Shown piece after piece: positions 1 to 64,000 of a stretch of 64,000 nucleotides of DNA (the stretch's first letter is position 1; every line of letters starts with the position of its first letter). Below the pieces are notes generated by a model, which saw only the letters and a program-made list of their open reading frames with translations, made no database searches and had not been told where the DNA came from. The position numbers and the translations under genes were made by a program. This DNA is from Streptomyces sp. NBC_01267 (GTDB lineage: Bacteria; Actinomycetota; Actinomycetes; Streptomycetales; Streptomycetaceae), in NCBI RefSeq assembly GCF_036241575.1, contig NZ_CP108455.1, positions 682,001-746,000 of the forward strand, read 5' to 3'.

Positions 1-336
1 GTAGCGACCGGAGGAGTTGGCCTGCCACATCTCCACGAGCTGCCCGCGTACGGGCCTGTTGTCACGGTCGACGACGCGGCCGGTGACGGTGATCCGCTCG
101 CCGAGCGGCTCGCCGGTGTGCTGCCGGGTCAGGTCCGCGTCCAGGTCCGTGACGTCGGTGACGCCGAAGACGGGTCCGGTCAGTTCGACGGCTTCCGGGT
201 CCTCGACCACCACCAGCGACTGCCGGGGGTGGCGCAGGGCGGTGCTGCGGTACGGGGCGTAGTCGCGGGCCGGGTGTGCCCGGCCGTCGGGGACGACGGC
301 CGCCATCTCCGCGTCGACGGTTGCTTGTTCGGTCAT
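1..336 (-). CDS. pcaH: Protocatechuate 3,4-dioxygenase beta subunit, N-terminal part (runs off the left edge)
   Basis: The 112 visible codons read from an ATG at 336 and continue past base 1, so the C-terminal half is missing. The N-terminal protein contains the PcaH core: GEPLGERITVTGRVVDRDNRP (first beta-strand block) followed by GQLVEMWQANSSGRY, whose final Tyr matches the first of the two iron-ligating tyrosines in the family. PcaGH cleaves protocatechuate intradiol to beta-carboxymuconate using Fe(III). A GGAG ribosome site precedes the start by 7-8 bases. It lies 182 bases downstream of pcaJ on the same strand, in the order pcaI-pcaJ-pcaH seen in streptomycete beta-ketoadipate operons; pcaG would be expected just outside the window. 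Confidence 0.92.
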   Translation of the reverse strand, partial: MTEQATVDAEMAAVVPDGRAHPARDYAPYRSTALRHPRQSLVVVEDPEAVELTGPVFGVTDVTDLDADLTRQHTGEPLGERITVTGRVVDRDNRPVRGQLVEMWQANSSGRY

Positions 337-348
337 CCGAGCTCTCCT

Positions 349-525
349 CGTGGGAACGGCGGTAGGGGTGTGTCGTGCGGAAGCGGTGGTATGCCGCGTG
401 GGAACGGGAGTACCGGTGGACCGCGTGGGAACGGCGGGACCGGTGCGCCGTGTGGAAGCGCGGGTACGGGTCGGCCACGTGGAAGCAGGGGTACGGGTCG
501 GCCACATGGCCGGGGCGGTCACGGT
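349..525. repeat. Degenerate ~27-bp tandem repeats between pcaJ and pcaH
   Basis: About six to seven imperfect units of roughly 25-28 bases fill the pcaJ-pcaH spacer. Each unit has a core like CGTGGGAACGG or CGTGGAAGC followed by GGTACGGGTCGGCC-like sequence; units begin near 349, 374, 395, 422, 448, 476 and 503. The last two full units are nearly identical. The reading frames through it give only low-complexity Gly/Arg/Ser peptides, so I treat it as non-coding. The last unit overlaps the end of pcaJ. Confidence 0.75.
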
Positions 526-1154
526 GCCTGAAGGACCTTCGCCGCGGTGCGGTCGCGCAGTTCCCGCGGGCTCACGCCGGGGGCGGTCTCCACCAGCAGC
601 AGGCCGTCCGCCGTGACGTCCAGTACGCCGAGGTCGGTGATGATCCGGTGCACGCACGCTCTGCCGGTGAGCGGCAGGGTGCACTCCTCCAGGAGTTTGG
701 GGCTGCCGTCCCTGGCGTTGTGCTCCATCAGCACGACGACCCGGCGGGCGCCGTGCACCAGGTCCATCGCGCCGCCCATGCCCTTGACCATTTTTCCGGG
801 AATCATCCAGTTGGCCAGGTCGCCGCGGGCGGACACCTGCATGGCACCGAGCACCGCGACATCGATGTGACCGCCGCGGATCATGCCGAAGGAGAGCGCG
901 GAGTCGAAGAAGGAGGCGCCCGGTACGACGGTGACCGTCTCCTTGCCCGCGTTGACCAGATCGGGGTCCACCTCCGCCTCGGTCGGGTACGGGCCGACGC
1001 CGAGGATCCCGTTCTCGGACTGGAACACCACGTCCACGCCGTCGGGCAGGAAGCTGGGGATCAGTGTCGGCAGACCGATGCCGAGGTTCGCGTAACTGCC
1101 GTCCGGCAGTTCACCGGCGGCGCGGGCCGCCATCTCGTCCCTGGACCAGGCCAT
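519..1154 (-). CDS. pcaJ: 3-oxoadipate CoA-transferase subunit B
   Basis: A 211-residue beta subunit of a family I CoA-transferase. The protein shows the conserved SENG motif (about residues 46-49) that carries the catalytic glutamate which forms the CoA thioester, preceded by the GLPT strand-turn, and the [14 protein letters not shown] block typical of subunit B. Length matches PcaJ/ScoB proteins. With PcaI it transfers CoA from succinyl-CoA to 3-oxoadipate, the penultimate step of protocatechuate breakdown. Its ATG overlaps the TGA of pcaI (TGATG arrangement), implying translational coupling and a 1:1 heteromer. Acetoacetate:succinyl-CoA transferase is the main alternative, but the adjacent pcaH favours the beta-ketoadipate role. 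Confidence 0.9.
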
Positions 1155-1909
1155 CAGCCGCGCACCTTCTTCTTCTCGATTCCCTTGTCCGCCGCCTGCT
1201 GCGGGGTCAGTTCGAGTACGTGCTGCACGAACACCCCCGGTACGTGGATCTCGTCCGGGTCCAGCTCGCCGGGCTCGACCAGTTGCTCCACCTCGGCGAC
1301 GGTGATCCGCCCGGCCATCGCGGCCAGCGGGTTGAAGTTGCGGGCCGCCCGGCGGAAGACGAGATTCCCGTGCCGGTCGCCCCGCGCGGCGCGGACCAGG
1401 GCGAAGTCCGTGGTGATCGCACGCTCCAGGACGTACTCGGCGCCGTCGAACTCGCGTACTTCCTTGGCGGGGGAGCCCAGCGCCACCGTGCCGTCCGGGG
1501 CGTAGCGCCAGGGCAGTCCGCCCTCGGCGACCGGGGTGCCGACGCCCGCGGGCGTGAAGAAGGCCGGAATACCGGCGCCGCCCGCGCGGAGCCGCTCGGC
1601 GAGGGTGCCCTGCGGGGTGAGTTCCAGTTCGAGTTCGCCGCCCAGGTAGCGGCGGGCGAACTCCTTGTTCTCGCCGACATAGCTGCCGGTGACCCTGACG
1701 ATCCGTCCGGCCGCCAGCAGGATGCCCAGCCCACCGCCGTCCACGCCGCAGTTGTTGGACACCACGCTCAGCCCGCGCGCGCCCTGCCGGTGGAGGGCGG
1801 CTATCAGCACATCGGGCACTCCGCTGAGGCCGAAGCCGCCCACGGCCAGCGAGGATCCGTCGCCGATGCCGGCGACCGCCTCAGCAGCCGTGGGAACTGT
1901 CTTGTCCAT
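1154..1909 (-). CDS. pcaI: 3-oxoadipate CoA-transferase subunit A
   Basis: A 251-residue alpha subunit of a family I CoA-transferase. The N-terminus ([17 protein letters not shown]) is the family's GxGGF phosphate-binding loop region, and [11 protein letters not shown] near residue 157 is another conserved block. It partners PcaJ, whose start codon overlaps the stop of this gene. It is the first gene of the leftward operon; the upstream 140 bases separate it from a divergent IclR-type regulator and contain a 14-bp palindrome. The start at 1909 (ATG) is the first in-frame Met before the conserved region and lies close to the regulatory spacer. Confidence 0.9.
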
Positions 1910-1935
1910 CCGTCCGTCCGATCGCGTTCGCCTGA

Positions 1936-1949
1936 TGAACTATTGTTCA
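1936..1949. promoter_or_regulatory. Palindromic operator candidate between pcaI and the IclR gene
   Basis: TGAACTATTGTTCA is a perfect 5+5 inverted repeat with a 4-base AT spacer, in the 139-base divergent spacer between pcaI and the IclR-type gene. It is one of the few AT-rich spots there. IclR proteins commonly bind short palindromes in such spacers, so it is a likely binding site for the neighbouring regulator; this is inference from position and symmetry. Confidence 0.6.
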
Positions 1950-2048
1950 AATTGTGTCGGCGAGTCTCCGCCCGTACCGGCCCGGTTGTCAACGGTGCGC
2001 GTGCCGACCGGCCCGACCGGTACCGTTCCGAGCACGAGGAGGAGACCG

Positions 2049-3710
2049 ATGCCGCAGATCAGCACCACCGACGCCGCCGACGAGGCCCCCGCGGGCCCGC
2101 TGGAGCGGGGCCTCACCGTGTTGCGCACGCTCGCCGCGGCGCCGGGCGGGCGGCTGAGCGCCAGCGAACTGGCCCGCGCCACCGGCCTGGCCCGTTCGCC
2201 CGTCGACCGCATCGCGACCACGCTCGTACATCTGGGACACCTGCGGGCCGACGGCCGGGACCTGGCGCTCGCCCCGCGCTCGATGGAACTGGGCGGCGCC
2301 TACCTGCGCGCGGCCCCCCTGGCGGACGTACTCGGGCCGCTCGCCGAGCAGTTGGCCGACGCCCTCGACGAATCCGTCTCGCTCGCGGTGCCGGACGTGG
2401 ACGCGGTCCGCTTCGTCACGCAGGCCACCCGCAGACGCACCCTGTCCGTGAGTTTCCGGACCGGTGACGCGCTCCCGGCCGAATCCTGCGCCCCGGGCGC
2501 ACTGTTCGCGGCGGACTGGGGGCCCGAGCAGTACACGGTCTGGCGCGAGCGGCGCGACGACGGGGGCGGTACGGCGTTCGCGGTCCCGCTGCCGGCCGGC
2601 ACGGATGTCCGCGCCACCGAGGCGGGGCTCGTGCGGCGTGCGGCGCTCACACGGGAGCGCGGCTGGTCCGTGGACGATCAACTGGTCGAGCCGGGCCTGG
2701 TGGCGCTGGCCGTACCGGTCGCCGACGCCACCGGTCGTACGGTGTGCGCGCTGAGCGTGGTCAGCCACACCAGCCGTCACTCCGCCGACTCGCTGCGCGG
2801 CTTCGCGCTGGACCGGATGCGGCACACGGCGCGGGCCATGACGGCGGCGCTCGCGGCGCACACCCCGCGGAGCCCGGCCCCGGACGTCCCGGACCGTGAC
2901 GCCTCACGGGACCCGAAGGAGGAGCTGGGGCCCGCGTACCTCCAGTCGCTCGCCCGGGGCCTCTCGGTGCTCGCGGCCCTGGGCTCCACCGAGGGCGGGC
3001 TGCCGCTCGCCGCGGTCGCCCGTACCACTGCGCTTTCCCGTGCCACCGCCCGGCGTTCGCTGCTGACACTGCAGCAGAAGGGGTACGCCGAGTCGGCCGA
3101 CGGGCTCTTCTCCCCCACCCCGCGGGTGCTCGAACTCGGCTATTCCGTCCTGTCCGGGCTCACCCTCGGCGAGCTCGCCCAGCCGCACCTGGCCGCCCTG
3201 GTGGCACAGGTCCACGAGTCGGCATCGGTGGCGGTCCTGGACGGTGACGACATCCGTTACGTGGCGCGCGTCGCCGCCGGGCGCATCATGAGCGTGAACA
3301 TCACGGTCGGCACCCGCTTCCCCGCGTACGCCACGTCGATGGGCCGGGTACTGCTCGCCGGGCTGCCCCCCACTGAGCGAGCCGCCCGGCTCGGCAGCGC
3401 CGGACTGCGCCCGCTGACACCGCACACACTCACCGGCGCCGACGCCGTCCGCGCCGTCCTGGACACCACGGAGGAATCCGGATATGCCATGGTCGACCAG
3501 GAGTTGGAGGAGGGGCTGCGGTCGCTCGCGGTACCGGTGCGGGACCGGAACGGCTCGGTGATCGCCGCGGTGAACGTCTCCCTGCACGCCGGGCGCACCT
3601 CGGCGGACGCAGCACGTACCGGCATCCTGCCCGCCCTGCGGGAGTGCGGCGCCCGGATCACCGGCGATGTCGCCCTGGTCTCCGACCGGCAGCCACTGCG
3701 GATCGACTGA
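2049..3710 (+). CDS. Double (tandem) IclR-family regulator, PcaR-like C-terminal half
   Basis: The 553-residue protein is two complete IclR regulators in one chain. Copy 1 (about residues 17-250) has a winged HTH (LSASELARATGLARSPVDRI) and an effector domain; copy 2 (about 297-545) has its own HTH (LPLAAVARTTALSRATARRS) and a better conserved effector domain with SMGRVLLAGLPP and GYAMVDQELEEGLRSLAVPV, as in PcaR/PobR-type proteins. Typical IclR proteins are about 250-270 residues. A linker rich in Pro and Asp joins the halves near residues 265-290. The ATG at 2049 is preceded by AGGAGGAGA and was chosen over longer upstream extensions. Divergent placement suggests it controls the pca operon. 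The less conserved first half may have lost effector binding. Confidence 0.88.
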   Translation: MPQISTTDAADEAPAGPLERGLTVLRTLAAAPGGRLSASELARATGLARSPVDRIATTLVHLGHLRADGRDLALAPRSMELGGAYLRAAPLADVLGPLAEQLADALDESVSLAVPDVDAVRFVTQATRRRTLSVSFRTGDALPAESCAPGALFAADWGPEQYTVWRERRDDGGGTAFAVPLPAGTDVRATEAGLVRRAALTRERGWSVDDQLVEPGLVALAVPVADATGRTVCALSVVSHTSRHSADSLRGFALDRMRHTARAMTAALAAHTPRSPAPDVPDRDASRDPKEELGPAYLQSLARGLSVLAALGSTEGGLPLAAVARTTALSRATARRSLLTLQQKGYAESADGLFSPTPRVLELGYSVLSGLTLGELAQPHLAALVAQVHESASVAVLDGDDIRYVARVAAGRIMSVNITVGTRFPAYATSMGRVLLAGLPPTERAARLGSAGLRPLTPHTLTGADAVRAVLDTTEESGYAMVDQELEEGLRSLAVPVRDRNGSVIAAVNVSLHAGRTSADAARTGILPALRECGARITGDVALVSDRQPLRID

Positions 3711-3725
3711 CCAGCGATCGGCCGG

Positions 3726-4856
3726 TCAGCGGGAACCTCCGGCGGTGGACGGCAGGGCAGCCTCCGCCGGGCTGTCGGCGAAGACCGGCCGGACAGGACC
3801 TGGTTCCGGCGTACGGGGTGCGGCAGCGGTGGACTCCCGGACCACCAGGCGCGGCCGGATGAGCAGGGACCGTCCGGCCGCGGGCGCCGACTCGATGCAG
3901 GCACGCAGTTGCTGGAAGGTCTCGGCCGCCATCTCGGGCAGTGGCTGACGGACCGTGGTGAGCGGCGGTTCGAAGAGGTCGGCGAGCAGGATGTCGTCGA
4001 AGCCGACCACCGAGATGTCGTGTCCGGCCCTGCGGCCCGCGTCCTTCGCCCCCCGGCAGATGCCGATCGCGCACATGTCGTTGATGGCGACGAACGCGGT
4101 GGGCGGACGGTCCCCGGTGAGGAGTTCCCGGGCGGCGTTCCGGCCCAGCTCGGCGGCGTCCTTGTCCCCGAACTCCGTGGTGACGGCTCCCGGCCACACC
4201 ACGGCGTCCCCGGGGTCGAGCCCGGCCGCCTCCAGCGCGGCGTGGAAGCCGCGCAGCCGTTCGCGGCGGTTGACGCTGTGCACGGAGCCCGAGACGAACG
4301 CCAGCCTGCGATGGCCGAGTTCGATCAGGTGACGGGTCGCCAGTTCGGCGCCCATCGCGTTGTCCACGCTGATACTGGCCAGCGAGGGCGGGTCGCCCGC
4401 CTGCGCGGTGCGGTCGAACGCGACCATCTTGAGGCCGCGGCTGAGCAGCGGAGTCACGTGGTCGAGCGTGGGCAGCGAGGAGCAGAGCACCACACCGCTC
4501 ACCCCGTCCGCGAGCAGTTCCTCCCCGTACTTCAGCTCACGCGCGGGATCACGCTCGCTGTTGCAGAGCAGTACGTGGTACCCGTCGGCGAGGGCGATGG
4601 CCTCCAACTCGCGGGCGAGTGAACCCCAGAAGGGGTTGGCGACCGACGGCACGATGAGGCCGATGACCTTGATCCGGCCGGTGCGCAGCATGCGGGCCGC
4701 GCGGTTGGGCCGGTAGCTGAGCCGTTCTATCGCCTGCTCCACGCGGGCGAGCGTCGTGGCCTGCATACGGTCCGTACGCCCGTTGAGGACGTTGGAGACC
4801 GTACTTGCGGAGACCCCTGCGGCCTCCGCGACCTGATGGATCGTTACCTGGCTCAT
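3726..4856 (-). CDS. LacI-family transcriptional repressor of the polysaccharide locus
   Basis: A 376-residue LacI/GalR regulator. The N-terminus VTIHQVAEAAGVSASTVSNVLNG is the classic LacI HTH with hinge helix (SYRPNRAARML), followed by a periplasmic-binding-protein-like sensor domain (VIGLIVPSVANPFWG; DILLADLFEPPLTTVRQP). The ATG at 4856 follows GGAGG and begins exactly at the HTH; longer forms to 5039 add unrelated residues through the operator region. It faces the sugar ABC/lyase operon and probably represses it until an oligosaccharide binds. The C-terminal tail after residue 340 is Pro/Ala-rich and unlike the fold. The stop lies 15 bases from that of the IclR gene (convergent). Confidence 0.92.
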   Translation of the reverse strand: MSQVTIHQVAEAAGVSASTVSNVLNGRTDRMQATTLARVEQAIERLSYRPNRAARMLRTGRIKVIGLIVPSVANPFWGSLARELEAIALADGYHVLLCNSERDPARELKYGEELLADGVSGVVLCSSLPTLDHVTPLLSRGLKMVAFDRTAQAGDPPSLASISVDNAMGAELATRHLIELGHRRLAFVSGSVHSVNRRERLRGFHAALEAAGLDPGDAVVWPGAVTTEFGDKDAAELGRNAARELLTGDRPPTAFVAINDMCAIGICRGAKDAGRRAGHDISVVGFDDILLADLFEPPLTTVRQPLPEMAAETFQQLRACIESAPAAGRSLLIRPRLVVRESTAAAPRTPEPGPVRPVFADSPAEAALPSTAGGSR

Positions 4857-4886
4857 GCCACCTCCGGTTCGGACCGCACTAGCGAA

Positions 4887-4904
4887 CTCAGTGTACCGAT
4901 TTAC
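4887..4904. promoter_or_regulatory. LacI operator candidate O1 (repressor side)
   Basis: CTCAGTGTACCGATTTAC is repeated almost exactly at 4992-5009 (CTCAGTGCATCGATTTAC, 16 of 18 identical). Both have a central CG within a partly symmetric AT-rich core, as LacI operators do. This copy lies 31 bases upstream of the lacI-family start and covers a leftward -10-like TACACT (complement of 4890-4895), so it may mediate autoregulation. Confidence 0.6.
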
Positions 4905-4963
4905 TGAACTCTCTTCACCGATACATCCGTTAACTTCCCTGAAAGATTCTTGCGTACCAGCTG

Positions 4964-4993
4964 TTGACGTCCCTCCGGAGACGTTCCTACTCT
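4964..4993 (+). promoter_or_regulatory. Promoter of the polysaccharide ABC/lyase operon
   Basis: TTGACG (4964-4969), an 18-base spacer and TACTCT (4988-4993) make a good SigA/HrdB-type promoter for the rightward operon. Its -10 box touches the operator candidate that starts at 4992, an arrangement that lets a LacI protein block transcription. Confidence 0.6.
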
Positions 4994-5009
4994 CAGTGCA
5001 TCGATTTAC
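4992..5009. promoter_or_regulatory. LacI operator candidate O2 (operon side)
   Basis: CTCAGTGCATCGATTTAC is the second copy of the 18-base repeat found at 4887-4904. The copies are 105 bases apart start to start, close to ten helical turns, which would suit DNA looping by a tetrameric or paired LacI repressor. It starts in the -10 box of the operon promoter. Confidence 0.6.
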
Positions 5010-5043
5010 AAGCACTTCCCAGCCATCTCTGGGGTGCAATGAC

Positions 5044-5055
5044 TGGATCGATCCA
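5044..5055. promoter_or_regulatory. 12-bp perfect palindrome in the leader of the ABC operon
   Basis: TGGATCGATCCA is perfectly symmetric around a central CG and sits about 28 bases before the binding-protein start. It could be a third regulator site or a leader hairpin. The CG-centred ATCGAT core is shared with the operator candidate at 4992-5009. Confidence 0.4.
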
Positions 5056-5082
5056 TCGCCTTCACCTCAAAAGGGGTGCCCC

Positions 5083-6348
5083 ATGGAACTCAGCAGACGA
5101 TCGATGCTCACTGTCATCGGCGCGGGGACCGCCGTCGCCCTCACCGGATGCGGCGCCGGCAGCACCACGGCCGGCTCGGCCGACGGCCCCGCCGAGGGCG
5201 AGATCACCCTCCTCACCCCGATCTACGAAGGATCCGACGGCAAGAAGCTCCTGGAGCAGGAGATCCTCGGCGGGTTCCGCAAGAAGCACCCGCGCGTCAA
5301 GGTCAACGTGGACTACACCACGTACACCCAGCTCAACGAGAAGATCACCACCGGCCTCGCGGGCGGGTTGCTGCCCGACGTCATGATGATGGGTGTCGGC
5401 TGGATCCCCCCGTTCGCCGCCAAGAAGGCGATCGCCCCGCTCCCGGAGGAGCTGGCCACCGCGCACGACTACCAGAAGCGGGTCCTGGAGCCGTCCCGCT
5501 ACGACGGCAAGCTGTACGCCCTGCCGGTCGTCCTCGACACCCGGATCGTCGTCTTCCGCAAGGACCACTTCGAGGCGGCCGGAATCCGGAAGACTCCGGC
5601 CAACTGGCAGGAACTCCGCGCGGTGGCGAAGCAGTTGACGGGGCACGGGCGAATCGGTTTCGACCCGTTCTCCATCGAACTGCGGCAGTGCTGGGAGGCG
5701 TTCCTGTACGCGAACGGCGGCTCGCTGTTCAGCGCGGACGGCAAGAAGGTGCGGTTCACCGACGCCCGCGGGGTAGAGGCGCTGCAGTTCTTCAAGGACC
5801 TGAGCGCCGACGGTTCCGCGGACTACACGAAGAAGACGGATCTCGGCGCCCCTACGAACATCCAGACCGGCAAGGCGTCGATGATGATGACGACCAGCGG
5901 GCTGTGGCACCAGCTGGAGGTCCAGAATCCGGAGCTCATCAAGGAGGACAAGGTCGGCGCGTTCATTCTCGCCAACCGCAGGCCCGCGATGCTCCAGGGC
6001 GGCACCCTCGTCACCCAGTCCGCCAGTTCCAAGCACCCGGCGGCGGCACGCGCCCTCGTCGAGTACCTCGCGACCCCCGATTCGGTCCTCGGCGCCGCCG
6101 AACAGCGCGGCTCGGTGCCCGGACTCAGCGATCTCGACGACTCCGGTTACGCCAAGGAGAACAAGTTCGTCGACATCTCGCTGAAGAACATGGGCTCCGC
6201 CTGTTCGGAGGGCGGCACCGCGGCCTGGATGGAGATCCGGGAAAAGATCAAGCCGACGCTGGAACCCGCCATCGTGGGCGGCCAGTCCGCGAAGGACGCC
6301 ATCGCGGAACTCGGCCGGCTCGCCGAAGCCGCCATCGGCCGGATGTAA
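5083..6348 (+). CDS. Extracellular sugar-binding lipoprotein of an ABC importer
   Basis: A 421-residue family 1 extracellular solute-binding protein. The N-terminus has a twin-arginine-like SRRSML followed by a hydrophobic stretch and the lipobox LTGC (Cys at about 24), so it should be a membrane-anchored lipoprotein. Mature sequence begins a typical binding-protein fold (ITLLTPIYEGSDG; GLLPDVMMMGVGW; PLPEELA). The ATG at 5083 sits directly on the signal sequence after AAGGGGTG. It heads the operon with two permeases just downstream (12-base gap) and no ATPase gene; streptomycete sugar importers usually share the MsiK ATPase. The lyases downstream suggest it binds unsaturated uronate oligosaccharides. 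Confidence 0.92.
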   Translation: MELSRRSMLTVIGAGTAVALTGCGAGSTTAGSADGPAEGEITLLTPIYEGSDGKKLLEQEILGGFRKKHPRVKVNVDYTTYTQLNEKITTGLAGGLLPDVMMMGVGWIPPFAAKKAIAPLPEELATAHDYQKRVLEPSRYDGKLYALPVVLDTRIVVFRKDHFEAAGIRKTPANWQELRAVAKQLTGHGRIGFDPFSIELRQCWEAFLYANGGSLFSADGKKVRFTDARGVEALQFFKDLSADGSADYTKKTDLGAPTNIQTGKASMMMTTSGLWHQLEVQNPELIKEDKVGAFILANRRPAMLQGGTLVTQSASSKHPAAARALVEYLATPDSVLGAAEQRGSVPGLSDLDDSGYAKENKFVDISLKNMGSACSEGGTAAWMEIREKIKPTLEPAIVGGQSAKDAIAELGRLAEAAIGRM

Positions 6349-6360
6349 GGACGCGTCACT

Positions 6361-7335
6361 GTGGGAGCAACGTCCGTACTGAAGGCACGGCCCACCCGGC
6401 CGCCTTCCCCGCCCGACGACACCGCGCCCCGGCGCACCCGGCGCGCCCGCCGCCCCCCGACGGGGCCGGGCCGCCGCCGGCGCCGCGCCGGAATGCTGAT
6501 GGTGGCGCCCGCGCTGCTGCACGCCTCACTCTGGATCGGTCTGCCGGTCCTCGCCTCGGTGGTGCTGGCCTTCACGAAGTACGACGTGCTGACCGCACCG
6601 CAGTTCGTGGGCCTGCAGAACTTCCGGGAGATGCTGGGCGACGCGGTCTTCCGCAAGTCCATCGTCAACACCGTCGTCTACACCTTCTTCACCGTGCCGT
6701 TCGGCATGGTGCTGGGGCTGCTGATGGCCCTGGCCCTGCACACCGGGCTCAAGGCCCGCGGCATCTTCCGCACCGCGGTCTTCCTGCCGCAGGTGACGGC
6801 CACGGTGGCCATCGCGCTGGTCTGGCTGTGGATCTACAAGCCGGACAACGGCCTCTTCAACACCCTGCTCTCGCTCGTCGGGATCAACGGTCCGGCCTGG
6901 CTGTCCTCGACGGCCTGGGCCATGCCCTCGGTCATCCTGGTCGGCATCTGGCAGGGCATCGGCATGAAGATGCTCATCTATCTGGCCGCGCTCCAGTCCC
7001 TGCCGAAGGAGCTGTACGAGGCGGCGTCGGTGGACGGCGCGTCCAGGGTGCGGCAGTTCTTCTCGATCACCCTGCCGCTGCTGAAACCCGCGACGTTCTT
7101 CGTGCTGATCACGTCGATGATCAACGCGTTCCAGGCCTTCGACCAGATCTACGTCCTGACCGACGGCGGTCCGGCCAACAGCACCACGATGATGACGTAC
7201 GAGATCTACAAGTCCGCCTTCCGGGAGTTCCGCGTCGGATACGCCAGCGCCCAGTCGCTGGTGCTCTTCGTCCTACTGATGGGCTTCACCCTGGTCAACC
7301 GGCGGATCATGGGAGGCACCCGTGGCCACAGTTGA
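6361..7335 (+). CDS. Sugar ABC transporter permease (MalF/UgpA type)
   Basis: A 324-residue inner-membrane permease. After a basic N-terminus (residues 1-40, rich in Arg/Pro) there are about six transmembrane helices beginning MLMVAPALLHASLWIGLPVL, and the EAA loop that contacts the ATPase (ELYEAASVDGASRVRQFFSI). TDGGPANSTTMM near residue 265 is typical of MalF-like sugar permeases. GTG start at 6361 lies 12 bases after the binding-protein stop. The 3' end overlaps the next permease by 14 bases, so the two are translationally coupled and likely form the heterodimeric channel. Confidence 0.92.
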   Translation: MGATSVLKARPTRPPSPPDDTAPRRTRRARRPPTGPGRRRRRAGMLMVAPALLHASLWIGLPVLASVVLAFTKYDVLTAPQFVGLQNFREMLGDAVFRKSIVNTVVYTFFTVPFGMVLGLLMALALHTGLKARGIFRTAVFLPQVTATVAIALVWLWIYKPDNGLFNTLLSLVGINGPAWLSSTAWAMPSVILVGIWQGIGMKMLIYLAALQSLPKELYEAASVDGASRVRQFFSITLPLLKPATFFVLITSMINAFQAFDQIYVLTDGGPANSTTMMTYEIYKSAFREFRVGYASAQSLVLFVLLMGFTLVNRRIMGGTRGHS

Positions 7336-8224
7336 GCTCCGCAAGCCGAAGGCGCGGGCCCGGAGGCCGGTCCCGGCCCGCCGGATCGCGCTCTACGCGA
7401 CGCTGAGCGCGATCTCGCTGCTGATGGTGGTGCCGTTCGTCTGGATGGTGCTCACCTCGCTGAAGAGCCCGGTGGAGATCGCCTCGCAGCATGCCGGACT
7501 GCTGCCGGAACACTGGCAGTTCAGCAATTACGCGGACGCGCTGAAGGCCGCGCCGTTCGCCACGTACGCCCGGAACAGTTTCATCATCGCGTTCAGCCAC
7601 ACCCTGCTCAATGTGGTGGTCGCGTCGATGGCCGGGTACGCCCTGGCGCGCATCAGGTTCCGCGGCAGCGAGACGATCTTCTACCTCTTCGTCGCCGCGC
7701 TGATGATCCCGACGTACACCAAGGTGCTGCCGGAGTTCCTGATCGTCCGCTTCATGCCGCTGGCCGGCGGGAACGACCTCTTCGGCCAGGGCGGCAGCGG
7801 CTGGCTGGACACCTGGTGGGCGCTGATCGTCCCGGGCGCCGTCACCCCGTTCGCCGTCTTCCTCTTCCGGCAGTTCTACCTGGACCTGCCGGTGGAGCTG
7901 GAGGAGGCGGCCAGGCTCGACGGGCTGAGCGAGTTCCGCATCTACGCCCAGATCATGACCCCGCAGGTCAAACCCGCCCTCACCACGGTGGCGCTGCTGA
8001 CCTTCGAGGCGTCGTGGAACAACTTCCTCTGGCCACTGCTGGTGACCCGCAGCGACAACCTCCGGGTGATCCAGGTGGGGCTCTCCGTCTTCAAGACGGA
8101 GAACGGCACCCAGTGGCAGTTCCTGATGGCCGGCACCACCCTGGCCACCCTTCCCATGGTCGTTCTCTTCCTCATCGGCCAGCGCTACTTCGTGCAGGGC
8201 TTCGCCACCGCCGGTCTCAAGTGA
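7322..8224 (+). CDS. Sugar ABC transporter permease (MalG type)
   Basis: A 300-residue permease with about six transmembrane helices. The first helix (ALYATLSAISLLMVVPFVWMVLTSLK) and the EAA motif (ELEEAARLDGLSEFRIYAQI) are those of MalG-type carbohydrate permeases. GTG start at 7322 lies inside the preceding permease gene. It ends 24 bases before the SDR gene. Together with the binding protein and a probable shared MsiK-type ATPase it completes the importer. Confidence 0.92.
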   Translation: MATVELRKPKARARRPVPARRIALYATLSAISLLMVVPFVWMVLTSLKSPVEIASQHAGLLPEHWQFSNYADALKAAPFATYARNSFIIAFSHTLLNVVVASMAGYALARIRFRGSETIFYLFVAALMIPTYTKVLPEFLIVRFMPLAGGNDLFGQGGSGWLDTWWALIVPGAVTPFAVFLFRQFYLDLPVELEEAARLDGLSEFRIYAQIMTPQVKPALTTVALLTFEASWNNFLWPLLVTRSDNLRVIQVGLSVFKTENGTQWQFLMAGTTLATLPMVVLFLIGQRYFVQGFATAGLK

Positions 8225-8248
8225 CCGGCTCCAGAAAGGGTTTCATCC

Positions 8249-9013
8249 ATGTCTGCTGATCTCAACGGCTCCCGCGCTCTGGTGACGGGAGCGGGCCACG
8301 GCATCGGCCGGGCCATCGCCGTCGCTCTTGCCGAGGCGGGCGCCGATGTGGCTGTCCACTACCACTCCTCCGGCGACGAAGCCGCGAAGACGGTCTCCGC
8401 GATCGAGGCGCTGGGCCGCCGCGCGAAGGCGTTCCGGGCGGACGTGACCGTCACCGCCGATGTGGACCAACTGGTGGACGAGGCGACCGGTTTCCTCGGC
8501 GGCCTGGACGTCCTGGTCTGCAACGCCGGTCATCTGATCGGCCGCGCGACGATCGCGGAGATGACGGACGCGCACTTCGACCAGGTCGTCTCCACCAATC
8601 TCAGCTCGACGTTCCGCACCTGCCGGGCCGCCCTGCCGCACCTCGCCCGGTCGTCGGCCGGCCGCATCATCACGATGTCCTCGCTCGCCGCGCACAACGG
8701 CGGCGGACCCGGCTCGGTGGCGTACGCCGCGGCCAAGGCGGGCGTACGGGGCTTCACCAAGGGGCTGGCCAAGGAGGTCGCCGGTGACGGGATCACCGTG
8801 AACGCGGTCGCGCCCGGCTTCATCAAGGGCACCGCGTTCCACGGCACGTTCACCGCGCCCGCCGCGCAGCAGGCCATGGAGGCGGGCATCCCGGTCGGCC
8901 GGGCCGGCACCCCCGAGGACGTCGCCGCCGCCGTGGTGCACCTGGCGTCCCCGGCGTCCGGATTCCTCACGGCCACCACGGTGGACATCGACGGTGGCGT
9001 ATGGCCCCGCTGA
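8249..9013 (+). CDS. Short-chain dehydrogenase/reductase, probable unsaturated-uronate (DEH-type) reductase
   Basis: A 254-residue classical SDR. It has the cofactor loop TGAGHGIG (about 12-19), NAG (about 91-93), the catalytic Ser in the MSSLAAHNGG block and the YAAAK active-site Tyr-Lys (about 156-160). In lyase-based uronate pathways an SDR reduces 4-deoxy-L-erythro-5-hexoseulose uronate to a 2-keto-3-deoxy acid; the position between a sugar importer and two heparinase-like lyases makes that role likely, but the sequence alone could also be a 3-oxoacyl-ACP-reductase-like enzyme. The stop overlaps the next gene by 13 bases. Confidence 0.8.
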   Translation: MSADLNGSRALVTGAGHGIGRAIAVALAEAGADVAVHYHSSGDEAAKTVSAIEALGRRAKAFRADVTVTADVDQLVDEATGFLGGLDVLVCNAGHLIGRATIAEMTDAHFDQVVSTNLSSTFRTCRAALPHLARSSAGRIITMSSLAAHNGGGPGSVAYAAAKAGVRGFTKGLAKEVAGDGITVNAVAPGFIKGTAFHGTFTAPAAQQAMEAGIPVGRAGTPEDVAAAVVHLASPASGFLTATTVDIDGGVWPR

Positions 9014-10788
9014 AAGGCATCGCCCGGGAGCGGGGCGGCTGGTGGCACGCGTACGTCTGTCCGGCGCACGGCGTGGAGCTCGACCACGGTGACCTGTTCA
9101 CCGGTGTCTTTCCCGAGGGCGGTGCGCGCTGCGCGCACGGCTGCCGGGTGGACGACGAGAAGGTGCGCGGCGCCTGGCTGGTGCTGTCGCACCAGGCGTG
9201 GGCGCGGCGGCTGCGGCTGCTCGCGCACCGCGGGGAGCGCACGGAGGCCGTCGCCCGGCTCACCGAGTACGCGGGGCTCTACGCGGAACTGGCGAGCGAC
9301 TCGCACGGCGAGGCCCAGGAATGGATGCTGCGCGGGCGCCTCTTCCACCAGGCGCTCACCGACGCGATCTGGGCGGTGAACATCGGGCACGCGGTCACCA
9401 CGCTGGCCGGGCAGCGCACGGACGACCTGGCCCCGCTGCTGCCGTTGCTCGACTCCCTGGAGCAGGCGGCGCTCGACGCCCGCGGGGTGCTCACCGGCCA
9501 GGGCCTCCTGGCGTCCAACTACACGGCCTGGCTGAACGCTGCGGGCGCCGCGACCGGTCCGGCGGCGGCCATGGTGCGCGGCCAGGAGTGGGACGGCGCG
9601 AAACAGTGGCTGGAGGGTGAGCACGGCCTGTACGCACACCTGCGGGTCGCCGTCGCGGACGACGGCTGGGAGTGGGAAGGCAGCACGTACTACCACGGGT
9701 TCGTGCTGCGTGCGGCGCTGCTGGCCCTGCGCTCCGCCGACCCCGCGGCCATCCCGTCCGACGTCGTGGGTGTCCTGGCGGGCATGACGGACGTCCTGGC
9801 GGCCATCGCCACCCCGGGAGGCATCCTGCCCGCCCTGCACGACGGCCCGTACCGACGGCACCCGCTCGCCCTGGAGTGGCTCGAACTGGTGGCACTGGCA
9901 CAGCAGTTGGTGCCGTCACCGGCGCTCGCCGCGGTCGCGACGCGGGCCAGGGCCGAGCTCGGCGCGCAGGACGACGGGCTCGACCGGGAGCTGGACGGCT
10001 GGTTCGCCGGGCCGCCACTGCCGGAGCGTCCCGGGCCCGGCGCCGTCACCGTCTTCCCGCAGACCGGCCATGCGGTGCTGCGCGCCGCCGGGATCCATGC
10101 GCTGCTGGACTTCGGCCCGCACGGCGGTTCGCACGGGCACCGCGACAAGTTGTCGCTGTATCTGTACGGGGACAGCACGCCGTGGCAGCCGGACCCCGGT
10201 CAAGTACCGTACGCACACCTGGAGTTCCGGGATCTGTACGCGTCGACCGAGGCCCATCCCGCCTTCCGCGTCGACGGCGCGGAGCAGGCCGAGTGCACGG
10301 GATCCCTACTCGGCACGGACGGCGCCTCGGTCACGGCCGAGGTGACCGAGGCGTACGAGGGGGTGCGCGCGGTGCGGCGGATCGCTGTCGGCGACTGCTA
10401 TCTGGTCGACCTGCTGACGGTGAGCGCCGCCGGTGAGCGCCGGATCACCGCCCAGCTGCGCCCCGGCACCGCGCTGGACATCCAGCTCCAGGCGGCGGGG
10501 CCGGTGCGCACCACCTGGTACGGCGACGAGACACTGCACGGCTGGCACACCGGTACACCGGGGGTGCCGGTACGTCCGGTGGCCGTGCCGGGTCCCGGCC
10601 CGGCCGACGATCCGCAGCGCACGTGCACCCGGGTGGACTTCACCGCCGGGGCGGAGCGCGTCACGTTCGCCTCGGTGTACCAGGCGGCTTCCGCGGGCCC
10701 CGCGGTCGCCGGCGTGCGGCTGGACGGTGACGTGCTGACGGTCGAGCTGGCCGACGGTTCCACCGCACGGTTCCGGACGGAGGGCTGA
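9001..10788 (+). CDS. Cytoplasmic heparinase II/III-family lyase, first copy
   Basis: A 595-residue protein without a signal peptide. The N-terminal two-thirds is an alpha-helical toroid; the C-terminal beta-sheet domain opens with GPHGGSHGHRDKLS (about residues 377-390), a heparinase II/III block with the conserved His pair and Asp. The start contains a Cys-rich patch (CPAHGVEL and CAHGC, about 20-45) that may bind zinc. Members of this clan (PL12, PL15, PL17, PL21 and relatives) cleave uronic acid-containing oligosaccharides by beta-elimination. Cytoplasmic location after an importer indicates action on imported oligomers, producing unsaturated uronate for the SDR. The exact PL family was not assignable by eye. 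The ATG at 9001 overlaps the SDR stop. Confidence 0.82.
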   Translation: MAPLKGIARERGGWWHAYVCPAHGVELDHGDLFTGVFPEGGARCAHGCRVDDEKVRGAWLVLSHQAWARRLRLLAHRGERTEAVARLTEYAGLYAELASDSHGEAQEWMLRGRLFHQALTDAIWAVNIGHAVTTLAGQRTDDLAPLLPLLDSLEQAALDARGVLTGQGLLASNYTAWLNAAGAATGPAAAMVRGQEWDGAKQWLEGEHGLYAHLRVAVADDGWEWEGSTYYHGFVLRAALLALRSADPAAIPSDVVGVLAGMTDVLAAIATPGGILPALHDGPYRRHPLALEWLELVALAQQLVPSPALAAVATRARAELGAQDDGLDRELDGWFAGPPLPERPGPGAVTVFPQTGHAVLRAAGIHALLDFGPHGGSHGHRDKLSLYLYGDSTPWQPDPGQVPYAHLEFRDLYASTEAHPAFRVDGAEQAECTGSLLGTDGASVTAEVTEAYEGVRAVRRIAVGDCYLVDLLTVSAAGERRITAQLRPGTALDIQLQAAGPVRTTWYGDETLHGWHTGTPGVPVRPVAVPGPGPADDPQRTCTRVDFTAGAERVTFASVYQAASAGPAVAGVRLDGDVLTVELADGSTARFRTEG

Positions 10789-10791
10789 CGC

Positions 10792-12768
10792 GTGCTGCTC
10801 TCGGCGACGCCGCCGCCCGGTCCGCGTCCCGCGCGGGAGGCGCGGCTGTACGAGGAGGCCGCCCGCCACCGCGGGCTGGCCCCGCCCACCGGGCACCCGT
10901 TGGCCAGCATCACCTGGCTGGGGCCGGCCGCGTCCAACCCCGCGCTGGCGTACCGCGTCGGCGGCGACCCCGCGCATCTCGCGGAGAGCCGGCGCTGGAT
11001 CGAGGCGGCGGTGCGGCTGCCGCACTGGGGCCGGGCCCATATGCCGGACCACGATCTGGACGCGGGCTGGCTGTTGCACCATCTCTCGCTCGCCCTCCGC
11101 TGGATCGGGGACGACCTGCCCGACGAGGTGCGCGCGCTGCTGCGGTACAAACTGCTGCTCCAGGGGCGGCGGTTGTACGAGTTCGCGGTGGCGAGCGAGG
11201 GGCGCTGGTGGTCGTCGTCGTACTGGCAGAACCACAACTGGATCTGCTACGCGGGCCTGGCCACCGCGGGTTACGTGCTCGGCAAGGAGGAGTGGACCCG
11301 GCGGGCCAAGGACAACCTCGGCCGGGTCCTCGATCTGCTGCCGGACGACGGCTCGCACGCCGAGGGGGTCGTCTACTGGCGCTACGGGGTGCCCTGGCTG
11401 GCGATCCACCTGGATCTGCTCCAGGAGGCCGAGGGCGTCGACTGGTGGGAGCGGGGCGGCTTCCTGTCCCGTACCTTCCGGTTCCGGCTGCACCAGACAG
11501 CGCCGGGCTTCGCGCTCAACGTGGACCACGGCGACTGCCACGACCGGCGCAGCGGGCACAGCGCCGGGCTGTACTACCGGCTCGCCGCGCGGTACGGCAT
11601 CGGCGAGGCGCAGTGGCTGGGCGATCTGGCTTCGGGTGAACTCCTCGCCCTGGAGGCCGCGGAGAGCGGGGTCCGGCCGGGGATCCTTCCGGAGGCGTAT
11701 CTGGAGTACCTCTGGTACGACCCGTCGGTGACCCCGGTCCGCCCGACCGAAACCCGGGCGTTCTTCCCGGACCTGGGCCTGCTGGCGGCCCGGACGGGCT
11801 GGGACGACGGTGCCACGCTGGTGTCGTTCAAGGCGAGTCCGGGTGGTGGCCACAAGGCGTGGGACACCGCTGCGGAACACCGGGCCGAGCTGGGCTGGGA
11901 CACCCTCGACCAGGGGCACCACCACCCCGATTCGGGGTCCTTCGTGCTGGTCTCGGAGGGTGCGTTCCTCGCGGTCGACGAGGGGTACAGCAACCGCAAG
12001 CGGGCCGCGCACCACAATCTGCTGCTGGTCGACGGGCAGGGGTACGCGGACGAGGACCGCTACCACGTCTACCAGGACATTCCCCACGAGCGGCAGGCCC
12101 GGCAGCGCGATGTGCTGGTGGCGGACCGCGGCTGGGCGCACGCCACGGCGGAGATCGCCGCGATGTACGACCCGGCACTCGGGGTGACCCGGCTCGACAG
12201 GACGCTGGTGTTCACCCCTGCGGGGCGGCTGGTGCTGCTGGACCTGGCCGAGGCGGACGGTGAGCGGGAGTGGACGTTCCTGCTCCAGAGCGACCGGCCG
12301 ACCGAGGCCCTGCCGGACGGCACCCGGCTGATCCGGTCGGGTGAAGTCACCGCGCACGTACGGCAGTTCGCGCCTCCTGATGCCACGGTGACCTCGGAGG
12401 TGACGGAGGTCGCCGCGAACCCGACGTCCAGCACACCGGGGCTGGAACTCACCCGCACCCTGCACACCCTGCGGTCGTCGACCGCGCGCACCGCGTCGGG
12501 GCTGTTCCTCACCACGATCGAGCCGGGTGCGGCCCGGTCGGCCGAAGCCGTGCCGTGCGACGCCGGACACGGTGTGGCCTTCGCGGGCGAGACCGTGCTC
12601 CTCTCCCCCGCCGCCCGCCGGATCCGTACCTCCCGGGTGGTGGCCGACGCGGCGGCCGTGCTGCTCGCCGACGGCGCGGCGCCGTACGTGGTCGCCGCCC
12701 GGCGGGTGGAGCTGGACGGCCGGGTGCTGCTCGACCGTGCGGAGCCGTACACAGGAAGGGTCGGCTGA
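10792..12768 (+). CDS. Cytoplasmic heparinase II/III-family lyase, second copy
   Basis: A 658-residue protein, also without a signal peptide. Its C-terminal beta domain has GHHHPDSGSFVL (about residues 382-393) followed by FLAVDEGYSNRK and HHNLLLVDGQGY, the usual heparinase II/III signature with a catalytic His and a structural His/Asp set. The N-terminal helical domain has SSSYWQNHNWICYAG (about 140-155), containing the Asn/His of the active cleft. It differs strongly from the preceding paralogue, so the two probably cut different linkages or chain ends. GTG start at 10792, 3 bases after the previous stop and 3 bases before the next start, so part of the coupled operon. Confidence 0.85.
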   Translation: MLLSATPPPGPRPAREARLYEEAARHRGLAPPTGHPLASITWLGPAASNPALAYRVGGDPAHLAESRRWIEAAVRLPHWGRAHMPDHDLDAGWLLHHLSLALRWIGDDLPDEVRALLRYKLLLQGRRLYEFAVASEGRWWSSSYWQNHNWICYAGLATAGYVLGKEEWTRRAKDNLGRVLDLLPDDGSHAEGVVYWRYGVPWLAIHLDLLQEAEGVDWWERGGFLSRTFRFRLHQTAPGFALNVDHGDCHDRRSGHSAGLYYRLAARYGIGEAQWLGDLASGELLALEAAESGVRPGILPEAYLEYLWYDPSVTPVRPTETRAFFPDLGLLAARTGWDDGATLVSFKASPGGGHKAWDTAAEHRAELGWDTLDQGHHHPDSGSFVLVSEGAFLAVDEGYSNRKRAAHHNLLLVDGQGYADEDRYHVYQDIPHERQARQRDVLVADRGWAHATAEIAAMYDPALGVTRLDRTLVFTPAGRLVLLDLAEADGEREWTFLLQSDRPTEALPDGTRLIRSGEVTAHVRQFAPPDATVTSEVTEVAANPTSSTPGLELTRTLHTLRSSTARTASGLFLTTIEPGAARSAEAVPCDAGHGVAFAGETVLLSPAARRIRTSRVVADAAAVLLADGAAPYVVAARRVELDGRVLLDRAEPYTGRVG

Positions 12769-12771
12769 ATC

Positions 12772-13407
12772 ATGCAGGCACGTCTCTCGTCCAGCTGGCC
12801 GACGCTGCTGCGCCGGCTGGAGTTCCTCGCCTACCCGGCGGCCGGCGGGGCCGCGTTCGTCGTGCTGTCGCTCGGTGTGGTGACCTGGCTCCCCGCGCTG
12901 GCGGCTATGGCGTACGGGCTCCAGCGGTGGCGCGCGGAGGGTGACAGCCGGTGCTTCGTCAACGCCTTCACCGCGTTCCCCCGGTACTGGCGCGCCCTGT
13001 GGCGGCACGCGCTGGTGTCCACGGTCGTCGCGGGCATGCTGACGGCCAACATCCTTCATGTGCTGGGCCGTTCCGAGCCCTGGACGTTCGTGGTGCTCGC
13101 CGCGCAGATGGGCATCGCCGCGGCGGCCGTCATCCACCATGTGGCGCTCGCGGCCGAGGCGGGCCGGGTGCCCGGCGGGACGGTCAGCACGTGGACCCGG
13201 GGCGCGCTCGCGCTCGGCTTCGGGTCGGCCGCGCGTGGTACCGCGCTGCTCGGCGCGGTGGTCTCCGCCGTGCTCCTCTCCCTCGTCGTGCCGCTGGGAC
13301 CGCTGCTGCTCGGCCCCAGCATTCCCGTACTGCTCGCCCTGTCCTTCGCCGACGGACTCACCGACCGGCTCACCGACCGGCTCACCGACAACAGGAGGCA
13401 CATCTGA
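12772..13407 (+). CDS. YesL/DUF624-like integral membrane protein
   Basis: A 211-residue protein with four to five hydrophobic helices (about 20-45, 85-105, 115-135, 160-200). The layout FLAYPAAGGAAFVVLSLGVVTWLPAL then FTAFPRYWRALWRHALV resembles YesL/DUF624 proteins, which accompany sugar ABC permeases and lyases in pectin and other glycan loci; their biochemical role is not settled. The ATG at 12772 follows AAGGGTCGG. The C-terminus GLTDRLTDRLTDN is encoded by a 12-base direct repeat. Its stop overlaps the next ATG (TGATG). Confidence 0.75.
   Translation: MQARLSSSWPTLLRRLEFLAYPAAGGAAFVVLSLGVVTWLPALAAMAYGLQRWRAEGDSRCFVNAFTAFPRYWRALWRHALVSTVVAGMLTANILHVLGRSEPWTFVVLAAQMGIAAAAVIHHVALAAEAGRVPGGTVSTWTRGALALGFGSAARGTALLGAVVSAVLLSLVVPLGPLLLGPSIPVLLALSFADGLTDRLTDRLTDNRRHI
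13357..13389 (+). repeat. 12-bp direct repeat (2.75 copies) in the 3' end of the YesL-like gene
   Basis: CTCACCGACCGG occurs at 13357, 13369 and (partial) 13381. It encodes LTDR-LTDR-LTD at the protein's C-terminus, just before the ribosome site of the next gene. Copy-number change would keep the frame. Confidence 0.85.
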
Positions 13408-14486
13408 TGCACCGCTTACTGCGCACCACCCTGGTCGCGGCACTCGCCGCCGGCGGGGCGCTCGCGTTCCCGCTGCCGTCCACGGCCGCCGATACCGCGA
13501 CCGCGTACTACGTCTCGCCGTCCGGCAGCGACAGCAACTCCGGTACGTCGGCGGGCGCCCCGCTCGCCACGATCCAGCGAGCGGTGCATCTGGCGCCGAC
13601 GGGCGCGGTGGTACACCTCGCGGCCGGTACCTACCGGCAGGACGTGGTGACCGAGCGCGCCGGCGTCACCCTCACCGGCCCCTCCGACGCCGTGGTCAAG
13701 GGCGCCGGGGACAGCAGGATCATCCAGGTGCGGCACGACTCGGTGACGCTGAGCGGCTTCACCGTCGACGGACTGCACGGCTCCGCCGACACCGTGTCGG
13801 GCTACCGGGCCAAGCTGGTCTACGCGATGAGCACCACCCCGGGCAACGGTGTGGGCGCGCTGCACCTCACCGGTATGACACTCAAGAACGCGGCGGACGA
13901 ATGCGTACGGCTGCGCTATCTCGTCACCGGCGCCGACATCTCCGGCAACACCATCAGCAACTGCGGTGTCAACGACTTCAGGTTCGGCGGCGGCGGGAAG
14001 AACGGCGAGGGCATCTACCTCGGCACCGCCCCCGAGCAGCAGGGAGCCAACGGCGCGCCCGACGCCGCCCCCGACATCAGCCGGAACAACCGCATCCACG
14101 ACAACACCATCGCCACCCACGGCAACGAGTGCGTCGACATCAAGGAGAACTCGACGCACAACTACGTCGAGCACAACGACTGCAGCGCCCAGCAGGACCC
14201 CGGTTCGGGCGGGCTCGACGCGCGCGGCAGCGGCAACATCCTCCGGTACAACACCCTGCACGACAACGTCGGTTCGGGTATCAGGCTCGGCGGCGACACC
14301 GCGACCGACGGCACCGGGACCAGCGTGTACGGCAACACCATCACCGGGAACGCCGGCGGCGGGATCAAGTTCATGCAGACCCCGCAGGGCCCGGTGTGCG
14401 CCAACACCATGAGCGGCAACACCGGCGGGGACGCGGTCGGCACCTACGGCAGCGCGTACCTGCCGACCGGCGCGTGCCCGCAGTGA
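13407..14486 (+). CDS. Secreted right-handed beta-helix protein, possible polysaccharide lyase; carries a TTA codon
   Basis: A 359-residue protein with a signal peptide (about 1-29, cut after TAADT-like region) and a right-handed parallel beta-helix beginning YYVSPSGSDSNSG, a common start of secreted pectate-lyase-fold enzymes. About ten helix coils carry the repeating N-x-I pattern. The segment CVDIKENSTHNYVEHN followed by GGLDARGSGNILRYN resembles the PL6 arrangement in which Lys and Arg on neighbouring coils catalyse elimination, so I suspect a lyase, but a non-PL6 beta-helix enzyme is possible. Codon 4 is TTA (13416-13418), the only in-frame TTA noticed in the window; in Streptomyces this makes translation depend on the bldA tRNA. 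AGGAGG at 13393-13398 precedes the ATG, which overlaps the upstream stop. Confidence 0.78.
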   Translation: MHRLLRTTLVAALAAGGALAFPLPSTAADTATAYYVSPSGSDSNSGTSAGAPLATIQRAVHLAPTGAVVHLAAGTYRQDVVTERAGVTLTGPSDAVVKGAGDSRIIQVRHDSVTLSGFTVDGLHGSADTVSGYRAKLVYAMSTTPGNGVGALHLTGMTLKNAADECVRLRYLVTGADISGNTISNCGVNDFRFGGGGKNGEGIYLGTAPEQQGANGAPDAAPDISRNNRIHDNTIATHGNECVDIKENSTHNYVEHNDCSAQQDPGSGGLDARGSGNILRYNTLHDNVGSGIRLGGDTATDGTGTSVYGNTITGNAGGGIKFMQTPQGPVCANTMSGNTGGDAVGTYGSAYLPTGACPQ

Positions 14487-15625
14487 CCGGGCGGGGACCC
14501 GCGAGACGCGGGGTGCTGACGGCGGCGGCCTCACTGGCAGCGGTCGCCGCCACGACGACCGGCGCGCGGGCGGCGGAGCCCGGGGAGCGCCGCTCCGGCT
14601 GGACGGTCTCCTGGGCCACGGCGCAGACCGCGCCGATGGAGGCCGACACGGTGGCGAGCAAGGGCCTGACGAACGGTGTCTTCCGTGCCACGGTCCGGCT
14701 GTCGGCCGGCGGCGGGGTACGGCTGCGCTACGGACACGCCTTCGGCTCCGTACCGGTCCTCATCGGCCCGGTCACGGCGGGCGGGCGCCCGGTGACCTTC
14801 GGCGGGCGGCGGCAGGCCTGGCTGGCCGCCGGTGCCTCGCTGACCAGCGATCCGGTCGACGGCCTCCGGACCGCCGAGGGCGCCGCGCTCACCGTCGAGA
14901 CCCGACTGCCCGGCCCCACCGGGCCGTTGTCCTTCCACCGCAACACCCATGCCACGCACACGGTCGACGGCGTACCCACCACCTCGGTGTTCCTGCTGAC
15001 CGGCGTCGAGGTGACCGGTGCGCACGGGCCGGTCGTCGCGGTGCTCGGCGACTCCATCACCGAGGGCGTCGGCACCCCGGACGACGCCGATCTGCGCTGG
15101 CCCGACCAGCTGGCGAGGCGGCTGCCCGGTTCGGCCGTCGCCAACCTCGGGGTCAGCGGCAACCGGCTGCTGCTGGACGACGTCAAGTTCGGCCCCGGCG
15201 GGCAGTCCAGGTTCGACCGCGACGTGCGGTCGCTGCCGGGGCTGCGCACCCTGGTCATCGCCCTCGGGGTCAACGACCTCCAGCAAGCGCCCTCCCAGAC
15301 CGATCCGGCGCTCTTCCTCGCGGCCTACCGGCAGCTGGCGCTGCGGGCGCGCGACGCGGGTCTGCGGGTGGTCGGCGCCACCGTCACCCCGTTCGGCGGC
15401 TGGACCCGCTGGACACCGGAGCTCGAAACGGTCCGGGGCAGCGTCAACCGGGCGGTACGCACGGGGCGGATCTTCGACGCCGTGGCCGACTTCGACACCG
15501 CGCTGCGCGACCCCGCGAACCCGTCACGGATCCTGCCCGCCTTCGACAGCGGTGACGGTCTGCACCCCAATCCATCCGGTCATGCCGCGCTCGCCGCGGC
15601 CGTCGACCGCCGTCACCTCCTGTGA
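14483..15625 (+). CDS. Secreted SGNH/GDSL-type carbohydrate esterase
   Basis: A 380-residue exported hydrolase. The start is a GTG at 14483 that shares bases with the previous stop (GTGA). A Tat-like leader (ARRGVLTAAASLAAVAATT) ends near residue 33. Four SGNH blocks are visible: GDSITEG (about 188, nucleophile Ser), SGNR (about 226, Asn), GVND (about 261, oxyanion Asn) and DGLHPN (about 357, Asp and His). A beta-rich N-terminal domain (about 40-180) precedes it, as in SGNH proteins that remove acetyl groups from polysaccharides. In this locus it probably deacetylates the substrate before or during lyase attack. Confidence 0.85.
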   Translation: MTGRGPARRGVLTAAASLAAVAATTTGARAAEPGERRSGWTVSWATAQTAPMEADTVASKGLTNGVFRATVRLSAGGGVRLRYGHAFGSVPVLIGPVTAGGRPVTFGGRRQAWLAAGASLTSDPVDGLRTAEGAALTVETRLPGPTGPLSFHRNTHATHTVDGVPTTSVFLLTGVEVTGAHGPVVAVLGDSITEGVGTPDDADLRWPDQLARRLPGSAVANLGVSGNRLLLDDVKFGPGGQSRFDRDVRSLPGLRTLVIALGVNDLQQAPSQTDPALFLAAYRQLALRARDAGLRVVGATVTPFGGWTRWTPELETVRGSVNRAVRTGRIFDAVADFDTALRDPANPSRILPAFDSGDGLHPNPSGHAALAAAVDRRHLL

Positions 15626-15633
15626 GGGCCACC

Positions 15634-18030
15634 ATGAACCGAGGCACCACCAGGCGCACCGTCCTCGCCGGAGCGGCAGCGGTCGGCGCGGCCGTCGCGC
15701 TGCCGGTCACGTTCGCGTCCGCCCCGGCGCGGGCGGCGACCGGTGACGCGGCGGCGCTGCGCTCCCGCTGGCACACCCTGCTGACCGGCGGCCCGGATCT
15801 GGACCTGACGGACCCGCAGATCGCGGCGGCCGTCGCCCGGATCGGCAAGGCGGCCACCACCGCCGCGGCCGGGCTCGATCCGACGCGCACCGACGGCCTG
15901 TTCCCCGACCTGACCGGCACGACGCTCTCCAACCAGGTGACGACCGCGTTCAAGCGGCTCGCGACGATCGCGACCGCCTGGGCCGTCCCCGGCACCCCGC
16001 AGCACGGCGACACGGCGCTCCGCGATCTGCTGCTCGCCGGGGTCGACTGGATGCTGGCCCATCGCTACGGGCCGGGGCATGCCCGGTACGACAACGACTG
16101 GGACTGGGAGATCGGCTCGGCGCTCGCCCTCAACGACGCGTCGGTGCTGCTGTACGACGTACTCGGTACGGACCGGCTGACCCGGATCACCACAGCGGTG
16201 CGGGACTACACCCCGGACCCGAATCTGTGGCGGGCCGACCGGCAGATCGCGACCGGTGCCAACCGGGTGTGGGTGTCCACCGTGGTGGCCGTCCACGCGG
16301 TGCTGCGGGACGACGGCGACGATCTCGGCCGGGTGCGCGACGCTCTTTCGGACGTCGAGGGTTCCGGCGCCAACAGCGTGCTGGCCTTCAACGACGTGAG
16401 CGCGGCGGCGGAGGGCACCGGGGAGGGGTTCTACTCCGACGGTTCGTTCCTCCAGCACTACAAGCACCCGTACAACGGCGGCTACGGCAAGGAGCTGCTG
16501 AACAATCTCTCCCGGCTGCTGAATCTGCTCGCCGGTACCAACTGGTCGGTCACCGATCCCGATCTGGACAACGTCCGCGGCTGGGTCGACGAAGGGTTCG
16601 ACCCGCTGATCGCCCGTGGCGATGTGATGGCCTCGGTCTGCGGGCGCGAGATCGCCCGGCCCAGCAAACAGGGGCATGTGTCGGCCCAGACCGTCATCGA
16701 GGCGGTGGTACGTCTCGTTCCCACCTTCCCCGGTGCGACCGCCGACCGGTTCACCGCTCTGGTCAAGCAGTGGATCGCCGAGGACACCTACCGGGACTTC
16801 CTGGCCGTGACCGACCTGGCCTCGCTCGTCGCCGCCCGGCAGGTCATCGCCTCCGCGATCCCGGCGCGCGGCCGGCTGGTCGGCCACAAGCAGCACCCGC
16901 GGATGGACAAGGCGGCGCACCACCGGCCGTCGTTCGCCCTGGGCATCTCCGCGTACTCGACACGCGTCTACAACTACGAGTCGATCCAGAACGAGAACCT
17001 GCACGGCTGGCACCTCTCCGACGGCATGGTGCTGCTGTACACCGACGACCTCGGTCACTACAGCGAGGACTACTGGCCCACGGTCGACCCGGCGCGGCTG
17101 CCCGGTACCACCGTCGTCGCGGGCCGCCCCGCGGACGCGGCCGGACAGCGCACCACCAGTACGTCGGACTGGGCGGGCGGGACCGCGCTGCCCGGGACGA
17201 CGCTCGGCGCGTACGGCATGGAGCTGCGCGCGTACGGCTCCACGCTCACCGGGCTCAAGAGCTGGTTCTGCCTGGACGATGTGATCGCCTGCGTCGGCTC
17301 GGGCATCTCGGCCGGCGCGGGCACCGTCGAGACGGTCGTGGAGAACCGCAAACTGCGCGATCCGAAGGCGGCGCTGCTCGTCAACGGGGAGCCGGCCGCC
17401 ACCGACGCGGGCTGGTCGGCGGAGCTCGGCGAGGTGCGCTGGCTGCATCTGGAGGGGACCGGCGGTTATGTGTTCCCGCGGGCCGCGACCGTGCGGGCGC
17501 TGCGGGAGGAACGTACGGCGACCTGGCGCGAGATCAACACCAAGTACGGCACGGACACCCCGGTGACGCGGCCGTACCTGACGCTGTGGCAGGACCACGG
17601 GACGACTCCGGACGGTGCGGGGTACTTCTGGCTCCAGGCCCCGGCCGCCTCGGCCGAGCGCACCGAACTCTGGTCGGACGCGCCGCCGGTCGAGCTGGTC
17701 GCCGCCTCCACCGCGGTCCACGCGGTGCGGCGCCCGACGGACGGGCTGCTCGCCGCGAACTTCTGGACCGCGGGCACCGCGCAGGACCTCGCGTCGGACG
17801 GCGCCGCGTCGGTGCTCGTACGGCCGGAGGGCAGCACGGTCACCGTCTCGCTCTCCGATCCCACCCAGCTGCGTTCCTCCGTCGTCCTCGATCTGGCGCA
17901 GCGCGGTCTCACGGTCGTCTCCGCCGATCCCGGGGTGCGGACAGCGCCCACCACGGAGGGCATCCGGATCACCGCCGACACCTCGGGCCGCCATGGCGCG
18001 CCCCTCGGTCTCACCCTGAAGAGGAGCTAG
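15634..18030 (+). CDS. Secreted PL8-family polysaccharide lyase (hyaluronate/chondroitin AC/xanthan lyase type)
   Basis: About 798 residues with a Tat signal (TRRTVLAGAAAVG; cleavage near ARA-ATG). The helical domain contains DNDWDWEIG (about 150-158), TGANRVW (about 206; catalytic Asn), SFLQHYKHPYNGGYG (about 270-285; catalytic His and Tyr) and GREIAR (about 335; Arg), the order found in PL8 lyases. A beta-sandwich domain with NENLHGWHLSDGM follows. PL8 enzymes cleave hyaluronan, chondroitin or xanthan by beta-elimination. ATG at 15634 follows GTGAGGG; an in-frame GTG at 15622 that overlaps the SGNH stop is an alternative start. This is the main extracellular depolymerase of the locus. Confidence 0.92.
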   Translation: MNRGTTRRTVLAGAAAVGAAVALPVTFASAPARAATGDAAALRSRWHTLLTGGPDLDLTDPQIAAAVARIGKAATTAAAGLDPTRTDGLFPDLTGTTLSNQVTTAFKRLATIATAWAVPGTPQHGDTALRDLLLAGVDWMLAHRYGPGHARYDNDWDWEIGSALALNDASVLLYDVLGTDRLTRITTAVRDYTPDPNLWRADRQIATGANRVWVSTVVAVHAVLRDDGDDLGRVRDALSDVEGSGANSVLAFNDVSAAAEGTGEGFYSDGSFLQHYKHPYNGGYGKELLNNLSRLLNLLAGTNWSVTDPDLDNVRGWVDEGFDPLIARGDVMASVCGREIARPSKQGHVSAQTVIEAVVRLVPTFPGATADRFTALVKQWIAEDTYRDFLAVTDLASLVAARQVIASAIPARGRLVGHKQHPRMDKAAHHRPSFALGISAYSTRVYNYESIQNENLHGWHLSDGMVLLYTDDLGHYSEDYWPTVDPARLPGTTVVAGRPADAAGQRTTSTSDWAGGTALPGTTLGAYGMELRAYGSTLTGLKSWFCLDDVIACVGSGISAGAGTVETVVENRKLRDPKAALLVNGEPAATDAGWSAELGEVRWLHLEGTGGYVFPRAATVRALREERTATWREINTKYGTDTPVTRPYLTLWQDHGTTPDGAGYFWLQAPAASAERTELWSDAPPVELVAASTAVHAVRRPTDGLLAANFWTAGTAQDLASDGAASVLVRPEGSTVTVSLSDPTQLRSSVVLDLAQRGLTVVSADPGVRTAPTTEGIRITADTSGRHGAPLGLTLKRS

Positions 18031-18034
18031 ACCC

Positions 18035-19009
18035 TTGCTGTTCGACATGGAGCTGGAACGGTTGCGCGAGTACCGTCCCGAGCCGCAGGAACCGGCGGAC
18101 TTCGACGCCTTCTGGGACAGGACGCTCACCGAGGCGGCCCGCTGTCCCCTGGGCGCGGAGTTCGTTCCGTACGACGCCGGGTTCGCGACCGTCGACGTGT
18201 TCGACGTGACGTTCGGCGGCTGGGGCGGGCAGCCGGTCAAGGCCTGGCTGCTGCTGCCCCGCGGCCGTGCCGAGCCGCTGCCCGCCGTGGTGCAGTACAT
18301 CGGCTACAACGGCGGCCGGGGCGTCCCGTACTCCTGGCTGACCTGGAGCGCCCTCGGCTACGCCCATCTGGTGATGGACAACCGGGGCCAGGGCGGCGGC
18401 GGCAAGCTGACCGCCGACACCCCGGACATCGGCCCCGACGGTCACGGTTCGTCGTCCCCCGGTTTCCTCACCCGTGGCATCGAGAACCCGGACCTGCACT
18501 ACTACCGGCGTCTGATCACCGACGCGGTCCGTGCGGTGGACGCGGCGAAGGCGCATCCGGCCGTCGACGCCACCCGGGTCGCGGTGCTCGGCGGAAGCCA
18601 GGGCGGCGGGCTGTCACTGGCGGTGGCCGGGCTGCGGGACGACGTGGTGGCGGCCGTCGCCGACGTGCCGTTCCTCTGTCACTACCGGCGCGCCTCACAG
18701 ATCACCGACTCGGGTCCGTACGCGGAGATCGCCCGGTGGCTCTCCGGGCACCGGTTCCGGATCGAGGAGGCGATGGAGACGCTCTCGTACTTCGACGGGG
18801 TCAACTTCGCGGCGCGGGCGACCGTCCCCGGGTGGTTCTCGGTGGGGCTGATGGACAGGGTCTGCCCGTCGTCGACGGTCTTCGCGGCGTACCACCGCTA
18901 TGCGGGTCCGGCCGAGATCGAGGTGTTCCCGTACAACGGCCACGAGGGCGGTGCCGAGTACGACCTTCCGCGCAAGATAGCGGCGTTGCGCGGGGTGTTC
19001 GACCAGTAG
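18035..19009 (+). CDS. CE7-family acetylesterase / cephalosporin-C-deacetylase-like
   Basis: A 324-residue alpha/beta hydrolase with no signal peptide. It shows the CE7 motifs: RGQ (in MDNRGQGGGG, about 113), GGSQGGG nucleophile elbow (Ser at about 187), MDRVCPS (Asp at about 272) and NGHEGG (His at about 302). Length matches acetyl xylan esterases of CE7, which remove acetyl groups from oligosaccharides in the cytoplasm. The TTG at 18035 is preceded by GAGGAG at 8 bases and is preferred; an ATG at 18047 is possible. It is the last gene of the operon (4-base gap after the PL8 gene) and pairs with the secreted SGNH esterase to give deacetylation on both sides of the membrane. Confidence 0.88.
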   Translation: MLFDMELERLREYRPEPQEPADFDAFWDRTLTEAARCPLGAEFVPYDAGFATVDVFDVTFGGWGGQPVKAWLLLPRGRAEPLPAVVQYIGYNGGRGVPYSWLTWSALGYAHLVMDNRGQGGGGKLTADTPDIGPDGHGSSSPGFLTRGIENPDLHYYRRLITDAVRAVDAAKAHPAVDATRVAVLGGSQGGGLSLAVAGLRDDVVAAVADVPFLCHYRRASQITDSGPYAEIARWLSGHRFRIEEAMETLSYFDGVNFAARATVPGWFSVGLMDRVCPSSTVFAAYHRYAGPAEIEVFPYNGHEGGAEYDLPRKIAALRGVFDQ

Positions 19010-19136
19010 CCGCCTCCCTGTCGTACGTTTTCATACAGATCGTGGTTTCTTGCGTGGACTCATGGACTGCCTGCGGCCCGACTTCTAGCCTTTCGGCGTC
19101 CGCAGAGTTCCTCACGAGCCGCAAGGACGTACGTCT

Positions 19137-21044
19137 GTGACACCTCCCCCACACCGACTGCTCCGCCGCGGCCTGTCCGCCTCGCTCACCATGGCTCTCG
19201 CCGTGGCCGGGACGGCCGCCGCAGTGGTCCTGTCCGCCGCCCCCGCCGCTCAGGCGGCGGGGGTGCCCGCCCCCTCCCCCGTCGGGATCTCCGGCCGCGG
19301 TGCCACCGTGCCGTTCAAGGAGCAGGAGGCCGAGTACGCCGCCACCAACGGCACTCCGATCGGCCCCGACCGCCTCTACGGGCACCTCGCGTCCGAGGCA
19401 TCGGGACGTCAGGCCGTGACGCTCGACGCCCCCGGCCAGTACGTGGAGTTCACCCTCACGGCTCCCGCCGACGCCATGTCGTTCCGCTACTCGCTGCCGG
19501 ACAGTCCGGACGGTGCCGGTCGCGACGCGTCCATCGACCTCAAGGTCGACGGCAACCAGCTCAAGAGCGTGCCGGTGACATCCAAGTACAGCTGGTACTA
19601 CGGCAGTTATCCCTTCAACAACAACCCGGGCGACACCGACCCGCACCACTTCTACGACGAGACACGCACCCTGTTCGGGTCGACGCTGGCGGCCGGCACC
19701 AAGGTCCGCCTCCAGGTCTCGTCCACCGCCCAGTCGCCGACGTTCACCATCGATCTCGCCGACTTCGAGCAGGTGGCCGCGCCGATCGGCAAGCCCTCCG
19801 GCGCCCTGGACGTGGTGAGCGACTTCGGCGCGGACCCGACCGGGGCCGCGGACTCGACCGCCAGGATCCAGGCGGCGGTCGACGCGGGCACGGCACAGGG
19901 CAGGACGGTCTACATCCCGCAGGGCACCTTCCAAGTGCGGGACCACATCGTGGTCGACAAGGTGACCCTGGCCGGGGCGGGCCCCTGGTACAGCGTGCTG
20001 ACCGGGCGCGATCCGACCGACCGGAGCAAGGCCGTCGGGGTGTACGGAAAGTACGCAGCGGCGGGCGGCAGCAGCGGCGTCACCCTCAAGGACTTCGCCG
20101 TCATGGGCGACATCCGCGAGCGGGAGGACAACGCTCAGGTCAATGCCATCGGAGGCGCGCTCTCCGACTCCACGGTCGACGACGTATGGATGCAGCACAC
20201 CAAGGTCGGGGCGTGGATGGACGGCCCGATGAACAACTTCACCATCAAGAACAGCCGCATCCTCGATCAGACCGCGGACGGCGTCAACTTCCACACGGGC
20301 GTCACCAATTCCACGGTCACCCAGACCTTTGTGCGTAACACCGGTGACGACGGTCTGGCGATGTGGGCGGAGAACGTCCCGAACGTCAACGACACGTTCA
20401 CGTTCGACACGGTGGTCCTGCCGGTCCTGGCGAACAACATCGCCACGTACGGCGGCAAGGACATCACCCTCTCGGACAACGTCATGGCGGACACCGTGAC
20501 CAATGGCGGTGGACTGCATGTCGCCAACCGCTATCCGGGGGTCGACTCCGCTCACGGCACGGCGGTCTCCGGTACCACGACAGCCGCGCGCAACACCCTG
20601 ATCCGGGCCGGGAACAACGACTTCAACTGGCAGTTCGGCGTCGGGGCCATCTGGTTCAGCGGGCTCAACGAACCGGTCAACGGCAATATCGACATCACCG
20701 ACAGCGAGATCCTGGACAGCTCCTACGCCGCGATCATGCTCATCGACCATGCGACGAACGGGCTGCACTTCACGAACGTCAGGATCGACGGGGCCGGAAC
20801 CTACGCGCTCCAGATCCAGGCTCCCGGCACCGCGTCGTTCACCGGCGTCACCGCCACCCACATCGCACAGTCGAACCCGATCCACAACTGTGTCGGGGCC
20901 GGCTTCGAGATCACCCGGGGAGCGGGCAACTCCGGATGGTACGCCGACCCACCGGCCTGCCCCGGGACGTGGCCCGCTCCCGTGTGGACCAACGGTGGTG
21001 TGCCGGGCGGCACCACCCGGGCGGATCTGCCCATGGCTCCTTGA
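19137..21044 (+). CDS. Secreted GH87-like alpha-1,3-glucanase (mycodextranase type)
   Basis: A 635-residue exported protein. A signal peptide with basic n-region ends near AAQA-AGV (about residue 40). An N-terminal beta domain (about 50-215) precedes a pectate-lyase-fold beta-helix that starts DFGADPTGAADSTARIQAAV. TADGVNFHTG followed by RNTGDDGLAMW (Asp pair at about 403-404) matches the GH87 catalytic block, where a DD pair and a preceding Asp are required. GH87 enzymes hydrolyse alpha-1,3-glucan of fungal walls or mixed nigeran-type glucans. Start GTG at 19137 after GCAAGGACG. It is separated from the CE7 gene by 127 bases and followed by a strong terminator, so it is probably a single-gene unit rather than part of the uronate operon. 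Confidence 0.8.
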   Translation: MTPPPHRLLRRGLSASLTMALAVAGTAAAVVLSAAPAAQAAGVPAPSPVGISGRGATVPFKEQEAEYAATNGTPIGPDRLYGHLASEASGRQAVTLDAPGQYVEFTLTAPADAMSFRYSLPDSPDGAGRDASIDLKVDGNQLKSVPVTSKYSWYYGSYPFNNNPGDTDPHHFYDETRTLFGSTLAAGTKVRLQVSSTAQSPTFTIDLADFEQVAAPIGKPSGALDVVSDFGADPTGAADSTARIQAAVDAGTAQGRTVYIPQGTFQVRDHIVVDKVTLAGAGPWYSVLTGRDPTDRSKAVGVYGKYAAAGGSSGVTLKDFAVMGDIREREDNAQVNAIGGALSDSTVDDVWMQHTKVGAWMDGPMNNFTIKNSRILDQTADGVNFHTGVTNSTVTQTFVRNTGDDGLAMWAENVPNVNDTFTFDTVVLPVLANNIATYGGKDITLSDNVMADTVTNGGGLHVANRYPGVDSAHGTAVSGTTTAARNTLIRAGNNDFNWQFGVGAIWFSGLNEPVNGNIDITDSEILDSSYAAIMLIDHATNGLHFTNVRIDGAGTYALQIQAPGTASFTGVTATHIAQSNPIHNCVGAGFEITRGAGNSGWYADPPACPGTWPAPVWTNGGVPGGTTRADLPMAP

Positions 21045-21090
21045 GACCGGTGCCCCGCCTGTCCCCGAGAGGGCCGGCGGGGCACCGGTC
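21045..21090 (+). terminator. Strong terminator after the GH87-like gene
   Basis: A perfect 15-bp stem (21045-21059 with 21076-21090, arm GACCGGTGCCCCGCC) and 16-base loop starts immediately after the TGA. A T-poor stem with TGTCCCC after it is typical of high-GC intrinsic terminators. Confidence 0.85.
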
Positions 21091-21181
21091 TGTCCCCACC
21101 AGGCGACCTGCGCGCAGCGGGCGTAGGCTCTTCGTGCACAGTTCGCACGCCCTTGACCAGGTACATCTCAAGGAGGCGACG

Positions 21182-21943
21182 TTGACCGGACACCGTACGG
21201 CCAAGCCTCTGGCAGTGTGCTCAGCAGCAGTCGTTCTGACGATCGCAGCGGGCAGCTCGGCCAGCGCGGACAGCGGCACCGGCTCGCTGTCGGCTCAGCA
21301 GATCGGCCAGAAAGCACACGACGCCCTCTTCTCGTCGACATCGCTGCACCTCAAGGTCCAGGGTAGTTTCGACGAGTCGGGCAACGCCTCGTCCATCGAC
21401 CTCACGCTCGACAAGCAGGCCAATTGCAAGGGCTCGGTGAGCGTGGGCGGGCAGGGCTCCATCCAGATCGTCAAGCGGGGAAACTCCGTCTGGATCAAGC
21501 CGGACGCGACGTTCTGGAAGAACCAGGTTCCGGGTGGCAACGCGACGTCCGCGGTGCTGCACGGGCGCTACCTGGGAGGCTCCGCGAAGGAATCCCCACT
21601 GGAGGACATCGCGCAGGTCTGCGATCTGAACGCCTTCCTCAGCGCGACCAAGGACGACACAGGTGACTCGCCGAACGCGCTGACCAAGGGCAAGGAGACC
21701 ACGGTCGACGGAGTCGCCGTCATCCCGCTCAGCAGCGAGCGCAACGGCCGCAAGGAGATCCTGTACGTCGCGGCGCACGGGAAGGCGTATCCCGTCCGGC
21801 TCTCCGTGCAGGGCAACACCGCCCACGCGACCGTCGGCTTCTCCGACTTCGACAAGCCGGTGCCGACGAGTACGCCGACGCCCGACCAGACGGTCGACCT
21901 GTCGAAGCTGCGCGAACAGGTGGGACCGGCCAACGCAGCATGA
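21182..21943 (+). CDS. Secreted LppX/LolA-like protein of unknown function
   Basis: A 253-residue exported protein. The TTG at 21182 is preceded by AAGGAGG at five bases, an excellent site; no better start lies before the signal peptide (VCSAAVVLTIAAGSSASA). The mature part is beta-rich (SSLHLKVQGSFDESGNASSIDLTLD; GSIQIVKRGNSVWIKPDATFWKN) and resembles LppX/LprG- or LolA-type lipid-binding folds found in many streptomycete secreted proteins. There is no lipobox at the cleavage point, so it is probably not lipidated unless the Cys at residue 13 is used. The function is unknown. A perfect terminator lies between it and the next, convergent gene. Confidence 0.7.
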   Translation: MTGHRTAKPLAVCSAAVVLTIAAGSSASADSGTGSLSAQQIGQKAHDALFSSTSLHLKVQGSFDESGNASSIDLTLDKQANCKGSVSVGGQGSIQIVKRGNSVWIKPDATFWKNQVPGGNATSAVLHGRYLGGSAKESPLEDIAQVCDLNAFLSATKDDTGDSPNALTKGKETTVDGVAVIPLSSERNGRKEILYVAAHGKAYPVRLSVQGNTAHATVGFSDFDKPVPTSTPTPDQTVDLSKLREQVGPANAA

Positions 21944-21953
21944 GCCGGCCGTG

Positions 21954-21989
21954 TCCGAGGGCCCCACCGACCGCGGTGGGGCCCTCGGA
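21954..21989. terminator. Bidirectional terminator between convergent genes
   Basis: A perfect 15-bp inverted repeat (arm TCCGAGGGCCCCACC, 21954-21968 with 21975-21989) with a 6-base loop, located between the stops at 21943 (+) and 22008 (-). Symmetric, so it can serve both genes. Confidence 0.88.
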
Positions 21990-22007
21990 CCGCTCCTGGG
22001 GCGCTGC

Positions 22008-23861
22008 TCAGACCGTCCCGCGTCCCGAGCGGCGGCGGATCGCCACAGCGACCCCCGCGCCGCCCAGCACGACCACGCCGAGGACGGCCCCGGTGAGCAG
22101 GACGGGCTGATCGGATCCTTCCGCGGCGAGCTCCTGGACCGCGGCGCTCCGCGTCTGCGGGTGCGAGATCTCCGTGGTGACGGGTGCGACGGGCCGGATC
22201 GGGCCGACCGACTTGACCGACCCGTCCTTGTTCAGCAGCACCTGCTTGCCGTTGGGGTGCTTGAAGTCGAGCATCCCGGCCAGCGAACCGGCCCGGGTGT
22301 CGAAGGAGTGGTCACCGATGCGTTCGGTGTGCCAGTTCTCCTCGACGAATTTGATGATCGAGGTCTGCTCGGTCCTGGTGTGGTCGATCCGGTTGACCTT
22401 GCCGTAGGGCGAGATGACCATCAGCGGCTGCCGCGCTCCGGGACCGCACCGGTCGGCGTAACCGCCTGTGGCCTTCGGGCCGTTCTGGCAGGCGGGCGAG
22501 TCAACGGTCTTGCCGTTCGTCTGCTTCGTGGTGTCGTCGGAGCCGTTCAGCGGCTTGGCGTAGACGTGGTCGTACCAGCCGTCCGAGTCGTCGTAGGCGA
22601 GGACGACCGCGGTGTCCTTCCACTGCGGAGCCTGCTGGATCTTGTTGATCTGGCCGATGAGGAAGTCCTGTTCATCGGTGGGATCGGAGTATCCGGCGTG
22701 CCCGTCCTGGTAGGAGGGGGCCTTGAGGAAGCTCACCGAGGGGAGGTGACCGGACTTGAGGGCCGCGTCGAAGTCCGTGAGGTCGTAGTTGTGGTTGGCC
22801 CGGCCCGCGTGGCCGATCTCGGCGACGGACTTCGGAGCCAGGTGGTGCGGGTTCGCGGTCGAGCTGTAGTACGCGAAGGGGTTGTGGTGCGGGCTGTAGT
22901 CCACGACCTGCTCGCCGCCGACGTTGGCGTGGGTGGTGCCGCCGCACTTGGCGAGGTCGTCCGACTTGCCGTTCCAGGCGGTGCTCGGGCGGAAGCCGCC
23001 CTGGAACCAGCCCCAGCTCACGTTCTTCTCGTTGAGCCGGTCGCCGATGTTCTTGCCGCCCAGTTCGGCGAGGGAGGACGTGCTGGTGTGATCGTTGCCC
23101 GAGCAGTCGTCGTAGGCCGGGTCCGGGTCGGTGATCATGGTGCCGACGCCGTGCGCATCCGGCGAGGCGACCGCCGCGGGATCGGGCTTGTCGGTCCGGA
23201 CCGGGTGCTCGGTCGATGACTTCGGGTCGGTCGACACCACACCGTGCGTCTGCCCCGACACCAGCTCGATCGCTCCCGGCGTCGAGGGGCCGTACGCGGA
23301 ACCGAAGGAGTTGTCGTTGAGTGCGTAGTGCTGGGCGTAGTTCCACATGGCGGTGACGGTGTTGCCGTCGAAGTAGTCCATGGCCAGCCCGGGTTCACCG
23401 AAGAGATGGCCCGAGCACTTGCCCGAGTCGGTGTTCTCCACGAACTTGTCGGCCTTGCCGCCGTTGTACGCGTACTGCTCCGGACCGTACGAGTGGTTCT
23501 GGTCGCAGGTCATGGCCTGGTCCGGGCCGAGGCGCTTGGGCAGGTACTGATTGGGGTTCTTGTCGAGCAGCCCGGCGGTGCGCAGGTTGTCGATGTCGCG
23601 GGGGGTGCGCGGGGACGGGGTGAACTTCGTCCCGTCGGTGTTCGCAGCCTGCGGATAGGTAGCGAAGTAGTGGTCGAAGGAGATGTTCTCGTCGAAGAGA
23701 ACCACCAGATGTTTGACGGGGGTGGCCGTGGCACTGCCGGAGTGATGCCCGGCGGGCGCCGCGGCCCAGGTGGGCGCCGCCCCGCCGAGCACGGTGAGCG
23801 CGGCGGCTCCGGCCAGTGCTCCCCAGCGCCGCGCGCCCGTCTTCCTTCCGGTGCTGCCCAT
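22008..23861 (-). CDS. Surface-anchored phospholipase C / acid phosphatase-like phosphoesterase
   Basis: A 617-residue exported protein of the phosphoesterase (PLC/AcpA) family. Start ATG at 23861 begins a signal peptide (GRKTGARRWGALAGAAALTVLGG) cut near residue 34. The catalytic region starts LVVLFDENISFDHYFATYP (the ExxSFDHYFG-like metal and nucleophile block) and continues with STPGAIELVSGQTHG and LAYDDSDGWYDHV, the second metal-binding site. Most homologues end at about 520-550 residues; here the tail (about 585-610, LLTGAVLGVVVLGGAGVAVAI) is a single transmembrane helix followed by RRRSGRGTV, so the enzyme may stay on the cell surface. There is no LPXTG. It is a single-gene unit. Confidence 0.85.
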   Translation of the reverse strand: MGSTGRKTGARRWGALAGAAALTVLGGAAPTWAAAPAGHHSGSATATPVKHLVVLFDENISFDHYFATYPQAANTDGTKFTPSPRTPRDIDNLRTAGLLDKNPNQYLPKRLGPDQAMTCDQNHSYGPEQYAYNGGKADKFVENTDSGKCSGHLFGEPGLAMDYFDGNTVTAMWNYAQHYALNDNSFGSAYGPSTPGAIELVSGQTHGVVSTDPKSSTEHPVRTDKPDPAAVASPDAHGVGTMITDPDPAYDDCSGNDHTSTSSLAELGGKNIGDRLNEKNVSWGWFQGGFRPSTAWNGKSDDLAKCGGTTHANVGGEQVVDYSPHHNPFAYYSSTANPHHLAPKSVAEIGHAGRANHNYDLTDFDAALKSGHLPSVSFLKAPSYQDGHAGYSDPTDEQDFLIGQINKIQQAPQWKDTAVVLAYDDSDGWYDHVYAKPLNGSDDTTKQTNGKTVDSPACQNGPKATGGYADRCGPGARQPLMVISPYGKVNRIDHTRTEQTSIIKFVEENWHTERIGDHSFDTRAGSLAGMLDFKHPNGKQVLLNKDGSVKSVGPIRPVAPVTTEISHPQTRSAAVQELAAEGSDQPVLLTGAVLGVVVLGGAGVAVAIRRRSGRGTV

Positions 23862-24033
23862 ACGGTTCCGCCCTTCACTCCGACCGGCGCATCTGTCATG
23901 CACCACTCAACGCGACACGATCCATCACCATGTCACGAGAGTGAACACCCGGTGTACGGCGCGACAACAAAAAGTTGACCAACCATCCGTTCGACGCACC
24001 GTCAGGCGCCGCCCCGGGCCCGCCCGGTCCGCC

Positions 24034-24097
24034 AGGACGTCCTGCGCACGTCAGCCCGTCAGGACCGTCAGGACCGTCAGGACGTCCTGCGCACGTC
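24034..24097. repeat. 19-bp direct repeat duplicating the end of the efeO-like gene
   Basis: AGGACGTCCTGCGCACGTC occurs at 24034-24052 and 24079-24097, with three AGGACCGTC-like 9-mers between. The second copy encodes the last residues DVRRTS of the EfeO-like protein and the first is downstream of its stop, so the tail has been duplicated. Confidence 0.85.
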
Positions 24098-25303
24098 GCA
24101 GAGGGCCGCGACGTCCGCCAGCCGCTCGACGACTCCACCGACTGCGGCGTTCACCTGCTCGCGCTGTCCGCGGCCGAGCCGGTCGAGCGGCGTCCAGCGG
24201 CCGTCGTGGTCCTGGCGGTCCAGAACCCGCTGCGTCCGGTCCAGTTCACTGTCCAGCCGCGCCAGCCCGGGGTAGCGGCCGGTGAGCAGCGGGCGCAGCC
24301 GGGCGAGCACCACCCGGGTGCCGTCGAGGTTGGCGCGGGCGGTGGCGAGGTTGCTGCCGCTGCCGTAGTCGGTGCGGCCGGTCAGCTCGAACTGCACGGT
24401 GTTCTCCAGGATTTCGTGCGCCCGCAGGCCGAGGTCCAGGGGGTCCATCCGGGCCCGTGTCCAGTCCGCGCGCAGGGTCCGTACGTCCTTGAGCAGCCGG
24501 TCGGCGAACGGGCGCAGGCCGGACACCGGCGCACCGTGCCACAGGCCGTACTCGATGCGGTGGAATCCGGTGAAGTCCTTGTCGTGGACCCCGCCGGGCA
24601 GGCTCGCGGTGGTTCCGTTGATCGCCCTGTCCGCGTCGCCGAACGTCCCGTAAGCGGCGCCCATCCGTTCGTACACGAGATGCGCGGTGAGCCATGCCTT
24701 CCGGGCCCGTCCCGTGTCGCCGGACCGGAGTGCGGAGTCGAGCTGCTGCGTGGCGGCGACGAGGTCGTCCGTCCGGCCGGTCACCCACTTCTGATAGCTC
24801 AGCGTCGGCGGAATCAGGTCGTGGCTGCTCACCGGCAGGGCGGCCGGGCCGCCGCCCCCCTTCCCGCCACGCACCCGGACCGTGGGGCCGGTGACGGAAG
24901 CGGCGTCGTCGGGGAAACAGGCGAAGGCGTACGAACCGGCGGCGAGGTCCACCGTCAGCGCCCGGCTGCTGCCCGGACCCAGTCCTTCCAGCTCGCCGTA
25001 CACAGCGCCGCTGGACACGTCCTTCAGGTACACCTCGACGGGCGTGGCGGACGTGTTGCGCACCTCGAAGACCTGGGTGCCGGGGCGCGGATTCCGCCAG
25101 CCGTTCCCACAGCTGCCCGCCGATGCCTCGACGCGCGTGTGCGGCATGCCGTCGGAGGGCTCGGCCGGATGGCCCGGGCCGTGCAGGAGTCCCGCCGCTC
25201 CCGTGCCGGCGAGAGCGAGCGCGGCGGCCAGTGCCACCCCGCCCGTGATCAGCGTGCGCCGCGAGAAGCGCCGCGGGGAACGTGGGGCGGTCCTGTCCGG
25301 CAC
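24077..25303 (-). CDS. efeO: EfeO/EfeM-type iron-binding protein (M75 family)
   Basis: A 408-residue exported protein. The GTG at 25303 is chosen because CAGGAGG lies eight bases before it; a longer ATG start at 25360 lacks one. The leader has a Tat motif (SRRTLITGG). A cupredoxin-like domain (about 55-140; FACFPDD with Cys) is followed by a helical M75/imelysin-like domain with the HxxE metal motif in FHRIEYGLW (about 247-256). EfeO normally binds periplasmic/extracellular iron for the EfeU permease with the DyP peroxidase EfeB; neither partner is adjacent here, so the gene is an orphan or its partners are elsewhere. The last residues are encoded by a duplicated 19-base segment. Confidence 0.82.
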   Translation of the reverse strand: MPDRTAPRSPRRFSRRTLITGGVALAAALALAGTGAAGLLHGPGHPAEPSDGMPHTRVEASAGSCGNGWRNPRPGTQVFEVRNTSATPVEVYLKDVSSGAVYGELEGLGPGSSRALTVDLAAGSYAFACFPDDAASVTGPTVRVRGGKGGGGPAALPVSSHDLIPPTLSYQKWVTGRTDDLVAATQQLDSALRSGDTGRARKAWLTAHLVYERMGAAYGTFGDADRAINGTTASLPGGVHDKDFTGFHRIEYGLWHGAPVSGLRPFADRLLKDVRTLRADWTRARMDPLDLGLRAHEILENTVQFELTGRTDYGSGSNLATARANLDGTRVVLARLRPLLTGRYPGLARLDSELDRTQRVLDRQDHDGRWTPLDRLGRGQREQVNAAVGGVVERLADVAALCDVRRTS

Positions 25304-25507
25304 ACCGGCCTCCTGACTCAGCGCTCGACGGCGAGGCTCATGGTAGACGCCGGCGATCAACGGAGCGGATTCCGGAGCGGTTTGCCGGGCTGCCGGCAGG
25401 TTCCGCCCTGGTCCGCGCCCTGGGCGCGCGTTACGGTTCCGGCTCCCGGCCGCACGCGGCTCACCCGGTGGCGCTGGTACGGAGAGCCGCGGCGGCGCTG
25501 ACCGGCG

Positions 25508-26221
25508 TCAGGCCCGCGTCGGCCGGGGCGCGCCCCCGGCATCCCCGTTCCCGTCCCCGTCCGTCGGCTTCTTGTCGAGGGGACGGGCGCGTACATGCAT
25601 CCGCTCGCCCTGCTGTCCGAACAGGCTGAGGAATTCCACCGCCTCGGGGCCCGCACTGGCCCAGACGTGCGGGGTACGGGTGTCGAACTCCGCGACCTCA
25701 CCCGCGGTGAGGACGAGGTCGTGCTCGCCCAGCACGAGCCGCAGCCGCCCGGCCAGGACGTAGAGCCACTCGTACCCCTCGTGCACCCGCTGCTCCAGTT
25801 TCCCCAGCCGTTGCTGCCCGGCGGGAATCACCTGCTTGTAGGCGTGCAGCCCGCCGAGATGGCGGGTCAGCGGGATGATGGTCATGCCGTGCCGGTTGAA
25901 GGGGCGGGGGTGGATGCGGGGATCCCCGGTCAGCGGCGCGTCCACCAGTTCATCGAGCTGCACGCCGAACGTCTTCGCCAGGGGCAGCAGCAGCTCCAGG
26001 GTCGGTTTGCGCCTGCCGGACTCCAGCCGGGAAAGGGTACTGAGAGAGATCCTGGTCATCTCGCTCAGCTGCGCGAGAGTGATGCCACGGTCCTGCCGCA
26101 GGGCTCGCAGCCGGGGGCCCACCGCGGTCAGAACGGCCGCGAAGCCGTCGTCGTCCGTACCCTCTCCGCCCGCACCCTCCGCGCCGTCGCCCTGTCGATT
26201 CGCGCTCTCCCGATCTGTCAT
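25508..26221 (-). CDS. XRE-family regulator with C-terminal cupin domain
   Basis: A 237-residue protein. HTH at about 35-88 (LRALRQDRGITLAQLSEMTRISLSTLSRLESG) and a cupin at about 115-210 (HEGYEWLYVLAGRLRLVLGEHDLVL; HVWASAG). Such two-domain regulators sense small metabolites and often control efflux, amino-acid or polyamine genes. ATG at 26221 follows GGAGAG; a TTG 36 bases upstream is weaker. A 12-bp palindrome lies 20-32 bases upstream. It is divergent from paaX. The C-terminal tail is Gly/Asp-rich (DGDGNGDAGG). Confidence 0.85.
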   Translation of the reverse strand: MTDRESANRQGDGAEGAGGEGTDDDGFAAVLTAVGPRLRALRQDRGITLAQLSEMTRISLSTLSRLESGRRKPTLELLLPLAKTFGVQLDELVDAPLTGDPRIHPRPFNRHGMTIIPLTRHLGGLHAYKQVIPAGQQRLGKLEQRVHEGYEWLYVLAGRLRLVLGEHDLVLTAGEVAEFDTRTPHVWASAGPEAVEFLSLFGQQGERMHVRARPLDKKPTDGDGNGDAGGAPRPTRA

Positions 26222-26241
26222 CTCTCCATTTGCCACCTCGG

Positions 26242-26253
26242 CAACAGCTGTTG
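26242..26253. promoter_or_regulatory. Palindrome upstream of the XRE-cupin gene, possible autoregulatory site
   Basis: CAACAGCTGTTG is a perfect 12-bp palindrome. It overlaps a leftward TTGACA (complement of 26252-26257) that can serve as the -35 box of the XRE gene, so a bound repressor would block it. Confidence 0.5.
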
Positions 26254-26414
26254 TCAAACAGTGGAGCAGCGGCAGAGCGCTCTTAGCGGAGGAGGAGACC
26301 GGCCGGAGCGGGAGCCGCGCGCGGGTTCTGGACGACAGCGCACAGCAGGCAGGCGGCCGTGACCAGCGGAGAGGACGTTCCGACCGCCTGCCGGGTGATT
26401 GATAGCCTGCTCAT

Positions 26415-27320
26415 GTGACGATCGCAGCAGAGGCGCACGACCCTGCGGAGGGCGACTCCTCGGCAGCCTCCGCGCAGCCGCGCCAGTTCATCGTGACGGT
26501 GTACGGCCTGTACTCCAGGACCGAGGGCGGCTGGCTGTCGGTGGCGTCCCTGATCGCCCTGCTCTCGGATCTGGGCATCGACGCTCCGGCCGTCCGGTCC
26601 TCCATCTCCCGGCTCAAGCGCCGCGGCATCCTGCGGGCCGAACGGCGGGACGGCGCGGCGGGCTACGCCCTCTCCGACGAGGGTCTGTCGGTACTGCGGG
26701 AGGGAGACCACCGGATCTTCCGGCGGGAGCGCGCGACGCCTGCCGACGGCTGGCTGCTCGCGGTGTTCTCGGTGCCGGAGTCCGAGCGCAGCAAGCGGCA
26801 TCTGATGCGCTCCCGGCTGACCCGGCTGGGGTTCGGCACCGTCTCGTCGGGCGTCTACATCGCCCCGGCCCACCTGTACGACACCACGGCGGAGATGCTG
26901 CGCCGCCTGGGACTCGACGGGTACACGGACCTCTTCCGTGCCGACCACCTGGCCTTCGCCGACCCGGCCGAAAAAGTGCGGCAGTGGTGGGATCTCGGCC
27001 AACTGGAGCAGTTGTACGGCGAGTTCGTCCGCAAGCACGCCGCCGTACTGGAGCGCCCGCAGCCGGGCACGGCGGACGCCGCGGCGCGGGACGCCTTCGT
27101 CGACTACGTCCGGGTACTCACCGACTGGCGGCAACTGCCCTATCTGGACCCGGGCCTCCCGGAGGAGTTGCTTCCGGAGAAGTGGATCGGTATCCGCGCC
27201 GCGGACCTCTTCTTCGCACTCCAGTCACGGCTGGCGGACGGTGCGCGGGCGTACGCCGCCCGGGGGCTCGTCCGCGGGGTCCCGCCCGGGACGGCCGCAA
27301 CGGAACCGCACGGGGTCTAG
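26415..27320 (+). CDS. PaaX-family transcriptional regulator
   Basis: A 301-residue PaaX-type regulator. N-terminal winged helix (QFIVTVYGLYSR; APAVRSSISRLKRRGIL, about 25-80), central domain (DGWLLAVFSVPESERSKRHLMRSRL, about 110-140) and C-terminal domain (about 185-270, WWDLGQLEQLYGEF). The founder PaaX represses phenylacetate genes in response to phenylacetyl-CoA; here no paa genes are adjacent, so the target is unknown. GTG start at 26415, close to the conserved region. The TAG stop at 27318-27320 is at the edge of a MITE-like element. Confidence 0.85.
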   Translation: MTIAAEAHDPAEGDSSAASAQPRQFIVTVYGLYSRTEGGWLSVASLIALLSDLGIDAPAVRSSISRLKRRGILRAERRDGAAGYALSDEGLSVLREGDHRIFRRERATPADGWLLAVFSVPESERSKRHLMRSRLTRLGFGTVSSGVYIAPAHLYDTTAEMLRRLGLDGYTDLFRADHLAFADPAEKVRQWWDLGQLEQLYGEFVRKHAAVLERPQPGTADAAARDAFVDYVRVLTDWRQLPYLDPGLPEELLPEKWIGIRAADLFFALQSRLADGARAYAARGLVRGVPPGTAATEPHGV

Positions 27321-27512
27321 GGCCTCGTTTGGATCACGCCGGGCTCGCGGGGTGTGGCACGCACGCTCGCCGCGTTGTCGTCAATCACCATGGCTCCTTC
27401 CCCAAGGCCTTAAGGGCCAGGGGAGACCCCATTGCCTCAATCCTCCGCCTTGCGATCGCACGCACCACACCCCGCTCCCTGACCCGGCGTGATCCAAACG
27501 AAAGACCTTAGT
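27317..27512. mobile_element. MITE-like non-coding element with terminal inverted repeats
   Basis: About 190 bases with inverted ends: CGTTTGGATCACGCCGGG at 27326-27343 and its exact complement at 27483-27500, extended inward by GGGGTGTGG (27349-27357) and its complement (27465-27473). The outer ends read CTAGGGCC and CTAAGGTC. No transposase is encoded. The ends resemble those of Streptomyces IS5-type elements, so it looks like an internally deleted derivative. It fills the gap between convergent paaX and the dehydrogenase gene. Confidence 0.75.
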
Positions 27513-28302
27513 GGGCGGTCCAGCCGCCGTCGAGGGCGAGTGACGTGCCGGTGATGAACGCGGCCTGCGGGGTGCAGAGATAGGCGACCGCCTCCGCGAC
27601 CTCGTCCGGTTCGACGAGCCGCTTGAGCGCCGAGTCCTTCAGCAGCACCTCGTTGAGGACGCGCTCCTCCGGGATGGAGTGGGCGGCCGCCTGGTCGGCG
27701 ATCTGCCGCTCGACGAGCGGGGTGCGTACGTATCCGGGGTTGACGCAGTTGGAGGTCACCCCGTGCGGGGCGCCTTCGAGGGCCGCGGTCTTGGAGAGGC
27801 CTTCGAGCCCGTGTTTGGCGGACACATAGGCCGACTTGAACGCGGAGGCACGCAGTCCGTGCACGGACGACAGGTTGACGATCCGGCCCCAGCCCTGCTC
27901 GTACATGTGCGGCAGGGCGCCCCTGATCAGCCGGAAGGGCGCCTCCAGCATCACGGTGAGGATGGTGTGGAAGACGTCGGGCGGGAACTCCTCGATGGGC
28001 CGGACGAGTTGCAGCCCGGCGTTGTTGACCAGGATGTCGGTGCCCGCCGCCGCCCGTTCCGCCGCGTCGAGATCGGTCAGGTCGAGGACGTACGGCTCGA
28101 CGGCCCCGGGCAGGTCACCGGCGCGGCCGACGAGTGCTTCGAGCCCCGCCGCGTCGCGGTCACCGGCCCGGACCGTGGCGCCGGCGGCGGCCAGCCGCAG
28201 TGCGCAGGCACTGCCGATGCCGCCCGCGGCGCCGGTGACGAGAGCGGTACGGCCCCGCAGATCGAGGCCGAGTGGGGCAGGTACGGAACGAGGCGTCGTC
28301 AT
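27508..28302 (-). CDS. bdhA: 3-hydroxybutyrate dehydrogenase-like SDR
   Basis: A 264-residue SDR with TGAAGGIG (cofactor loop, about 24-31), NNAG (about 93-96), catalytic Ser in NLSSVHG and YVSAK (about 157-161). The GLQLVRPIEEFP segment and the KHGLEGLSKTAALEGA block are those of D-beta-hydroxybutyrate dehydrogenases, which oxidise 3-hydroxybutyrate to acetoacetate with NAD in polyhydroxybutyrate and ketone metabolism. ATG at 28302 was chosen; a GTG six codons upstream is possible. The TAA stop (27508-27510) lies at the right edge of the MITE-like element. It is convergent with paaX. Confidence 0.85.
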   Translation of the reverse strand: MTTPRSVPAPLGLDLRGRTALVTGAAGGIGSACALRLAAAGATVRAGDRDAAGLEALVGRAGDLPGAVEPYVLDLTDLDAAERAAAGTDILVNNAGLQLVRPIEEFPPDVFHTILTVMLEAPFRLIRGALPHMYEQGWGRIVNLSSVHGLRASAFKSAYVSAKHGLEGLSKTAALEGAPHGVTSNCVNPGYVRTPLVERQIADQAAAHSIPEERVLNEVLLKDSALKRLVEPDEVAEAVAYLCTPQAAFITGTSLALDGGWTAH

Positions 28303-28382
28303 GCCGCGCAGCCTAACCACCCGGTCCTCCCGCCCTCACGCACCGGGGCGCGACCGCTCTCCTGCGGGGCCGTGCCCGCCCT

Positions 28383-28862
28383 TCATTCGAAGGTGGCGGG
28401 TGCGAACCAGGTGGGCTCGTCGGTGAGCGCCCGCTTGATCCGGGTGAGCGCGAACTCCGCCAGTTCGGGAAGCGCGTCCGGCGCGAACCAGCCCACCTCA
28501 AGGGACTCGTCGTCGTTGACCCGGGCCGCACCGCCGGTCGCCCGGCAGAGCAGGCTGGTGTCCATGAACTGGCAGTGGTCCCCGTTGGGGTACTGGATCG
28601 GCTTGAGCGCCTGGACGAGGATCACCCGCTCCGGCACACACCGTACGGCCGTCTCCTCGTACACCTCACGCACTGCCGTGTCGGCGGGCTGCTCACCCGG
28701 TTCGGGGATGCCGCCGATGATCGACCACGTGCCGGTGTCGGCGCGCCGTCCGAGCAGTACCCGCCCCTCGTCGTCGAGGACCACGGCGCTCACCCCCGGC
28801 AGCAGAAGCAGCTGATGGCCCGCGGTGGCCCTGATTTCTCGGATGAAGTCGGGAGTGCCCAT
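28383..28862 (-). CDS. NUDIX hydrolase
   Basis: A 159-residue NUDIX protein. The box at about 49-71 reads GGIPEPGEQPADTAVRE followed by VYEETAV, matching Gx5Ex7REUxEExGU with Ala in the last Gly position. Flanking strands (SAVVLDDEGRVLLGRRADTGTWSI) are typical of nucleoside-diphosphate-sugar or ADP-ribose pyrophosphatase-like members; the substrate is not predictable. ATG at 28862. It lies 20 bases before the lnt stop on the same strand and downstream of it, so likely cotranscribed. Confidence 0.88.
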   Translation of the reverse strand: MGTPDFIREIRATAGHQLLLLPGVSAVVLDDEGRVLLGRRADTGTWSIIGGIPEPGEQPADTAVREVYEETAVRCVPERVILVQALKPIQYPNGDHCQFMDTSLLCRATGGAARVNDDESLEVGWFAPDALPELAEFALTRIKRALTDEPTWFAPATFE

Positions 28863-28882
28863 GCGCCGACCCTATCGGCCGC

Positions 28883-30496
28883 TCACCTGCGCGTCTTCAC
28901 CGTACGGGTCACTGCCCAGCCGATCCCGCCCGCGGCGAGTGCGACGAGCAGCCACTCGGGGAGGGTGCCGAGCCGGGTGGCCGGGGTCAGCGAGGAACGC
29001 TTGGGCACCTCGGCCACCAGGGCGTCGGCGGTGAACATCTTGGTCTTCTGCGCGACCGAGCCGTCCGGACGGATGACCGCGCTCACACCGGTGGTGACCG
29101 GGACCATCACGGCCCGGCTGTGCTCCACCGCCCGCACCCGCGACATCGCGAGCTGCTGGTAGGTCATCTCGCTGCGGTCGAAGGTGGCGTTGTTGCTCGG
29201 TACCGAGATGATCTGCGCACCGGCCTTCACCTGGTCCCGTACGGCCCAGTCGAATGCGGCCTCGTAACAGGTGACGGGGCCGACCTTGGTCCCCCGCATG
29301 TCGAAGTCGGCCGCCTTGTGGCCGGGCACGAAGTCCTGGCGGACCAGGTCGACGTCGGAGCTGAAGAGGCGGAAGAAGGACCGGTACGGCATGTACTCGC
29401 CGAACGGCTGGAGCTGACGCTTGTTGTACGTGTCGACCGGGCCCTTCACGGGGTCCCAGAGGATCTGCTGGTTGAGCGGGGCGCCCTTGCCGTTGTCCGG
29501 TGTGACGACCGCGCCGACCGAGATGGGCGCCTTGATCGCCTTGGCGGCCTTGTCGATGGCGTCGTAGGCGTCGGCGTTGAGGTACGGGTCGATGTCCGAC
29601 GAGTTCTCCGGCCACAGCACCAGGTCCGGTTGCGCGGCCCGGCCCGCCTTGACGTCCGCGGCCAGCTTCAGCGTCTCCCGCACGTGGTGATCGAGCACCG
29701 CGCGGCGCTGGGTCGCGAAGTCGAGGCCCATCCTGGGCACGTTCCCCTGGATGAGGGCGACGGTCGCCGTGCCGTCCTGGGCGCCGGTGTCGACGAGCGG
29801 CAGGGCGGCGAAGCCCGCCGCGACGGGTGCGACGGCCAGGACAGCGGCGGTCGCGACCCTGCGGTTCAGGACGCTGCGCAGGGTGGCCCAGCGCCGTACC
29901 GCTTCGGCGATTCCGAAGCCGCAGAGGACGACGGCGAAGCCGAGCAGTGGCGTGCCGCCGACGGCGGCCAGCGGCAGGAACACCCCTTCGGGCTGCCCGA
30001 AGGCGACCTTCCCCCAGGGGAAGCCGCCGAACGGCACTCGCGCACGGGCCGCCTCGACGGCGATCCACACCCCCGCTGCCCAGAGCGGCGCGAGCGGCAG
30101 CCGTGAGACGTAGGCGATCCCGGCGCCGGCGGCGGCGATGAAGAGCGCTTCGACAGCCGCGAGTCCCAGCCAGGGGCCGGGGCCGACCTCCACCCCCGTC
30201 CACACCAGGAGCGGCAGCAGGTAGCCGAGGCCCGCGAGGTAGCCGAGGCCGAAACCGGCCCTGGCCCGGCGGCCGTACAGGGTGTACCCGAGTGCGGCGA
30301 AGGCGAAGGGGGCGAGCCACCACAGGGGCCGCGGCGGGAAGCTGGCGTACAGCAGCAGGCCGGACAGGGCCGCCACCGCCGGTCGCACGAGCGCGCGGGC
30401 GAGCCGCCGGCCGCGCGACGGAACGGCGGGCTGCTGGGCGAACTGCTCGGGCCCGGAGTCGGGCGCGGGCTCGTCAAGGGTGGTGGGGGCGCTCAC
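28883..30496 (-). CDS. lnt: Apolipoprotein N-acyltransferase
   Basis: A 537-residue membrane enzyme: six to eight N-terminal helices (about 30-205) and a nitrilase-like domain with the catalytic Glu (LVLWPENSSD, about 267), Lys (YNKRQLQPFGEYMPY, about 335) and Cys (GPVTCYEAAFDW, about 375). Lnt adds the third acyl chain to the N-terminal Cys of lipoproteins, so it acts on proteins such as the two sugar-binding lipoproteins in this window. A C-terminal transmembrane helix (about 510-530) is present. ATG/GTG start at 30496 gives a short acidic leader before the first helix. Confidence 0.93.
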   Translation of the reverse strand: MSAPTTLDEPAPDSGPEQFAQQPAVPSRGRRLARALVRPAVAALSGLLLYASFPPRPLWWLAPFAFAALGYTLYGRRARAGFGLGYLAGLGYLLPLLVWTGVEVGPGPWLGLAAVEALFIAAAGAGIAYVSRLPLAPLWAAGVWIAVEAARARVPFGGFPWGKVAFGQPEGVFLPLAAVGGTPLLGFAVVLCGFGIAEAVRRWATLRSVLNRRVATAAVLAVAPVAAGFAALPLVDTGAQDGTATVALIQGNVPRMGLDFATQRRAVLDHHVRETLKLAADVKAGRAAQPDLVLWPENSSDIDPYLNADAYDAIDKAAKAIKAPISVGAVVTPDNGKGAPLNQQILWDPVKGPVDTYNKRQLQPFGEYMPYRSFFRLFSSDVDLVRQDFVPGHKAADFDMRGTKVGPVTCYEAAFDWAVRDQVKAGAQIISVPSNNATFDRSEMTYQQLAMSRVRAVEHSRAVMVPVTTGVSAVIRPDGSVAQKTKMFTADALVAEVPKRSSLTPATRLGTLPEWLLVALAAGGIGWAVTRTVKTRR

Positions 30497-30565
30497 CAGG
30501 CGGAGTCTACGGTGGCCTGCTGTGCGTCGGGCAAGCGCGGCCCCCGGACGCCGGGGCGCGCGGCC

Positions 30566-30585
30566 TGATCCAAACGAAGGCCCTA
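30566..30585. repeat. Solitary end of the MITE-like element
   Basis: TGATCCAAACGAAGGCCCTA is the complement of TAGGGCCTTCGTTTGGATCA, which matches the left end of the element at 27319 (TAGGGCCTCGTTTGGATCA) except for one inserted base. No second end is nearby, so it is a remnant. It lies in the gap between lnt and the PH-like gene. Confidence 0.7.
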
Positions 30586-30599
30586 CCCGGACGCGTGTC

Positions 30600-31145
30600 T
30601 CATGCCCCGGCGGGCTTGCCGGTGCCGGGGAGCCGCAGCCGGTCCCGGATGACGCGTACGGCCGCTTCGGCGTCGTCGACCGTGACGGTGAAGCTCCGGC
30701 CGTCCCCGAGTGTGAGGACCAGGCCCTCCCCGCGCCGCACCACCACCGCGGTGCCCTTCTCCGGGCGCCACCGGTACCCCCAGCCGCCCCACTGGCGCGG
30801 GGTCACCGTCGGTGCGAACTCGGCGCCCACCACATGTTCGAGCAGGATGCGGCGGCGCGGCAGACCGATGTAGCCGCAGCGGACCTCGAAGGAGTGCTCG
30901 TCGACCTTCACCGACACATGTACGAAGGCGAGTGTGCCGTAGAGCATCATCAGGCCGACGAGCACACAGCCGACCACGGACATCACCAGCGGTGCGAGGC
31001 CCGTGGTCCAGGCGGAGTCGACGGCCAGCTGGATGCCGAGCGCCAGGCAGGCCGCGCCGACGGCCGAGAGCGGCCACTGCACACGGTTGGTCGCGTGGCC
31101 GTGCCAGACCGGAGGAGCGGACTCGCTGTGGCTGTGGTCCCTCAT
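30600..31145 (-). CDS. Small membrane protein with PH-like cytoplasmic domain
   Basis: A 181-residue protein with two adjacent transmembrane helices (about 25-45 and 50-72) and a beta-rich domain (about 75-165: VKVDEHSFEVRCGYIGLPRRRILLEHVVGAEF) that resembles bacterial PH-like domains of conserved actinobacterial membrane proteins. Function unknown. ATG at 31145 begins MRDHSHSE; a GTG at 31163 gives six extra residues. It is followed by a short GC hairpin (near 30540-30556) that may end transcription before lnt. Confidence 0.72.
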   Translation of the reverse strand: MRDHSHSESAPPVWHGHATNRVQWPLSAVGAACLALGIQLAVDSAWTTGLAPLVMSVVGCVLVGLMMLYGTLAFVHVSVKVDEHSFEVRCGYIGLPRRRILLEHVVGAEFAPTVTPRQWGGWGYRWRPEKGTAVVVRRGEGLVLTLGDGRSFTVTVDDAEAAVRVIRDRLRLPGTGKPAGA

Positions 31146-31204
31146 GCGCAGCAGCCTACTCACGTTCCACGGGTGCGGCAGTGACCGCGCGGCGGATGCG
31201 CCGC

Positions 31205-31990
31205 TCAGTGCGCGGGGCTGACGGCCGGGAGCAGACGCCCTTCGGCGTACGCCAGCGCGGGGCCCGGCAGCGGTGCCTGGCGACCGCTCAGCAGCACGGT
31301 CAGCGAGGCGCTCGGGTCGGCGTCGGGCGCGGGCCCGGCACCGATGCGGCGCAGCGCCTGTGCGGCCACCGCACCGGCCGATCCGTACAGCTCGACCGGA
31401 GGTCCGTCCGGCCGTCGCACGGCGTCACGGATCCGCTCCGCGACCAGCTCGTAATGGGTGCAGCCCAGGACGATGCCCCTTACGCCGGGCGGGGTGAGGG
31501 CGGCGGCTGCGGCCACGGCACGGTCGATCGCGTCCTCGTCGGCGTACTGGACGGCGTCCGCGAGTCCCGGGCAGGGCACCTCGGTGACATCCGCGCCGGA
31601 GGCGAATTCACGGATCAGACCGTGCTGGTAGGCGCTGCCGGTGGTCGCCGGGGTCGCCCAGATGGCGACGGACCCCCCGTCCGCGGCGGCCGGCTTGATG
31701 GCGGGCACCGTACCGATGACCGGGATGTCCGGCTCCAGCTCGGCCCGGAGCGCGGGCAGGGCGTGCACGGACGCCGTGTTGCAGGCGACGATCAGTACGT
31801 CCGGCCGGTGTACGGCCGCGGCGCGCGCCACGGTCAGCGCGAGCGACGTCACGTCGGCGGACGTCTGCGGCCCCCACGGCATGTTGTCGGGGTCGCAGGA
31901 GAGGACGAGCTCCGCGTCGGGCCGCAGCCGACGTACCGCGGCAGCCGCCGCGAGCAGGCCGATTCCGGAATCCATCAGTGCGATCTTCAC
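31205..31990 (-). CDS. Glutamate racemase-like protein (second copy or variant MurI)
   Basis: A 261-residue Asp/Glu racemase-fold protein. Both catalytic cysteines are present: ACNTAS (Cys70) and GCTHY (Cys177). The N-terminal loop reads DSGIGL, where MurI proteins have DSGxGG; the second Gly is replaced. Glutamate racemase makes D-glutamate for peptidoglycan; because the loop differs and the gene is not beside cell-division genes, it may be a racemase of another acidic amino acid or a paralogue of the housekeeping enzyme. ATG at 31990. It is divergent from the glycosyltransferase gene 58 bases away. Confidence 0.78.
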   Translation of the reverse strand: MKIALMDSGIGLLAAAAAVRRLRPDAELVLSCDPDNMPWGPQTSADVTSLALTVARAAAVHRPDVLIVACNTASVHALPALRAELEPDIPVIGTVPAIKPAAADGGSVAIWATPATTGSAYQHGLIREFASGADVTEVPCPGLADAVQYADEDAIDRAVAAAAALTPPGVRGIVLGCTHYELVAERIRDAVRRPDGPPVELYGSAGAVAAQALRRIGAGPAPDADPSASLTVLLSGRQAPLPGPALAYAEGRLLPAVSPAH

Positions 31991-32048
31991 CCGGTCACCT
32001 TAGTCGACCGGCCCTGCCGGGCCGCGGTGGTGCGGCAGACTTCGGCGG

Positions 32049-33275
32049 ATGACCACCATTGCCTGGATCGCCGTCTGTTCGCTGGCCGCATGGGTGTGGC
32101 TGTTGCTGGGGCAGGGTTTCTTCTGGCGCACGGACCAGCGCCTACCCGCACGTACCGAGCCCGCCGACTGGCCGGACGTCGCCGTCGTCGTGCCCGCCAG
32201 GGACGAGGCCGAAGTACTTCCGCTGAGCCTGCCGTCGCTGCTGGCCCAGGACTACCCGGGGAACGCCGAGATCCTCCTGGTCGACGACGGCAGTTCCGAC
32301 GGCACCGGGCAGCTGGCCAGGGACCTCTCCGCACGGCACGGCGGGCTGACGCTGACCGTGGTCTCCCCCGGCGAGCCGGAGCCCGGCTGGACCGGGAAGC
32401 TCTGGGCGCTGCGGTACGGAATGCAGCTGGCCCGCGCGCGAGGCCCTGAGTATCTGCTGCTCACCGACGCCGACATCGCCCACCGGCCGGACAGCCTGCG
32501 CGAGTTGGTGGCCGCCGCCGGGACGGCCCGGCTCGATCTGGTGTCCCAGATGGCGCGGCTGCGGGTCGCCGGCGTCTGGGAGCGGCTGGTGGTGCCCGCG
32601 TTCGTGTACTTCTTCGCGCAGCTCTATCCGTTCCGGTGGATCAACCGGCCGGGGTCGAGGACCTCGGCCGCGGCGGGCGGTTGCGTGCTGCTGCGCACCG
32701 AGGCCGCCGAACGGGCCCGCATCCCCGATTCCATCCGGCAGGCGGTGATCGACGACGTGTCGCTGGCCCGCGCCGTACGGCGCAGCGGCGGGCGCATCTG
32801 GCTGGGGCTCGCCGAGCGGGTGGACAGCGTGCGCCCCTATCCGCGCCTGAGCGACCTGTGGCGGATGGTCTCGCGCAGCGCGTACGCACAGCTGCGCCAC
32901 AGTCTTCCGCTGCTCGCAGGTACGGTGCTCGGACTCGCCCTGATCTATCTCGCGCCGCCCGCCACGCTGGTGGCCGGGCTGCTGTCGCACAACGCCCCGG
33001 CCGCGTGGGCGGGCGGTCTCGCCTGGCTGGTGATGGCGGGGACGTATCTCCCGATGCTGCGCTACTACCGGCAGCCGTTCTGGCTCGCCGTGCTGCTGCC
33101 GTTCACCGCGCTGCTCTATCTCCTGATGACGGTCGACTCGGCGGTGCAGCACTACCGGGGACGCGGCGCTGCCTGGAAGGGGCGGACGTACGCCCGCCCG
33201 GAACCCGACGCCCACCCGGGCTCCGGCGCGGTTCCCGGCAGCGAGGCCGGTCCGGGAACCGCGCCGGAGCGGTGA
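32049..33275 (+). CDS. HpnB-like family 2 glycosyltransferase, membrane bound
   Basis: A 408-residue GT2 enzyme. One N-terminal transmembrane helix (about 5-25), then VVVPARDEAEVLP (about 48), LVDDGSSDGT (about 77), DAD metal motif (LLLTDADIAH, about 138), ED-type acceptor block DDVSLARAVRRSG (about 235) and three to four C-terminal helices. This matches hopene-associated HpnB proteins, although no hopanoid genes are adjacent, so the acceptor is open. The last ~19 codons are Gly/Ala/Pro-rich and encoded largely by a perfect terminator-like inverted repeat. Confidence 0.85.
   Translation: MTTIAWIAVCSLAAWVWLLLGQGFFWRTDQRLPARTEPADWPDVAVVVPARDEAEVLPLSLPSLLAQDYPGNAEILLVDDGSSDGTGQLARDLSARHGGLTLTVVSPGEPEPGWTGKLWALRYGMQLARARGPEYLLLTDADIAHRPDSLRELVAAAGTARLDLVSQMARLRVAGVWERLVVPAFVYFFAQLYPFRWINRPGSRTSAAAGGCVLLRTEAAERARIPDSIRQAVIDDVSLARAVRRSGGRIWLGLAERVDSVRPYPRLSDLWRMVSRSAYAQLRHSLPLLAGTVLGLALIYLAPPATLVAGLLSHNAPAAWAGGLAWLVMAGTYLPMLRYYRQPFWLAVLLPFTALLYLLMTVDSAVQHYRGRGAAWKGRTYARPEPDAHPGSGAVPGSEAGPGTAPER
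33220..33270. terminator. Terminator hairpin embedded in the glycosyltransferase 3' end
   Basis: A perfect 19-bp inverted repeat (arm GCTCCGGCGCGGTTCCCGG at 33220-33238, complement at 33252-33270) with a 13-base loop. It ends five bases before the stop of the rightward gene and ten before the stop of the leftward TerD gene. It can stop transcription from both sides while coding for the enzyme's tail. Confidence 0.85.
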
Positions 33276-33279
33276 ACGT

Positions 33280-34581
33280 TCACTTCCGGCCGGGCGTCCA
33301 GTTCATGCCCCAGCCGTACGCCTGGTCGACGGTGCGCTGCGGGCTGACCCCGCGGGCGGGCACCAGATAGCGGGCCTCGCGCTGGACGACGAGATCACCG
33401 CCGTCGTTGGTGAGCAGCGCGAGTGCGCAGACCGTGGACGGCACGGTGCATTCGTCGAGCGAGAAGTCGATCGCCGCGCCGTTCTGGGGCTGAAGGGTGA
33501 CCGTCGCATGGAGATCGGCGAAGCTCCTGGCGCCCTCGTAGATCGTCACGAAGATGAGAACCCGTCGGATTCTGTTCTTCTGGTCGAGGTTGACCGTGAG
33601 ATTCTCTCCGGCCGAAACGGATCCGGTGCGGTCGTCGCCGTCGAGATGGATGTACGGCGGCTGGTTCAGCGAACCGAAAGCATTACCCAGTGCTTGTACG
33701 ACACCCTTACGCCCGTCGGCCAGTTCGTAGAGCGCGCAGAGATCCAGGTCGAGATCGGAGTGCACGGCGACGGCTCTGCTGAGCTTGGCGCCCCAGCCCT
33801 TGAACTGCTTGCGCGTCTCCCAGTTGAGATTCACCCGCATGGCGCCCGACGTGCCGCCCTGCTTGGCGAGGGAGACGGTCGGCGCGTCCTTCGTCAGAGT
33901 GACTTTACTGAGCCGCACGGGGGCCGGCGCGGCCGGGGGTGCGACGGGCGGCGGGGGCGGTACGGGGGCGGTGTACGGCGCGGCGACCGCGGGCGGCGGC
34001 GGGAAGGCGGGCGGGGCGGGCGCCGGAGCGGAAGCCGCCGACGGGGCGGCCTGCTGCGGCTCGTCCACACTGATCCCGAAGTCGGTGGCCAGCCCGCCGA
34101 GGCCGGTGCTGTACCCCTGCCCGACCGCACGAAACTTCCAGGCGCCCTGGCGCCGGTAGAGTTCACCGAGGAGGAAGGCCGTCTCGACGGTCGCGTCCTG
34201 GCTGTCGAAGCGTGCGATCTCCGTGCCGTCCGCCGCGTCGGTCAACCGGATGTACAGCCCGGGGACCTGTCCGAAGATGCCCCCGTCGGCCGAGGCCGCG
34301 AGGACCACCCGCTCGATGGCGGGTTCCACGCGGGCGAGATCGACCGAGAGCGTGTCGGTCACGGTGTCGCCCGCGGGTTTTTTCCCTTCGTGGCGCACGG
34401 CTCCCGAAGCGTGCTCGGGCTGGTTGTAAAAGACGAAGTCCGCGTCGGAGCGCACCTTTCCCGACACCAGCAACAGTGCCGACGCATCGACATCCGGCAC
34501 CCCCGGCCCCTGCCGCCACCCCAATTCGACCCGCACGGCCTGAGCCGACACCGGAACATTGGTTCCCTTAAGCATTGACAT
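33280..34581 (-). CDS. Tandem TerD-domain protein with Pro/Ala linker
   Basis: A 433-residue protein made of two TerD domains (about 1-175 and 228-405) joined by a Pro/Ala/Val-rich linker (about 180-227). Copy 1 has [21 protein letters not shown] and [14 protein letters not shown]; copy 2 has [10 protein letters not shown] and [22 protein letters not shown], the Ca-binding type. TerD proteins occur in tellurite/stress systems and in streptomycete differentiation; a calcium-responsive role is possible. ATG at 34581 (or 34575). Copy 1 lacks some acidic Ca-ligands of the usual DxDLD block. Confidence 0.85.
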
Positions 34582-34851
34582 GCTCGCCCCCAACTGGCGT
34601 CGCGAAGCCGAAGATTTCCGTACGGCCAACCTAATCGCAGGCACCGCGGTGCGCTCCCGAGGGGCACGGGAAGATCGTCACGCAACGTTCTGGCAACTCA
34701 CTGGTAACCAACTCCCGAGCAGGTCACTACCCCATCTTGACGCAGTTGGACGACCGTTTTTGCCAAGTTCGCTCGCATTGGGGATCCACAGTCACTCTCA
34801 ACACGCAAAAGAACCCTCTTATCGGGCTCCCCAATCAGCACATCGTGGGCT

Positions 34852-34857
34852 TAACTT
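34852..34857 (+). promoter_or_regulatory. Possible -10 box for a leaderless transcript of the DUF6643-like gene
   Basis: TAACTT lies seven bases before the ATG at 34865, a spacing expected when transcription starts at the initiation codon. No ribosome site is visible and no convincing -35 was found; the region is unusually AT-rich for this genome. Confidence 0.35.
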
Positions 34858-34864
34858 ATGTGCC

Positions 34865-35302
34865 ATGACGTCCCCCCGTGCGACCTACGGCGGCGGTTAC
34901 TACTCCGCGCCGTCCTTCCCGGACACCCCTATCTACGATTCTCTTGTCGCAGAGCGGGGCACCCCTCAGATCGCGCCGATCCGAGTGCCCTCGGCGTACG
35001 ACACCGGCAACAGCTACCTGCCCGCGCTGCCTTCGGCCCTGCCGGCGCTGCCGCCGGGCCCCTCGCAGCACGCGCCGTCGTACGGCTATCCGCAGCCGAT
35101 GGCGCAGCCGGTGCCGATGCAGCACGCTCCGGCCCCGTACATCCCGCAGCAGGCCGCGGCGCCCCGCGGCTACCCGGGGCCGCAGCAGCAGCCGCAGCGG
35201 CCGGTGGGTGGCGCCGGATACGAGGCGATGCGCCCCGCGGCGCCGAGGCCCGCGCCGTACGAGGACCCGTACAACCGCCCGTACCAGGGACGCGGATACT
35301 GA
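34865..35302 (+). CDS. Proline/tyrosine-rich low-complexity protein (DUF6643-like)
   Basis: A 145-residue hydrophilic protein without signal or membrane segments. The first ~50 residues (TYGGGYYSAPSFPDTPIYDSLVAERG) are ordered and conserved in streptomycetes as I recall them; the rest is Pro, Ala, Gln and Tyr-rich with QPQRPVGG-type repeats. Function unknown. There is no recognisable ribosome site before the ATG. It is divergent from the TerD gene across 283 bases, and 34 bases upstream of the MOSC gene. Confidence 0.75.
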   Translation: MTSPRATYGGGYYSAPSFPDTPIYDSLVAERGTPQIAPIRVPSAYDTGNSYLPALPSALPALPPGPSQHAPSYGYPQPMAQPVPMQHAPAPYIPQQAAAPRGYPGPQQQPQRPVGGAGYEAMRPAAPRPAPYEDPYNRPYQGRGY

Positions 35303-35336
35303 TCCACCCGACAGCCCGTCAGGACCGGGTGGCAGG

Positions 35337-36179
35337 ATGGCTGCTGTGTCGCAGCCCATCCACGCAGTCCTGCACGAGATCCATGTCCATCCGGTCAAGT
35401 CCCTCACGGGGTGTGCGCCGGGCTCGGCGGTGGTCGAGCCCTGGGGGCTGGCCGGAGACCGCCGGTGGATGGTCGTGGACGAACACGGGAAGGCCGTCAC
35501 CCAACGCCAGCAGCCACGCCTGACGTTGGCGGGTGCGGAACCGCTGCCGGACGGTGGGATCAGGCTGTCCGCGCCCGGCAGCGCGGCCCTGACGGTCGCG
35601 GTGCCCGGACCGGTGGGGACCATCGGGGTGCAGCTCTTCCGGGACAGGGTCGAGGTCGTGCCCGCCGGTCCGGCGGCGGACACCTGGTTCAGCTCGTACC
35701 TCGGCGCTCCCGTACGGCTCGTGCATCTCGACGATCCGGCGCACCGGCGTCCGGTCGACCCGAGGTACGCACGGCCCGGTGAGACCGTCAGCCTGGCCGA
35801 CGGCTATCCGCTGCTGCTGACCACCGTCTCCTCGCTCGATGCCCTGAACTCCCTCATCGCACAGGGGGAACTCCCCGAGGAGGGTCCGCTGCCGATGGAC
35901 CGGTTCCGGCCAAGTGTCGTCGTGTCGGGCGTCCCGCCGTGGGCGGAGGACGGCTGGACCCGTATCGCGATCGGTGAGGTCACCTTCCGGGTGGCCAAAC
36001 CCAGTGGCCGGTGTGTCGTGACCACCACCGACCAGCGGACGTCCGAGCGCGGCAGGGAACCGCTGCGCACGCTCGCGCGCCATCGCCGCGTGGACAACGA
36101 TCTGCTGTTCGGCCAGAATCTCGTCCCCGAACGGACCGGCGTCCTGCACGTCGGTGATCCGGTGCACATCCTCGAATGA
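35337..36179 (+). CDS. MOSC-domain (molybdenum cofactor sulfurase C-terminal) protein
   Basis: A 280-residue protein: N-terminal beta-barrel domain (HEIHVHPVKSLTG; GDRRWMVVDEHGKAVTQRQQPRL, about 10-60) and MOSC domain (about 130-275; PMDRFRPSVVVSG; CVVTTTDQRTSERG with the conserved Cys at about 223). These proteins are thought to bind or deliver the molybdenum cofactor to reductases, as YcbX and mARC do. ATG at 35337 after GGTGGCAGG. A short symmetric hairpin overlaps its stop. Confidence 0.88.
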   Translation: MAAVSQPIHAVLHEIHVHPVKSLTGCAPGSAVVEPWGLAGDRRWMVVDEHGKAVTQRQQPRLTLAGAEPLPDGGIRLSAPGSAALTVAVPGPVGTIGVQLFRDRVEVVPAGPAADTWFSSYLGAPVRLVHLDDPAHRRPVDPRYARPGETVSLADGYPLLLTTVSSLDALNSLIAQGELPEEGPLPMDRFRPSVVVSGVPPWAEDGWTRIAIGEVTFRVAKPSGRCVVTTTDQRTSERGREPLRTLARHRRVDNDLLFGQNLVPERTGVLHVGDPVHILE

Positions 36180-36202
36180 GTTCCCGCTTCCCAGGGAACT
36201 CA
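36177..36202. terminator. Short hairpin at the end of the MOSC gene
   Basis: TGAGTTCCC (36177-36185) and GGGAACTCA (36194-36202) form a perfect 9-bp stem with an 8-base loop; the stem includes the TGA stop. Possible terminator. Confidence 0.5.
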
Positions 36203-36311
36203 CAGATACAGCAGGCGCGTTGGACGGAGGGGGACCGCCCTCCCGGCGCTCCACCCGTGCGCCTGCCGTGCCCAGTGGGGTGAGGGCGGATACGGAAGGG
36301 GGTGCGGGACC

Positions 36312-36917
36312 GTGCGGACCGCTTCCGGTGTGTGGCGTTGGCGGCACAATCCGCTGCGCCGTGGGACCGACCTCGCCGAGGCGTGGGTGGCGCTCGCCGC
36401 GGTGCTGCTGATCGCCGTCGTGAGCCCGGTGGTCGGGTGGCTGTGCGGTGCGCTCACCGACAGCGCGCTGCAGGACGCGGCACAGGAGCAGCGCCGTCAC
36501 CGGCACGCGACGACGGCCACGGTGGTGCGGGCGCTGGCCGACCGTTCGGTGGTCGCCAATCCCGACGGGGTGGCCGACGCGGTGCCCCGCGGCCGGGTCG
36601 CCGCCGTCTGGACCGGTGTGGACGGCAGCAGGCACAGCGGGCCGCTCTCCACCTTCGACCGCGACGACCTCCCGGGCGCCCACCTGCGCATCTGGACGGA
36701 CGACCGCGGACGGATCGTCAGCAGGCCCATGAAGGCGTCCACAGCGCGGGCCCACGCGGTCCTCGCCGGGACGGGCGCGGCTGCGGCGGCGGCCGGGCTC
36801 ATCGTGCTCGGCCGGCGGTTCGTCGTATGGCGGCTCGTACGGGGACGGTACGTCAGGCTCGACCGCGCCTGGGCGAAAGCCGGTCCCGACTGGGGACGCA
36901 CCGGCACAGGCAGCTGA
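36312..36917 (+). CDS. Rv1733c-family membrane protein
   Basis: A 201-residue protein with two transmembrane helices (about 25-50 and 148-168) and a beta-rich extracytoplasmic domain between (ATVVRALADRSV; VAAVWTGVDGSRHSG). The layout is that of the actinobacterial Rv1733c family, whose M. tuberculosis member belongs to the dormancy regulon; biochemical function is unknown. GTG start at 36312. It lies 90 bases before the AAA+ gene on the same strand. Confidence 0.82.
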   Translation: MRTASGVWRWRHNPLRRGTDLAEAWVALAAVLLIAVVSPVVGWLCGALTDSALQDAAQEQRRHRHATTATVVRALADRSVVANPDGVADAVPRGRVAAVWTGVDGSRHSGPLSTFDRDDLPGAHLRIWTDDRGRIVSRPMKASTARAHAVLAGTGAAAAAAGLIVLGRRFVVWRLVRGRYVRLDRAWAKAGPDWGRTGTGS

Positions 36918-37007
36918 GACCGGCTCCTCGCGTCAACTCCCGCGTCCCACGCGCGCTACGGTGGGGCCACATCCGTCGGGCACACGAGGTGGGGGCACAA
37001 CACCGCC

Positions 37008-39443
37008 ATGGCACAGGGCACGGTCCAGGTGACGTACACCGGAACATCGAGGTGGCGGCGCCGCACAGGCGAGTACGCCTCACTCTCCGCGGCCCTGGAG
37101 GCCGCAGGCGACGGCGATGTCCTCACCGTCGCGCCGGGCACGTACCGCGAGAATCTCGTCGTGCAGCACGGCGTCACCCTGCGCGGCAGTGAAGGTGCGG
37201 CCGGCTCGGTGCGGATCGCTCCCGCCGACGGGATCCCGCTCACCGTACGGGCGTCGGCGGTGGTCCAGGATCTCCAGATCGAGGGCCAGGACTCGTCGGC
37301 CCCCGCGCTGCTCGTCGAGGAGGGCACGCCGGAGCTGCTGGATCTGCGGATCGTCACCCGGTCCGCCGTCGGCATCGAGGTACGCGGAGCGGCGCGGCCC
37401 ACCGTGCGCCGCTGCACCGTCGACAACCCGGCCGGGGTCGGGATCGGCGTACTCGACGGCGCCGGAGGGGTGTTCGAGGACTGCGAGGTCGTCGCGGCCG
37501 GGCAGTCGGGCATCTCGGTGCACGGCGGCGCGCATCCGCGGATCGAGCGGTGCCGGGTGCATCACGCGTCCGGGGCCGGGCTGAGCATCACCGGCGAGGG
37601 CAGCGGTCTGGAGGCGTTCGGCTGCGAGGTGTACGAGGTCAAGGGCACCGGTGTGCAGGTCGCCGCGCGGGCGTCGGCGCACCTCACCGACTGCACGGTG
37701 CACCGCACTTCGGCCGACGGGGTCACGCTGGACACCGATGCGGTGCTGACGCTGTCCGACTGCGACATCCATGACATTCCGGAGAACGCGGTCGATCTGC
37801 GGTCCCGTTCGGTGCTGACCCTGACGCGTTCGACCGTCCGGCGCTTCGGACGCAACGGCCTGTCCGTCTGGGACCCGGGCACCCGGGTGGACGCCAACCA
37901 GTGTGAGATCCATGACAGTACGGGCGACTACCCGGCCGTCTGGGTCAGCGACGGTGCGACGGTCGTGCTGGACTCCTGCCGGGTGCACGACGTGCCCGAC
38001 GCGATCTTCGTGCTCGACCGCGGCTCACGTGCCGATGTCGTCGACAGCGACCTCTCCCAGGTCCGCAACACGGCCGTGTCGGTGAGCGACGGCGCCACCG
38101 CGCAGCTCGACGACTGCCGTATCAGGGAGGCCGCGACCGGCGCCTGGTTCCGCGACCACGGAAGTGGCGGCACGCTCAGCGGCTGCACCATAGACGCCGC
38201 GCAGACCGGGGTCATCGTCACCAAGGGCGCCGACCCGCGGATCGAGCGGTGCACGGTCACCACGCCCGCCGAGGCCGGTTTCTACGTCTCGGCCGAGGGC
38301 CGCGGCACCTTCCACAACTGCCGGGTGACCGGCAGCGGCGGGTACGGGTTCCACGTCATAGACGGCTGCCGCACCACCCTGACCCGCTGCCGGACCGAGC
38401 GGTGCGCGCGCGGTGGCTACGAGTTCGCCGACGGCGCCCACGGCGACGGCGGCGCGGGCGGTCCGGTCGTGGAGGACTGCACCAGTGACGAGAGCGGTCT
38501 GCTGACGGAGCCGCCGGAGACTCCTGCCGTGGCGACCGCGACCCAGACCGCCGGGCTGCTCGGCGCGGTCCCCGCCCAGCGCCCCACCGGGACACCCGCC
38601 GTCCCGGCCGCCCCGGCCGTCACCGAGCCCATACGGTCGTCGGAGGACGTCCTCGGTGAACTCGACACCCTGGTGGGCCTGGAGAGCGTCAAGCGGGAGG
38701 TGCGCGCCCTCACGGACATGATCGAGATCGGCCGCCGCCGTCGCGAGGCGGGGCTCAAGGCGGCCTCGGCCCGCCGCCATCTGGTCTTCACCGGCTCCCC
38801 CGGCACGGGAAAGACGACGGTGGCCCGGCTGTACGGCGAGATCCTGGCCTCGCTGGGAGTGCTGGAGCGCGGACACCTCGTCGAGGTCTCCCGTGTCGAC
38901 CTGGTGGGCGAGCACATCGGTTCGACGGCCATCCGTACCCAGGAGGCGTTCGACCGGGCGCGCGGCGGCGTGCTGTTCATCGATGAGGCGTACGCCCTCT
39001 CCCCCGAGGATTCCGGCCGGGACTTCGGCAAGGAAGCCATCGACACCCTGGTGAAGCTGATGGAGGACCACCGCGACGCCGTGGTGGTGATCGTCGCCGG
39101 GTACACCTTGGAGATGGAGCGCTTCCTCGGCGTCAACCCCGGTGTCGCTTCCCGTTTCTCACGGACCATCACCTTCGGCGACTACGAGCCGGCGGAACTG
39201 CTGCGGATCGTGGAACAGCAGGCCGAGGAGCACGAGTACCGGCTCGGCGACGGCACGCCGGACGCGCTGCTGAAGTACTTCACCGAGTTGCCGAAGGGCC
39301 CGGCGTTCGGCAACGGCCGTACCGCCCGCCAGACTTTCGAGTCGATGGTGGAGCGGCACGCCGGCCGGGTCGCGCAGTTCTCCGAGATGTCGACCGACGA
39401 TCTCAGTCTGCTGTTCGCCGAGGATCTGCCGGAACTTCCCTGA
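37008..39443 (+). CDS. Right-handed beta-helix / AAA+ ATPase fusion (CbxX/EccA-like ATPase)
   Basis: An 811-residue cytoplasmic protein. Residues about 1-480 form a long parallel beta-helix with repeating coils of about 23 residues containing [GD]C-x-[IV] positions (EDCEVV, ERCRVH, DSCRVH, ERCTVT). A flexible Pro/Ala linker (about 500-545) leads to a CbxX-type AAA+ domain: [20 protein letters not shown], Walker [10 protein letters not shown] (about 597-605), Walker B VLFIDEA (about 655) and an AAA lid (about 720-800). EccA-like ATPases assist type VII secretion, and related CbxX/SpoVK ATPases remodel client proteins; the beta-helix probably recruits a partner. ATG at 37008. The 3' end overlaps the convergent gene by 41 bases. 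Confidence 0.85.
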
Positions 39444-41760
39444 CCCGGCTGTCCGTCGTCCGCTGCGGTGCCTGTCGTGGCACCGCGGCGGCGAGCCGGG
39501 TCAGCAGCCCCGCACGCTCCTCGGCGAAGGCGGGGTCGGCCTGGTAGTCGGAGTGCCCCAGCACCGCCTCGGGCAGCGGGTGCCGGCGCGTTCGGCCGTA
39601 CGCCGACGGGTCGAGCAGCGGCCCCCGGTCCACGTCACCGGCGGGGATCACCCAGCCGCCGATCGGGTCGGTCAGGCGCCACAGATTGCGCCAGCAGCGC
39701 ACCTCCTGGTGGAGGCCGGACAGACAGTCGGGGCCGAAGTACGCCGGGAACCACCGGCCGTACAGCCGCTCCAGCGGGGATCCGTAGGTGAGGAGGGCGA
39801 CTCTGCGCCGGGTGCGGGCGGGAAGTTGCCAGACCGCTGCCGCCGCCAGCACGCTGCCCTGGGAGTGTCCGGAGATGACCAGCCTGCCCCCGGTGAGGTC
39901 GGTCCATGTGAACATCCGCCAGGTCAGGTCGGGGACGGCTCGCTCGGCGTAGCAGGGCGGCGCGAACGGGTGGGCCGCGCGCGGCCAGAAGGTGCCCACG
40001 TCCCAGAGGATGCCGACGCTGCGCCGGGCCGAGGCGTCGCGGTAGGCGCGCCTGCCCCAGGTGACGAACAGTATGAAGCCGAGGCCGATCAGCCAGGAGC
40101 CGAGCGCCTGCACCGCCTGGGCGGCGGACGCGATGAAGCCCGGTGCCACCTGGGCCGCGCGGCCCGGTACTTCTTCGCTGAACCAGGAGCCGAGCAGCGC
40201 GCCGGCCCCGAGCAGCAGGGTGGCGGCCGACACGGCGCCGAGGAACGGCGGCGCCGCGTCGGTGAGTTGGGCGCGGGCCCGGACTCCGGCGATCTGCCTG
40301 GTGCGGACGGTGTCGGCCTTCTCCCCCGGGTAGTCGGCCATGAGGGTCCGGGCGATGCGGCGTCGGCGGCGTACCGTGCGGGCCGCGTAGTAGGCGGCCG
40401 GGAGCAGCAGGACGAGCAGCAGCACCGGGATCACCGAGGCCTGCCAGCTGAGCAGGACCGGCGGCCCGGTGATGGCGCTCTTCCGGCCCATGCCGGGGGT
40501 GCCGGACCCGTCGAGCCAGTCGGCCACCCGCTGGGCGACACCGCCGGTCATCACCCCGCCCAGCGCGCAGGCCAGCAGGGCGACGGCCGGACCGCCGAGG
40601 CCGCGCAGCGCGGTACGGCCGTGGGGCGCCCTGCGGTACAGCGCCAGGGCCACGACGGCGAGCACGACGACGAGGCCCAGCTGGGACAGCGTGATGATGC
40701 CGAACGTACGGTCGCCGGGCAGGGTGCCGTGCGACTCCCAGCCGGGCCGGGACCAGGCCGCGTACACGGCGGACAGGGCGAGCAGGACCAGTGCGGCGCC
40801 CGGCAGGAGGGTGACGACGGCCTGGTCCAGGTCGTCGTCGAGGCGGGTCTCGGTACGGCCCCTGCGGCAGACGACCCAGAGGACAACTCCCCCGGCCACC
40901 AGCAGCGTTGCCTCCAGGAGCCAGCCGATGGCCTCCAGGAGCGTCCCCGAGGCACGGCGGTCGAAGGTGGCGGTGGCGACGGTGAGCGCCGCGGCCACGG
41001 TCAGGAACCCGGCGGCGGTGTGGGCGGCGCGCAGCCGGGCGACGAGGCGGCGTCCGTACCAGAATCCGGGCCTGCCGAGCGCCGGGCGGGCGGACGGCTC
41101 GGCGTCCTCCGGGTCGGTGTGGAACTCCTCCCCCAGCGGCTGCTGGGACTCGTACGCGCTCCAGGTGCGGTTGGAGAGGTACCAGAGCAGCGTGGTGAGG
41201 CCGCTGGGCACCAGCGCGGCGGCGGCCAGCCTGCGGCCGGGCTGTGCCCACCAATCGCCGCGTGCGGCCGAGAGGAAGCCGAGCCACGACTTGCCGTCGG
41301 AGCAGGCGGGCGAGCCCGCGCACTGCCAGGCCGTCAGGTCCAGTGCCACCTCGCAGGCCGCGGCGACCAGCAGCACGGTGAGGCTGAGGGCGACGAGCCG
41401 CACCAGCACTCCGTACAGGCGGGCGGTCCGGCGCGCTCCGTGGGCGGAAGGCAGCATCCAGTGGGCGAGGTTGACCACCATGAACGGGAGCAGCAGCAGC
41501 CACAGGGCGCGGGCGCTGTTGCCCGAGGTGAGGTTGGACCAGACGTACGCCTCGGGGACCGGGCCGTCCTGGTACCGCTCCGGGTGGGATTCGGCGTCGA
41601 CGTCCTCGGTGCGGCGGTAGACGGCGGCCGTCTCGTCGCCGCTGACGCGGACCGGGCACGAGTCGCCGAGCATCTCCTGCGGGGTGGCCCCGCCGACGCC
41701 GTGGACGAGAAGTTCGAGGGCGGGTTCGCCGCTCGGGCGGGAAGGCGGGGCTGGTGACAC
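39403..41760 (-). CDS. Polytopic membrane protein with split alpha/beta-hydrolase signatures
   Basis: A 785-residue protein. The N-terminus [16 protein letters not shown] resembles the first strand and HG oxyanion loop of lipases; then about 10 transmembrane helices follow (roughly residues 85-600); the C-terminal cytoplasmic/extracytoplasmic part contains [18 protein letters not shown] (about 623-640), the GxSxG nucleophile elbow, and a later GHSDYQ that could give the His. The fold appears interrupted by the membrane bundle. The substrate is unknown; a membrane-lipid esterase or acyltransferase is possible. The GTG at 41760 is used because it begins the HG segment; the ribosome site is weak. 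Its stop (39403-39405) lies inside the convergent AAA+ gene. Confidence 0.75.
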
Positions 41761-41896
41761 TGCGGTGGCTCGCTCTCGTGGTGGGGACGCTCGACGGCGC
41801 GGTGCCCGGAATCCCGGACGCCGGCCGCGCGGCTCTCACTGAATCTCCCCGTGGACCGGGCCCGGCAACCGGTGGGGCACTCCGGAACTCTGCGTG

Positions 41897-41915
41897 CGAG
41901 GATGAGGGATCCTCG
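41897..41915. promoter_or_regulatory. Inverted repeat upstream of the DeoR gene
   Basis: CGAGGAT (41897-41903) and ATCCTCG (41909-41915) with a 5-base spacer lie in the divergent gap between the membrane hydrolase and the DeoR gene, 53 bases before the latter's start. Candidate operator. Confidence 0.4.
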
Positions 41916-41967
41916 GCGATCAGGCGGGCCGGGGCCGTGTCGTGATGCGGAAGGATCGGAGACTGCG

Positions 41968-42804
41968 GTGAGCGACAACCAGAATTTGCTCGCGGAGCAG
42001 CGTCGCGCTCTGATCCTCGACGAGGTCCGGCGGCGGGGCGGCGTCCGGGTCAACGAACTCACCCGCAAGCTCAAGGTCTCGGACATGACGGTCCGCCGGG
42101 ACCTCGACGCGCTGGCGCGTCAGGGTGTCATCGAGAAGGTGCACGGCGGCGCCGTGCCGGTGGTCGAGGCGTCCACGCACGAGCCGGGGTTCGAGGCCAA
42201 GTCCGGGCTGGAACTCAGCGCCAAGGAGGACATCGCGCGGGCCGCCGCGGCGATGGCCGTACCGGGCAGCGCCATCGCCCTGTCCGGCGGGACCACGACC
42301 TACGCCCTCGCCCACCAGTTGCTGGACGTGCCGGACCTGACGGTGGTGACCAATTCCGTACGGGTCGCCGATGTCTTCCACTCGGCGCACCGGGTGACCG
42401 CCGGGAGCGGGCCGCGTCCGGGGGCGGCGACCGTGGTGCTCACCGGCGGCGTGCGTACGCCGTCGGACTCCCTGGTCGGTCCGGTGGCCGACCAGGCGAT
42501 CCGTTCGCTGCACTTCGATGTGCTGTTCCTGGGGGTGCACGGGATATCGGCCGAGGCCGGGCTGTCCACGCCGAACCTGGCGGAGGCGGAGACGAACCGC
42601 CGGTTCGTCCGGTCCGCGCGCCGGGTGGTGGTGGTCGCCGACCACACCAAGTGGGGCACGGTGGGGCTGAGTTCCTTCGCGACACTGGAGGACGTGGACG
42701 CGTTCGTCACCGACGCCGGGCTGTCCGCGGAGGCCCGCGAGGAGATCGCCGAGTGCCTGCCGCGGCTGGTCGTCGCGGGCGAGGGCGGCCAGGACCTGTC
42801 CTGA
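41968..42804 (+). CDS. DeoR-family transcriptional regulator
   Basis: A 278-residue DeoR/GlpR-type regulator. HTH at about 8-60 (QRRALILDEVRRRGGVRVNELTRKLKVSDMTVRRDLDAL) then the DeoR sensor domain (SGGTTTYALA, about 107; VVLTGGVRTPSDSLVGP; HTKWG, about 225), which binds phosphosugars. GTG at 41968 follows GGATCGGAG. No sugar kinase gene is adjacent, so the target is not evident. It stands alone on its strand. Confidence 0.92.
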   Translation: MSDNQNLLAEQRRALILDEVRRRGGVRVNELTRKLKVSDMTVRRDLDALARQGVIEKVHGGAVPVVEASTHEPGFEAKSGLELSAKEDIARAAAAMAVPGSAIALSGGTTTYALAHQLLDVPDLTVVTNSVRVADVFHSAHRVTAGSGPRPGAATVVLTGGVRTPSDSLVGPVADQAIRSLHFDVLFLGVHGISAEAGLSTPNLAEAETNRRFVRSARRVVVVADHTKWGTVGLSSFATLEDVDAFVTDAGLSAEAREEIAECLPRLVVAGEGGQDLS

Positions 42805-43109
42805 GGTCTTCCGCCCGCCCTCGTACTCACCCGGTGCCGCGCGTCACCGCGGGGCTGCGGTGCCGTTGCTCCACGGTGGCCGGACCGACGGTCCTGAGCC
42901 GCCTCCGCCGTGGAACCTGCCCGGGTTCCGGATGCGCCCAGCCGGCCTGCTGGAGAGCGCCCCGCTGCCTCAGGTGGTCACTCACGACCCCAACGGGTGT
43001 GAGATAGCGCGGGGTTCGGGCGCCCGGGTCGGCGGGGCAGACAGCTGACAGGCCGTCAGCTATGGTGTGCGGGCCCGTACGCCCCAGACTCCCCAGGAGG
43101 TGCGGCCCG
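42805..43109. other. 305-base gap between DeoR and SRPBCC genes
   Basis: No convincing gene is seen. A 62-codon frame (42860-43048) has poor codon bias evidence and no recognisable domain. The right end holds an inverted repeat (43043-43061) just before the SRPBCC gene; the rest shows only short GC-rich inverted repeats. Confidence 0.5.
43043..43061. promoter_or_regulatory. Inverted repeat before the SRPBCC gene
   Basis: AGCTGACAGGCCGTCAGCT: two perfect 7-base arms around AGGCC. TATGGT (43061-43066), a possible -10, starts at its right edge, so a bound repressor could block this promoter. Confidence 0.45.
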
Positions 43110-43583
43110 ATGGCTCACCGACTCCGCCCCGTCGGCCTCGACTTCATAGAGTCCGCCCCCCTGCGCCTGGTCTACGCCGCCGGGGTCGCCGCCGACGCCG
43201 AGGCCGTCTACGGTGCGCTCGCCGAGGACCTGGAGGCCATGCCCACCTGGTTCAGCGCCGTTACCCAGGCCCGCCACACCGAGGGCGGCCGTTCGGTACG
43301 GCTCAAGGGCGGCGTCCGCATGGACGAATCGATCCTGGCGGCGGAGCCTTCGATCCGGTACGCCTACCGGGTCGACGAGACCAACGCTCCTGGCCTGCGG
43401 GCCCTGTTGGAGGAGTGGCGGCTGACCACCACCGAATCGGGGACCCGGGTCCAGTGGACCTTCGCGGCCGACGGCCCCGCCCCCCTGCTCGCCGGGATGC
43501 GGCTGGGCCGGGCCGGAATGGGGCGGGCCTTCCGCCAGGCCGTGCAGAAGCTGGACGAACGGCTCGCCACGGCCCCCGCGTAG
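43110..43583 (+). CDS. SRPBCC-family (polyketide cyclase/dehydrase-like) protein
   Basis: A 157-residue START/SRPBCC-fold protein: an initial strand and helices (FIESAPLRLVYAAGVAADAEAVYGALAEDLEAMPTWFSAV), central strands (GGRSVRLKGGVRMDESILAAEP) and a long C-terminal helix (LGRAGMGRAFRQAVQKLDERLA). Such proteins bind hydrophobic ligands; some act as cyclases or as coenzyme Q-binding or activator proteins. The ligand is not predictable. ATG at 43110 follows AGGAGG (43095-43100). It is convergent with the Cds1-like gene 54 bases away. Confidence 0.82.
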   Translation: MAHRLRPVGLDFIESAPLRLVYAAGVAADAEAVYGALAEDLEAMPTWFSAVTQARHTEGGRSVRLKGGVRMDESILAAEPSIRYAYRVDETNAPGLRALLEEWRLTTTESGTRVQWTFAADGPAPLLAGMRLGRAGMGRAFRQAVQKLDERLATAPA

Positions 43584-43637
43584 TACCGCGCCGGACCCGA
43601 ACCCGCCGGTCGTGGCGCCGCGTTCAGGCAATCCCGG

Positions 43638-44771
43638 TCACTCGGTCCAGTCGCCGGTGGCCAGGAACCGTTCGATCACCTCGGTGCAGGGCGCGATGTC
43701 GATCCCTTGTACGGCGAGCCAGCTGTCGGAGTAGTACTTGTCGAGATAGCGGTCGCCCGGGTCGCAGAGCAGCGTCACCACGCTGCCGGTGCGCCCCTCT
43801 GCCACCATCTCGGCGACGATCTTCAGCGCGCTCCACAGCCCCGTACCGGTGGATCCCCCCGCCTTGCGCCCGATGACCCGGTCGAGGGCGCGGATCGCGG
43901 CGACGCTGGCCGCGTCCGGCACCTTCATCATCCGGTCGATGGCGCCCGGCACGAAGCTCGGCTCCATCCGGGGCCTGCCGATGCCCTCGATCCGGGACCC
44001 GCAGTCGCTGGTCGCGAGGGGGTCGTTCCGGGTCCAGCCGTCGAAGAAACAGGAGTTCTCCGGGTCCGGGACACAGATCCGGGTGTCGTGCTGCATGTAG
44101 TGCACATAGCGCGCGATGGTCGCCGATGTGCCGCCGGTCCCCGCGGTGGCGACGATCCAGGCGGGCTCGGGGTACCGCTCCAGTTTCAGCTGCTGGTAGA
44201 TCGACTCGGCGATGTTGTTGTTGCCGCGCCAGTCGGTGGCCCGTTCCGCGTACGTGAACTGGTCGATGTAGTGACCGCCGGTCGAGGCCGCGAGCGCGGC
44301 GGCCTCCTCGTACATCCTCCGGGAGTCGTCCAGGAAGTGGCACCGGCCGCCGTGGAATTCGATCAGCCGGCACTTCTCCGGGCTGGTGGTGCGCGGCATG
44401 ACGGCGATGAACGGGACGCCGATGAGCTTGGAGAAGTACGCCTCGGAGACCGCCGTGGAGCCGCTGGACGCCTCGATCACCGGCTTGCCGGGCCGGATCC
44501 AGCCGTTGCACAGCCCGTAGAGGAAGAGCGAGCGGGCGAGCCGGTGCTTGAGGCTGCCCGTCGGGTGGGTGGACTCGTCCTTGAGGTAGAGGTCGATGCC
44601 CCACTCCTCGGGGAGCGGAAAGCGCAGCAGATGGGTGTCGGCGGAACGGTTCGCGTCGGCCTGTACCTTGCGCACCGCCTCCTTCAGCCAGGCCCGGTAC
44701 TCCGGGTCGCTGCGATCGACATCGACGGTCACTGCGGCCCCGGCGTCCGGATCCCGCTCACTCGTGCTCAC
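43638..44771 (-). CDS. cds1: PLP-dependent L-cysteine desulfhydrase, Cds1-like
   Basis: A 377-residue fold-type II PLP enzyme. The Schiff-base Lys is in [12 protein letters not shown] (Lys75), and the phosphate-binding loop appears as [12 protein letters not shown] (about 206). [20 protein letters not shown] is typical of the Cds1 group rather than CysK/CysM, as is the extended C-terminus. M. tuberculosis Cds1 converts cysteine to pyruvate, ammonia and H2S. The GTG at 44771 is chosen because the encoded start MSTSERD aligns with family length; an ATG at 44819 (after GGTGGGG) would add 16 residues. Confidence 0.85.
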
Positions 44772-44993
44772 GCGCCCTGCTCCTCGCTGTTCTGAACTCC
44801 GGCCCCCGGTCGTAACCATAGGCACCCCACCTGCACAAACGTTCACTTTGACCGTCCATAGGGCTGACTTGTGGGGCGCCGCCCAGGAAAGGCACATGCC
44901 AATGCCGCCCGGCGGCCGTTGCGGACTGGTGCGAGGGCCCGCCGCCCGGCACACTTCCCGGAGGGGATCAATTCGAAGAGGGCGGGGCGAGCC

Positions 44994-45302
44994 ATGTCAG
45001 AGGCCGAATTCACTGCGACGGGTGTACGGATCGAGCGATGGACCCGCTCCCTCACCCGGGCGGGACAAGTACTGATCAAGGACGGCAGGCTTGCCCTGCT
45101 GACCAGCAACGGACGCGAGATCGACAGCGCCCCGCTCGGCGCGGTCAGCGCCGGACGGCCGTGGTTCGCCAGGGTCGGCCGCATGGTGGCGACCGTCAAC
45201 GGCACCCGGTACCGGCTGACGATGGGGCAGCGGAACATGCCGCTCGACAGCTCGAAGGCCGCCGCCCGCTTCCTGGACGCCGTACGCGGGAGCCGCCGCT
45301 GA
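44994..45302 (+). CDS. Small conserved protein of unknown function
   Basis: A 102-residue soluble protein with a beta-rich core ([45 protein letters not shown]) and a C-terminal helix ([13 protein letters not shown]), resembling a minimal PH-like fold. No catalytic motif. ATG at 44994 with GGGCGGGGCGAG upstream. Flanked by the Cds1-like gene (divergent) and the RsbW-like gene (140 bases downstream, same strand). Confidence 0.7.
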
Positions 45303-45442
45303 CCGGAACGCGAGTTGCGAAGCCGCACCCCCTGGGCGACCCTGGACTCACATCACTAACGGTTCACCGGCGGTCACGCTGAGAACAGCCCCCCGCCGGA
45401 CCACTTCGTCTTCTTCCGGACCTATTTCGGGGAGTCGCAGCC

Positions 45443-45937
45443 GTGATCAGCCAGCCAACCAGGCATTGCACAGTAGAACTTCAGGCCCTGCCGTCCCGCA
45501 TCGGACAGGTCCGCAGAATTGTGTCGGCGCAACTGCGCTACTGGCATCTCGATCCGCTGATCGACCAAGCAGCGCTGGGCGTCACCGAGTTGCTCACCAA
45601 TGTCCACCGCCATGCCGAACCGGACAAGTTGTGCACGGTCGAGATGGATCTGCTGCTCGACCGGCTCACCGTGTCGGTCCACGACCACGATCCCCGGATG
45701 CCCACGGTGCGCGACGCCGACCAGTTCGCCACCTGCGGACGCGGCCTCTCGATGATCGCCGCGGTCAGTGAGTGCTGGGGCGTACGGCCGCAGGGGGCGA
45801 CCGGGAAGATCGTGTGGTTCACGCTTCCCGCGCCGTCCTCGGCCGCGGCCCTGGACTGCGAACTGCTCTACGGGGCAACGACCCCCGGCCCTTTCGCCGA
45901 ACCGCATCCGGCCACCCGGCCGGTGCTGGTCAGCTGA
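45443..45937 (+). CDS. RsbW/SpoIIAB-like ATP-binding protein (anti-sigma factor-type kinase)
   Basis: A 164-residue GHKL ATPase. N-box ALGVTELLTNVHRHA (Glu/Asn, about 44-58), G1-like DHDPRMPTV and G2 box ATCGRGLSMIAAV (about 96-108), then KIVWFTLP. The lack of a sensor or HisKA domain places it with the small anti-sigma-factor serine kinases that bind sigma factors or anti-sigma antagonists in streptomycetes. It has no adjacent STAS or sigma gene, so the partner must be elsewhere. GTG start at 45443 after GGGGAG. A large hairpin terminator follows. Confidence 0.82.
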   Translation: MISQPTRHCTVELQALPSRIGQVRRIVSAQLRYWHLDPLIDQAALGVTELLTNVHRHAEPDKLCTVEMDLLLDRLTVSVHDHDPRMPTVRDADQFATCGRGLSMIAAVSECWGVRPQGATGKIVWFTLPAPSSAAALDCELLYGATTPGPFAEPHPATRPVLVS

Positions 45938-45956
45938 CCGGACGGCGCCCCGGGGG

Positions 45957-46016
45957 CGTCACGGCGGCAGGGCGCCCCCGCCGCGCGTGCGCCGGGGGCG
46001 TCCTGCCGTCGTGACG
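45957..46016. terminator. Bidirectional terminator between the RsbW-like and SHOCT genes
   Basis: Arms of 24 bases (45957-45980 and 45993-46016) pair with two mismatches around a 12-base loop. The outer part is CGTCACGGCGGCAGG / CCTGCCGTCGTGACG (one mismatch). It lies between convergent stops at 45937 and 46023. Confidence 0.85.
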
Positions 46017-46022
46017 GGAGGG

Positions 46023-46313
46023 TCAGGCGGGCCCGCTCCTGGACGGCGGACCGAACTGCTCGTCCAGCACGGACAGCCTGCGCCAGTACTCGTCCTCATC
46101 GATCTCACCGGTCGCGAACCTGCGTCCGAGGATCTCGATCGGCGACTGCTCGCCGCGCCCGGTGCGCGGCCGGCCGGGCCCCTGCCACGGGCCGCGCCGG
46201 CCCCGCCACACGGTGCGGCGCAGCACCGTGACGACCGTGATGACGACGGCTGCCCAGAAGAACGGGAAGAACAGGATCCACGGTCCGGGTCCCGCGAACG
46301 CCAGGGTGTTCAT
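46023..46313 (-). CDS. SHOCT-domain small membrane protein
   Basis: A 96-residue protein: one transmembrane helix (about 10-32, PWILFFPFFWAAVVITVVTVL), a basic stretch (RRGPWQGPGRPRTGRG), and a SHOCT motif at the C-terminus (IEILGRRFATGEIDEDEYWRRLSVL, about 58-84). SHOCT domains are short oligomerisation modules often at ends of membrane proteins. ATG at 46313 after GAGGAG. Function unknown. Confidence 0.85.
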   Translation of the reverse strand: MNTLAFAGPGPWILFFPFFWAAVVITVVTVLRRTVWRGRRGPWQGPGRPRTGRGEQSPIEILGRRFATGEIDEDEYWRRLSVLDEQFGPPSRSGPA

Positions 46314-46486
46314 ATCGGTTCAGCTCCTCGGTGGGAATGGCCCTTTCCGATATCGAGCCTCCCTCCGCGAGGGGGCCGCGGGCGTCGTACGGCCAGCGGC
46401 TCCGGGACTACCCCAGCGGGAGTACGCGGCGACGGTGCGGCTGCTCCCGACGCGGCTTCGGTGCGCGGCTCCGCCTGCGGGCGTCC

Positions 46487-46588
46487 CGTCCGTGGCTTCC
46501 CTGCGCGGGTCTTCCCTGCGCGGCCCCCTCGTCTGCCCTGCGCGACCCCCTCGCGCGACTCCTTCGCACGGCTCCCTCGCGCGGCTCC
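46487..46588. repeat. Degenerate 15-20-bp repeats downstream of the ROK gene
   Basis: Repeated CTTCCCTGCGCGG, CCCTCGTCTGCCCTGCGCGAC, CCCTCGCGCGACTCC, and GGCTCCCTCGCGCGG segments fill the gap between the ROK stop and the SHOCT start (46314-46588). No gene is seen in it. Confidence 0.6.
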
Positions 46589-47803
46589 TCAGCCGATGAC
46601 GGACAGCGGGTCGTCGAGCACCGGCTGCCAGGCCAACTCGGCTGCTCCCACCAGGCTGTTGTGGTCCAGGGTGCAGGGCAGGATCGGTACCCCGCCGCTG
46701 CGCCCCCACAGGCTGCGGTCGGCGACCACCGCGCGCAGCCGCTCCGGGTCGGCGTCGAGCAGTTCGCGGTGCAGGCCGCCGAGGATGATGCGGTCCGGGT
46801 TGAGGATGTTGACCAGCCCGGCGAGACCGAGACCGAGGCGGTCGACCACCTCCTGGGCGGCGATCCGGACACCGGGATCGCCGTACTCCGTACGGAGAAT
46901 GTCCCGGGACTGCTGGAGGAGCGAGACCTCGGGGCCCGGCGTGCGTCCGGCGGCGGTCAGGAAGGCCAGCGGGTCGGTCTCGACGTCGAGACAGCCCCGG
47001 CTCCCGCAGTAGCAGGGGCGGCCCTCGGGGTTGACGGTGACATGGCCGACCTCCAGGGCCAGGCCCGAACTCCCGGTGTGCAGACGGCCGTCGAGGACCA
47101 GCGCCCCGCCCACGCCGCGGTGGCCGGTCGCCACGCAGAGCAGGTGCTGGGCGCCGCGGCCCGCTCCGTGACGGTGTTCGGCAAGGGCTGCGAGGTTGAC
47201 ATCGTTGCCGGTGAAGGCGGGGCCCGCGATGCCCGCGGCGCGTACCCGGTCGGCGAAGATGTCGCGGACCGGCGCACCCGCGGGCCAGGCGAGATGCAGC
47301 GGGTTGAGGGCGGTCCCTTCCGGTTCGGCGACGGCCGACGGCACGGCGAGTCCCGCGCCGACACAGCGCAGACCGCTGTCGCGCAGCAGCGCGGCCCCCG
47401 CGTCGACCACGGCGCCGAGCACCTGGGCGGGGTCGGCGGAGACGGTGACGCAGCCGGGCGAGGTCATCACGGTCCGGCCGCCGAGCCCGACGAGTGCGGC
47501 GCGGAATCCGTCGGCGTGCACCTGGGCCGCGAGGACGACGGGGCCGTTGCCGTTGACCGACAGCCGGTGCGACGGCCGCCCCTGGGATCCGGCCGCGGCG
47601 CCGGGCCGGGAGTCGACCTGGATGAGTCCGAGCGCTTCGAGTTCCGCGGCGACCGCGCCCGCGGTGGCGCGGGTGACGCCCAGCTCCGCCGTGAGGACGG
47701 CGCGGGTGGGCGCGCGGCCCGTGTGGACCAGTTCCAGCGCCGGTCCCAGCGCGCTGCGGCCACGTTCCAGCTTCGTCCGGTGGGTCGTCACCTTGCCGTT
47801 CAT
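46589..47803 (-). CDS. ROK-family transcriptional regulator
   Basis: A 404-residue NagC/XylR-type ROK protein. N-terminal HTH (about 22-70, PTRAVLTAELGVTRATAGAVAAELEALGLI) and ROK domain with EVGHVTVNPEGRPCYCGSRGCLDVE (about 260-285), whose Cys-rich motif binds zinc, and NILNPDRIILGG. These repress sugar uptake/catabolism genes and respond to sugars. ATG at 47803 begins MNGKVTTHR. It is divergent from an MFS gene 87 bases away, its likely target. Confidence 0.88.
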   Translation of the reverse strand: MNGKVTTHRTKLERGRSALGPALELVHTGRAPTRAVLTAELGVTRATAGAVAAELEALGLIQVDSRPGAAAGSQGRPSHRLSVNGNGPVVLAAQVHADGFRAALVGLGGRTVMTSPGCVTVSADPAQVLGAVVDAGAALLRDSGLRCVGAGLAVPSAVAEPEGTALNPLHLAWPAGAPVRDIFADRVRAAGIAGPAFTGNDVNLAALAEHRHGAGRGAQHLLCVATGHRGVGGALVLDGRLHTGSSGLALEVGHVTVNPEGRPCYCGSRGCLDVETDPLAFLTAAGRTPGPEVSLLQQSRDILRTEYGDPGVRIAAQEVVDRLGLGLAGLVNILNPDRIILGGLHRELLDADPERLRAVVADRSLWGRSGGVPILPCTLDHNSLVGAAELAWQPVLDDPLSVIG

Positions 47804-47855
47804 GGGGGCGAGTCTCCCATGATCCCGGGCGGTGGCAGACGATCCGGTACCGCCC

Positions 47856-47884
47856 TTGTCCCCGGCCGCCACTGCCCCTATCCT
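47856..47884 (+). promoter_or_regulatory. Promoter for the MFS gene, probably leaderless
   Basis: TTGTCC (47856-47861), a 17-base spacer and TATCCT (47879-47884). The GTG start at 47891 lies six bases after the -10 box, so the transcript would begin at or within a base of the start codon. No ribosome site is present. Confidence 0.65.
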
Positions 47885-47890
47885 TCTTTT

Positions 47891-49156
47891 GTGCCGAATC
47901 TAAACAAAGTACGAACGGCCTTCTCGGGGGGACCCGGCGAAAACAGCGCCGCACCCTCGTTGCTCCGTCTCCGCGCCACCATCACCGTGTTCTTCGCCCT
48001 CGACGGCTTCCTCTTCGCCGGCTGGGTGGTCCGCATCCCCGCGATCAAGTCGCAGACCGGTGCGTCGTCGAGCGCCCTCGGCCTCGCGCTGCTGGGTGTG
48101 TCCGTCGGGGCCGTGATCACGATGATGCTCACCGGACGGCTCTGCCGGCGCTTCGGCAATCACGTGGTCACCGTGGTCTGCGGAGTGCTCCTCTCGCTGA
48201 GCATCGCGCTGCCGCCGCAGACGCATTCGGCCCTCACCCTGGGTCTGGTCCTGCTGGTCTTCGGCGCCGGGTACGGCGGCGTCAACGTCGCGATGAACAG
48301 CGCGGCCGTCGACCTGGTGGCCGCGCTCCGCCGCCCCGTGATGCCGAGTTTCCACGCCGCGTTCAGCCTCGGCGGCATGGTCGGAGCAGGCGTCGGCGGT
48401 CTGGTCGCGGGCCGCCTCTCCGCCGCCACCCATCTGCTGGGCCTGACCGTCGTCGGACTGCTGGTGACCGGTGTCGCCGGACGTGAACTGCTGCGCCACC
48501 GGGCCCCGGCGGCCGAGAACAGCACCCCTCGGAAGCCCGGAACACGGCGTCTCGACGCCCGCAGCCGCCGCCTGGTCCTCGTGTTCGGCACGATCGCGCT
48601 CTGCACCAGTTACGGCGAGGGCTCCATGGCCGACTGGAGCGCACTGCACCTCAAGCAGGACCTGCACACGCACCCGGGTGTCGCAGCCGCCGCCTACTCG
48701 CTCTTCGCGCTGGCCATGACTCTCGGCCGGCTCACCGGCACCGCACTCCTCGAACGCCTGGGCCAGACGCGCGTCCTGGTCGGGGGCGCGACCCTCGCCG
48801 CGGCCGGAATGCTGCTGGGGTCCCTCGCGCCCACCACCTGGCTCGCGCTGATCGGCTTCGTGATGGCGGGGCTCGGCCTGGCCAACAGCTTCCCCGTGGC
48901 GATGGCCCGCGCGGGCGCGCTCGCCGGCCCCGGCGGCGTCGCCACCGCGTCCACCCTGGGTTACGGAGGCATGCTCCTGGGACCGCCCGTGATCGGCTTC
49001 CTCGCGGACGCGCTGACCCTGCCCGTCGCCCTCACCACGATGGCGCTGCTGGCCGCGACCGCCGCGCTCATCGGGTACGCCACGCGCAACGCGTCGTCGG
49101 CCACGACGTCCGCGCCCGGCACCCCGTCCGTCGATTCCGCCGCACCCACCACCTGA
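47891..49156 (+). CDS. MFS transporter
   Basis: A 421-residue major facilitator protein with 12 hydrophobic helices. The inter-helix loop GRLCRRFGNH (about 78) is the MFS signature loop, and SFHAAFSLGGMVGAG (about 155) and DWSALHLKQDL (about 260) resemble YbjJ-type sugar/efflux MFS members. The GTG at 47891 is used; it lies six bases after a -10 box, so the message is probably leaderless. It faces the ROK regulator, suggesting sugar-responsive control. The C-terminus (about 400-421) is Ser/Thr/Ala/Pro-rich and disordered. Confidence 0.88.
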   Translation: MPNLNKVRTAFSGGPGENSAAPSLLRLRATITVFFALDGFLFAGWVVRIPAIKSQTGASSSALGLALLGVSVGAVITMMLTGRLCRRFGNHVVTVVCGVLLSLSIALPPQTHSALTLGLVLLVFGAGYGGVNVAMNSAAVDLVAALRRPVMPSFHAAFSLGGMVGAGVGGLVAGRLSAATHLLGLTVVGLLVTGVAGRELLRHRAPAAENSTPRKPGTRRLDARSRRLVLVFGTIALCTSYGEGSMADWSALHLKQDLHTHPGVAAAAYSLFALAMTLGRLTGTALLERLGQTRVLVGGATLAAAGMLLGSLAPTTWLALIGFVMAGLGLANSFPVAMARAGALAGPGGVATASTLGYGGMLLGPPVIGFLADALTLPVALTTMALLAATAALIGYATRNASSATTSAPGTPSVDSAAPTT

Positions 49157-49175
49157 CCGCTGCCACAATCCCCGT

Positions 49176-49934
49176 ATGGGAGCACCTGTGAAGCATCTGA
49201 GAACCGCCGAGTTCATCGACGCCCTGGACCAGGAGGGCCGTCGGCTCGCCGAGGCCGCCGCGCAGGCGGGCCCCGGGGCCGACGTGCCGACCTGTCCGGA
49301 CTGGCAGGTACGGGACCTGCTGGCGCACACCGGCCGGACCCACCGCTGGTCGACGGCGTACGTGGTGGAGGGCCTCTCGCAGTACCAGCCCCCCGCGGAC
49401 GCCCCGCCCGGCCTGGACGGGACCGCGCTGGTGGACTGGTTCAGGGACGGACACCGGACGCTGGTCGCCGCGTTGCGCGCAGCGCCGGACGACCTGAAGT
49501 CCTGGACCATCCTGCCCGCGGACTCCCCGCTCACGTTCTGGGCGCGGCGGCAGGCGCACGAGACGGCGGTGCACCGGATGGACGCCGAATCGGCGCTGGG
49601 CACCGAGATCACCGCGTCCGAGCCGGAGTTCGCCGCGGACGGTGTCGACGAACTGCTCCGCGGGCTCCAGTCGATGCCCAGGAGCCGGATGCGTACGGAC
49701 GTACCGAAGACCCTCCGGGTCCGGGCGACCGACACCGGTGACGTGTGGACGGTCCGGCTGTCCGACGGGCCGCCGCAGGCCGACACCACCGATACCGGCG
49801 TCGCCGACGTCGAGTTGAGCGCGACCGCCACGCTGCTCTACGCGACGCTGTGGAACCGCCTGCCGCTCACCGCCGTGTCCGTCACGGGCGACGCGGCGCT
49901 CGCGCGGCTCTGGCGGGAGACGGCCGGGATCTGA
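49176..49934 (+). CDS. Maleylpyruvate isomerase-family (DinB-fold) protein
   Basis: A 252-residue protein: an N-terminal metal-binding helical bundle (about 12-150; CPDWQVRDLLAHTGRTHRW and ARRQAHETAVHRMDAE, giving His/Glu/His ligands) and a C-terminal beta domain (about 180-250; VWTVRLSDGPPQ; VELSATATLLYATLWNR). Family members include mycothiol-dependent maleylpyruvate isomerases; most streptomycete copies are of unknown role. ATG at 49176 or GTG at 49191. It follows the MFS gene by 19 bases and may be cotranscribed. Confidence 0.82.
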   Translation: MGAPVKHLRTAEFIDALDQEGRRLAEAAAQAGPGADVPTCPDWQVRDLLAHTGRTHRWSTAYVVEGLSQYQPPADAPPGLDGTALVDWFRDGHRTLVAALRAAPDDLKSWTILPADSPLTFWARRQAHETAVHRMDAESALGTEITASEPEFAADGVDELLRGLQSMPRSRMRTDVPKTLRVRATDTGDVWTVRLSDGPPQADTTDTGVADVELSATATLLYATLWNRLPLTAVSVTGDAALARLWRETAGI

Positions 49935-50019
49935 TCGCGGCAGCCGCCGTCATCGGGCCGTCCGGCCGCGTACCCCGGGAAACCGCCCCGGGCCGGGCGC
50001 GGCGTGTGAGACTTGCCGT

Positions 50020-50292
50020 ATGGGCACAAGGTCTCGGTCCGAGCGCGATGCCATCACCGTCGAGATCGGTTACGCACTGGTCACTGCGGGCTTCGTGGCA
50101 GCTGCCACCTTCGTCGGGGTCGTCTGCCCGCTCTTCTTCCTCGACGTGCCGTCCGGCATCGCGCATGTCCTGTTCGTGGCGGCGGCCTCGGCGGCCACCG
50201 TCGCGTTCCTCGCCCGCGTCGTCCATGTCCTGTGGCGCTTCCGCGGTGTCGCTCAGCCCAGCCAACCGGGCCGGACCAAGCCCGACTCGTAG
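50020..50292 (+). CDS. Small two-helix membrane protein (DUF6332-like)
   Basis: A 90-residue protein with two hydrophobic helices (about 16-38 and 46-66) and short charged ends. No ribosome site precedes the ATG at 50020. Its 3' end overlaps the convergent response-regulator gene by 40 bases. Function unknown; I recall a streptomycete DUF of this size and layout. Confidence 0.65.
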   Translation: MGTRSRSERDAITVEIGYALVTAGFVAAATFVGVVCPLFFLDVPSGIAHVLFVAAASAATVAFLARVVHVLWRFRGVAQPSQPGRTKPDS

Positions 50293-50914
50293 GCCAGCAC
50301 GACCAGTTGGGCGCGGTCCCGGGCGCCGAGTTTCACCATGGCCCGGCTGACGTGCGTCTTGGCGGTCAGCGGGCTGACGACGAGCCTGCGGGCGATCTCG
50401 TCGTTGGAGAGCCCGATGCCGACCAGGGCCATCACCTCCCTCTCCCGGTCGGTGAGTCCGCCGAGGTCGGAGAGAGCCGCCGGTTCCTTGGAACGGGCGG
50501 CGAACTCCGCGATGAGTCTGCGTGTCACCCCCGGCGAGAGCAGCGCGTCGCCGTCGACCACCGCCCGTACCGCGCGCAGCAGTTCCTCCGGCTCGGTGTC
50601 CTTGACCAGGAACCCGGACGCGCCGGAGCGGATCGCCTCGAAGACGTACTCGTCGAGCTCGAAAGTGGTGAGCATGACCACCTTGACCCCGTCGAGGTCC
50701 TGGTCGTCGGTGATCTTCCGGGTGGCGGCCAGACCGTCGAGCACGGGCATCCGGATGTCCATCAGCACGATGTCGGGGCGCAGTTCGCGCACCAGTTGCA
50801 GCGCCTGGGCGCCGTCGGCGGCCTCACCGGCCACCTCGATGTCCGGCTGGGCCCCGAGCAGCGCCCGGAATCCGGCTCTGACGAGGGACTGGTCGTCGGC
50901 GAGCAGTACGCGGA

Positions 50915-50918
<4 letters not shown>
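50253..50918 (-). CDS. NarL/FixJ-type response regulator
   Basis: A 221-residue regulator. Receiver domain with the phospho-acceptor Asp54 (VLMDIRMP), acidic pair ADD (8-9) and Lys (LVKDT, about 106); LuxR-type HTH at the C-terminus (LTDREREVMALVGIGLSNDEIARRLVVSPLTAKTHVSRAM, about 155-195). GTG at 50918 after GGAG. Its start overlaps the kinase stop by four bases, so kinase and regulator are translationally coupled. Confidence 0.93.
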
Positions 50919-52273
<1,355 letters not shown>

Positions 52274-52332
52274 GCGGGCAACGCTAGACCGAGGACCGCG
52301 CCGGAAGCGTCAGCCCGGCGTGGCGGTCAGGC

Positions 52333-53028
52333 CTACTCCCTGCGGAGTAGACCGACGGACTCCGCGAGGTTCCCGGCGGCGTGCGCGAAGAAGGTTTCGC
52401 GGTCCGTCACCACCTTGTGGAACTGGCCGAAGAGCTCGAAGGAAATGAGCCCGAAGAGCTGCGCCCAGGCCGCGGCGAGGGCCACGGCGACCGCGGGCGG
52501 GAGCTCCGGGGCGACATCCGCGGCGAGACGCCCGGCCTCCGGCCGCAGTGTTTCAGGCAGCGGGGGGAGGGCCAGTCCGCCGGTGCGGTTCGCGTCGAGG
52601 GTGACGGATATCAGGACCAGCGCGACCCTGGACGCGGGACCGACGGTCGCCTGCGGGGCCGCGTAGCCGGGGACCGGAGAGCCGTAGATCAGGGCGTACT
52701 CGTGGGGGTGGGCGAGCGCCCACCGGCGTACCGCCGCGCAGACCATGACCCATCGGTCGTGGTCGGTGGCCCGGCCCGCAGGGGCGAGGGCGGCTTCGGC
52801 GGCTTCCCCGATCGCGTCGTAGGCGTCGATGATCAGCGCGGTCAGCAGGTCGTCCCGGCTGGGGAAGTAGCGGTAGAGGCCGGAGGAGACCATGCCCAGC
52901 TCACGGGCCACCGCACGCAGGGAGAGTTTGGCCGCCCCCTGGTCGGCGAGCTGTCTGCGCGCCTCGTCCTTGATAGCTGCGGTGACCTCGACACGGGCCC
53001 GTTCCCTGGCTCCTCGGACAGCACTCAT
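52333..53028 (-). CDS. TetR/AcrR-family regulator
   Basis: A 231-residue regulator. HTH at about 15-60 (EVTAAIKDEARRQLADQGAAKLSLRAVARELGMVSSGLYRYFPSRDDLLTAL is TetR-type) and a TetR C-terminal ligand domain (about 80-225; FGLISFELFGQFHKVV). ATG at 53028 begins MSAVRGARER. It faces a nitroreductase-type gene; two copies of an operator-like sequence lie in the shared 131-base spacer, so it very likely represses both. Confidence 0.9.
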   Translation of the reverse strand: MSAVRGARERARVEVTAAIKDEARRQLADQGAAKLSLRAVARELGMVSSGLYRYFPSRDDLLTALIIDAYDAIGEAAEAALAPAGRATDHDRWVMVCAAVRRWALAHPHEYALIYGSPVPGYAAPQATVGPASRVALVLISVTLDANRTGGLALPPLPETLRPEAGRLAADVAPELPPAVAVALAAAWAQLFGLISFELFGQFHKVVTDRETFFAHAAGNLAESVGLLRRE

Positions 53029-53062
53029 GGCAGCCAGTCTGCCAGATATCAGATCAGTGACC

Positions 53063-53082
53063 AACAATGTGAGCACTGCTCT
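53063..53082. promoter_or_regulatory. TetR operator candidate, copy 1
   Basis: AACAATGTGAGCACTGCTCT, containing the palindrome GAGCACTGCTC. Its exact inverse occurs at 53125-53144. It lies 34 bases upstream of the TetR start. Confidence 0.8.
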
Positions 53083-53124
53083 TGCTTTAGATCACTGTTC
53101 CGATGCAGACTGGTCCCAGGAGAG

Positions 53125-53144
53125 AGAGCAGTGCTCACATTGTT
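53125..53144. promoter_or_regulatory. TetR operator candidate, copy 2 (mirror of copy 1)
   Basis: AGAGCAGTGCTCACATTGTT is the perfect reverse complement of 53063-53082. It lies 15 bases before the nitroreductase-type start, so a bound TetR dimer could block that gene's transcription or translation start. Confidence 0.8.
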
Positions 53145-53159
53145 CAGAGGGAGAAACTC

Positions 53160-53621
53160 ATGACTGCCACCGCCCCCACCTACGTCAAGAAGCCCGGCTG
53201 GCTCACGGTCAACGTCTTCAACCGGGTGGTCGGCGGGCTGACCCGGCGCGGCATCAGCGTCCGGGGCTCTCGCATCCTGGCGGTGCGCGGACGCAAGAGC
53301 GGCGAGTGGCGTCACACTCCGGTCAACCCGCTGACGCTGGACGGCGGACAGTATCTGATCGCCGCCCGCGGCCACGTCCAGTGGACGCACAACATGCGCG
53401 TGGCCGGAGGCGGCGAACTCGGGCTCGGCGGCAAGCAGCAGCCCTTCACCGCGGTCGAGGTGCCCGACGACGAGAAGCCCGAGATCCTGCGCGCCTATCT
53501 GAAGCGCTGGAAGGCGGAGGTCGGGACGTTCTTCGGCGGCGTCGGCCCCGAATCGACCACCGAGGAACTCCGGCGGATCGCCCCCGACCACCCCGTCTTC
53601 CGGATCACCGCGGCACACTGA
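53160..53621 (+). CDS. Nitroreductase/deazaflavin-dependent (DUF385-type) protein
   Basis: A 153-residue split-barrel protein. VKKPGWLTVNVFNRVVGGLTRRG then LAVRGRKSGEWRHTPVNPLTLDGGQYLIAARGHVQWTHNM matches the F420-binding DDN/DUF385 family, found in Actinobacteria with F420-dependent reductases. ATG at 53160, with GAGGGAGAA (about 53148) as ribosome site. It is divergent from the TetR gene, likely its regulator. Substrate unknown. A GC hairpin follows the stop. Confidence 0.88.
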   Translation: MTATAPTYVKKPGWLTVNVFNRVVGGLTRRGISVRGSRILAVRGRKSGEWRHTPVNPLTLDGGQYLIAARGHVQWTHNMRVAGGGELGLGGKQQPFTAVEVPDDEKPEILRAYLKRWKAEVGTFFGGVGPESTTEELRRIAPDHPVFRITAAH

Positions 53622-53653
53622 CCGACCGACCGGACCGGCCAACCCGGCCAGTT

Positions 53654-53677
53654 GGCCGACCGGACGCGCGGTCGGCC
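53654..53677. terminator. Terminator between convergent genes
   Basis: GGCCGACCG (53654-53662) and CGGTCGGCC (53669-53677), a perfect 9-bp stem with a 6-base loop, lie between the stops of the nitroreductase-type gene (53621) and the reductase gene (53715). The surrounding sequence is a low-complexity GACCG/CCGG run. Confidence 0.7.
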
Positions 53678-53714
53678 GGACACCCGGCTGACCGGACACC
53701 CGGCCGACGACCGA

Positions 53715-55022
53715 CTACTCGACCGGGCTGACTTCCCTGCCCACGTCCTCGCCGGTGTCCTCGGCTGCGTTCTCACCGGGACCGGCGACCTTGCCCGCCT
53801 TGTCGGGCTCCTTGCGGTCCAGAACGCCCAGGGCGCGCTGGGCCATCGGATGCGTACGGACCAGCTCCCCGAGTGAAGTCGAACCGCGGGTGATCCCGGC
53901 GAACGCCTTCCAGGCGGGCCGGAATCCGGTGATCACCGTGTGCAGCATCTTCGGGCGGCGCTCGAACAGCTTGAGCATCCGGCGCCCGACCGCCATCTCG
54001 ACACCGAGTCCGGCCTTGATGGCGAAGGCGTAGTTCAGCGCCTGACGGCGGGCGTCCACCGCGTCGTGCGCCTCCGACACCCGGACCGCCCACTCCCCCG
54101 CGAGCCGGCCCGAACGCAGGGCGAAGGAGATCCCCTCACGCGTCCAGGGCTCCAGCAGACCGGCCGCGTCCCCGCAGACCAGCACGCGCCCCCGGGAGAG
54201 CGGTGAGTCCTCGCTGCGACACCGTGTCAGATGTCCGGAGGAGACGGACGGCTCGAAGCCCGCCAGACCCTGCCGCGCGATGAAGTCCTCCAGATAGCGC
54301 TTGGTGGCCGCGCCCTCGCCGCGTGCCGAGATCACACCGACGGTGAGCGTGTCGCCCTTGGGGAACACCCATCCGTAACTCCCCGGAATGGGGCCCCAGT
54401 CGATGAGCACCCGGCCCGCCCAGTCCTCGGCGACCGTCGGCGGCACCGGGATCTCCGCCTCCAGGCCGAGGTCCACCTGGTCGAGCTTCACACCGACATG
54501 TGCCCCTATGCGGCTGGCACTGCCGTCCGCGCCCACGACCGCGCGCGCCAGCACCGTCTCCCCGTCGGAGAGGACCACGGCGACGGTGCGCCGGTCCGGG
54601 ACAGCGGAGCCGTGCTGCTCGACCCTCGCCACCGCCGCACCCGTACGGATCTCGGCGCCCGCCTTCTGCGCCTCCTCGACCAGCCCCTGGTCGAACTCCG
54701 GGCGGTTGATCAGCCCGAAGAGCATCTGCTTGGAGCGCCGGGTCCGGGTCATCCTGCCGTTCATCGAGAACGTCACCGCGTACACCCGGTCACGCAGGGG
54801 CAGTTCGAACCCCGGCGGCAGGGAGTCGCGGGACGGGCCGATGATGCCGCCCCCGCATGTTTTGTAGCGGGGCAACTCGGCCTTCTCCAGAAGGAGGACC
54901 CGGCGTCCCGCCACCGCCGCGGCATATGCCGCAGAGGCCCCGGCAGGACCTGCGCCGACCACCACCACATCCCATACCGGCCGGTCGTTCTCCGTGCTCG
55001 CGTCTGCGTTCTCGCTGCTCAC
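53715..55022 (-). CDS. Geranylgeranyl reductase-family FAD-dependent oxidoreductase
   Basis: A 435-residue flavoprotein. Rossmann dinucleotide loop VVVGAGPAGASAAYAAA (about 21-37), PxYxxCGGGI block (ELPRYKTCGGGII, about 49-61), GADGSASRIG (about 164), and the second FAD motif VCGDAAGLLEPWTREGISFAL (about 287-307). The family reduces isoprenoid side chains of quinones/lipids; in actinomycetes it is often linked to menaquinone reduction. GTG at 55022 with GGAG. Adjacent to no obvious isoprenoid genes. It has a long acidic tail (about 405-435). Confidence 0.88.
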   Translation of the reverse strand: MSSENADASTENDRPVWDVVVVGAGPAGASAAYAAAVAGRRVLLLEKAELPRYKTCGGGIIGPSRDSLPPGFELPLRDRVYAVTFSMNGRMTRTRRSKQMLFGLINRPEFDQGLVEEAQKAGAEIRTGAAVARVEQHGSAVPDRRTVAVVLSDGETVLARAVVGADGSASRIGAHVGVKLDQVDLGLEAEIPVPPTVAEDWAGRVLIDWGPIPGSYGWVFPKGDTLTVGVISARGEGAATKRYLEDFIARQGLAGFEPSVSSGHLTRCRSEDSPLSRGRVLVCGDAAGLLEPWTREGISFALRSGRLAGEWAVRVSEAHDAVDARRQALNYAFAIKAGLGVEMAVGRRMLKLFERRPKMLHTVITGFRPAWKAFAGITRGSTSLGELVRTHPMAQRALGVLDRKEPDKAGKVAGPGENAAEDTGEDVGREVSPVE

Positions 55023-55177
55023 GATGTGCTGCTGCTCCTGATCCGACCAGTGGCCCGTGCTGTCGACGGCATACTACGGCGCGATGTCGCCCTATCCCGC
55101 TGTGGGAGGATCGATCGCACCTTCGTTGTACACACACGTACACGTACTTCAACGTCGCACCCACGAGGAGCGTGCCC

Positions 55178-56542
55178 ATGACCGCGATTCCGATTGCCGA
55201 GACCATCGCCTCGCTGATGCCCCGCGCCCAGGCGGAGCTGACCGAGCTGGTCGCGTTCCGGTCGGTGGCGGATCCGGCGCTCTTCCCCAGGAGCGAGTGC
55301 GAGGACGCGGCGAACTGGGTTGCCGGTGCGCTGCGTGACGAGGGCTTCCAGGACGTCGCCCTGCTGGACACTCCGGACGGCACCCAGTCGGTCTACGGCT
55401 TCCTGCCCGGCCCCGCCGACGCCCCGACGGTGCTGCTCTACGCGCACTACGACGTGCAGCCGCCGCTCGACGAGGACGCCTGGCTCTCCCCGCCGTTCGA
55501 GCTGACCGAGCGGAACGGCCGCTGGTACGGGCGGGGCGCCGCCGACTGCAAGGGCGGGTTCATCATGCACCTGCTCGCGCTGCGCGCCCTCAAGGCCGGC
55601 GGAGGCGTCCCCGTCTCCGTCAAGGTCATCGCGGAGGGCTCGGAGGAGCAGGGCACCGGCGGCCTGGAGCGGTACGCGGAGGCACACCCCGAACTGCTCG
55701 CCGCCGACGCCGTCGTCATCGGGGACACCGGGAACTTCCGGGTCGGCCTGCCCACCGTCACCGCCACCCTGCGCGGCATGACGATGCTCCGGGTCCAGCT
55801 GGACACCCTCGAAGGCAATCTGCACTCCGGCCAGTTCGGCGGCGCGGCGCCCGACGCGCTCGCCGCGCTGATCCGCGTGCTGGACTCGCTGCGCGCCGCC
55901 GACGGCTCGACGACCGTCGACGGCCTGGCCGCGGACGCGAGCTGGGCGGGGCTCCAGTACCCGGAGGCCGAGTTCCGTCAGGATGCGAAGGTCCTCGACG
56001 GTGTCGCGCTGATCGGCACCGGAACGGTCGCCGACCGGATCTGGGCCCGCCCCGCAGTCACGGTCATCGGAATCGACTGCCCGCCCGTCGTGGGCGCCAC
56101 TCCGTCGGTGCAGGCGAGCGCACGGGCCCAGGTCAGCCTGCGGGTGCCGCCGGGCACCGACGCCGCGGAGGCGACCAAGCTGCTGACCGCGCACCTGGAG
56201 GCGCACACCCCGTGGGGCGCGCGGGTCTCGGTGGAGCAGGTCGGCCAGGGGCAGCCGTTCCGCGCCGACACCAGCAGCCCCGCGTACACCTCGATGGCCG
56301 AGGCGATGCGGATCGCGTACCCCGGCGAGGAGATGCAGTCCGCGGGCATGGGCGGCTCGATCCCGCTGTGCAACACGCTGGCCACGCTCTATCCGGAGGC
56401 GGAGATCCTGCTGATCGGACTCAGCGAGCCGGAGGCGCAGATCCACGCCGTCAACGAGAGCGTGTCCCCCGAGGAGCTGGAGCGGCTCTCGGTCGCCGAG
56501 GCGCACTTCCTCGTCAACTACGCCAGGTCCAAGCAGAGCTGA
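55178..56542 (+). CDS. M20-family metallopeptidase (dipeptidase)
   Basis: A 454-residue M20 peptidase. Zinc site residues: YAHYDVQPP (His, Asp; about 92), GAADCKGG (Asp, about 124), EGSEEQG (Glu pair, about 154), GDTG (Asp, about 182) and the C-terminal His in IHAVNES (about 427). Lid/dimerisation domain in between (about 205-330). This is the carnosinase/CPG2-like dipeptidase group that hydrolyses short peptides in the cytoplasm. ATG at 55178 follows ACGAGGAGCG. Terminators follow. Confidence 0.93.
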   Translation: MTAIPIAETIASLMPRAQAELTELVAFRSVADPALFPRSECEDAANWVAGALRDEGFQDVALLDTPDGTQSVYGFLPGPADAPTVLLYAHYDVQPPLDEDAWLSPPFELTERNGRWYGRGAADCKGGFIMHLLALRALKAGGGVPVSVKVIAEGSEEQGTGGLERYAEAHPELLAADAVVIGDTGNFRVGLPTVTATLRGMTMLRVQLDTLEGNLHSGQFGGAAPDALAALIRVLDSLRAADGSTTVDGLAADASWAGLQYPEAEFRQDAKVLDGVALIGTGTVADRIWARPAVTVIGIDCPPVVGATPSVQASARAQVSLRVPPGTDAAEATKLLTAHLEAHTPWGARVSVEQVGQGQPFRADTSSPAYTSMAEAMRIAYPGEEMQSAGMGGSIPLCNTLATLYPEAEILLIGLSEPEAQIHAVNESVSPEELERLSVAEAHFLVNYARSKQS

Positions 56543-56562
56543 CCGCGCGCCGCACGCCCGGA

Positions 56563-56643
56563 CCGCCCGTCACCGGGCGGCGGTGCGCGGTAGCGGCCAC
56601 GGCCCGCGCCGACTGCGGCGGTCCCGTCACGGGGTCGCCGCAG
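56563..56643. terminator. Two hairpins between the M20 and TmrB/NUDIX genes
   Basis: The first is CCGCCCG (56563-56569) with CGGGCGG (56574-56580). The second is CTGCGGCG (56613-56620) with CGCCGCAG (56636-56643), containing an inner CCCGT-C-ACGGG stem. They lie between the convergent stops at 56542 and 56658 and likely terminate both transcripts. Confidence 0.75.
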
Positions 56644-56657
56644 CCGTACCGCAGGTG

Positions 56658-57695
56658 TCAGCCGACCGGGACACCGGCCTCCAGGTTCAGGACGACCGAC
56701 CGCTCCCTGGCCCGCAGGGCCCAGCGCAGCCGCTCGTACCTGACGGGCGGCAGCAGCTCCGCCGCGTCCTGCTCGCTGACGAACCGCCAGCCGCGCAGTT
56801 CGGAACCGGGCAGCAGCAGCCGTTCCGCTTCGCCGCTGTCGAGGCGGCCACCGTCGAAGAGCAGCCGCAGGCCCCCGTATCCCGGGGGGTTCGGCGGCTC
56901 CCAGTCCACCACCAACAGCGTGGGCACGCGGTCCAGTTGTATCCCTATCTCCTCGGCGACCTCGCGGATGCCCGCGCGGGCCGGGGCCTCACCGTTCTCC
57001 ACCACTCCGCCGGGGAACTCCCAGCCGGGCTTGTACGTCGGGTCGACGAGCAGCACCCGGTCCTGCTCGTCGAAGAGCAGGACGCCCGCGGCGAGTGTCT
57101 CCGCGGTCGGCTCGGGGGTCTGGACGATCTCGCAGGCCCGCGCGGCCCCGGTACGGACCGCCTCGGCGATCTGCCGCGCGGTGTCGGCCGGGGTGAGGGC
57201 GCTGGTGTCGAGCGTATGGGCGTCCGTGGTGAGCCAGCCGAGCGCCGTCCGGTAGGGCTCGATGTGTTCGTACGCCCACTGTCTTGTGCGCGCGCTGCCC
57301 TCGGGATCGTCCGGGAACTCCTCGCGGCCGGCGATCCGTTCGCGCAGGATCGTTTCCTCCGGTGCCAGGAGCACATGACAGACCGGGATGCGGCGGGAGG
57401 CCAGTCCTCCGAAGATCTCGTCGCGGTACTCCTGTCTGAGCAGCGTCATCGGCACGACGAGCACCCCGCCCATCTCGGCGAGGAGCGCGGAGGCCGCGTC
57501 GACGACCATGCGCCGCCAGATCGGCAGGTCCTGGTAGTCGTTCACCTCGGCCAGCCTCTTCGGCGGCAGCAGCAACCGCAGCGCCCCGCCGAGTACTTCG
57601 GGGTCGTAGAAGGTGCTGTTCGGGATCAGATCGATCAGTTCTCGCGCGGCACTGGTCTTCCCCGCGCTGAACGCACCGTTGACCCAGACGATCAC
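56658..57695 (-). CDS. TmrB-like P-loop ATPase fused to a NUDIX hydrolase
   Basis: A 345-residue fusion. N-terminal half (about 1-190): P-loop GAFSAGKTS (7-15) and TFYDPEVLGGALRLLL, the TmrB/kinase-like start, with a regulatory Arg block RERIAGREEFPD. C-terminal half (about 200-345): NUDIX domain with GGVVENGEAPARAGIRE followed by VAEEIGI. TmrB-type proteins give tunicamycin resistance in Bacillus by binding the drug. A repair or detoxification role is possible for the fusion. GTG at 57695 follows GAGGGGGAA; an upstream ATG at 57749 is less likely. Confidence 0.82.
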   Translation of the reverse strand: MIVWVNGAFSAGKTSAARELIDLIPNSTFYDPEVLGGALRLLLPPKRLAEVNDYQDLPIWRRMVVDAASALLAEMGGVLVVPMTLLRQEYRDEIFGGLASRRIPVCHVLLAPEETILRERIAGREEFPDDPEGSARTRQWAYEHIEPYRTALGWLTTDAHTLDTSALTPADTARQIAEAVRTGAARACEIVQTPEPTAETLAAGVLLFDEQDRVLLVDPTYKPGWEFPGGVVENGEAPARAGIREVAEEIGIQLDRVPTLLVVDWEPPNPPGYGGLRLLFDGGRLDSGEAERLLLPGSELRGWRFVSEQDAAELLPPVRYERLRWALRARERSVVLNLEAGVPVG

Positions 57696-58024
57696 GGTTC
57701 CCCCTCTTCCCTCAGACCTGTCCGGCAGATCATGGCCGGGGCACGGCACCTCGCCGCGTTGCCCCGACGCCGCGCCCTGTCCGACCCCGATCCGCCGGAC
57801 AGGCCCTGGCCTTCAGTGGCTTGCCCGCAACACCCTGCCACGGAAACCCCGTTGTGCGGCATGGTGCTCGTCACCCTCGTCGTCCCTCGGGATACTCACA
57901 GGTATCGCCCATGAACCCGCGTGCTGACATCGGGGAAGAACGGCGGAGCGGATCGGGCCCGGCGTATCCGTCGGCCCGCGGGCAGGTGGATGCGCCGGGC
58001 CGACGGATCGTGCCGGGTCAGGTG
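57696..58024. other. 329-base gap between the TmrB/NUDIX and FG-GAP genes
   Basis: No convincing gene is present. The right end contains a terminator-like inverted repeat (57966-58008). The rest shows neither a clear operator nor a coding signal. Confidence 0.5.
57966..58008 (-). terminator. Terminator of the FG-GAP gene
   Basis: A perfect 13-bp stem, ATCCGTCGGCCCG (57966-57978) with CGGGCCGACGGAT (57996-58008), and a 17-base loop, 16 bases past the stop of the leftward gene. Confidence 0.8.
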
Positions 58025-59503
58025 TCAGCGGTTGAAGGACGACCCGAGCCGCGCGTTCGCCGGGTCGGTGCCGAGCGTGCCGCTGCCGAAGGTCATCGAG
58101 CCGGTGCCCGTCGTGCCGTCGGCGGTGCCCGGCAGCGCCCAGACGGATCCCGCGTTCTCGTTCTCACCGGGGGCGCCGACGATCAGCTCGGCCCGGCCGT
58201 CGGAATCGGCGTCCGCCAGCGAGGTCGCCCCGCCGAACTCGTCCTTCGGTTCGGCGACCCCCTCGATGCCCGGGGTGTCCTGGTGGAACGCCTTGGAACC
58301 GGTGGCGGTGGGGCCGGTGGCGCTGCCCCGCAGCACGATCACCTGCCCCGCCCGCGCCTTGGTGCCGAGGGCCTCGCCGGGAACACCGACCACGATGTCG
58401 CCGTACCCGTCGCCGTTCGTGTCACCGACGGAGACCGCGGCTCCGAAGCCGTCGCCCACCTCCGACGCCCCGGGGACGCCCGGGGAGTCCTGGCTGAAGG
58501 CCTTCGCCCCGTCGCCCTGCGGCCCGGTCGAGCCACCCGGGATGTACATGATCATGCCGCCCTTGGCGAGGGGCAGATCGACATCGCTGTCGTACCCCTC
58601 GACCGGGCGGCCGACAACGATGTCGGCGAATCCGTCGTGGTTCACGTCACCGGTGGTGACGTGTTCGCCGCCCTGGACGCGGCCCCCCTTGGAGTTGGTG
58701 ACGGTCGTGGCGGCGGCGAACCCGTCGGGCGTACCGCGCAGGAAGCGCACCCGCCGGGCGTCGTACTCGTCACCGTCGTTGACCGTACCGACGAGGTCGG
58801 TGATGCCGTCGCCGGTGATGTCTCCCGCGGCGATGTCCAGGTACCGGGTGTCGTCCACGTCCCGGACGACCGTCGTGCCGTGTGCGGAGCCGTCGCGCCC
58901 GAACGGCCCGGAGAGCAGCCGCAGATGCATCCCGCTCGCGGTGGTCACCACGTCCTGGCTGCCGTCACCGTTGAAGTCCCCGACGGCGAGCTTGTCGCCG
59001 ATGCCTCCGGTGTCGGTCTCCCCCTTGGCGATCACCGCACCGCCGGAGAGGCCCGTGGGGCTCCCCCAGAGCACGGTGAGCGTGCCGAGCTTGCCGACGC
59101 CCGCGTCCTCGCCGGAGGCCCCGACGACGAGATCGGTGTAGCCGTCGCCGTCGAGGTCCGCGGAGGCGAGGGCGCTGCCGAACGCGTCGGCGGACTCGGC
59201 GGAGTCGGGCACGCCCTCGGAGTTCTGGGTGATGACCTGCCTGGAGGCCCGGTTCACACCGGACTTGGAGCCGTACATCGCCCCGACGTAACCGGCGCCC
59301 TTCTTCCCGTCGACCGTGGCGGACGGCGCCGCGAAGGCGACATCGGCATAGCCGTCGCCGTTGAAGTCCGCCTTCTCGACCGCCGCGACGGCGCCGGCGG
59401 TCGTGGCGGACGGGGATCCGGCTCGGGCCGCCGGTGCGACGACGACGGCGGACACGACGGCGACGGCGAGGGCCACACCAGTACCCAGGGTTCGGGAAGA
59501 CAC
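58025..59503 (-). CDS. Secreted FG-GAP/integrin-alpha-like repeat protein
   Basis: A 492-residue exported protein: signal peptide (about 1-28, GVALAVAVVSAVVVAPAARA) and about seven FG-GAP/VCBS repeats. Each has a Ca-binding loop like DFNGDGYAD, DLDGDGYTD, DFNGDGSQD, DITGDGITD, DVNHDGFAD and DTNGDGYGD. It should fold as a beta-propeller, as in integrin-alpha domains and lectin-like or esterase-associated secreted proteins. No catalytic motif is visible. GTG start at 59503 following GAGCGGAG. It lies downstream of the second sugar ABC operon on the same strand but with a 110-base gap. Confidence 0.85.
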   Translation of the reverse strand: MSSRTLGTGVALAVAVVSAVVVAPAARAGSPSATTAGAVAAVEKADFNGDGYADVAFAAPSATVDGKKGAGYVGAMYGSKSGVNRASRQVITQNSEGVPDSAESADAFGSALASADLDGDGYTDLVVGASGEDAGVGKLGTLTVLWGSPTGLSGGAVIAKGETDTGGIGDKLAVGDFNGDGSQDVVTTASGMHLRLLSGPFGRDGSAHGTTVVRDVDDTRYLDIAAGDITGDGITDLVGTVNDGDEYDARRVRFLRGTPDGFAAATTVTNSKGGRVQGGEHVTTGDVNHDGFADIVVGRPVEGYDSDVDLPLAKGGMIMYIPGGSTGPQGDGAKAFSQDSPGVPGASEVGDGFGAAVSVGDTNGDGYGDIVVGVPGEALGTKARAGQVIVLRGSATGPTATGSKAFHQDTPGIEGVAEPKDEFGGATSLADADSDGRAELIVGAPGENENAGSVWALPGTADGTTGTGSMTFGSGTLGTDPANARLGSSFNR

Positions 59504-59614
59504 ACGAGCTCCGCTCTTTCAGATGGTTGCTTCACCTCCCCTGACACACGTGAGCGCGGAATGGTTGCACAGGCAATGGGGCGGGCAGAAGCGCAAACCC
59601 ACCGACTTCGTCCG

Positions 59615-60532
59615 TCACTTGGTCGAACCGAGCGTCAGTCCCGCGATGAAGTGCTTCTGCAACAGCAGGAACACCACCAGCGTGGGGAGCGCGACGATCA
59701 CCGATCCCGCGGCGAGCAGGTTGTAGTCGGTGAAGAACTGACCGCGGAGGTTGTTCAGCGCCGAGGTGATGGGCAGCTTGTCCCCGTCGGACATGAAGAC
59801 CAGGGCCCACAGGAAGTCGTTGTACATCCAGGTGAATTCGAGGGTGGCGAGCGCGGCGATGGCCGGGCGGCACAGGGGCAGCGTGATCCGCCAGAACTGG
59901 GTCCAGACGCCAGCCCCGTCGACGATCGCGGCTTCCAGGATCTCCTCGGGCAGGGTCCGCATGAAGTTCGCGAGGACGAAGACGCAGAAGCCGATCTGGA
60001 ATCCGACCTGTACCAGGACGACGGCCCAGTAGGAGTCGAACATCGTCATCGAGTCGGACATCCAGTACGGCAGCGGGATGCGGTTGAAGACGACGTACAG
60101 CGGGGTGACGATGACCTGTTGCGGCAGCAGGTTGCCCGCGGTGAAGAGCATCAGCAGCACGATGCCGCCGCGCAGCCGGATCCGGGAGACGGCGAAGGCG
60201 ACGAAGGACGCGAGGAACAGCGTGACGATGACGCCGGGCACCGCGATGATCAGGGTGTTGACGAAGTACTTCGTCATCCCCGAGTCGCTGAACGCCTGTT
60301 TGTAGTAGTGGAAGGAGAGGTGCTTCGGCAGCGAGAAGTACCCGTACTTGGACGTCTCGTCGTACGGCCTGAGCGAGGCGTAGACCGCGAGCAGCAGAGG
60401 CGCGAGGAACGCGATCGAGACGCCCATCAGGAAGACGTGTACGCCGATCCGGCCCGGACGCGTCCCCCGCCGGCGGGCGGTGGGCACGGACGCCGGGGCC
60501 ACGGCGCGGGGCGGGGCGGTGCCTACGGTCAT
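59615..60532 (-). CDS. Sugar ABC transporter permease (MalG type), second importer
   Basis: A 305-residue permease with about six transmembrane helices. Starts with a disordered N-terminus, then HVFLMGVSIAFLAPLLLAVYASLRP. The EAA loop EEILEAAIVDGAGVWTQFWRI and C-terminal LLLQKHFIAGLTLGSTK are characteristic of MalG-like carbohydrate permeases. ATG at 60532 overlaps the stop of the partner permease by four bases. Third gene of the operon binding protein-permease-permease. It has no ATPase gene nearby, so it probably uses a shared MsiK-type ATPase. Confidence 0.92.
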   Translation of the reverse strand: MTVGTAPPRAVAPASVPTARRRGTRPGRIGVHVFLMGVSIAFLAPLLLAVYASLRPYDETSKYGYFSLPKHLSFHYYKQAFSDSGMTKYFVNTLIIAVPGVIVTLFLASFVAFAVSRIRLRGGIVLLMLFTAGNLLPQQVIVTPLYVVFNRIPLPYWMSDSMTMFDSYWAVVLVQVGFQIGFCVFVLANFMRTLPEEILEAAIVDGAGVWTQFWRITLPLCRPAIAALATLEFTWMYNDFLWALVFMSDGDKLPITSALNNLRGQFFTDYNLLAAGSVIVALPTLVVFLLLQKHFIAGLTLGSTK

Positions 60533-61443
60533 CGGGACTTCTCTCCTCGGATCTCCTGCACCAGATACGTCACGACGAAGCCCATGGAGACCGCCAGCAG
60601 CACCACGGCGATCGCGGAGCCGAAGCCGATTCTGCTGGCTTCGCCGATGATGTTGTCGGTGACGAGCACCGAGAGCACTTCCAGGCCGTTGCGGCCGTGG
60701 TTCACCGCGTAGACGATGTCGAAGGCGCGCAGCGACTCGATGACGGTGATGACGCCGACGATCACATTGACCGGCCGCAGGGTCGGGAAGACGATCCTGA
60801 AGAAGGTCTGCGCCTCGCTCGCGCCGTCGATGGACGCCGCTTCCTTGAGCGAGGGATCGACGGCCTTGAGTCCGGCCAGGTAGAGGATCATCACGTAGCC
60901 GGTGTGCCGCCAGGCCGCCGCCAGCAGGATCATCCAGATGTTGAGGTTCGGATCGCCGAGCCAGTCGGTGGGATTCTTCGTGTTCCCGAGCACGGCGTTG
61001 AGTACGCCCTGGTCGCGGGAGAAGATCAGCTGGGCGATGAAGCCCACCACGGCGAGCGAGAGCACCACCGGCATGTACAGGGTCGACTGGTAGAAGCGGC
61101 TGAACCGCACGCCCCTGTCGATGAGTACGGCGAGCAGCAGGCCGAACGGCACGGCGACGAGCCCGAGGAAGGCGAGCCACAGCAGGTTGTGCCGCACGGC
61201 GGGCCAGAACGGCGGGTAGTTGGTGAAGAGGTTCGCGTAGTTCTGCGTCCCCACCCACTTGATGGATCCGATGCCGTCCCAGCTGGTGAAGGAGAGCACC
61301 ACCGAAGCGAGGGTCGGCCCCCACACGATGGCGACGTCGAGCAGGACGGGTATGCCCAGCAGCACCCCGAGGACGACGAGGTCGCGCCTGGTGAAACGGC
61401 GGCGGCCTCGTCGTCCGGAGCGCCGCGCGGTGTTGAGCGCCAC
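60529..61443 (-). CDS. Sugar ABC transporter permease (MalF/UgpA type), second importer
   Basis: A 304-residue permease. Basic N-terminus (SGRRGRRRF) and six helices (LVVLGVLLGIPVLLDVAIVWGPTLASVVLSFTSWD...). EAA loop at SLKEAASIDGASEAQTFFRI (about 193-212). GTG start at 61443, 23 bases after the binding-protein stop; overlaps the next permease by four bases. Together with the MalG-type partner it forms the channel. Confidence 0.92.
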   Translation of the reverse strand: MALNTARRSGRRGRRRFTRRDLVVLGVLLGIPVLLDVAIVWGPTLASVVLSFTSWDGIGSIKWVGTQNYANLFTNYPPFWPAVRHNLLWLAFLGLVAVPFGLLLAVLIDRGVRFSRFYQSTLYMPVVLSLAVVGFIAQLIFSRDQGVLNAVLGNTKNPTDWLGDPNLNIWMILLAAAWRHTGYVMILYLAGLKAVDPSLKEAASIDGASEAQTFFRIVFPTLRPVNVIVGVITVIESLRAFDIVYAVNHGRNGLEVLSVLVTDNIIGEASRIGFGSAIAVVLLAVSMGFVVTYLVQEIRGEKSR

Positions 61444-61466
61444 GGGTCTTTACTCCAGGGGGCTGA

Positions 61467-62816
61467 TCACTCGGAAGCGAAGATGGACTTCTTCTGACGC
61501 TCGATGTCGTTGCACAGGCCGTCGACATCGTTCGGGCTGGAGATGAACTTCTGGATGGCCGGGATCATCACCGTCGAGGCGAAGTCGGGGCGGGTGTCAC
61601 GGTCCATGAACTGCGAGATCTGCTTGGCACCGGCGATCAGTTCGGCGGACTTCTTCTGCAGCGGGGTGTACTTCGAGAGGTCCGCCCCGCTGTTGACCGC
61701 GATGTTGTTGGGGTCACCGGCGAGGTAGACGTCCTCGGCCTTCGGCGTGGCCAGCCACCTGAGCAGGTCCTTCGCGCTCTCCATGGACTTCTTGTTCTTG
61801 AGTTCCTTGGACTTCTTCGCCAGCAGGAATCCGTCGATGGGTGCCTCGACGGCGTCCTGTCCGTGCTCCGGGTTGATCTCGGGGAACGCGAAGAAGTCGA
61901 TGTCGGGGCGCTCGTTCGCCGGGAACTGCTGGCCCGGGTGCGGCATCCCGAGGACCACCATGCCGATCTCGCGCTTCTGCAGGCTCTGTGCCGCCTCCTG
62001 CCACGTACGGCCGTTGGCGCCCTTCTGGCAGTACGGCAGGAGACGCCGCCAGGTGTCGAAGACGTCCTTGACCCGCTTGTCGGTCCACGCCTCCTCCCCG
62101 GCCATCAGGGACTTGTGGAAGTCGTAGCCGTTGGTCCGCATGTTGAGGTAGTCGAAGGTGCCCATCGCGGGCCACCCGTCCTTGTCGCAGAAGCCGATGG
62201 GGTCCAGCTTGTCCTTCTGCATCTGCTTGGCGAGCGCGACGTACTCGTCGAGTGTCTTCGGCGCCTCGTAGCCGTACTTGGTGAAGAGGCTCTTCCGATG
62301 GAAGACCGCCCACGGGTAGTAGTAGTACGGCGTGAAGTACTGCTTGCCGTCCGCTCCCGTCGACTGGGCCTTCAGCGCGGGGGTGAAGCCCTTGTACTCC
62401 TGCCAGAGGTCGCTGATGTCGTACAGCAGGCCCTTCTTGGCGAAGTACTGCATCCGGTTTCCGGCGAACCACATGAAGACTTCGTCCGGATCGCTCTGCA
62501 GATACCGGTTGATGTTCTCCTGGAAGCTGTTGTGGTCAACCGTGTTGACCTTGATCTTCCGGCCGTCCTTGGACTGCTTCTCGTACGCGGCGAAGGCGTC
62601 GGCAAATGCTTTCTTCGGCACCGCGTCCGAGGAATTCGACCCCAGCTTGATGGTCTTGGAGTCTCCTCCGGGGCCGCTGCTGCAGGCCGTGAGGAGCGAA
62701 GGCAGCGCCACGGCGCCGGCACCGGCCGCCGCGCCACGCAGAAGGCCCCGCCGGGACATCCGATGTCCAGCCACACTCCCAGGCACGACTGAACCGTTGT
62801 ACGAAGACTGCGCCAT
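61467..62816 (-). CDS. Sugar-binding lipoprotein, second importer (probably galactoside)
   Basis: A 449-residue family 1 binding protein. After MAQSSYNGSV there is a Tat-like MSRRGLLRG and a hydrophobic stretch ending in the lipobox LLTAC (Cys at about 45). Mature features: INRYLQSDPDEVFMW, PYYYYPWAVFHRKSLF and NIAVNSGADLS. ATG at 62816 with GGAGGGGGAC. It heads the leftward operon and faces a GH27 alpha-galactosidase, so the imported sugar may be an alpha-galactoside or galactose; this is inference from context. Confidence 0.9.
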   Translation of the reverse strand: MAQSSYNGSVVPGSVAGHRMSRRGLLRGAAAGAGAVALPSLLTACSSGPGGDSKTIKLGSNSSDAVPKKAFADAFAAYEKQSKDGRKIKVNTVDHNSFQENINRYLQSDPDEVFMWFAGNRMQYFAKKGLLYDISDLWQEYKGFTPALKAQSTGADGKQYFTPYYYYPWAVFHRKSLFTKYGYEAPKTLDEYVALAKQMQKDKLDPIGFCDKDGWPAMGTFDYLNMRTNGYDFHKSLMAGEEAWTDKRVKDVFDTWRRLLPYCQKGANGRTWQEAAQSLQKREIGMVVLGMPHPGQQFPANERPDIDFFAFPEINPEHGQDAVEAPIDGFLLAKKSKELKNKKSMESAKDLLRWLATPKAEDVYLAGDPNNIAVNSGADLSKYTPLQKKSAELIAGAKQISQFMDRDTRPDFASTVMIPAIQKFISSPNDVDGLCNDIERQKKSIFASE

Positions 62817-62865
62817 GTCCCCCTCCTCCAGGGTGAAACTCAACACAAACGAACGCGAGGATTGG

Positions 62866-62894
62866 ATCTCACCCTCAACTGACGTGCCAGTCAA
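62866..62894 (-). promoter_or_regulatory. Promoter of the second sugar ABC operon
   Basis: On the minus strand TTGACT (complement of 62889-62894), a 17-base spacer and TGAGAT (complement of 62866-62871) precede the binding-protein start by about 50 bases. Confidence 0.6.
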
Positions 62895-62910
62895 GGGTTT
62901 TAGCGAGATA

Positions 62911-62952
62911 TCGAACAACCGTTACCGCGACTCTTCCAACAGAGTCGAACAA
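62911..62952. promoter_or_regulatory. Operator candidate between the ABC operon and the alpha-galactosidase
   Basis: TCGAACAA occurs at 62911-62918 and 62945-62952. Between them CGACTCT (62928-62934) and AGAGTCG (62941-62947) form a perfect 7-bp inverted repeat with spacer TCCAAC. It lies in the divergent spacer and would suit a sugar-responsive repressor; no regulator gene is adjacent. Confidence 0.5.
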
Positions 62953-63027
62953 GCCCTACCGTAAACGCTCGTCACTGACACGTACATGCAGACATCCGAT
63001 CACGGGAACGTACGGAGGAACGTATCG

Positions 63028-64000
63028 ATGCGTCACCTTCCAGCCCGCACCACCACCGGAACCCGCCGAAGAGTCCTCGGAGCACTGGTCACAGCCCTGC
63101 TGTGTGCCGGCGGGGTAGCCTCCCCGGCCGTCGCGAGCACCGCGCCGGACAGTGTGTCCCCGCATCTCGGCAACGGTCTCGCACTGACACCTCCGATGGG
63201 CTTCAACAACTGGAACTCCACCGGCTGCAGCGCCGACTTCAACGAGACGATGGTGAAGGGCATCGCCGACATCTTCGTCGACAAGGGACTCAAGGCGGCC
63301 GGCTACCAGTACGTCAACCTCGACGACTGCTGGGCGAAGCCGCAGCGGGACGCCGACGGCAAGTTGGTCCCCGATCCCGTGCGATTCCCCAACGGGATCA
63401 AGGCAGTTGCCGACTACGTCCACTCCAAGGGCCTGAAGCTCGGCATCTATACGAGCGCCGGCACCAAGACGTGCGACAGCGTGGGGCTGCCCGGAGCGCT
63501 CGGCCACGAGTACAGCGACGCCCAGCAGTTCGCCGACTGGGGCGTCGACTACCTCAAGTACGACAACTGCAACAACCTGGGCATCGACGCGGTGCAGCGC
63601 TACAAGACGATGCGTGACGCGCTCGCGGCGACCGGCCGCCCGATCGTCTACAGCATCTGCGAATGGGGCTCCAACAAGCCCTGGGAGTGGGCCGGGGACG
63701 TCGGGAACCTGTGGCGCACCACCGGTGACATCAGCGACAGCTGGTCGTCCATGCTGTCGATCCTCAAGCAGAACCTGCCGCTCGACGCGGCGGCCGGCCC
63801 CGGGCACTGGAACGACCCGGACATGCTGGAGGTCGGCAACGGCGGTATGACCGACACCGAGTACCGCACGCACTTCTCGATGTGGTCGATCATGGCGTCG
63901 CCGCTGCTCATCGGCACCGACCTGCGCAAGGCATCGGCCGAGACGTACGACATCGTGACCAACAAGGAAGTCATCGCCGTCGACCAGGACCCGCTCGGCA
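63028..64000 (+). CDS. GH27 alpha-galactosidase, N-terminal part (runs off the right edge)
   Basis: About 324 residues are visible. Signal peptide with Arg-rich n-region (about 1-37, cleaved near AVAS-TAP). The catalytic domain starts LTPPMGFNNWNS, the GH27 hallmark, and contains LDDCW (about 98), LKYDNC (nucleophile Asp at about 178) and WNDPDML (acid/base Asp at about 262). GH27 enzymes release alpha-linked galactose (or, in some, N-acetylgalactosamine or isomaltose). ATG at 63028 follows ACGGAGGAA. It faces the second sugar ABC operon. The C-terminus, including any carbohydrate-binding module, lies outside the window. Confidence 0.92.
   Translation, partial: MRHLPARTTTGTRRRVLGALVTALLCAGGVASPAVASTAPDSVSPHLGNGLALTPPMGFNNWNSTGCSADFNETMVKGIADIFVDKGLKAAGYQYVNLDDCWAKPQRDADGKLVPDPVRFPNGIKAVADYVHSKGLKLGIYTSAGTKTCDSVGLPGALGHEYSDAQQFADWGVDYLKYDNCNNLGIDAVQRYKTMRDALAATGRPIVYSICEWGSNKPWEWAGDVGNLWRTTGDISDSWSSMLSILKQNLPLDAAAGPGHWNDPDMLEVGNGGMTDTEYRTHFSMWSIMASPLLIGTDLRKASAETYDIVTNKEVIAVDQDPLG

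Follow-up and report, generated by a model that had tools for sequence, protein, structure and literature searches.

The question raised by this locus is which glycan it consumes and by what route the products reach central metabolism. The window, meaning the whole 64,000-nucleotide stretch of DNA that was analysed, corresponds to positions 682001-746000 of an 8.07-Mb Streptomyces genome. It is proposed with good confidence that the locus is an operon under LacI control by which alginate is consumed, most likely a mannuronate-rich, O-acetylated alginate of bacterial origin. At the level of sequence, the proposal is based on which genes are present, how they are arranged and linked, the operator-like sites and a PL8 that falls in the clade of a published alginate lyase, and from these we infer the enzyme activities in the window's strain, the acetylation of the substrate and the inducer. 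The genes named in an initial annotation (LacI, importer, SDR, two heparinase-like proteins, YesL-like protein, beta-helix protein, SGNH, PL8 and CE7) are all present, as judged by Pfam and, for HepB, by model fold. The features are as follows.

3726..4856, minus strand: LacI-family repressor (Pfam LacI and Peripla_BP_3; start ATG at 4856)
4892-4904 and 4997-5009, no strand assigned: two exact TGYAYCGATTTAC operator-like sites in the LacI-SBP gap, the candidate LacI operator site having the form TGCATCGATTTAC
near 4918-4930: third, weaker reverse copy of the operator-like site
5083..6348, plus strand: sugar ABC solute-binding lipoprotein, SBP (Pfam SBP_bac_1)
6361..7335, plus strand: ABC permease 1 (Pfam BPD_transp_1)
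7322..8224, plus strand: ABC permease 2 (Pfam BPD_transp_1)
8249..9013, plus strand: SDR, proposed DEH reductase (Pfam adh_short)
9001..10788, plus strand: HepA, candidate cytoplasmic PL17-like oligo-alginate lyase (Hepar_II_III_C, E 2.7e-15; profile and fold)
10792..12768, plus strand: HepB, predicted cytoplasmic heparinase-fold lyase, PL15/PL35/DSE-like (profile, model fold)
12772..13407, plus strand: YesL-like membrane protein (Pfam DUF624, 26.7 bits against a cut-off of 24.2)
13407..14486, plus strand: secreted right-handed beta-helix protein (DUF1565)
14483..15625, plus strand: secreted SGNH/GDSL esterase, proposed extracellular deacetylase (Pfam Lipase_GDSL_2)
15622..18030, plus strand: secreted PL8 lyase of the Aly16-1 clade (all three PL8 domains)
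18035..19009, plus strand: CE7 esterase, proposed intracellular deacetylase (Pfam AXE1, E 3.4e-104)

Each of the eleven genes from SBP (5083) to CE7 (19009) either overlaps the next or is separated from it by 3-24 bp, and the LacI gene is divergent, oriented away from them. Exact copies of TGYAYCGATTTAC occur in the genome only at the two positions between LacI and SBP. Two one-mismatch sites are found elsewhere, one of which adjoins another sugar importer. A looser operator-like site was observed in the LacI-SBP gap of 65 of 90 related loci, a set in which some genomes are present twice and loci are not independent, giving 166 sites compared with 0.38 on average after single-base shuffling, a control that overstates the contrast. 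None was observed in this gap in the Kribbella loci of that set. Across 80 named loci (1.63 Mb), 90 of 100 operator-like sites fall at the LacI-SBP gap. The concentration of sites at this position and the tight packing of the genes make a single LacI-controlled unit from SBP to CE7 a well supported reading of the sequence, in line with the initial annotation. LacI, importer, SDR, HepA, HepB, YesL, PL8 and CE7 are arranged as in the window in 16 of 18 fetched Streptomyces relatives. A promoter scan of 4800-19300 returned no sigma-70-like site; with only 0.3 expected by chance, this carries little weight. Around position 956 of L109 and L110 (both Isoptericola), an operator-like palindrome lies upstream of another gene, which in L110 encodes an F5/8-type and pectate-lyase-like beta-helix protein and is a possible further member of the regulon.

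For the genome searches, scores were obtained only for candidates from a loose first look, and counts refer to the matches listed. On this basis, HepB was present in 19 of the 295 Streptomyces genomes sampled. The beta-helix and SGNH genes are also in place in 14 of the 18 fetched relatives; both are missing from L024, and SGNH from L039, in an otherwise ordered cassette. L040 contains the core and the beta-helix gene without PL8 or CE7, while L041 (genome G057) carries at about 5700-9400 a decayed copy, with HepB broken into two separate matches and no match for the transporter, HepA, PL8 or CE7. The locus L047 (Streptomyces sp. A 4/2) is near-identical to that of the window. Judged by these sequence comparisons, conservation of the cassette is well beyond chance. 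A gene for a secreted alpha-1,3-glucanase-like protein (CatAgl_D1/D2; window 19137-21044, plus strand) starts 128 bp past CE7; it is kept only in L024 (91%) among the 18 fetched relatives and only in L047 among the 80 named loci, and is outside the conserved cassette. Those 80 loci, taken into the comparisons from 167 confirmed in a scan of named genomes, span Streptomyces, Kribbella, Micromonosporaceae, Salinibacterium, Isoptericola, Plantibacter, other actinobacteria and one Chloroflexi bin. Of the 70 loci of at least 19 kb, 68 contain every gene of the core (LacI, SBP, both permeases, SDR, HepA and HepB), and the secreted parts vary. It should be noted that related loci share kinship, and Fisher p values therefore overstate. 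In L097, L098 and L103, a large secreted-looking protein of about 1300 aa with fibronectin-III domains (about 12540-16600, plus strand), in which a heparinase-like part is recognised by eye, directly follows YesL or HepB and replaces PL7/PL8.

By eye, Sec/Tat-like leaders are present at the start of the beta-helix, SGNH and PL8 proteins and absent from the start of HepA, HepB and CE7, which agrees with the two tiers of lyase, outside and inside, suggested earlier. Regarding the inner tier, PL17 alginate lyases rank first in the profile search with HepA, and they also occupy Foldseek rows 1-8 for its model (pLDDT 92.4), row nine being heparinase III. HepA is called PL17-like only, because in one weak profile alignment to 8bdd Tyr174, after Asn173, stands where PL17 has its catalytic His (His202 of Alg17c). 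HepB gave no Pfam match at E 0.001 (Hepar_II_III_C at E 0.018); its database entry (P0001) carries DUF4962, and its model displays the heparinase fold. In the profile ranking, dermatan-sulfate epimerase is first and the PL15 oligo-alginate lyase Atu3025 second; in Foldseek, Atu3025 is at the top with dermatan-sulfate epimerase nearly tied; by VIA, dermatan-sulfate epimerase, heparinase II, PL39 and PL35 stand above PL15 by small margins. His148, Tyr195 and His376 of HepB, invariant in 22 sequences, align with His311, Tyr365 and His531 of Atu3025, functional residues of PL15.

The SDR contains TGAGHGIG and YAAAK, corresponding to the TGxxxGxG and Ser-Tyr-Lys motifs common to SDRs at large. It scores 183.2 bits against NCBIfam KduD, well short of the cut-off of 338.85, and lies just above the cut-off of one FabG subfamily (224.9 vs 222). 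Its PDB matches include DEH reductase A1-R' at about 147 bits, under several FabG-type rows. The SDR sequence alone is generic, and its assignment as a DEH reductase is proposed from context. Among bacteria, the DEH reductase is often an SDR (PMC8778563), and DHU, formed from glucuronate or galacturonate, requires an isomerase (KduI or DhuI) that is usually clustered with the reductase (PMC12838403). Pfam annotation of the operon genes revealed no such isomerase, and the SDR is read as a DEH reductase for this reason. A single PF04962 (KduI) match is present in the window's genome, by eye inside an inositol-like cluster; 9 of 18 genomes with related loci also have a match, among which inositol enzymes may be included, and these matches are given no weight here.

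The neighbours of the core in related loci are also informative. PL7 is a neighbour of the core in 11 of the 80 named loci, in none of which PL8 is present; for the 70 long loci, PL7 occurs in 0 of 32 with PL8 and 9 of 38 without. A KDPG aldolase gene adjoins a KDG-kinase-like PfkB gene in nine of the 80 (L066, L073, L077, L078, L079, L081, L111, L120 and L121), L066 being a PL8-type Streptomyces locus. Within the stretch examined, PL7 and the aldolase-kinase pair are both missing from most loci that lack PL8. The window's genome has no PL7; depletion of PL7 in PL8-type genomes was considered and is not significant (1/17 vs 72/278, Fisher p 0.08, in a test that ignores kinship). The position of the core beside PL7 and the aldolase-kinase pair, the PL17-like character of HepA and the lack of an isomerase fit alginate, processed from oligo-alginate through DEH to KDG. 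An acetylated glucuronan is an improbable substrate by comparison. Similar lyases could serve it, GlcA and ManA differing only at C2, and fungal enzymes of PL7 subfamily 4 cleave glucuronan as lyases (PMC7911691); its product DHU, however, would have to be isomerised by KduI or DhuI ahead of the reductase step (PMC12838403), neither of which is in the operon, and the linked PL7 of L081 (Alginate_lyase2) scores 420 bits against polyguluronate lyase 1UAI and only 29 bits against the solved glucuronan lyase.

Returning to alginate, KDG kinase and KDPG aldolase are both absent from the window's operon, as had been pointed out in the initial annotation, which expected the route to join central metabolism elsewhere. 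Candidates do exist in the genome: three KDPG-aldolase-family genes were found, one adjoining a PfkB kinase near 6.84 Mb, with identities to their linked counterparts in relatives of 39-46% for the aldolases and 29-40% for the kinase. The KDG route can thus be completed outside the locus.

In the secreted PL8, the catalytic residues Asn, His, Tyr and Arg are present (N214, H279, Y288 and R342), and they are kept in 32 of 32 linked PL8 rows compared; 7 of 13 outside rows were left out of this comparison (six wrong strand, one broken frame). Among the matches listed, 223 of 295 Streptomyces genomes have a PL8 match and only 17 the clade of the window's PL8, all 17 belonging to the 19 HepB genomes. 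Members of the Streptomyces clade are 74-100% identical, with the next listed match at 43% or less. In Kribbella, again among the matches listed, the clade is found in 12 of 38 genomes (83-100% to L085), with HepB within about 3.5 kb of the PL8 in all 12 by listed coordinates, and three more genomes have HepB without the clade PL8. In the sampled genomes of both genera, this PL8 clade is met only together with the core. In a tree of 23 PL8 rows, from which L153 and L161 were dropped for stops, the eight locus rows group on a single branch (100/100), whose join to XalA was flagged as a possible long-branch effect.

An enzyme of this kind has been described. Aly16-1 from Streptomyces sp. CB16 is an endolytic, M-preferring PL8 alginate lyase, which also cuts HA, CS-A, CS-C, CS-E and xanthan, and weakly HS/DS (PMC11596371), so that PL8 activity on alginate is already in print. 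Its published primers have 0 and 1 mismatches to the PL8 gene of L063 (S. anulatus JCM 4721), which is 2418 bp long and encodes a protein of 85,273 Da, compared with the published 2418 bp and about 85.3 kDa; the pI values are 6.4 (computed) and 6.1 (published). Judged by primers, gene length and mass of this match, Aly16-1 probably belongs to the window's PL8 clade. The L063 PL8 is 79.7% identical to that of the window, and L063 holds the whole cassette; Aly16-1 would thus have its counterpart in a window-type cassette, whereas it was described as a single enzyme, the term 'gene cluster' occurring 0 times in the available text (PMC11596371). A further PL8 that acts on polymannuronate is PsMan8A, a fungal exo-poly-M lyase of PL8 subfamily 4 (PMC7911691). 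The two proteins are, however, very distant. The window's PL8 scores only 45 bits against PDB 7r2x (Mannuronic acid specific lyase), which we take to be PsMan8A.

The affinities of the PL8 bring two further polymers into consideration. Its top PDB match is a xanthan lyase at 471.7 bits, chondroitin AC lyase reaching 351.6, and xanthan is an acetylated polymer; in a locus for xanthan or xanthan-like side chains, PL8 would remove the terminal mannose and the esterases the acetyl groups. Aly16-1 has some xanthan activity (PMC11596371), and carbohydrate esterases are present in known xanthan loci (PMC10881899). This reading is nevertheless very unlikely: it would leave two further uronate lyases without work, no gene for a xanthanase, GH88, mannosidase or glucosidase lies in the operon, and alginate is the polymer on which the published clade member acts in particular (PMC11596371). 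The one GH88-family gene of the genome lies about 6 Mb off, and tblastn with that single query found none in the 80 loci. The residues around the substrate point in the same direction. Of Arg313, Tyr315 and Arg612 in XalA, presumably the pyruvyl-mannose contacts, the Arg is kept in the window's PL8 and Ser348 and Lys641 replace the other two; the Ser and Lys are found in 31 of 32 linked PL8 rows, the exception being one of the PL8 proteins of L083, a second and distant one.

PL8 and heparinase folds are typical of glycosaminoglycan lyases, and HepB resembles DSE and PL35. Aly16-1 also cleaves HA and CS (PMC11596371). A locus for hyaluronan or chondroitin is, however, hardly probable, since the operon has no hexosaminidase, GH88 or isomerase, PL7 alginate lyase occurs in related loci, and the genome holds a separate PL8, distant from the locus, that scores 1219 bits against 2WCO, the chondroitin AC lyase of S. 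coelicolor. Some points do count against the alginate reading, namely that Aly16-1 is not alginate-specific, that HepA has Tyr174, that HepB resembles dermatan-sulfate epimerase and that the SDR is generic. The uronate-containing glycan of the initial annotation is nonetheless best narrowed to alginate.

The esterases bear on acetylation. CE7 (top PDB match 1vlq, an acetyl xylan esterase, 394.6 bits) is present in 32 of 32 long loci with PL8 and 3 of 38 without, and SGNH in 26 of 32 and 1 of 38, respectively. Linkage of both esterases to PL8 suggests that the PL8 variant is likely to have its niche on O-acetylated bacterial alginate. Azotobacter and Pseudomonas make such alginate. From esterase linkage alone, an acetylated natural substrate is slightly favoured, and this part of the earlier claim is only probable. 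Mannuronate in bacterial alginate can be O-acetylated, which shields it from most alginate lyases (PMC4444821). In an enzyme of Pseudomonas syringae, an SGNH deacetylase module is fused to a mannuronan epimerase (PMC4444821); the window likewise pairs SGNH with a beta-helix protein, in two overlapping but separate genes instead of one protein. The beta-helix family has Pfam matches to DUF1565, Beta_helix and NosD, with weak Pel9A-like matches in 6 of 10 members. An AlgE/AlgG-type epimerase was considered for this protein and rejected, as DPHD, which we take to be the motif of such epimerases, is absent from the alignment. That the operon is dedicated to O-acetylated bacterial alginate, with SGNH and the beta-helix protein unmasking or opening the chain, PL8 cutting it and CE7 finishing deacetylation inside, is a tentative proposal, to which we give a little less than an even chance. 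If it is true, soil actinobacteria gain a polymer that acetylation protects from most alginate lyases.

The following route is proposed. Outside the cell, SGNH would strip acetyl groups and the chain would be cleaved by PL8, perhaps together with the beta-helix protein; the ABC importer would take up the unsaturated oligosaccharides. Inside, CE7 may remove leftover acetyl groups, while HepA and HepB would trim the oligosaccharides to unsaturated monouronate, which gives DEH. The SDR would reduce DEH to KDG, which would be processed further by a KDG kinase and a KDPG aldolase whose genes lie elsewhere. The extracellular lyase, cytoplasmic oligo-alginate lyases, SDR and KDG of this route are shared with bacterial alginate loci that hold PL7, PL15/PL17, DEH reductase, KDG kinase and KDPG aldolase, and a CE20 esterase is also listed for the alginate PUL of B. 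eggerthii (PMC11381880). The window differs in that PL8 replaces PL7, CE7 and SGNH are added, LacI and an ABC importer are used, and the kinase and aldolase lie outside. The locus is most likely an actinobacterial alginate operon in which the place of the relatives' PL7 is taken by an Aly16-1-type PL8 and two esterases.

The suggestion in the initial annotation that the two esterases and the SDR point to a substrate beyond the textbook pathways was overstated, as the core adjoins PL7, aldolase and KDG-kinase-like genes in relatives and Aly16-1 appears to share the PL8 clade. The SDR fits a DEH reductase, a textbook alginate step; outside the textbook lie the PL8 at the front of the pathway and the pair of esterases linked to it. 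Neither the operon assignment nor the acetyl-alginate prediction turned up in searches of the open-licence PMC literature for actinobacterial alginate operons and acetyl-alginate degradation. On the alginate reading, a recently described multifunctional PL8 enzyme gains a place in a genome and a likely role in physiology, occupying the position that PL7 has in relatives, before an otherwise ordinary alginate pathway. It is predicted that soil Streptomyces can eat acetylated alginate, and the esterases and lyases would serve as tools to break down or analyse this polymer.

Elsewhere in the window, a tandem IclR-family ORF with two HTH and two C-terminal domains (1689-3710, plus strand) is located near a CoA-transferase subunit (519-1154, minus strand), surroundings that look like an unrelated aromatic-catabolism neighbourhood. 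At 37008-39443 (plus strand), a right-handed beta-helix is fused to an AAA ATPase with an AAA lid, an unusual architecture unrelated to the locus.
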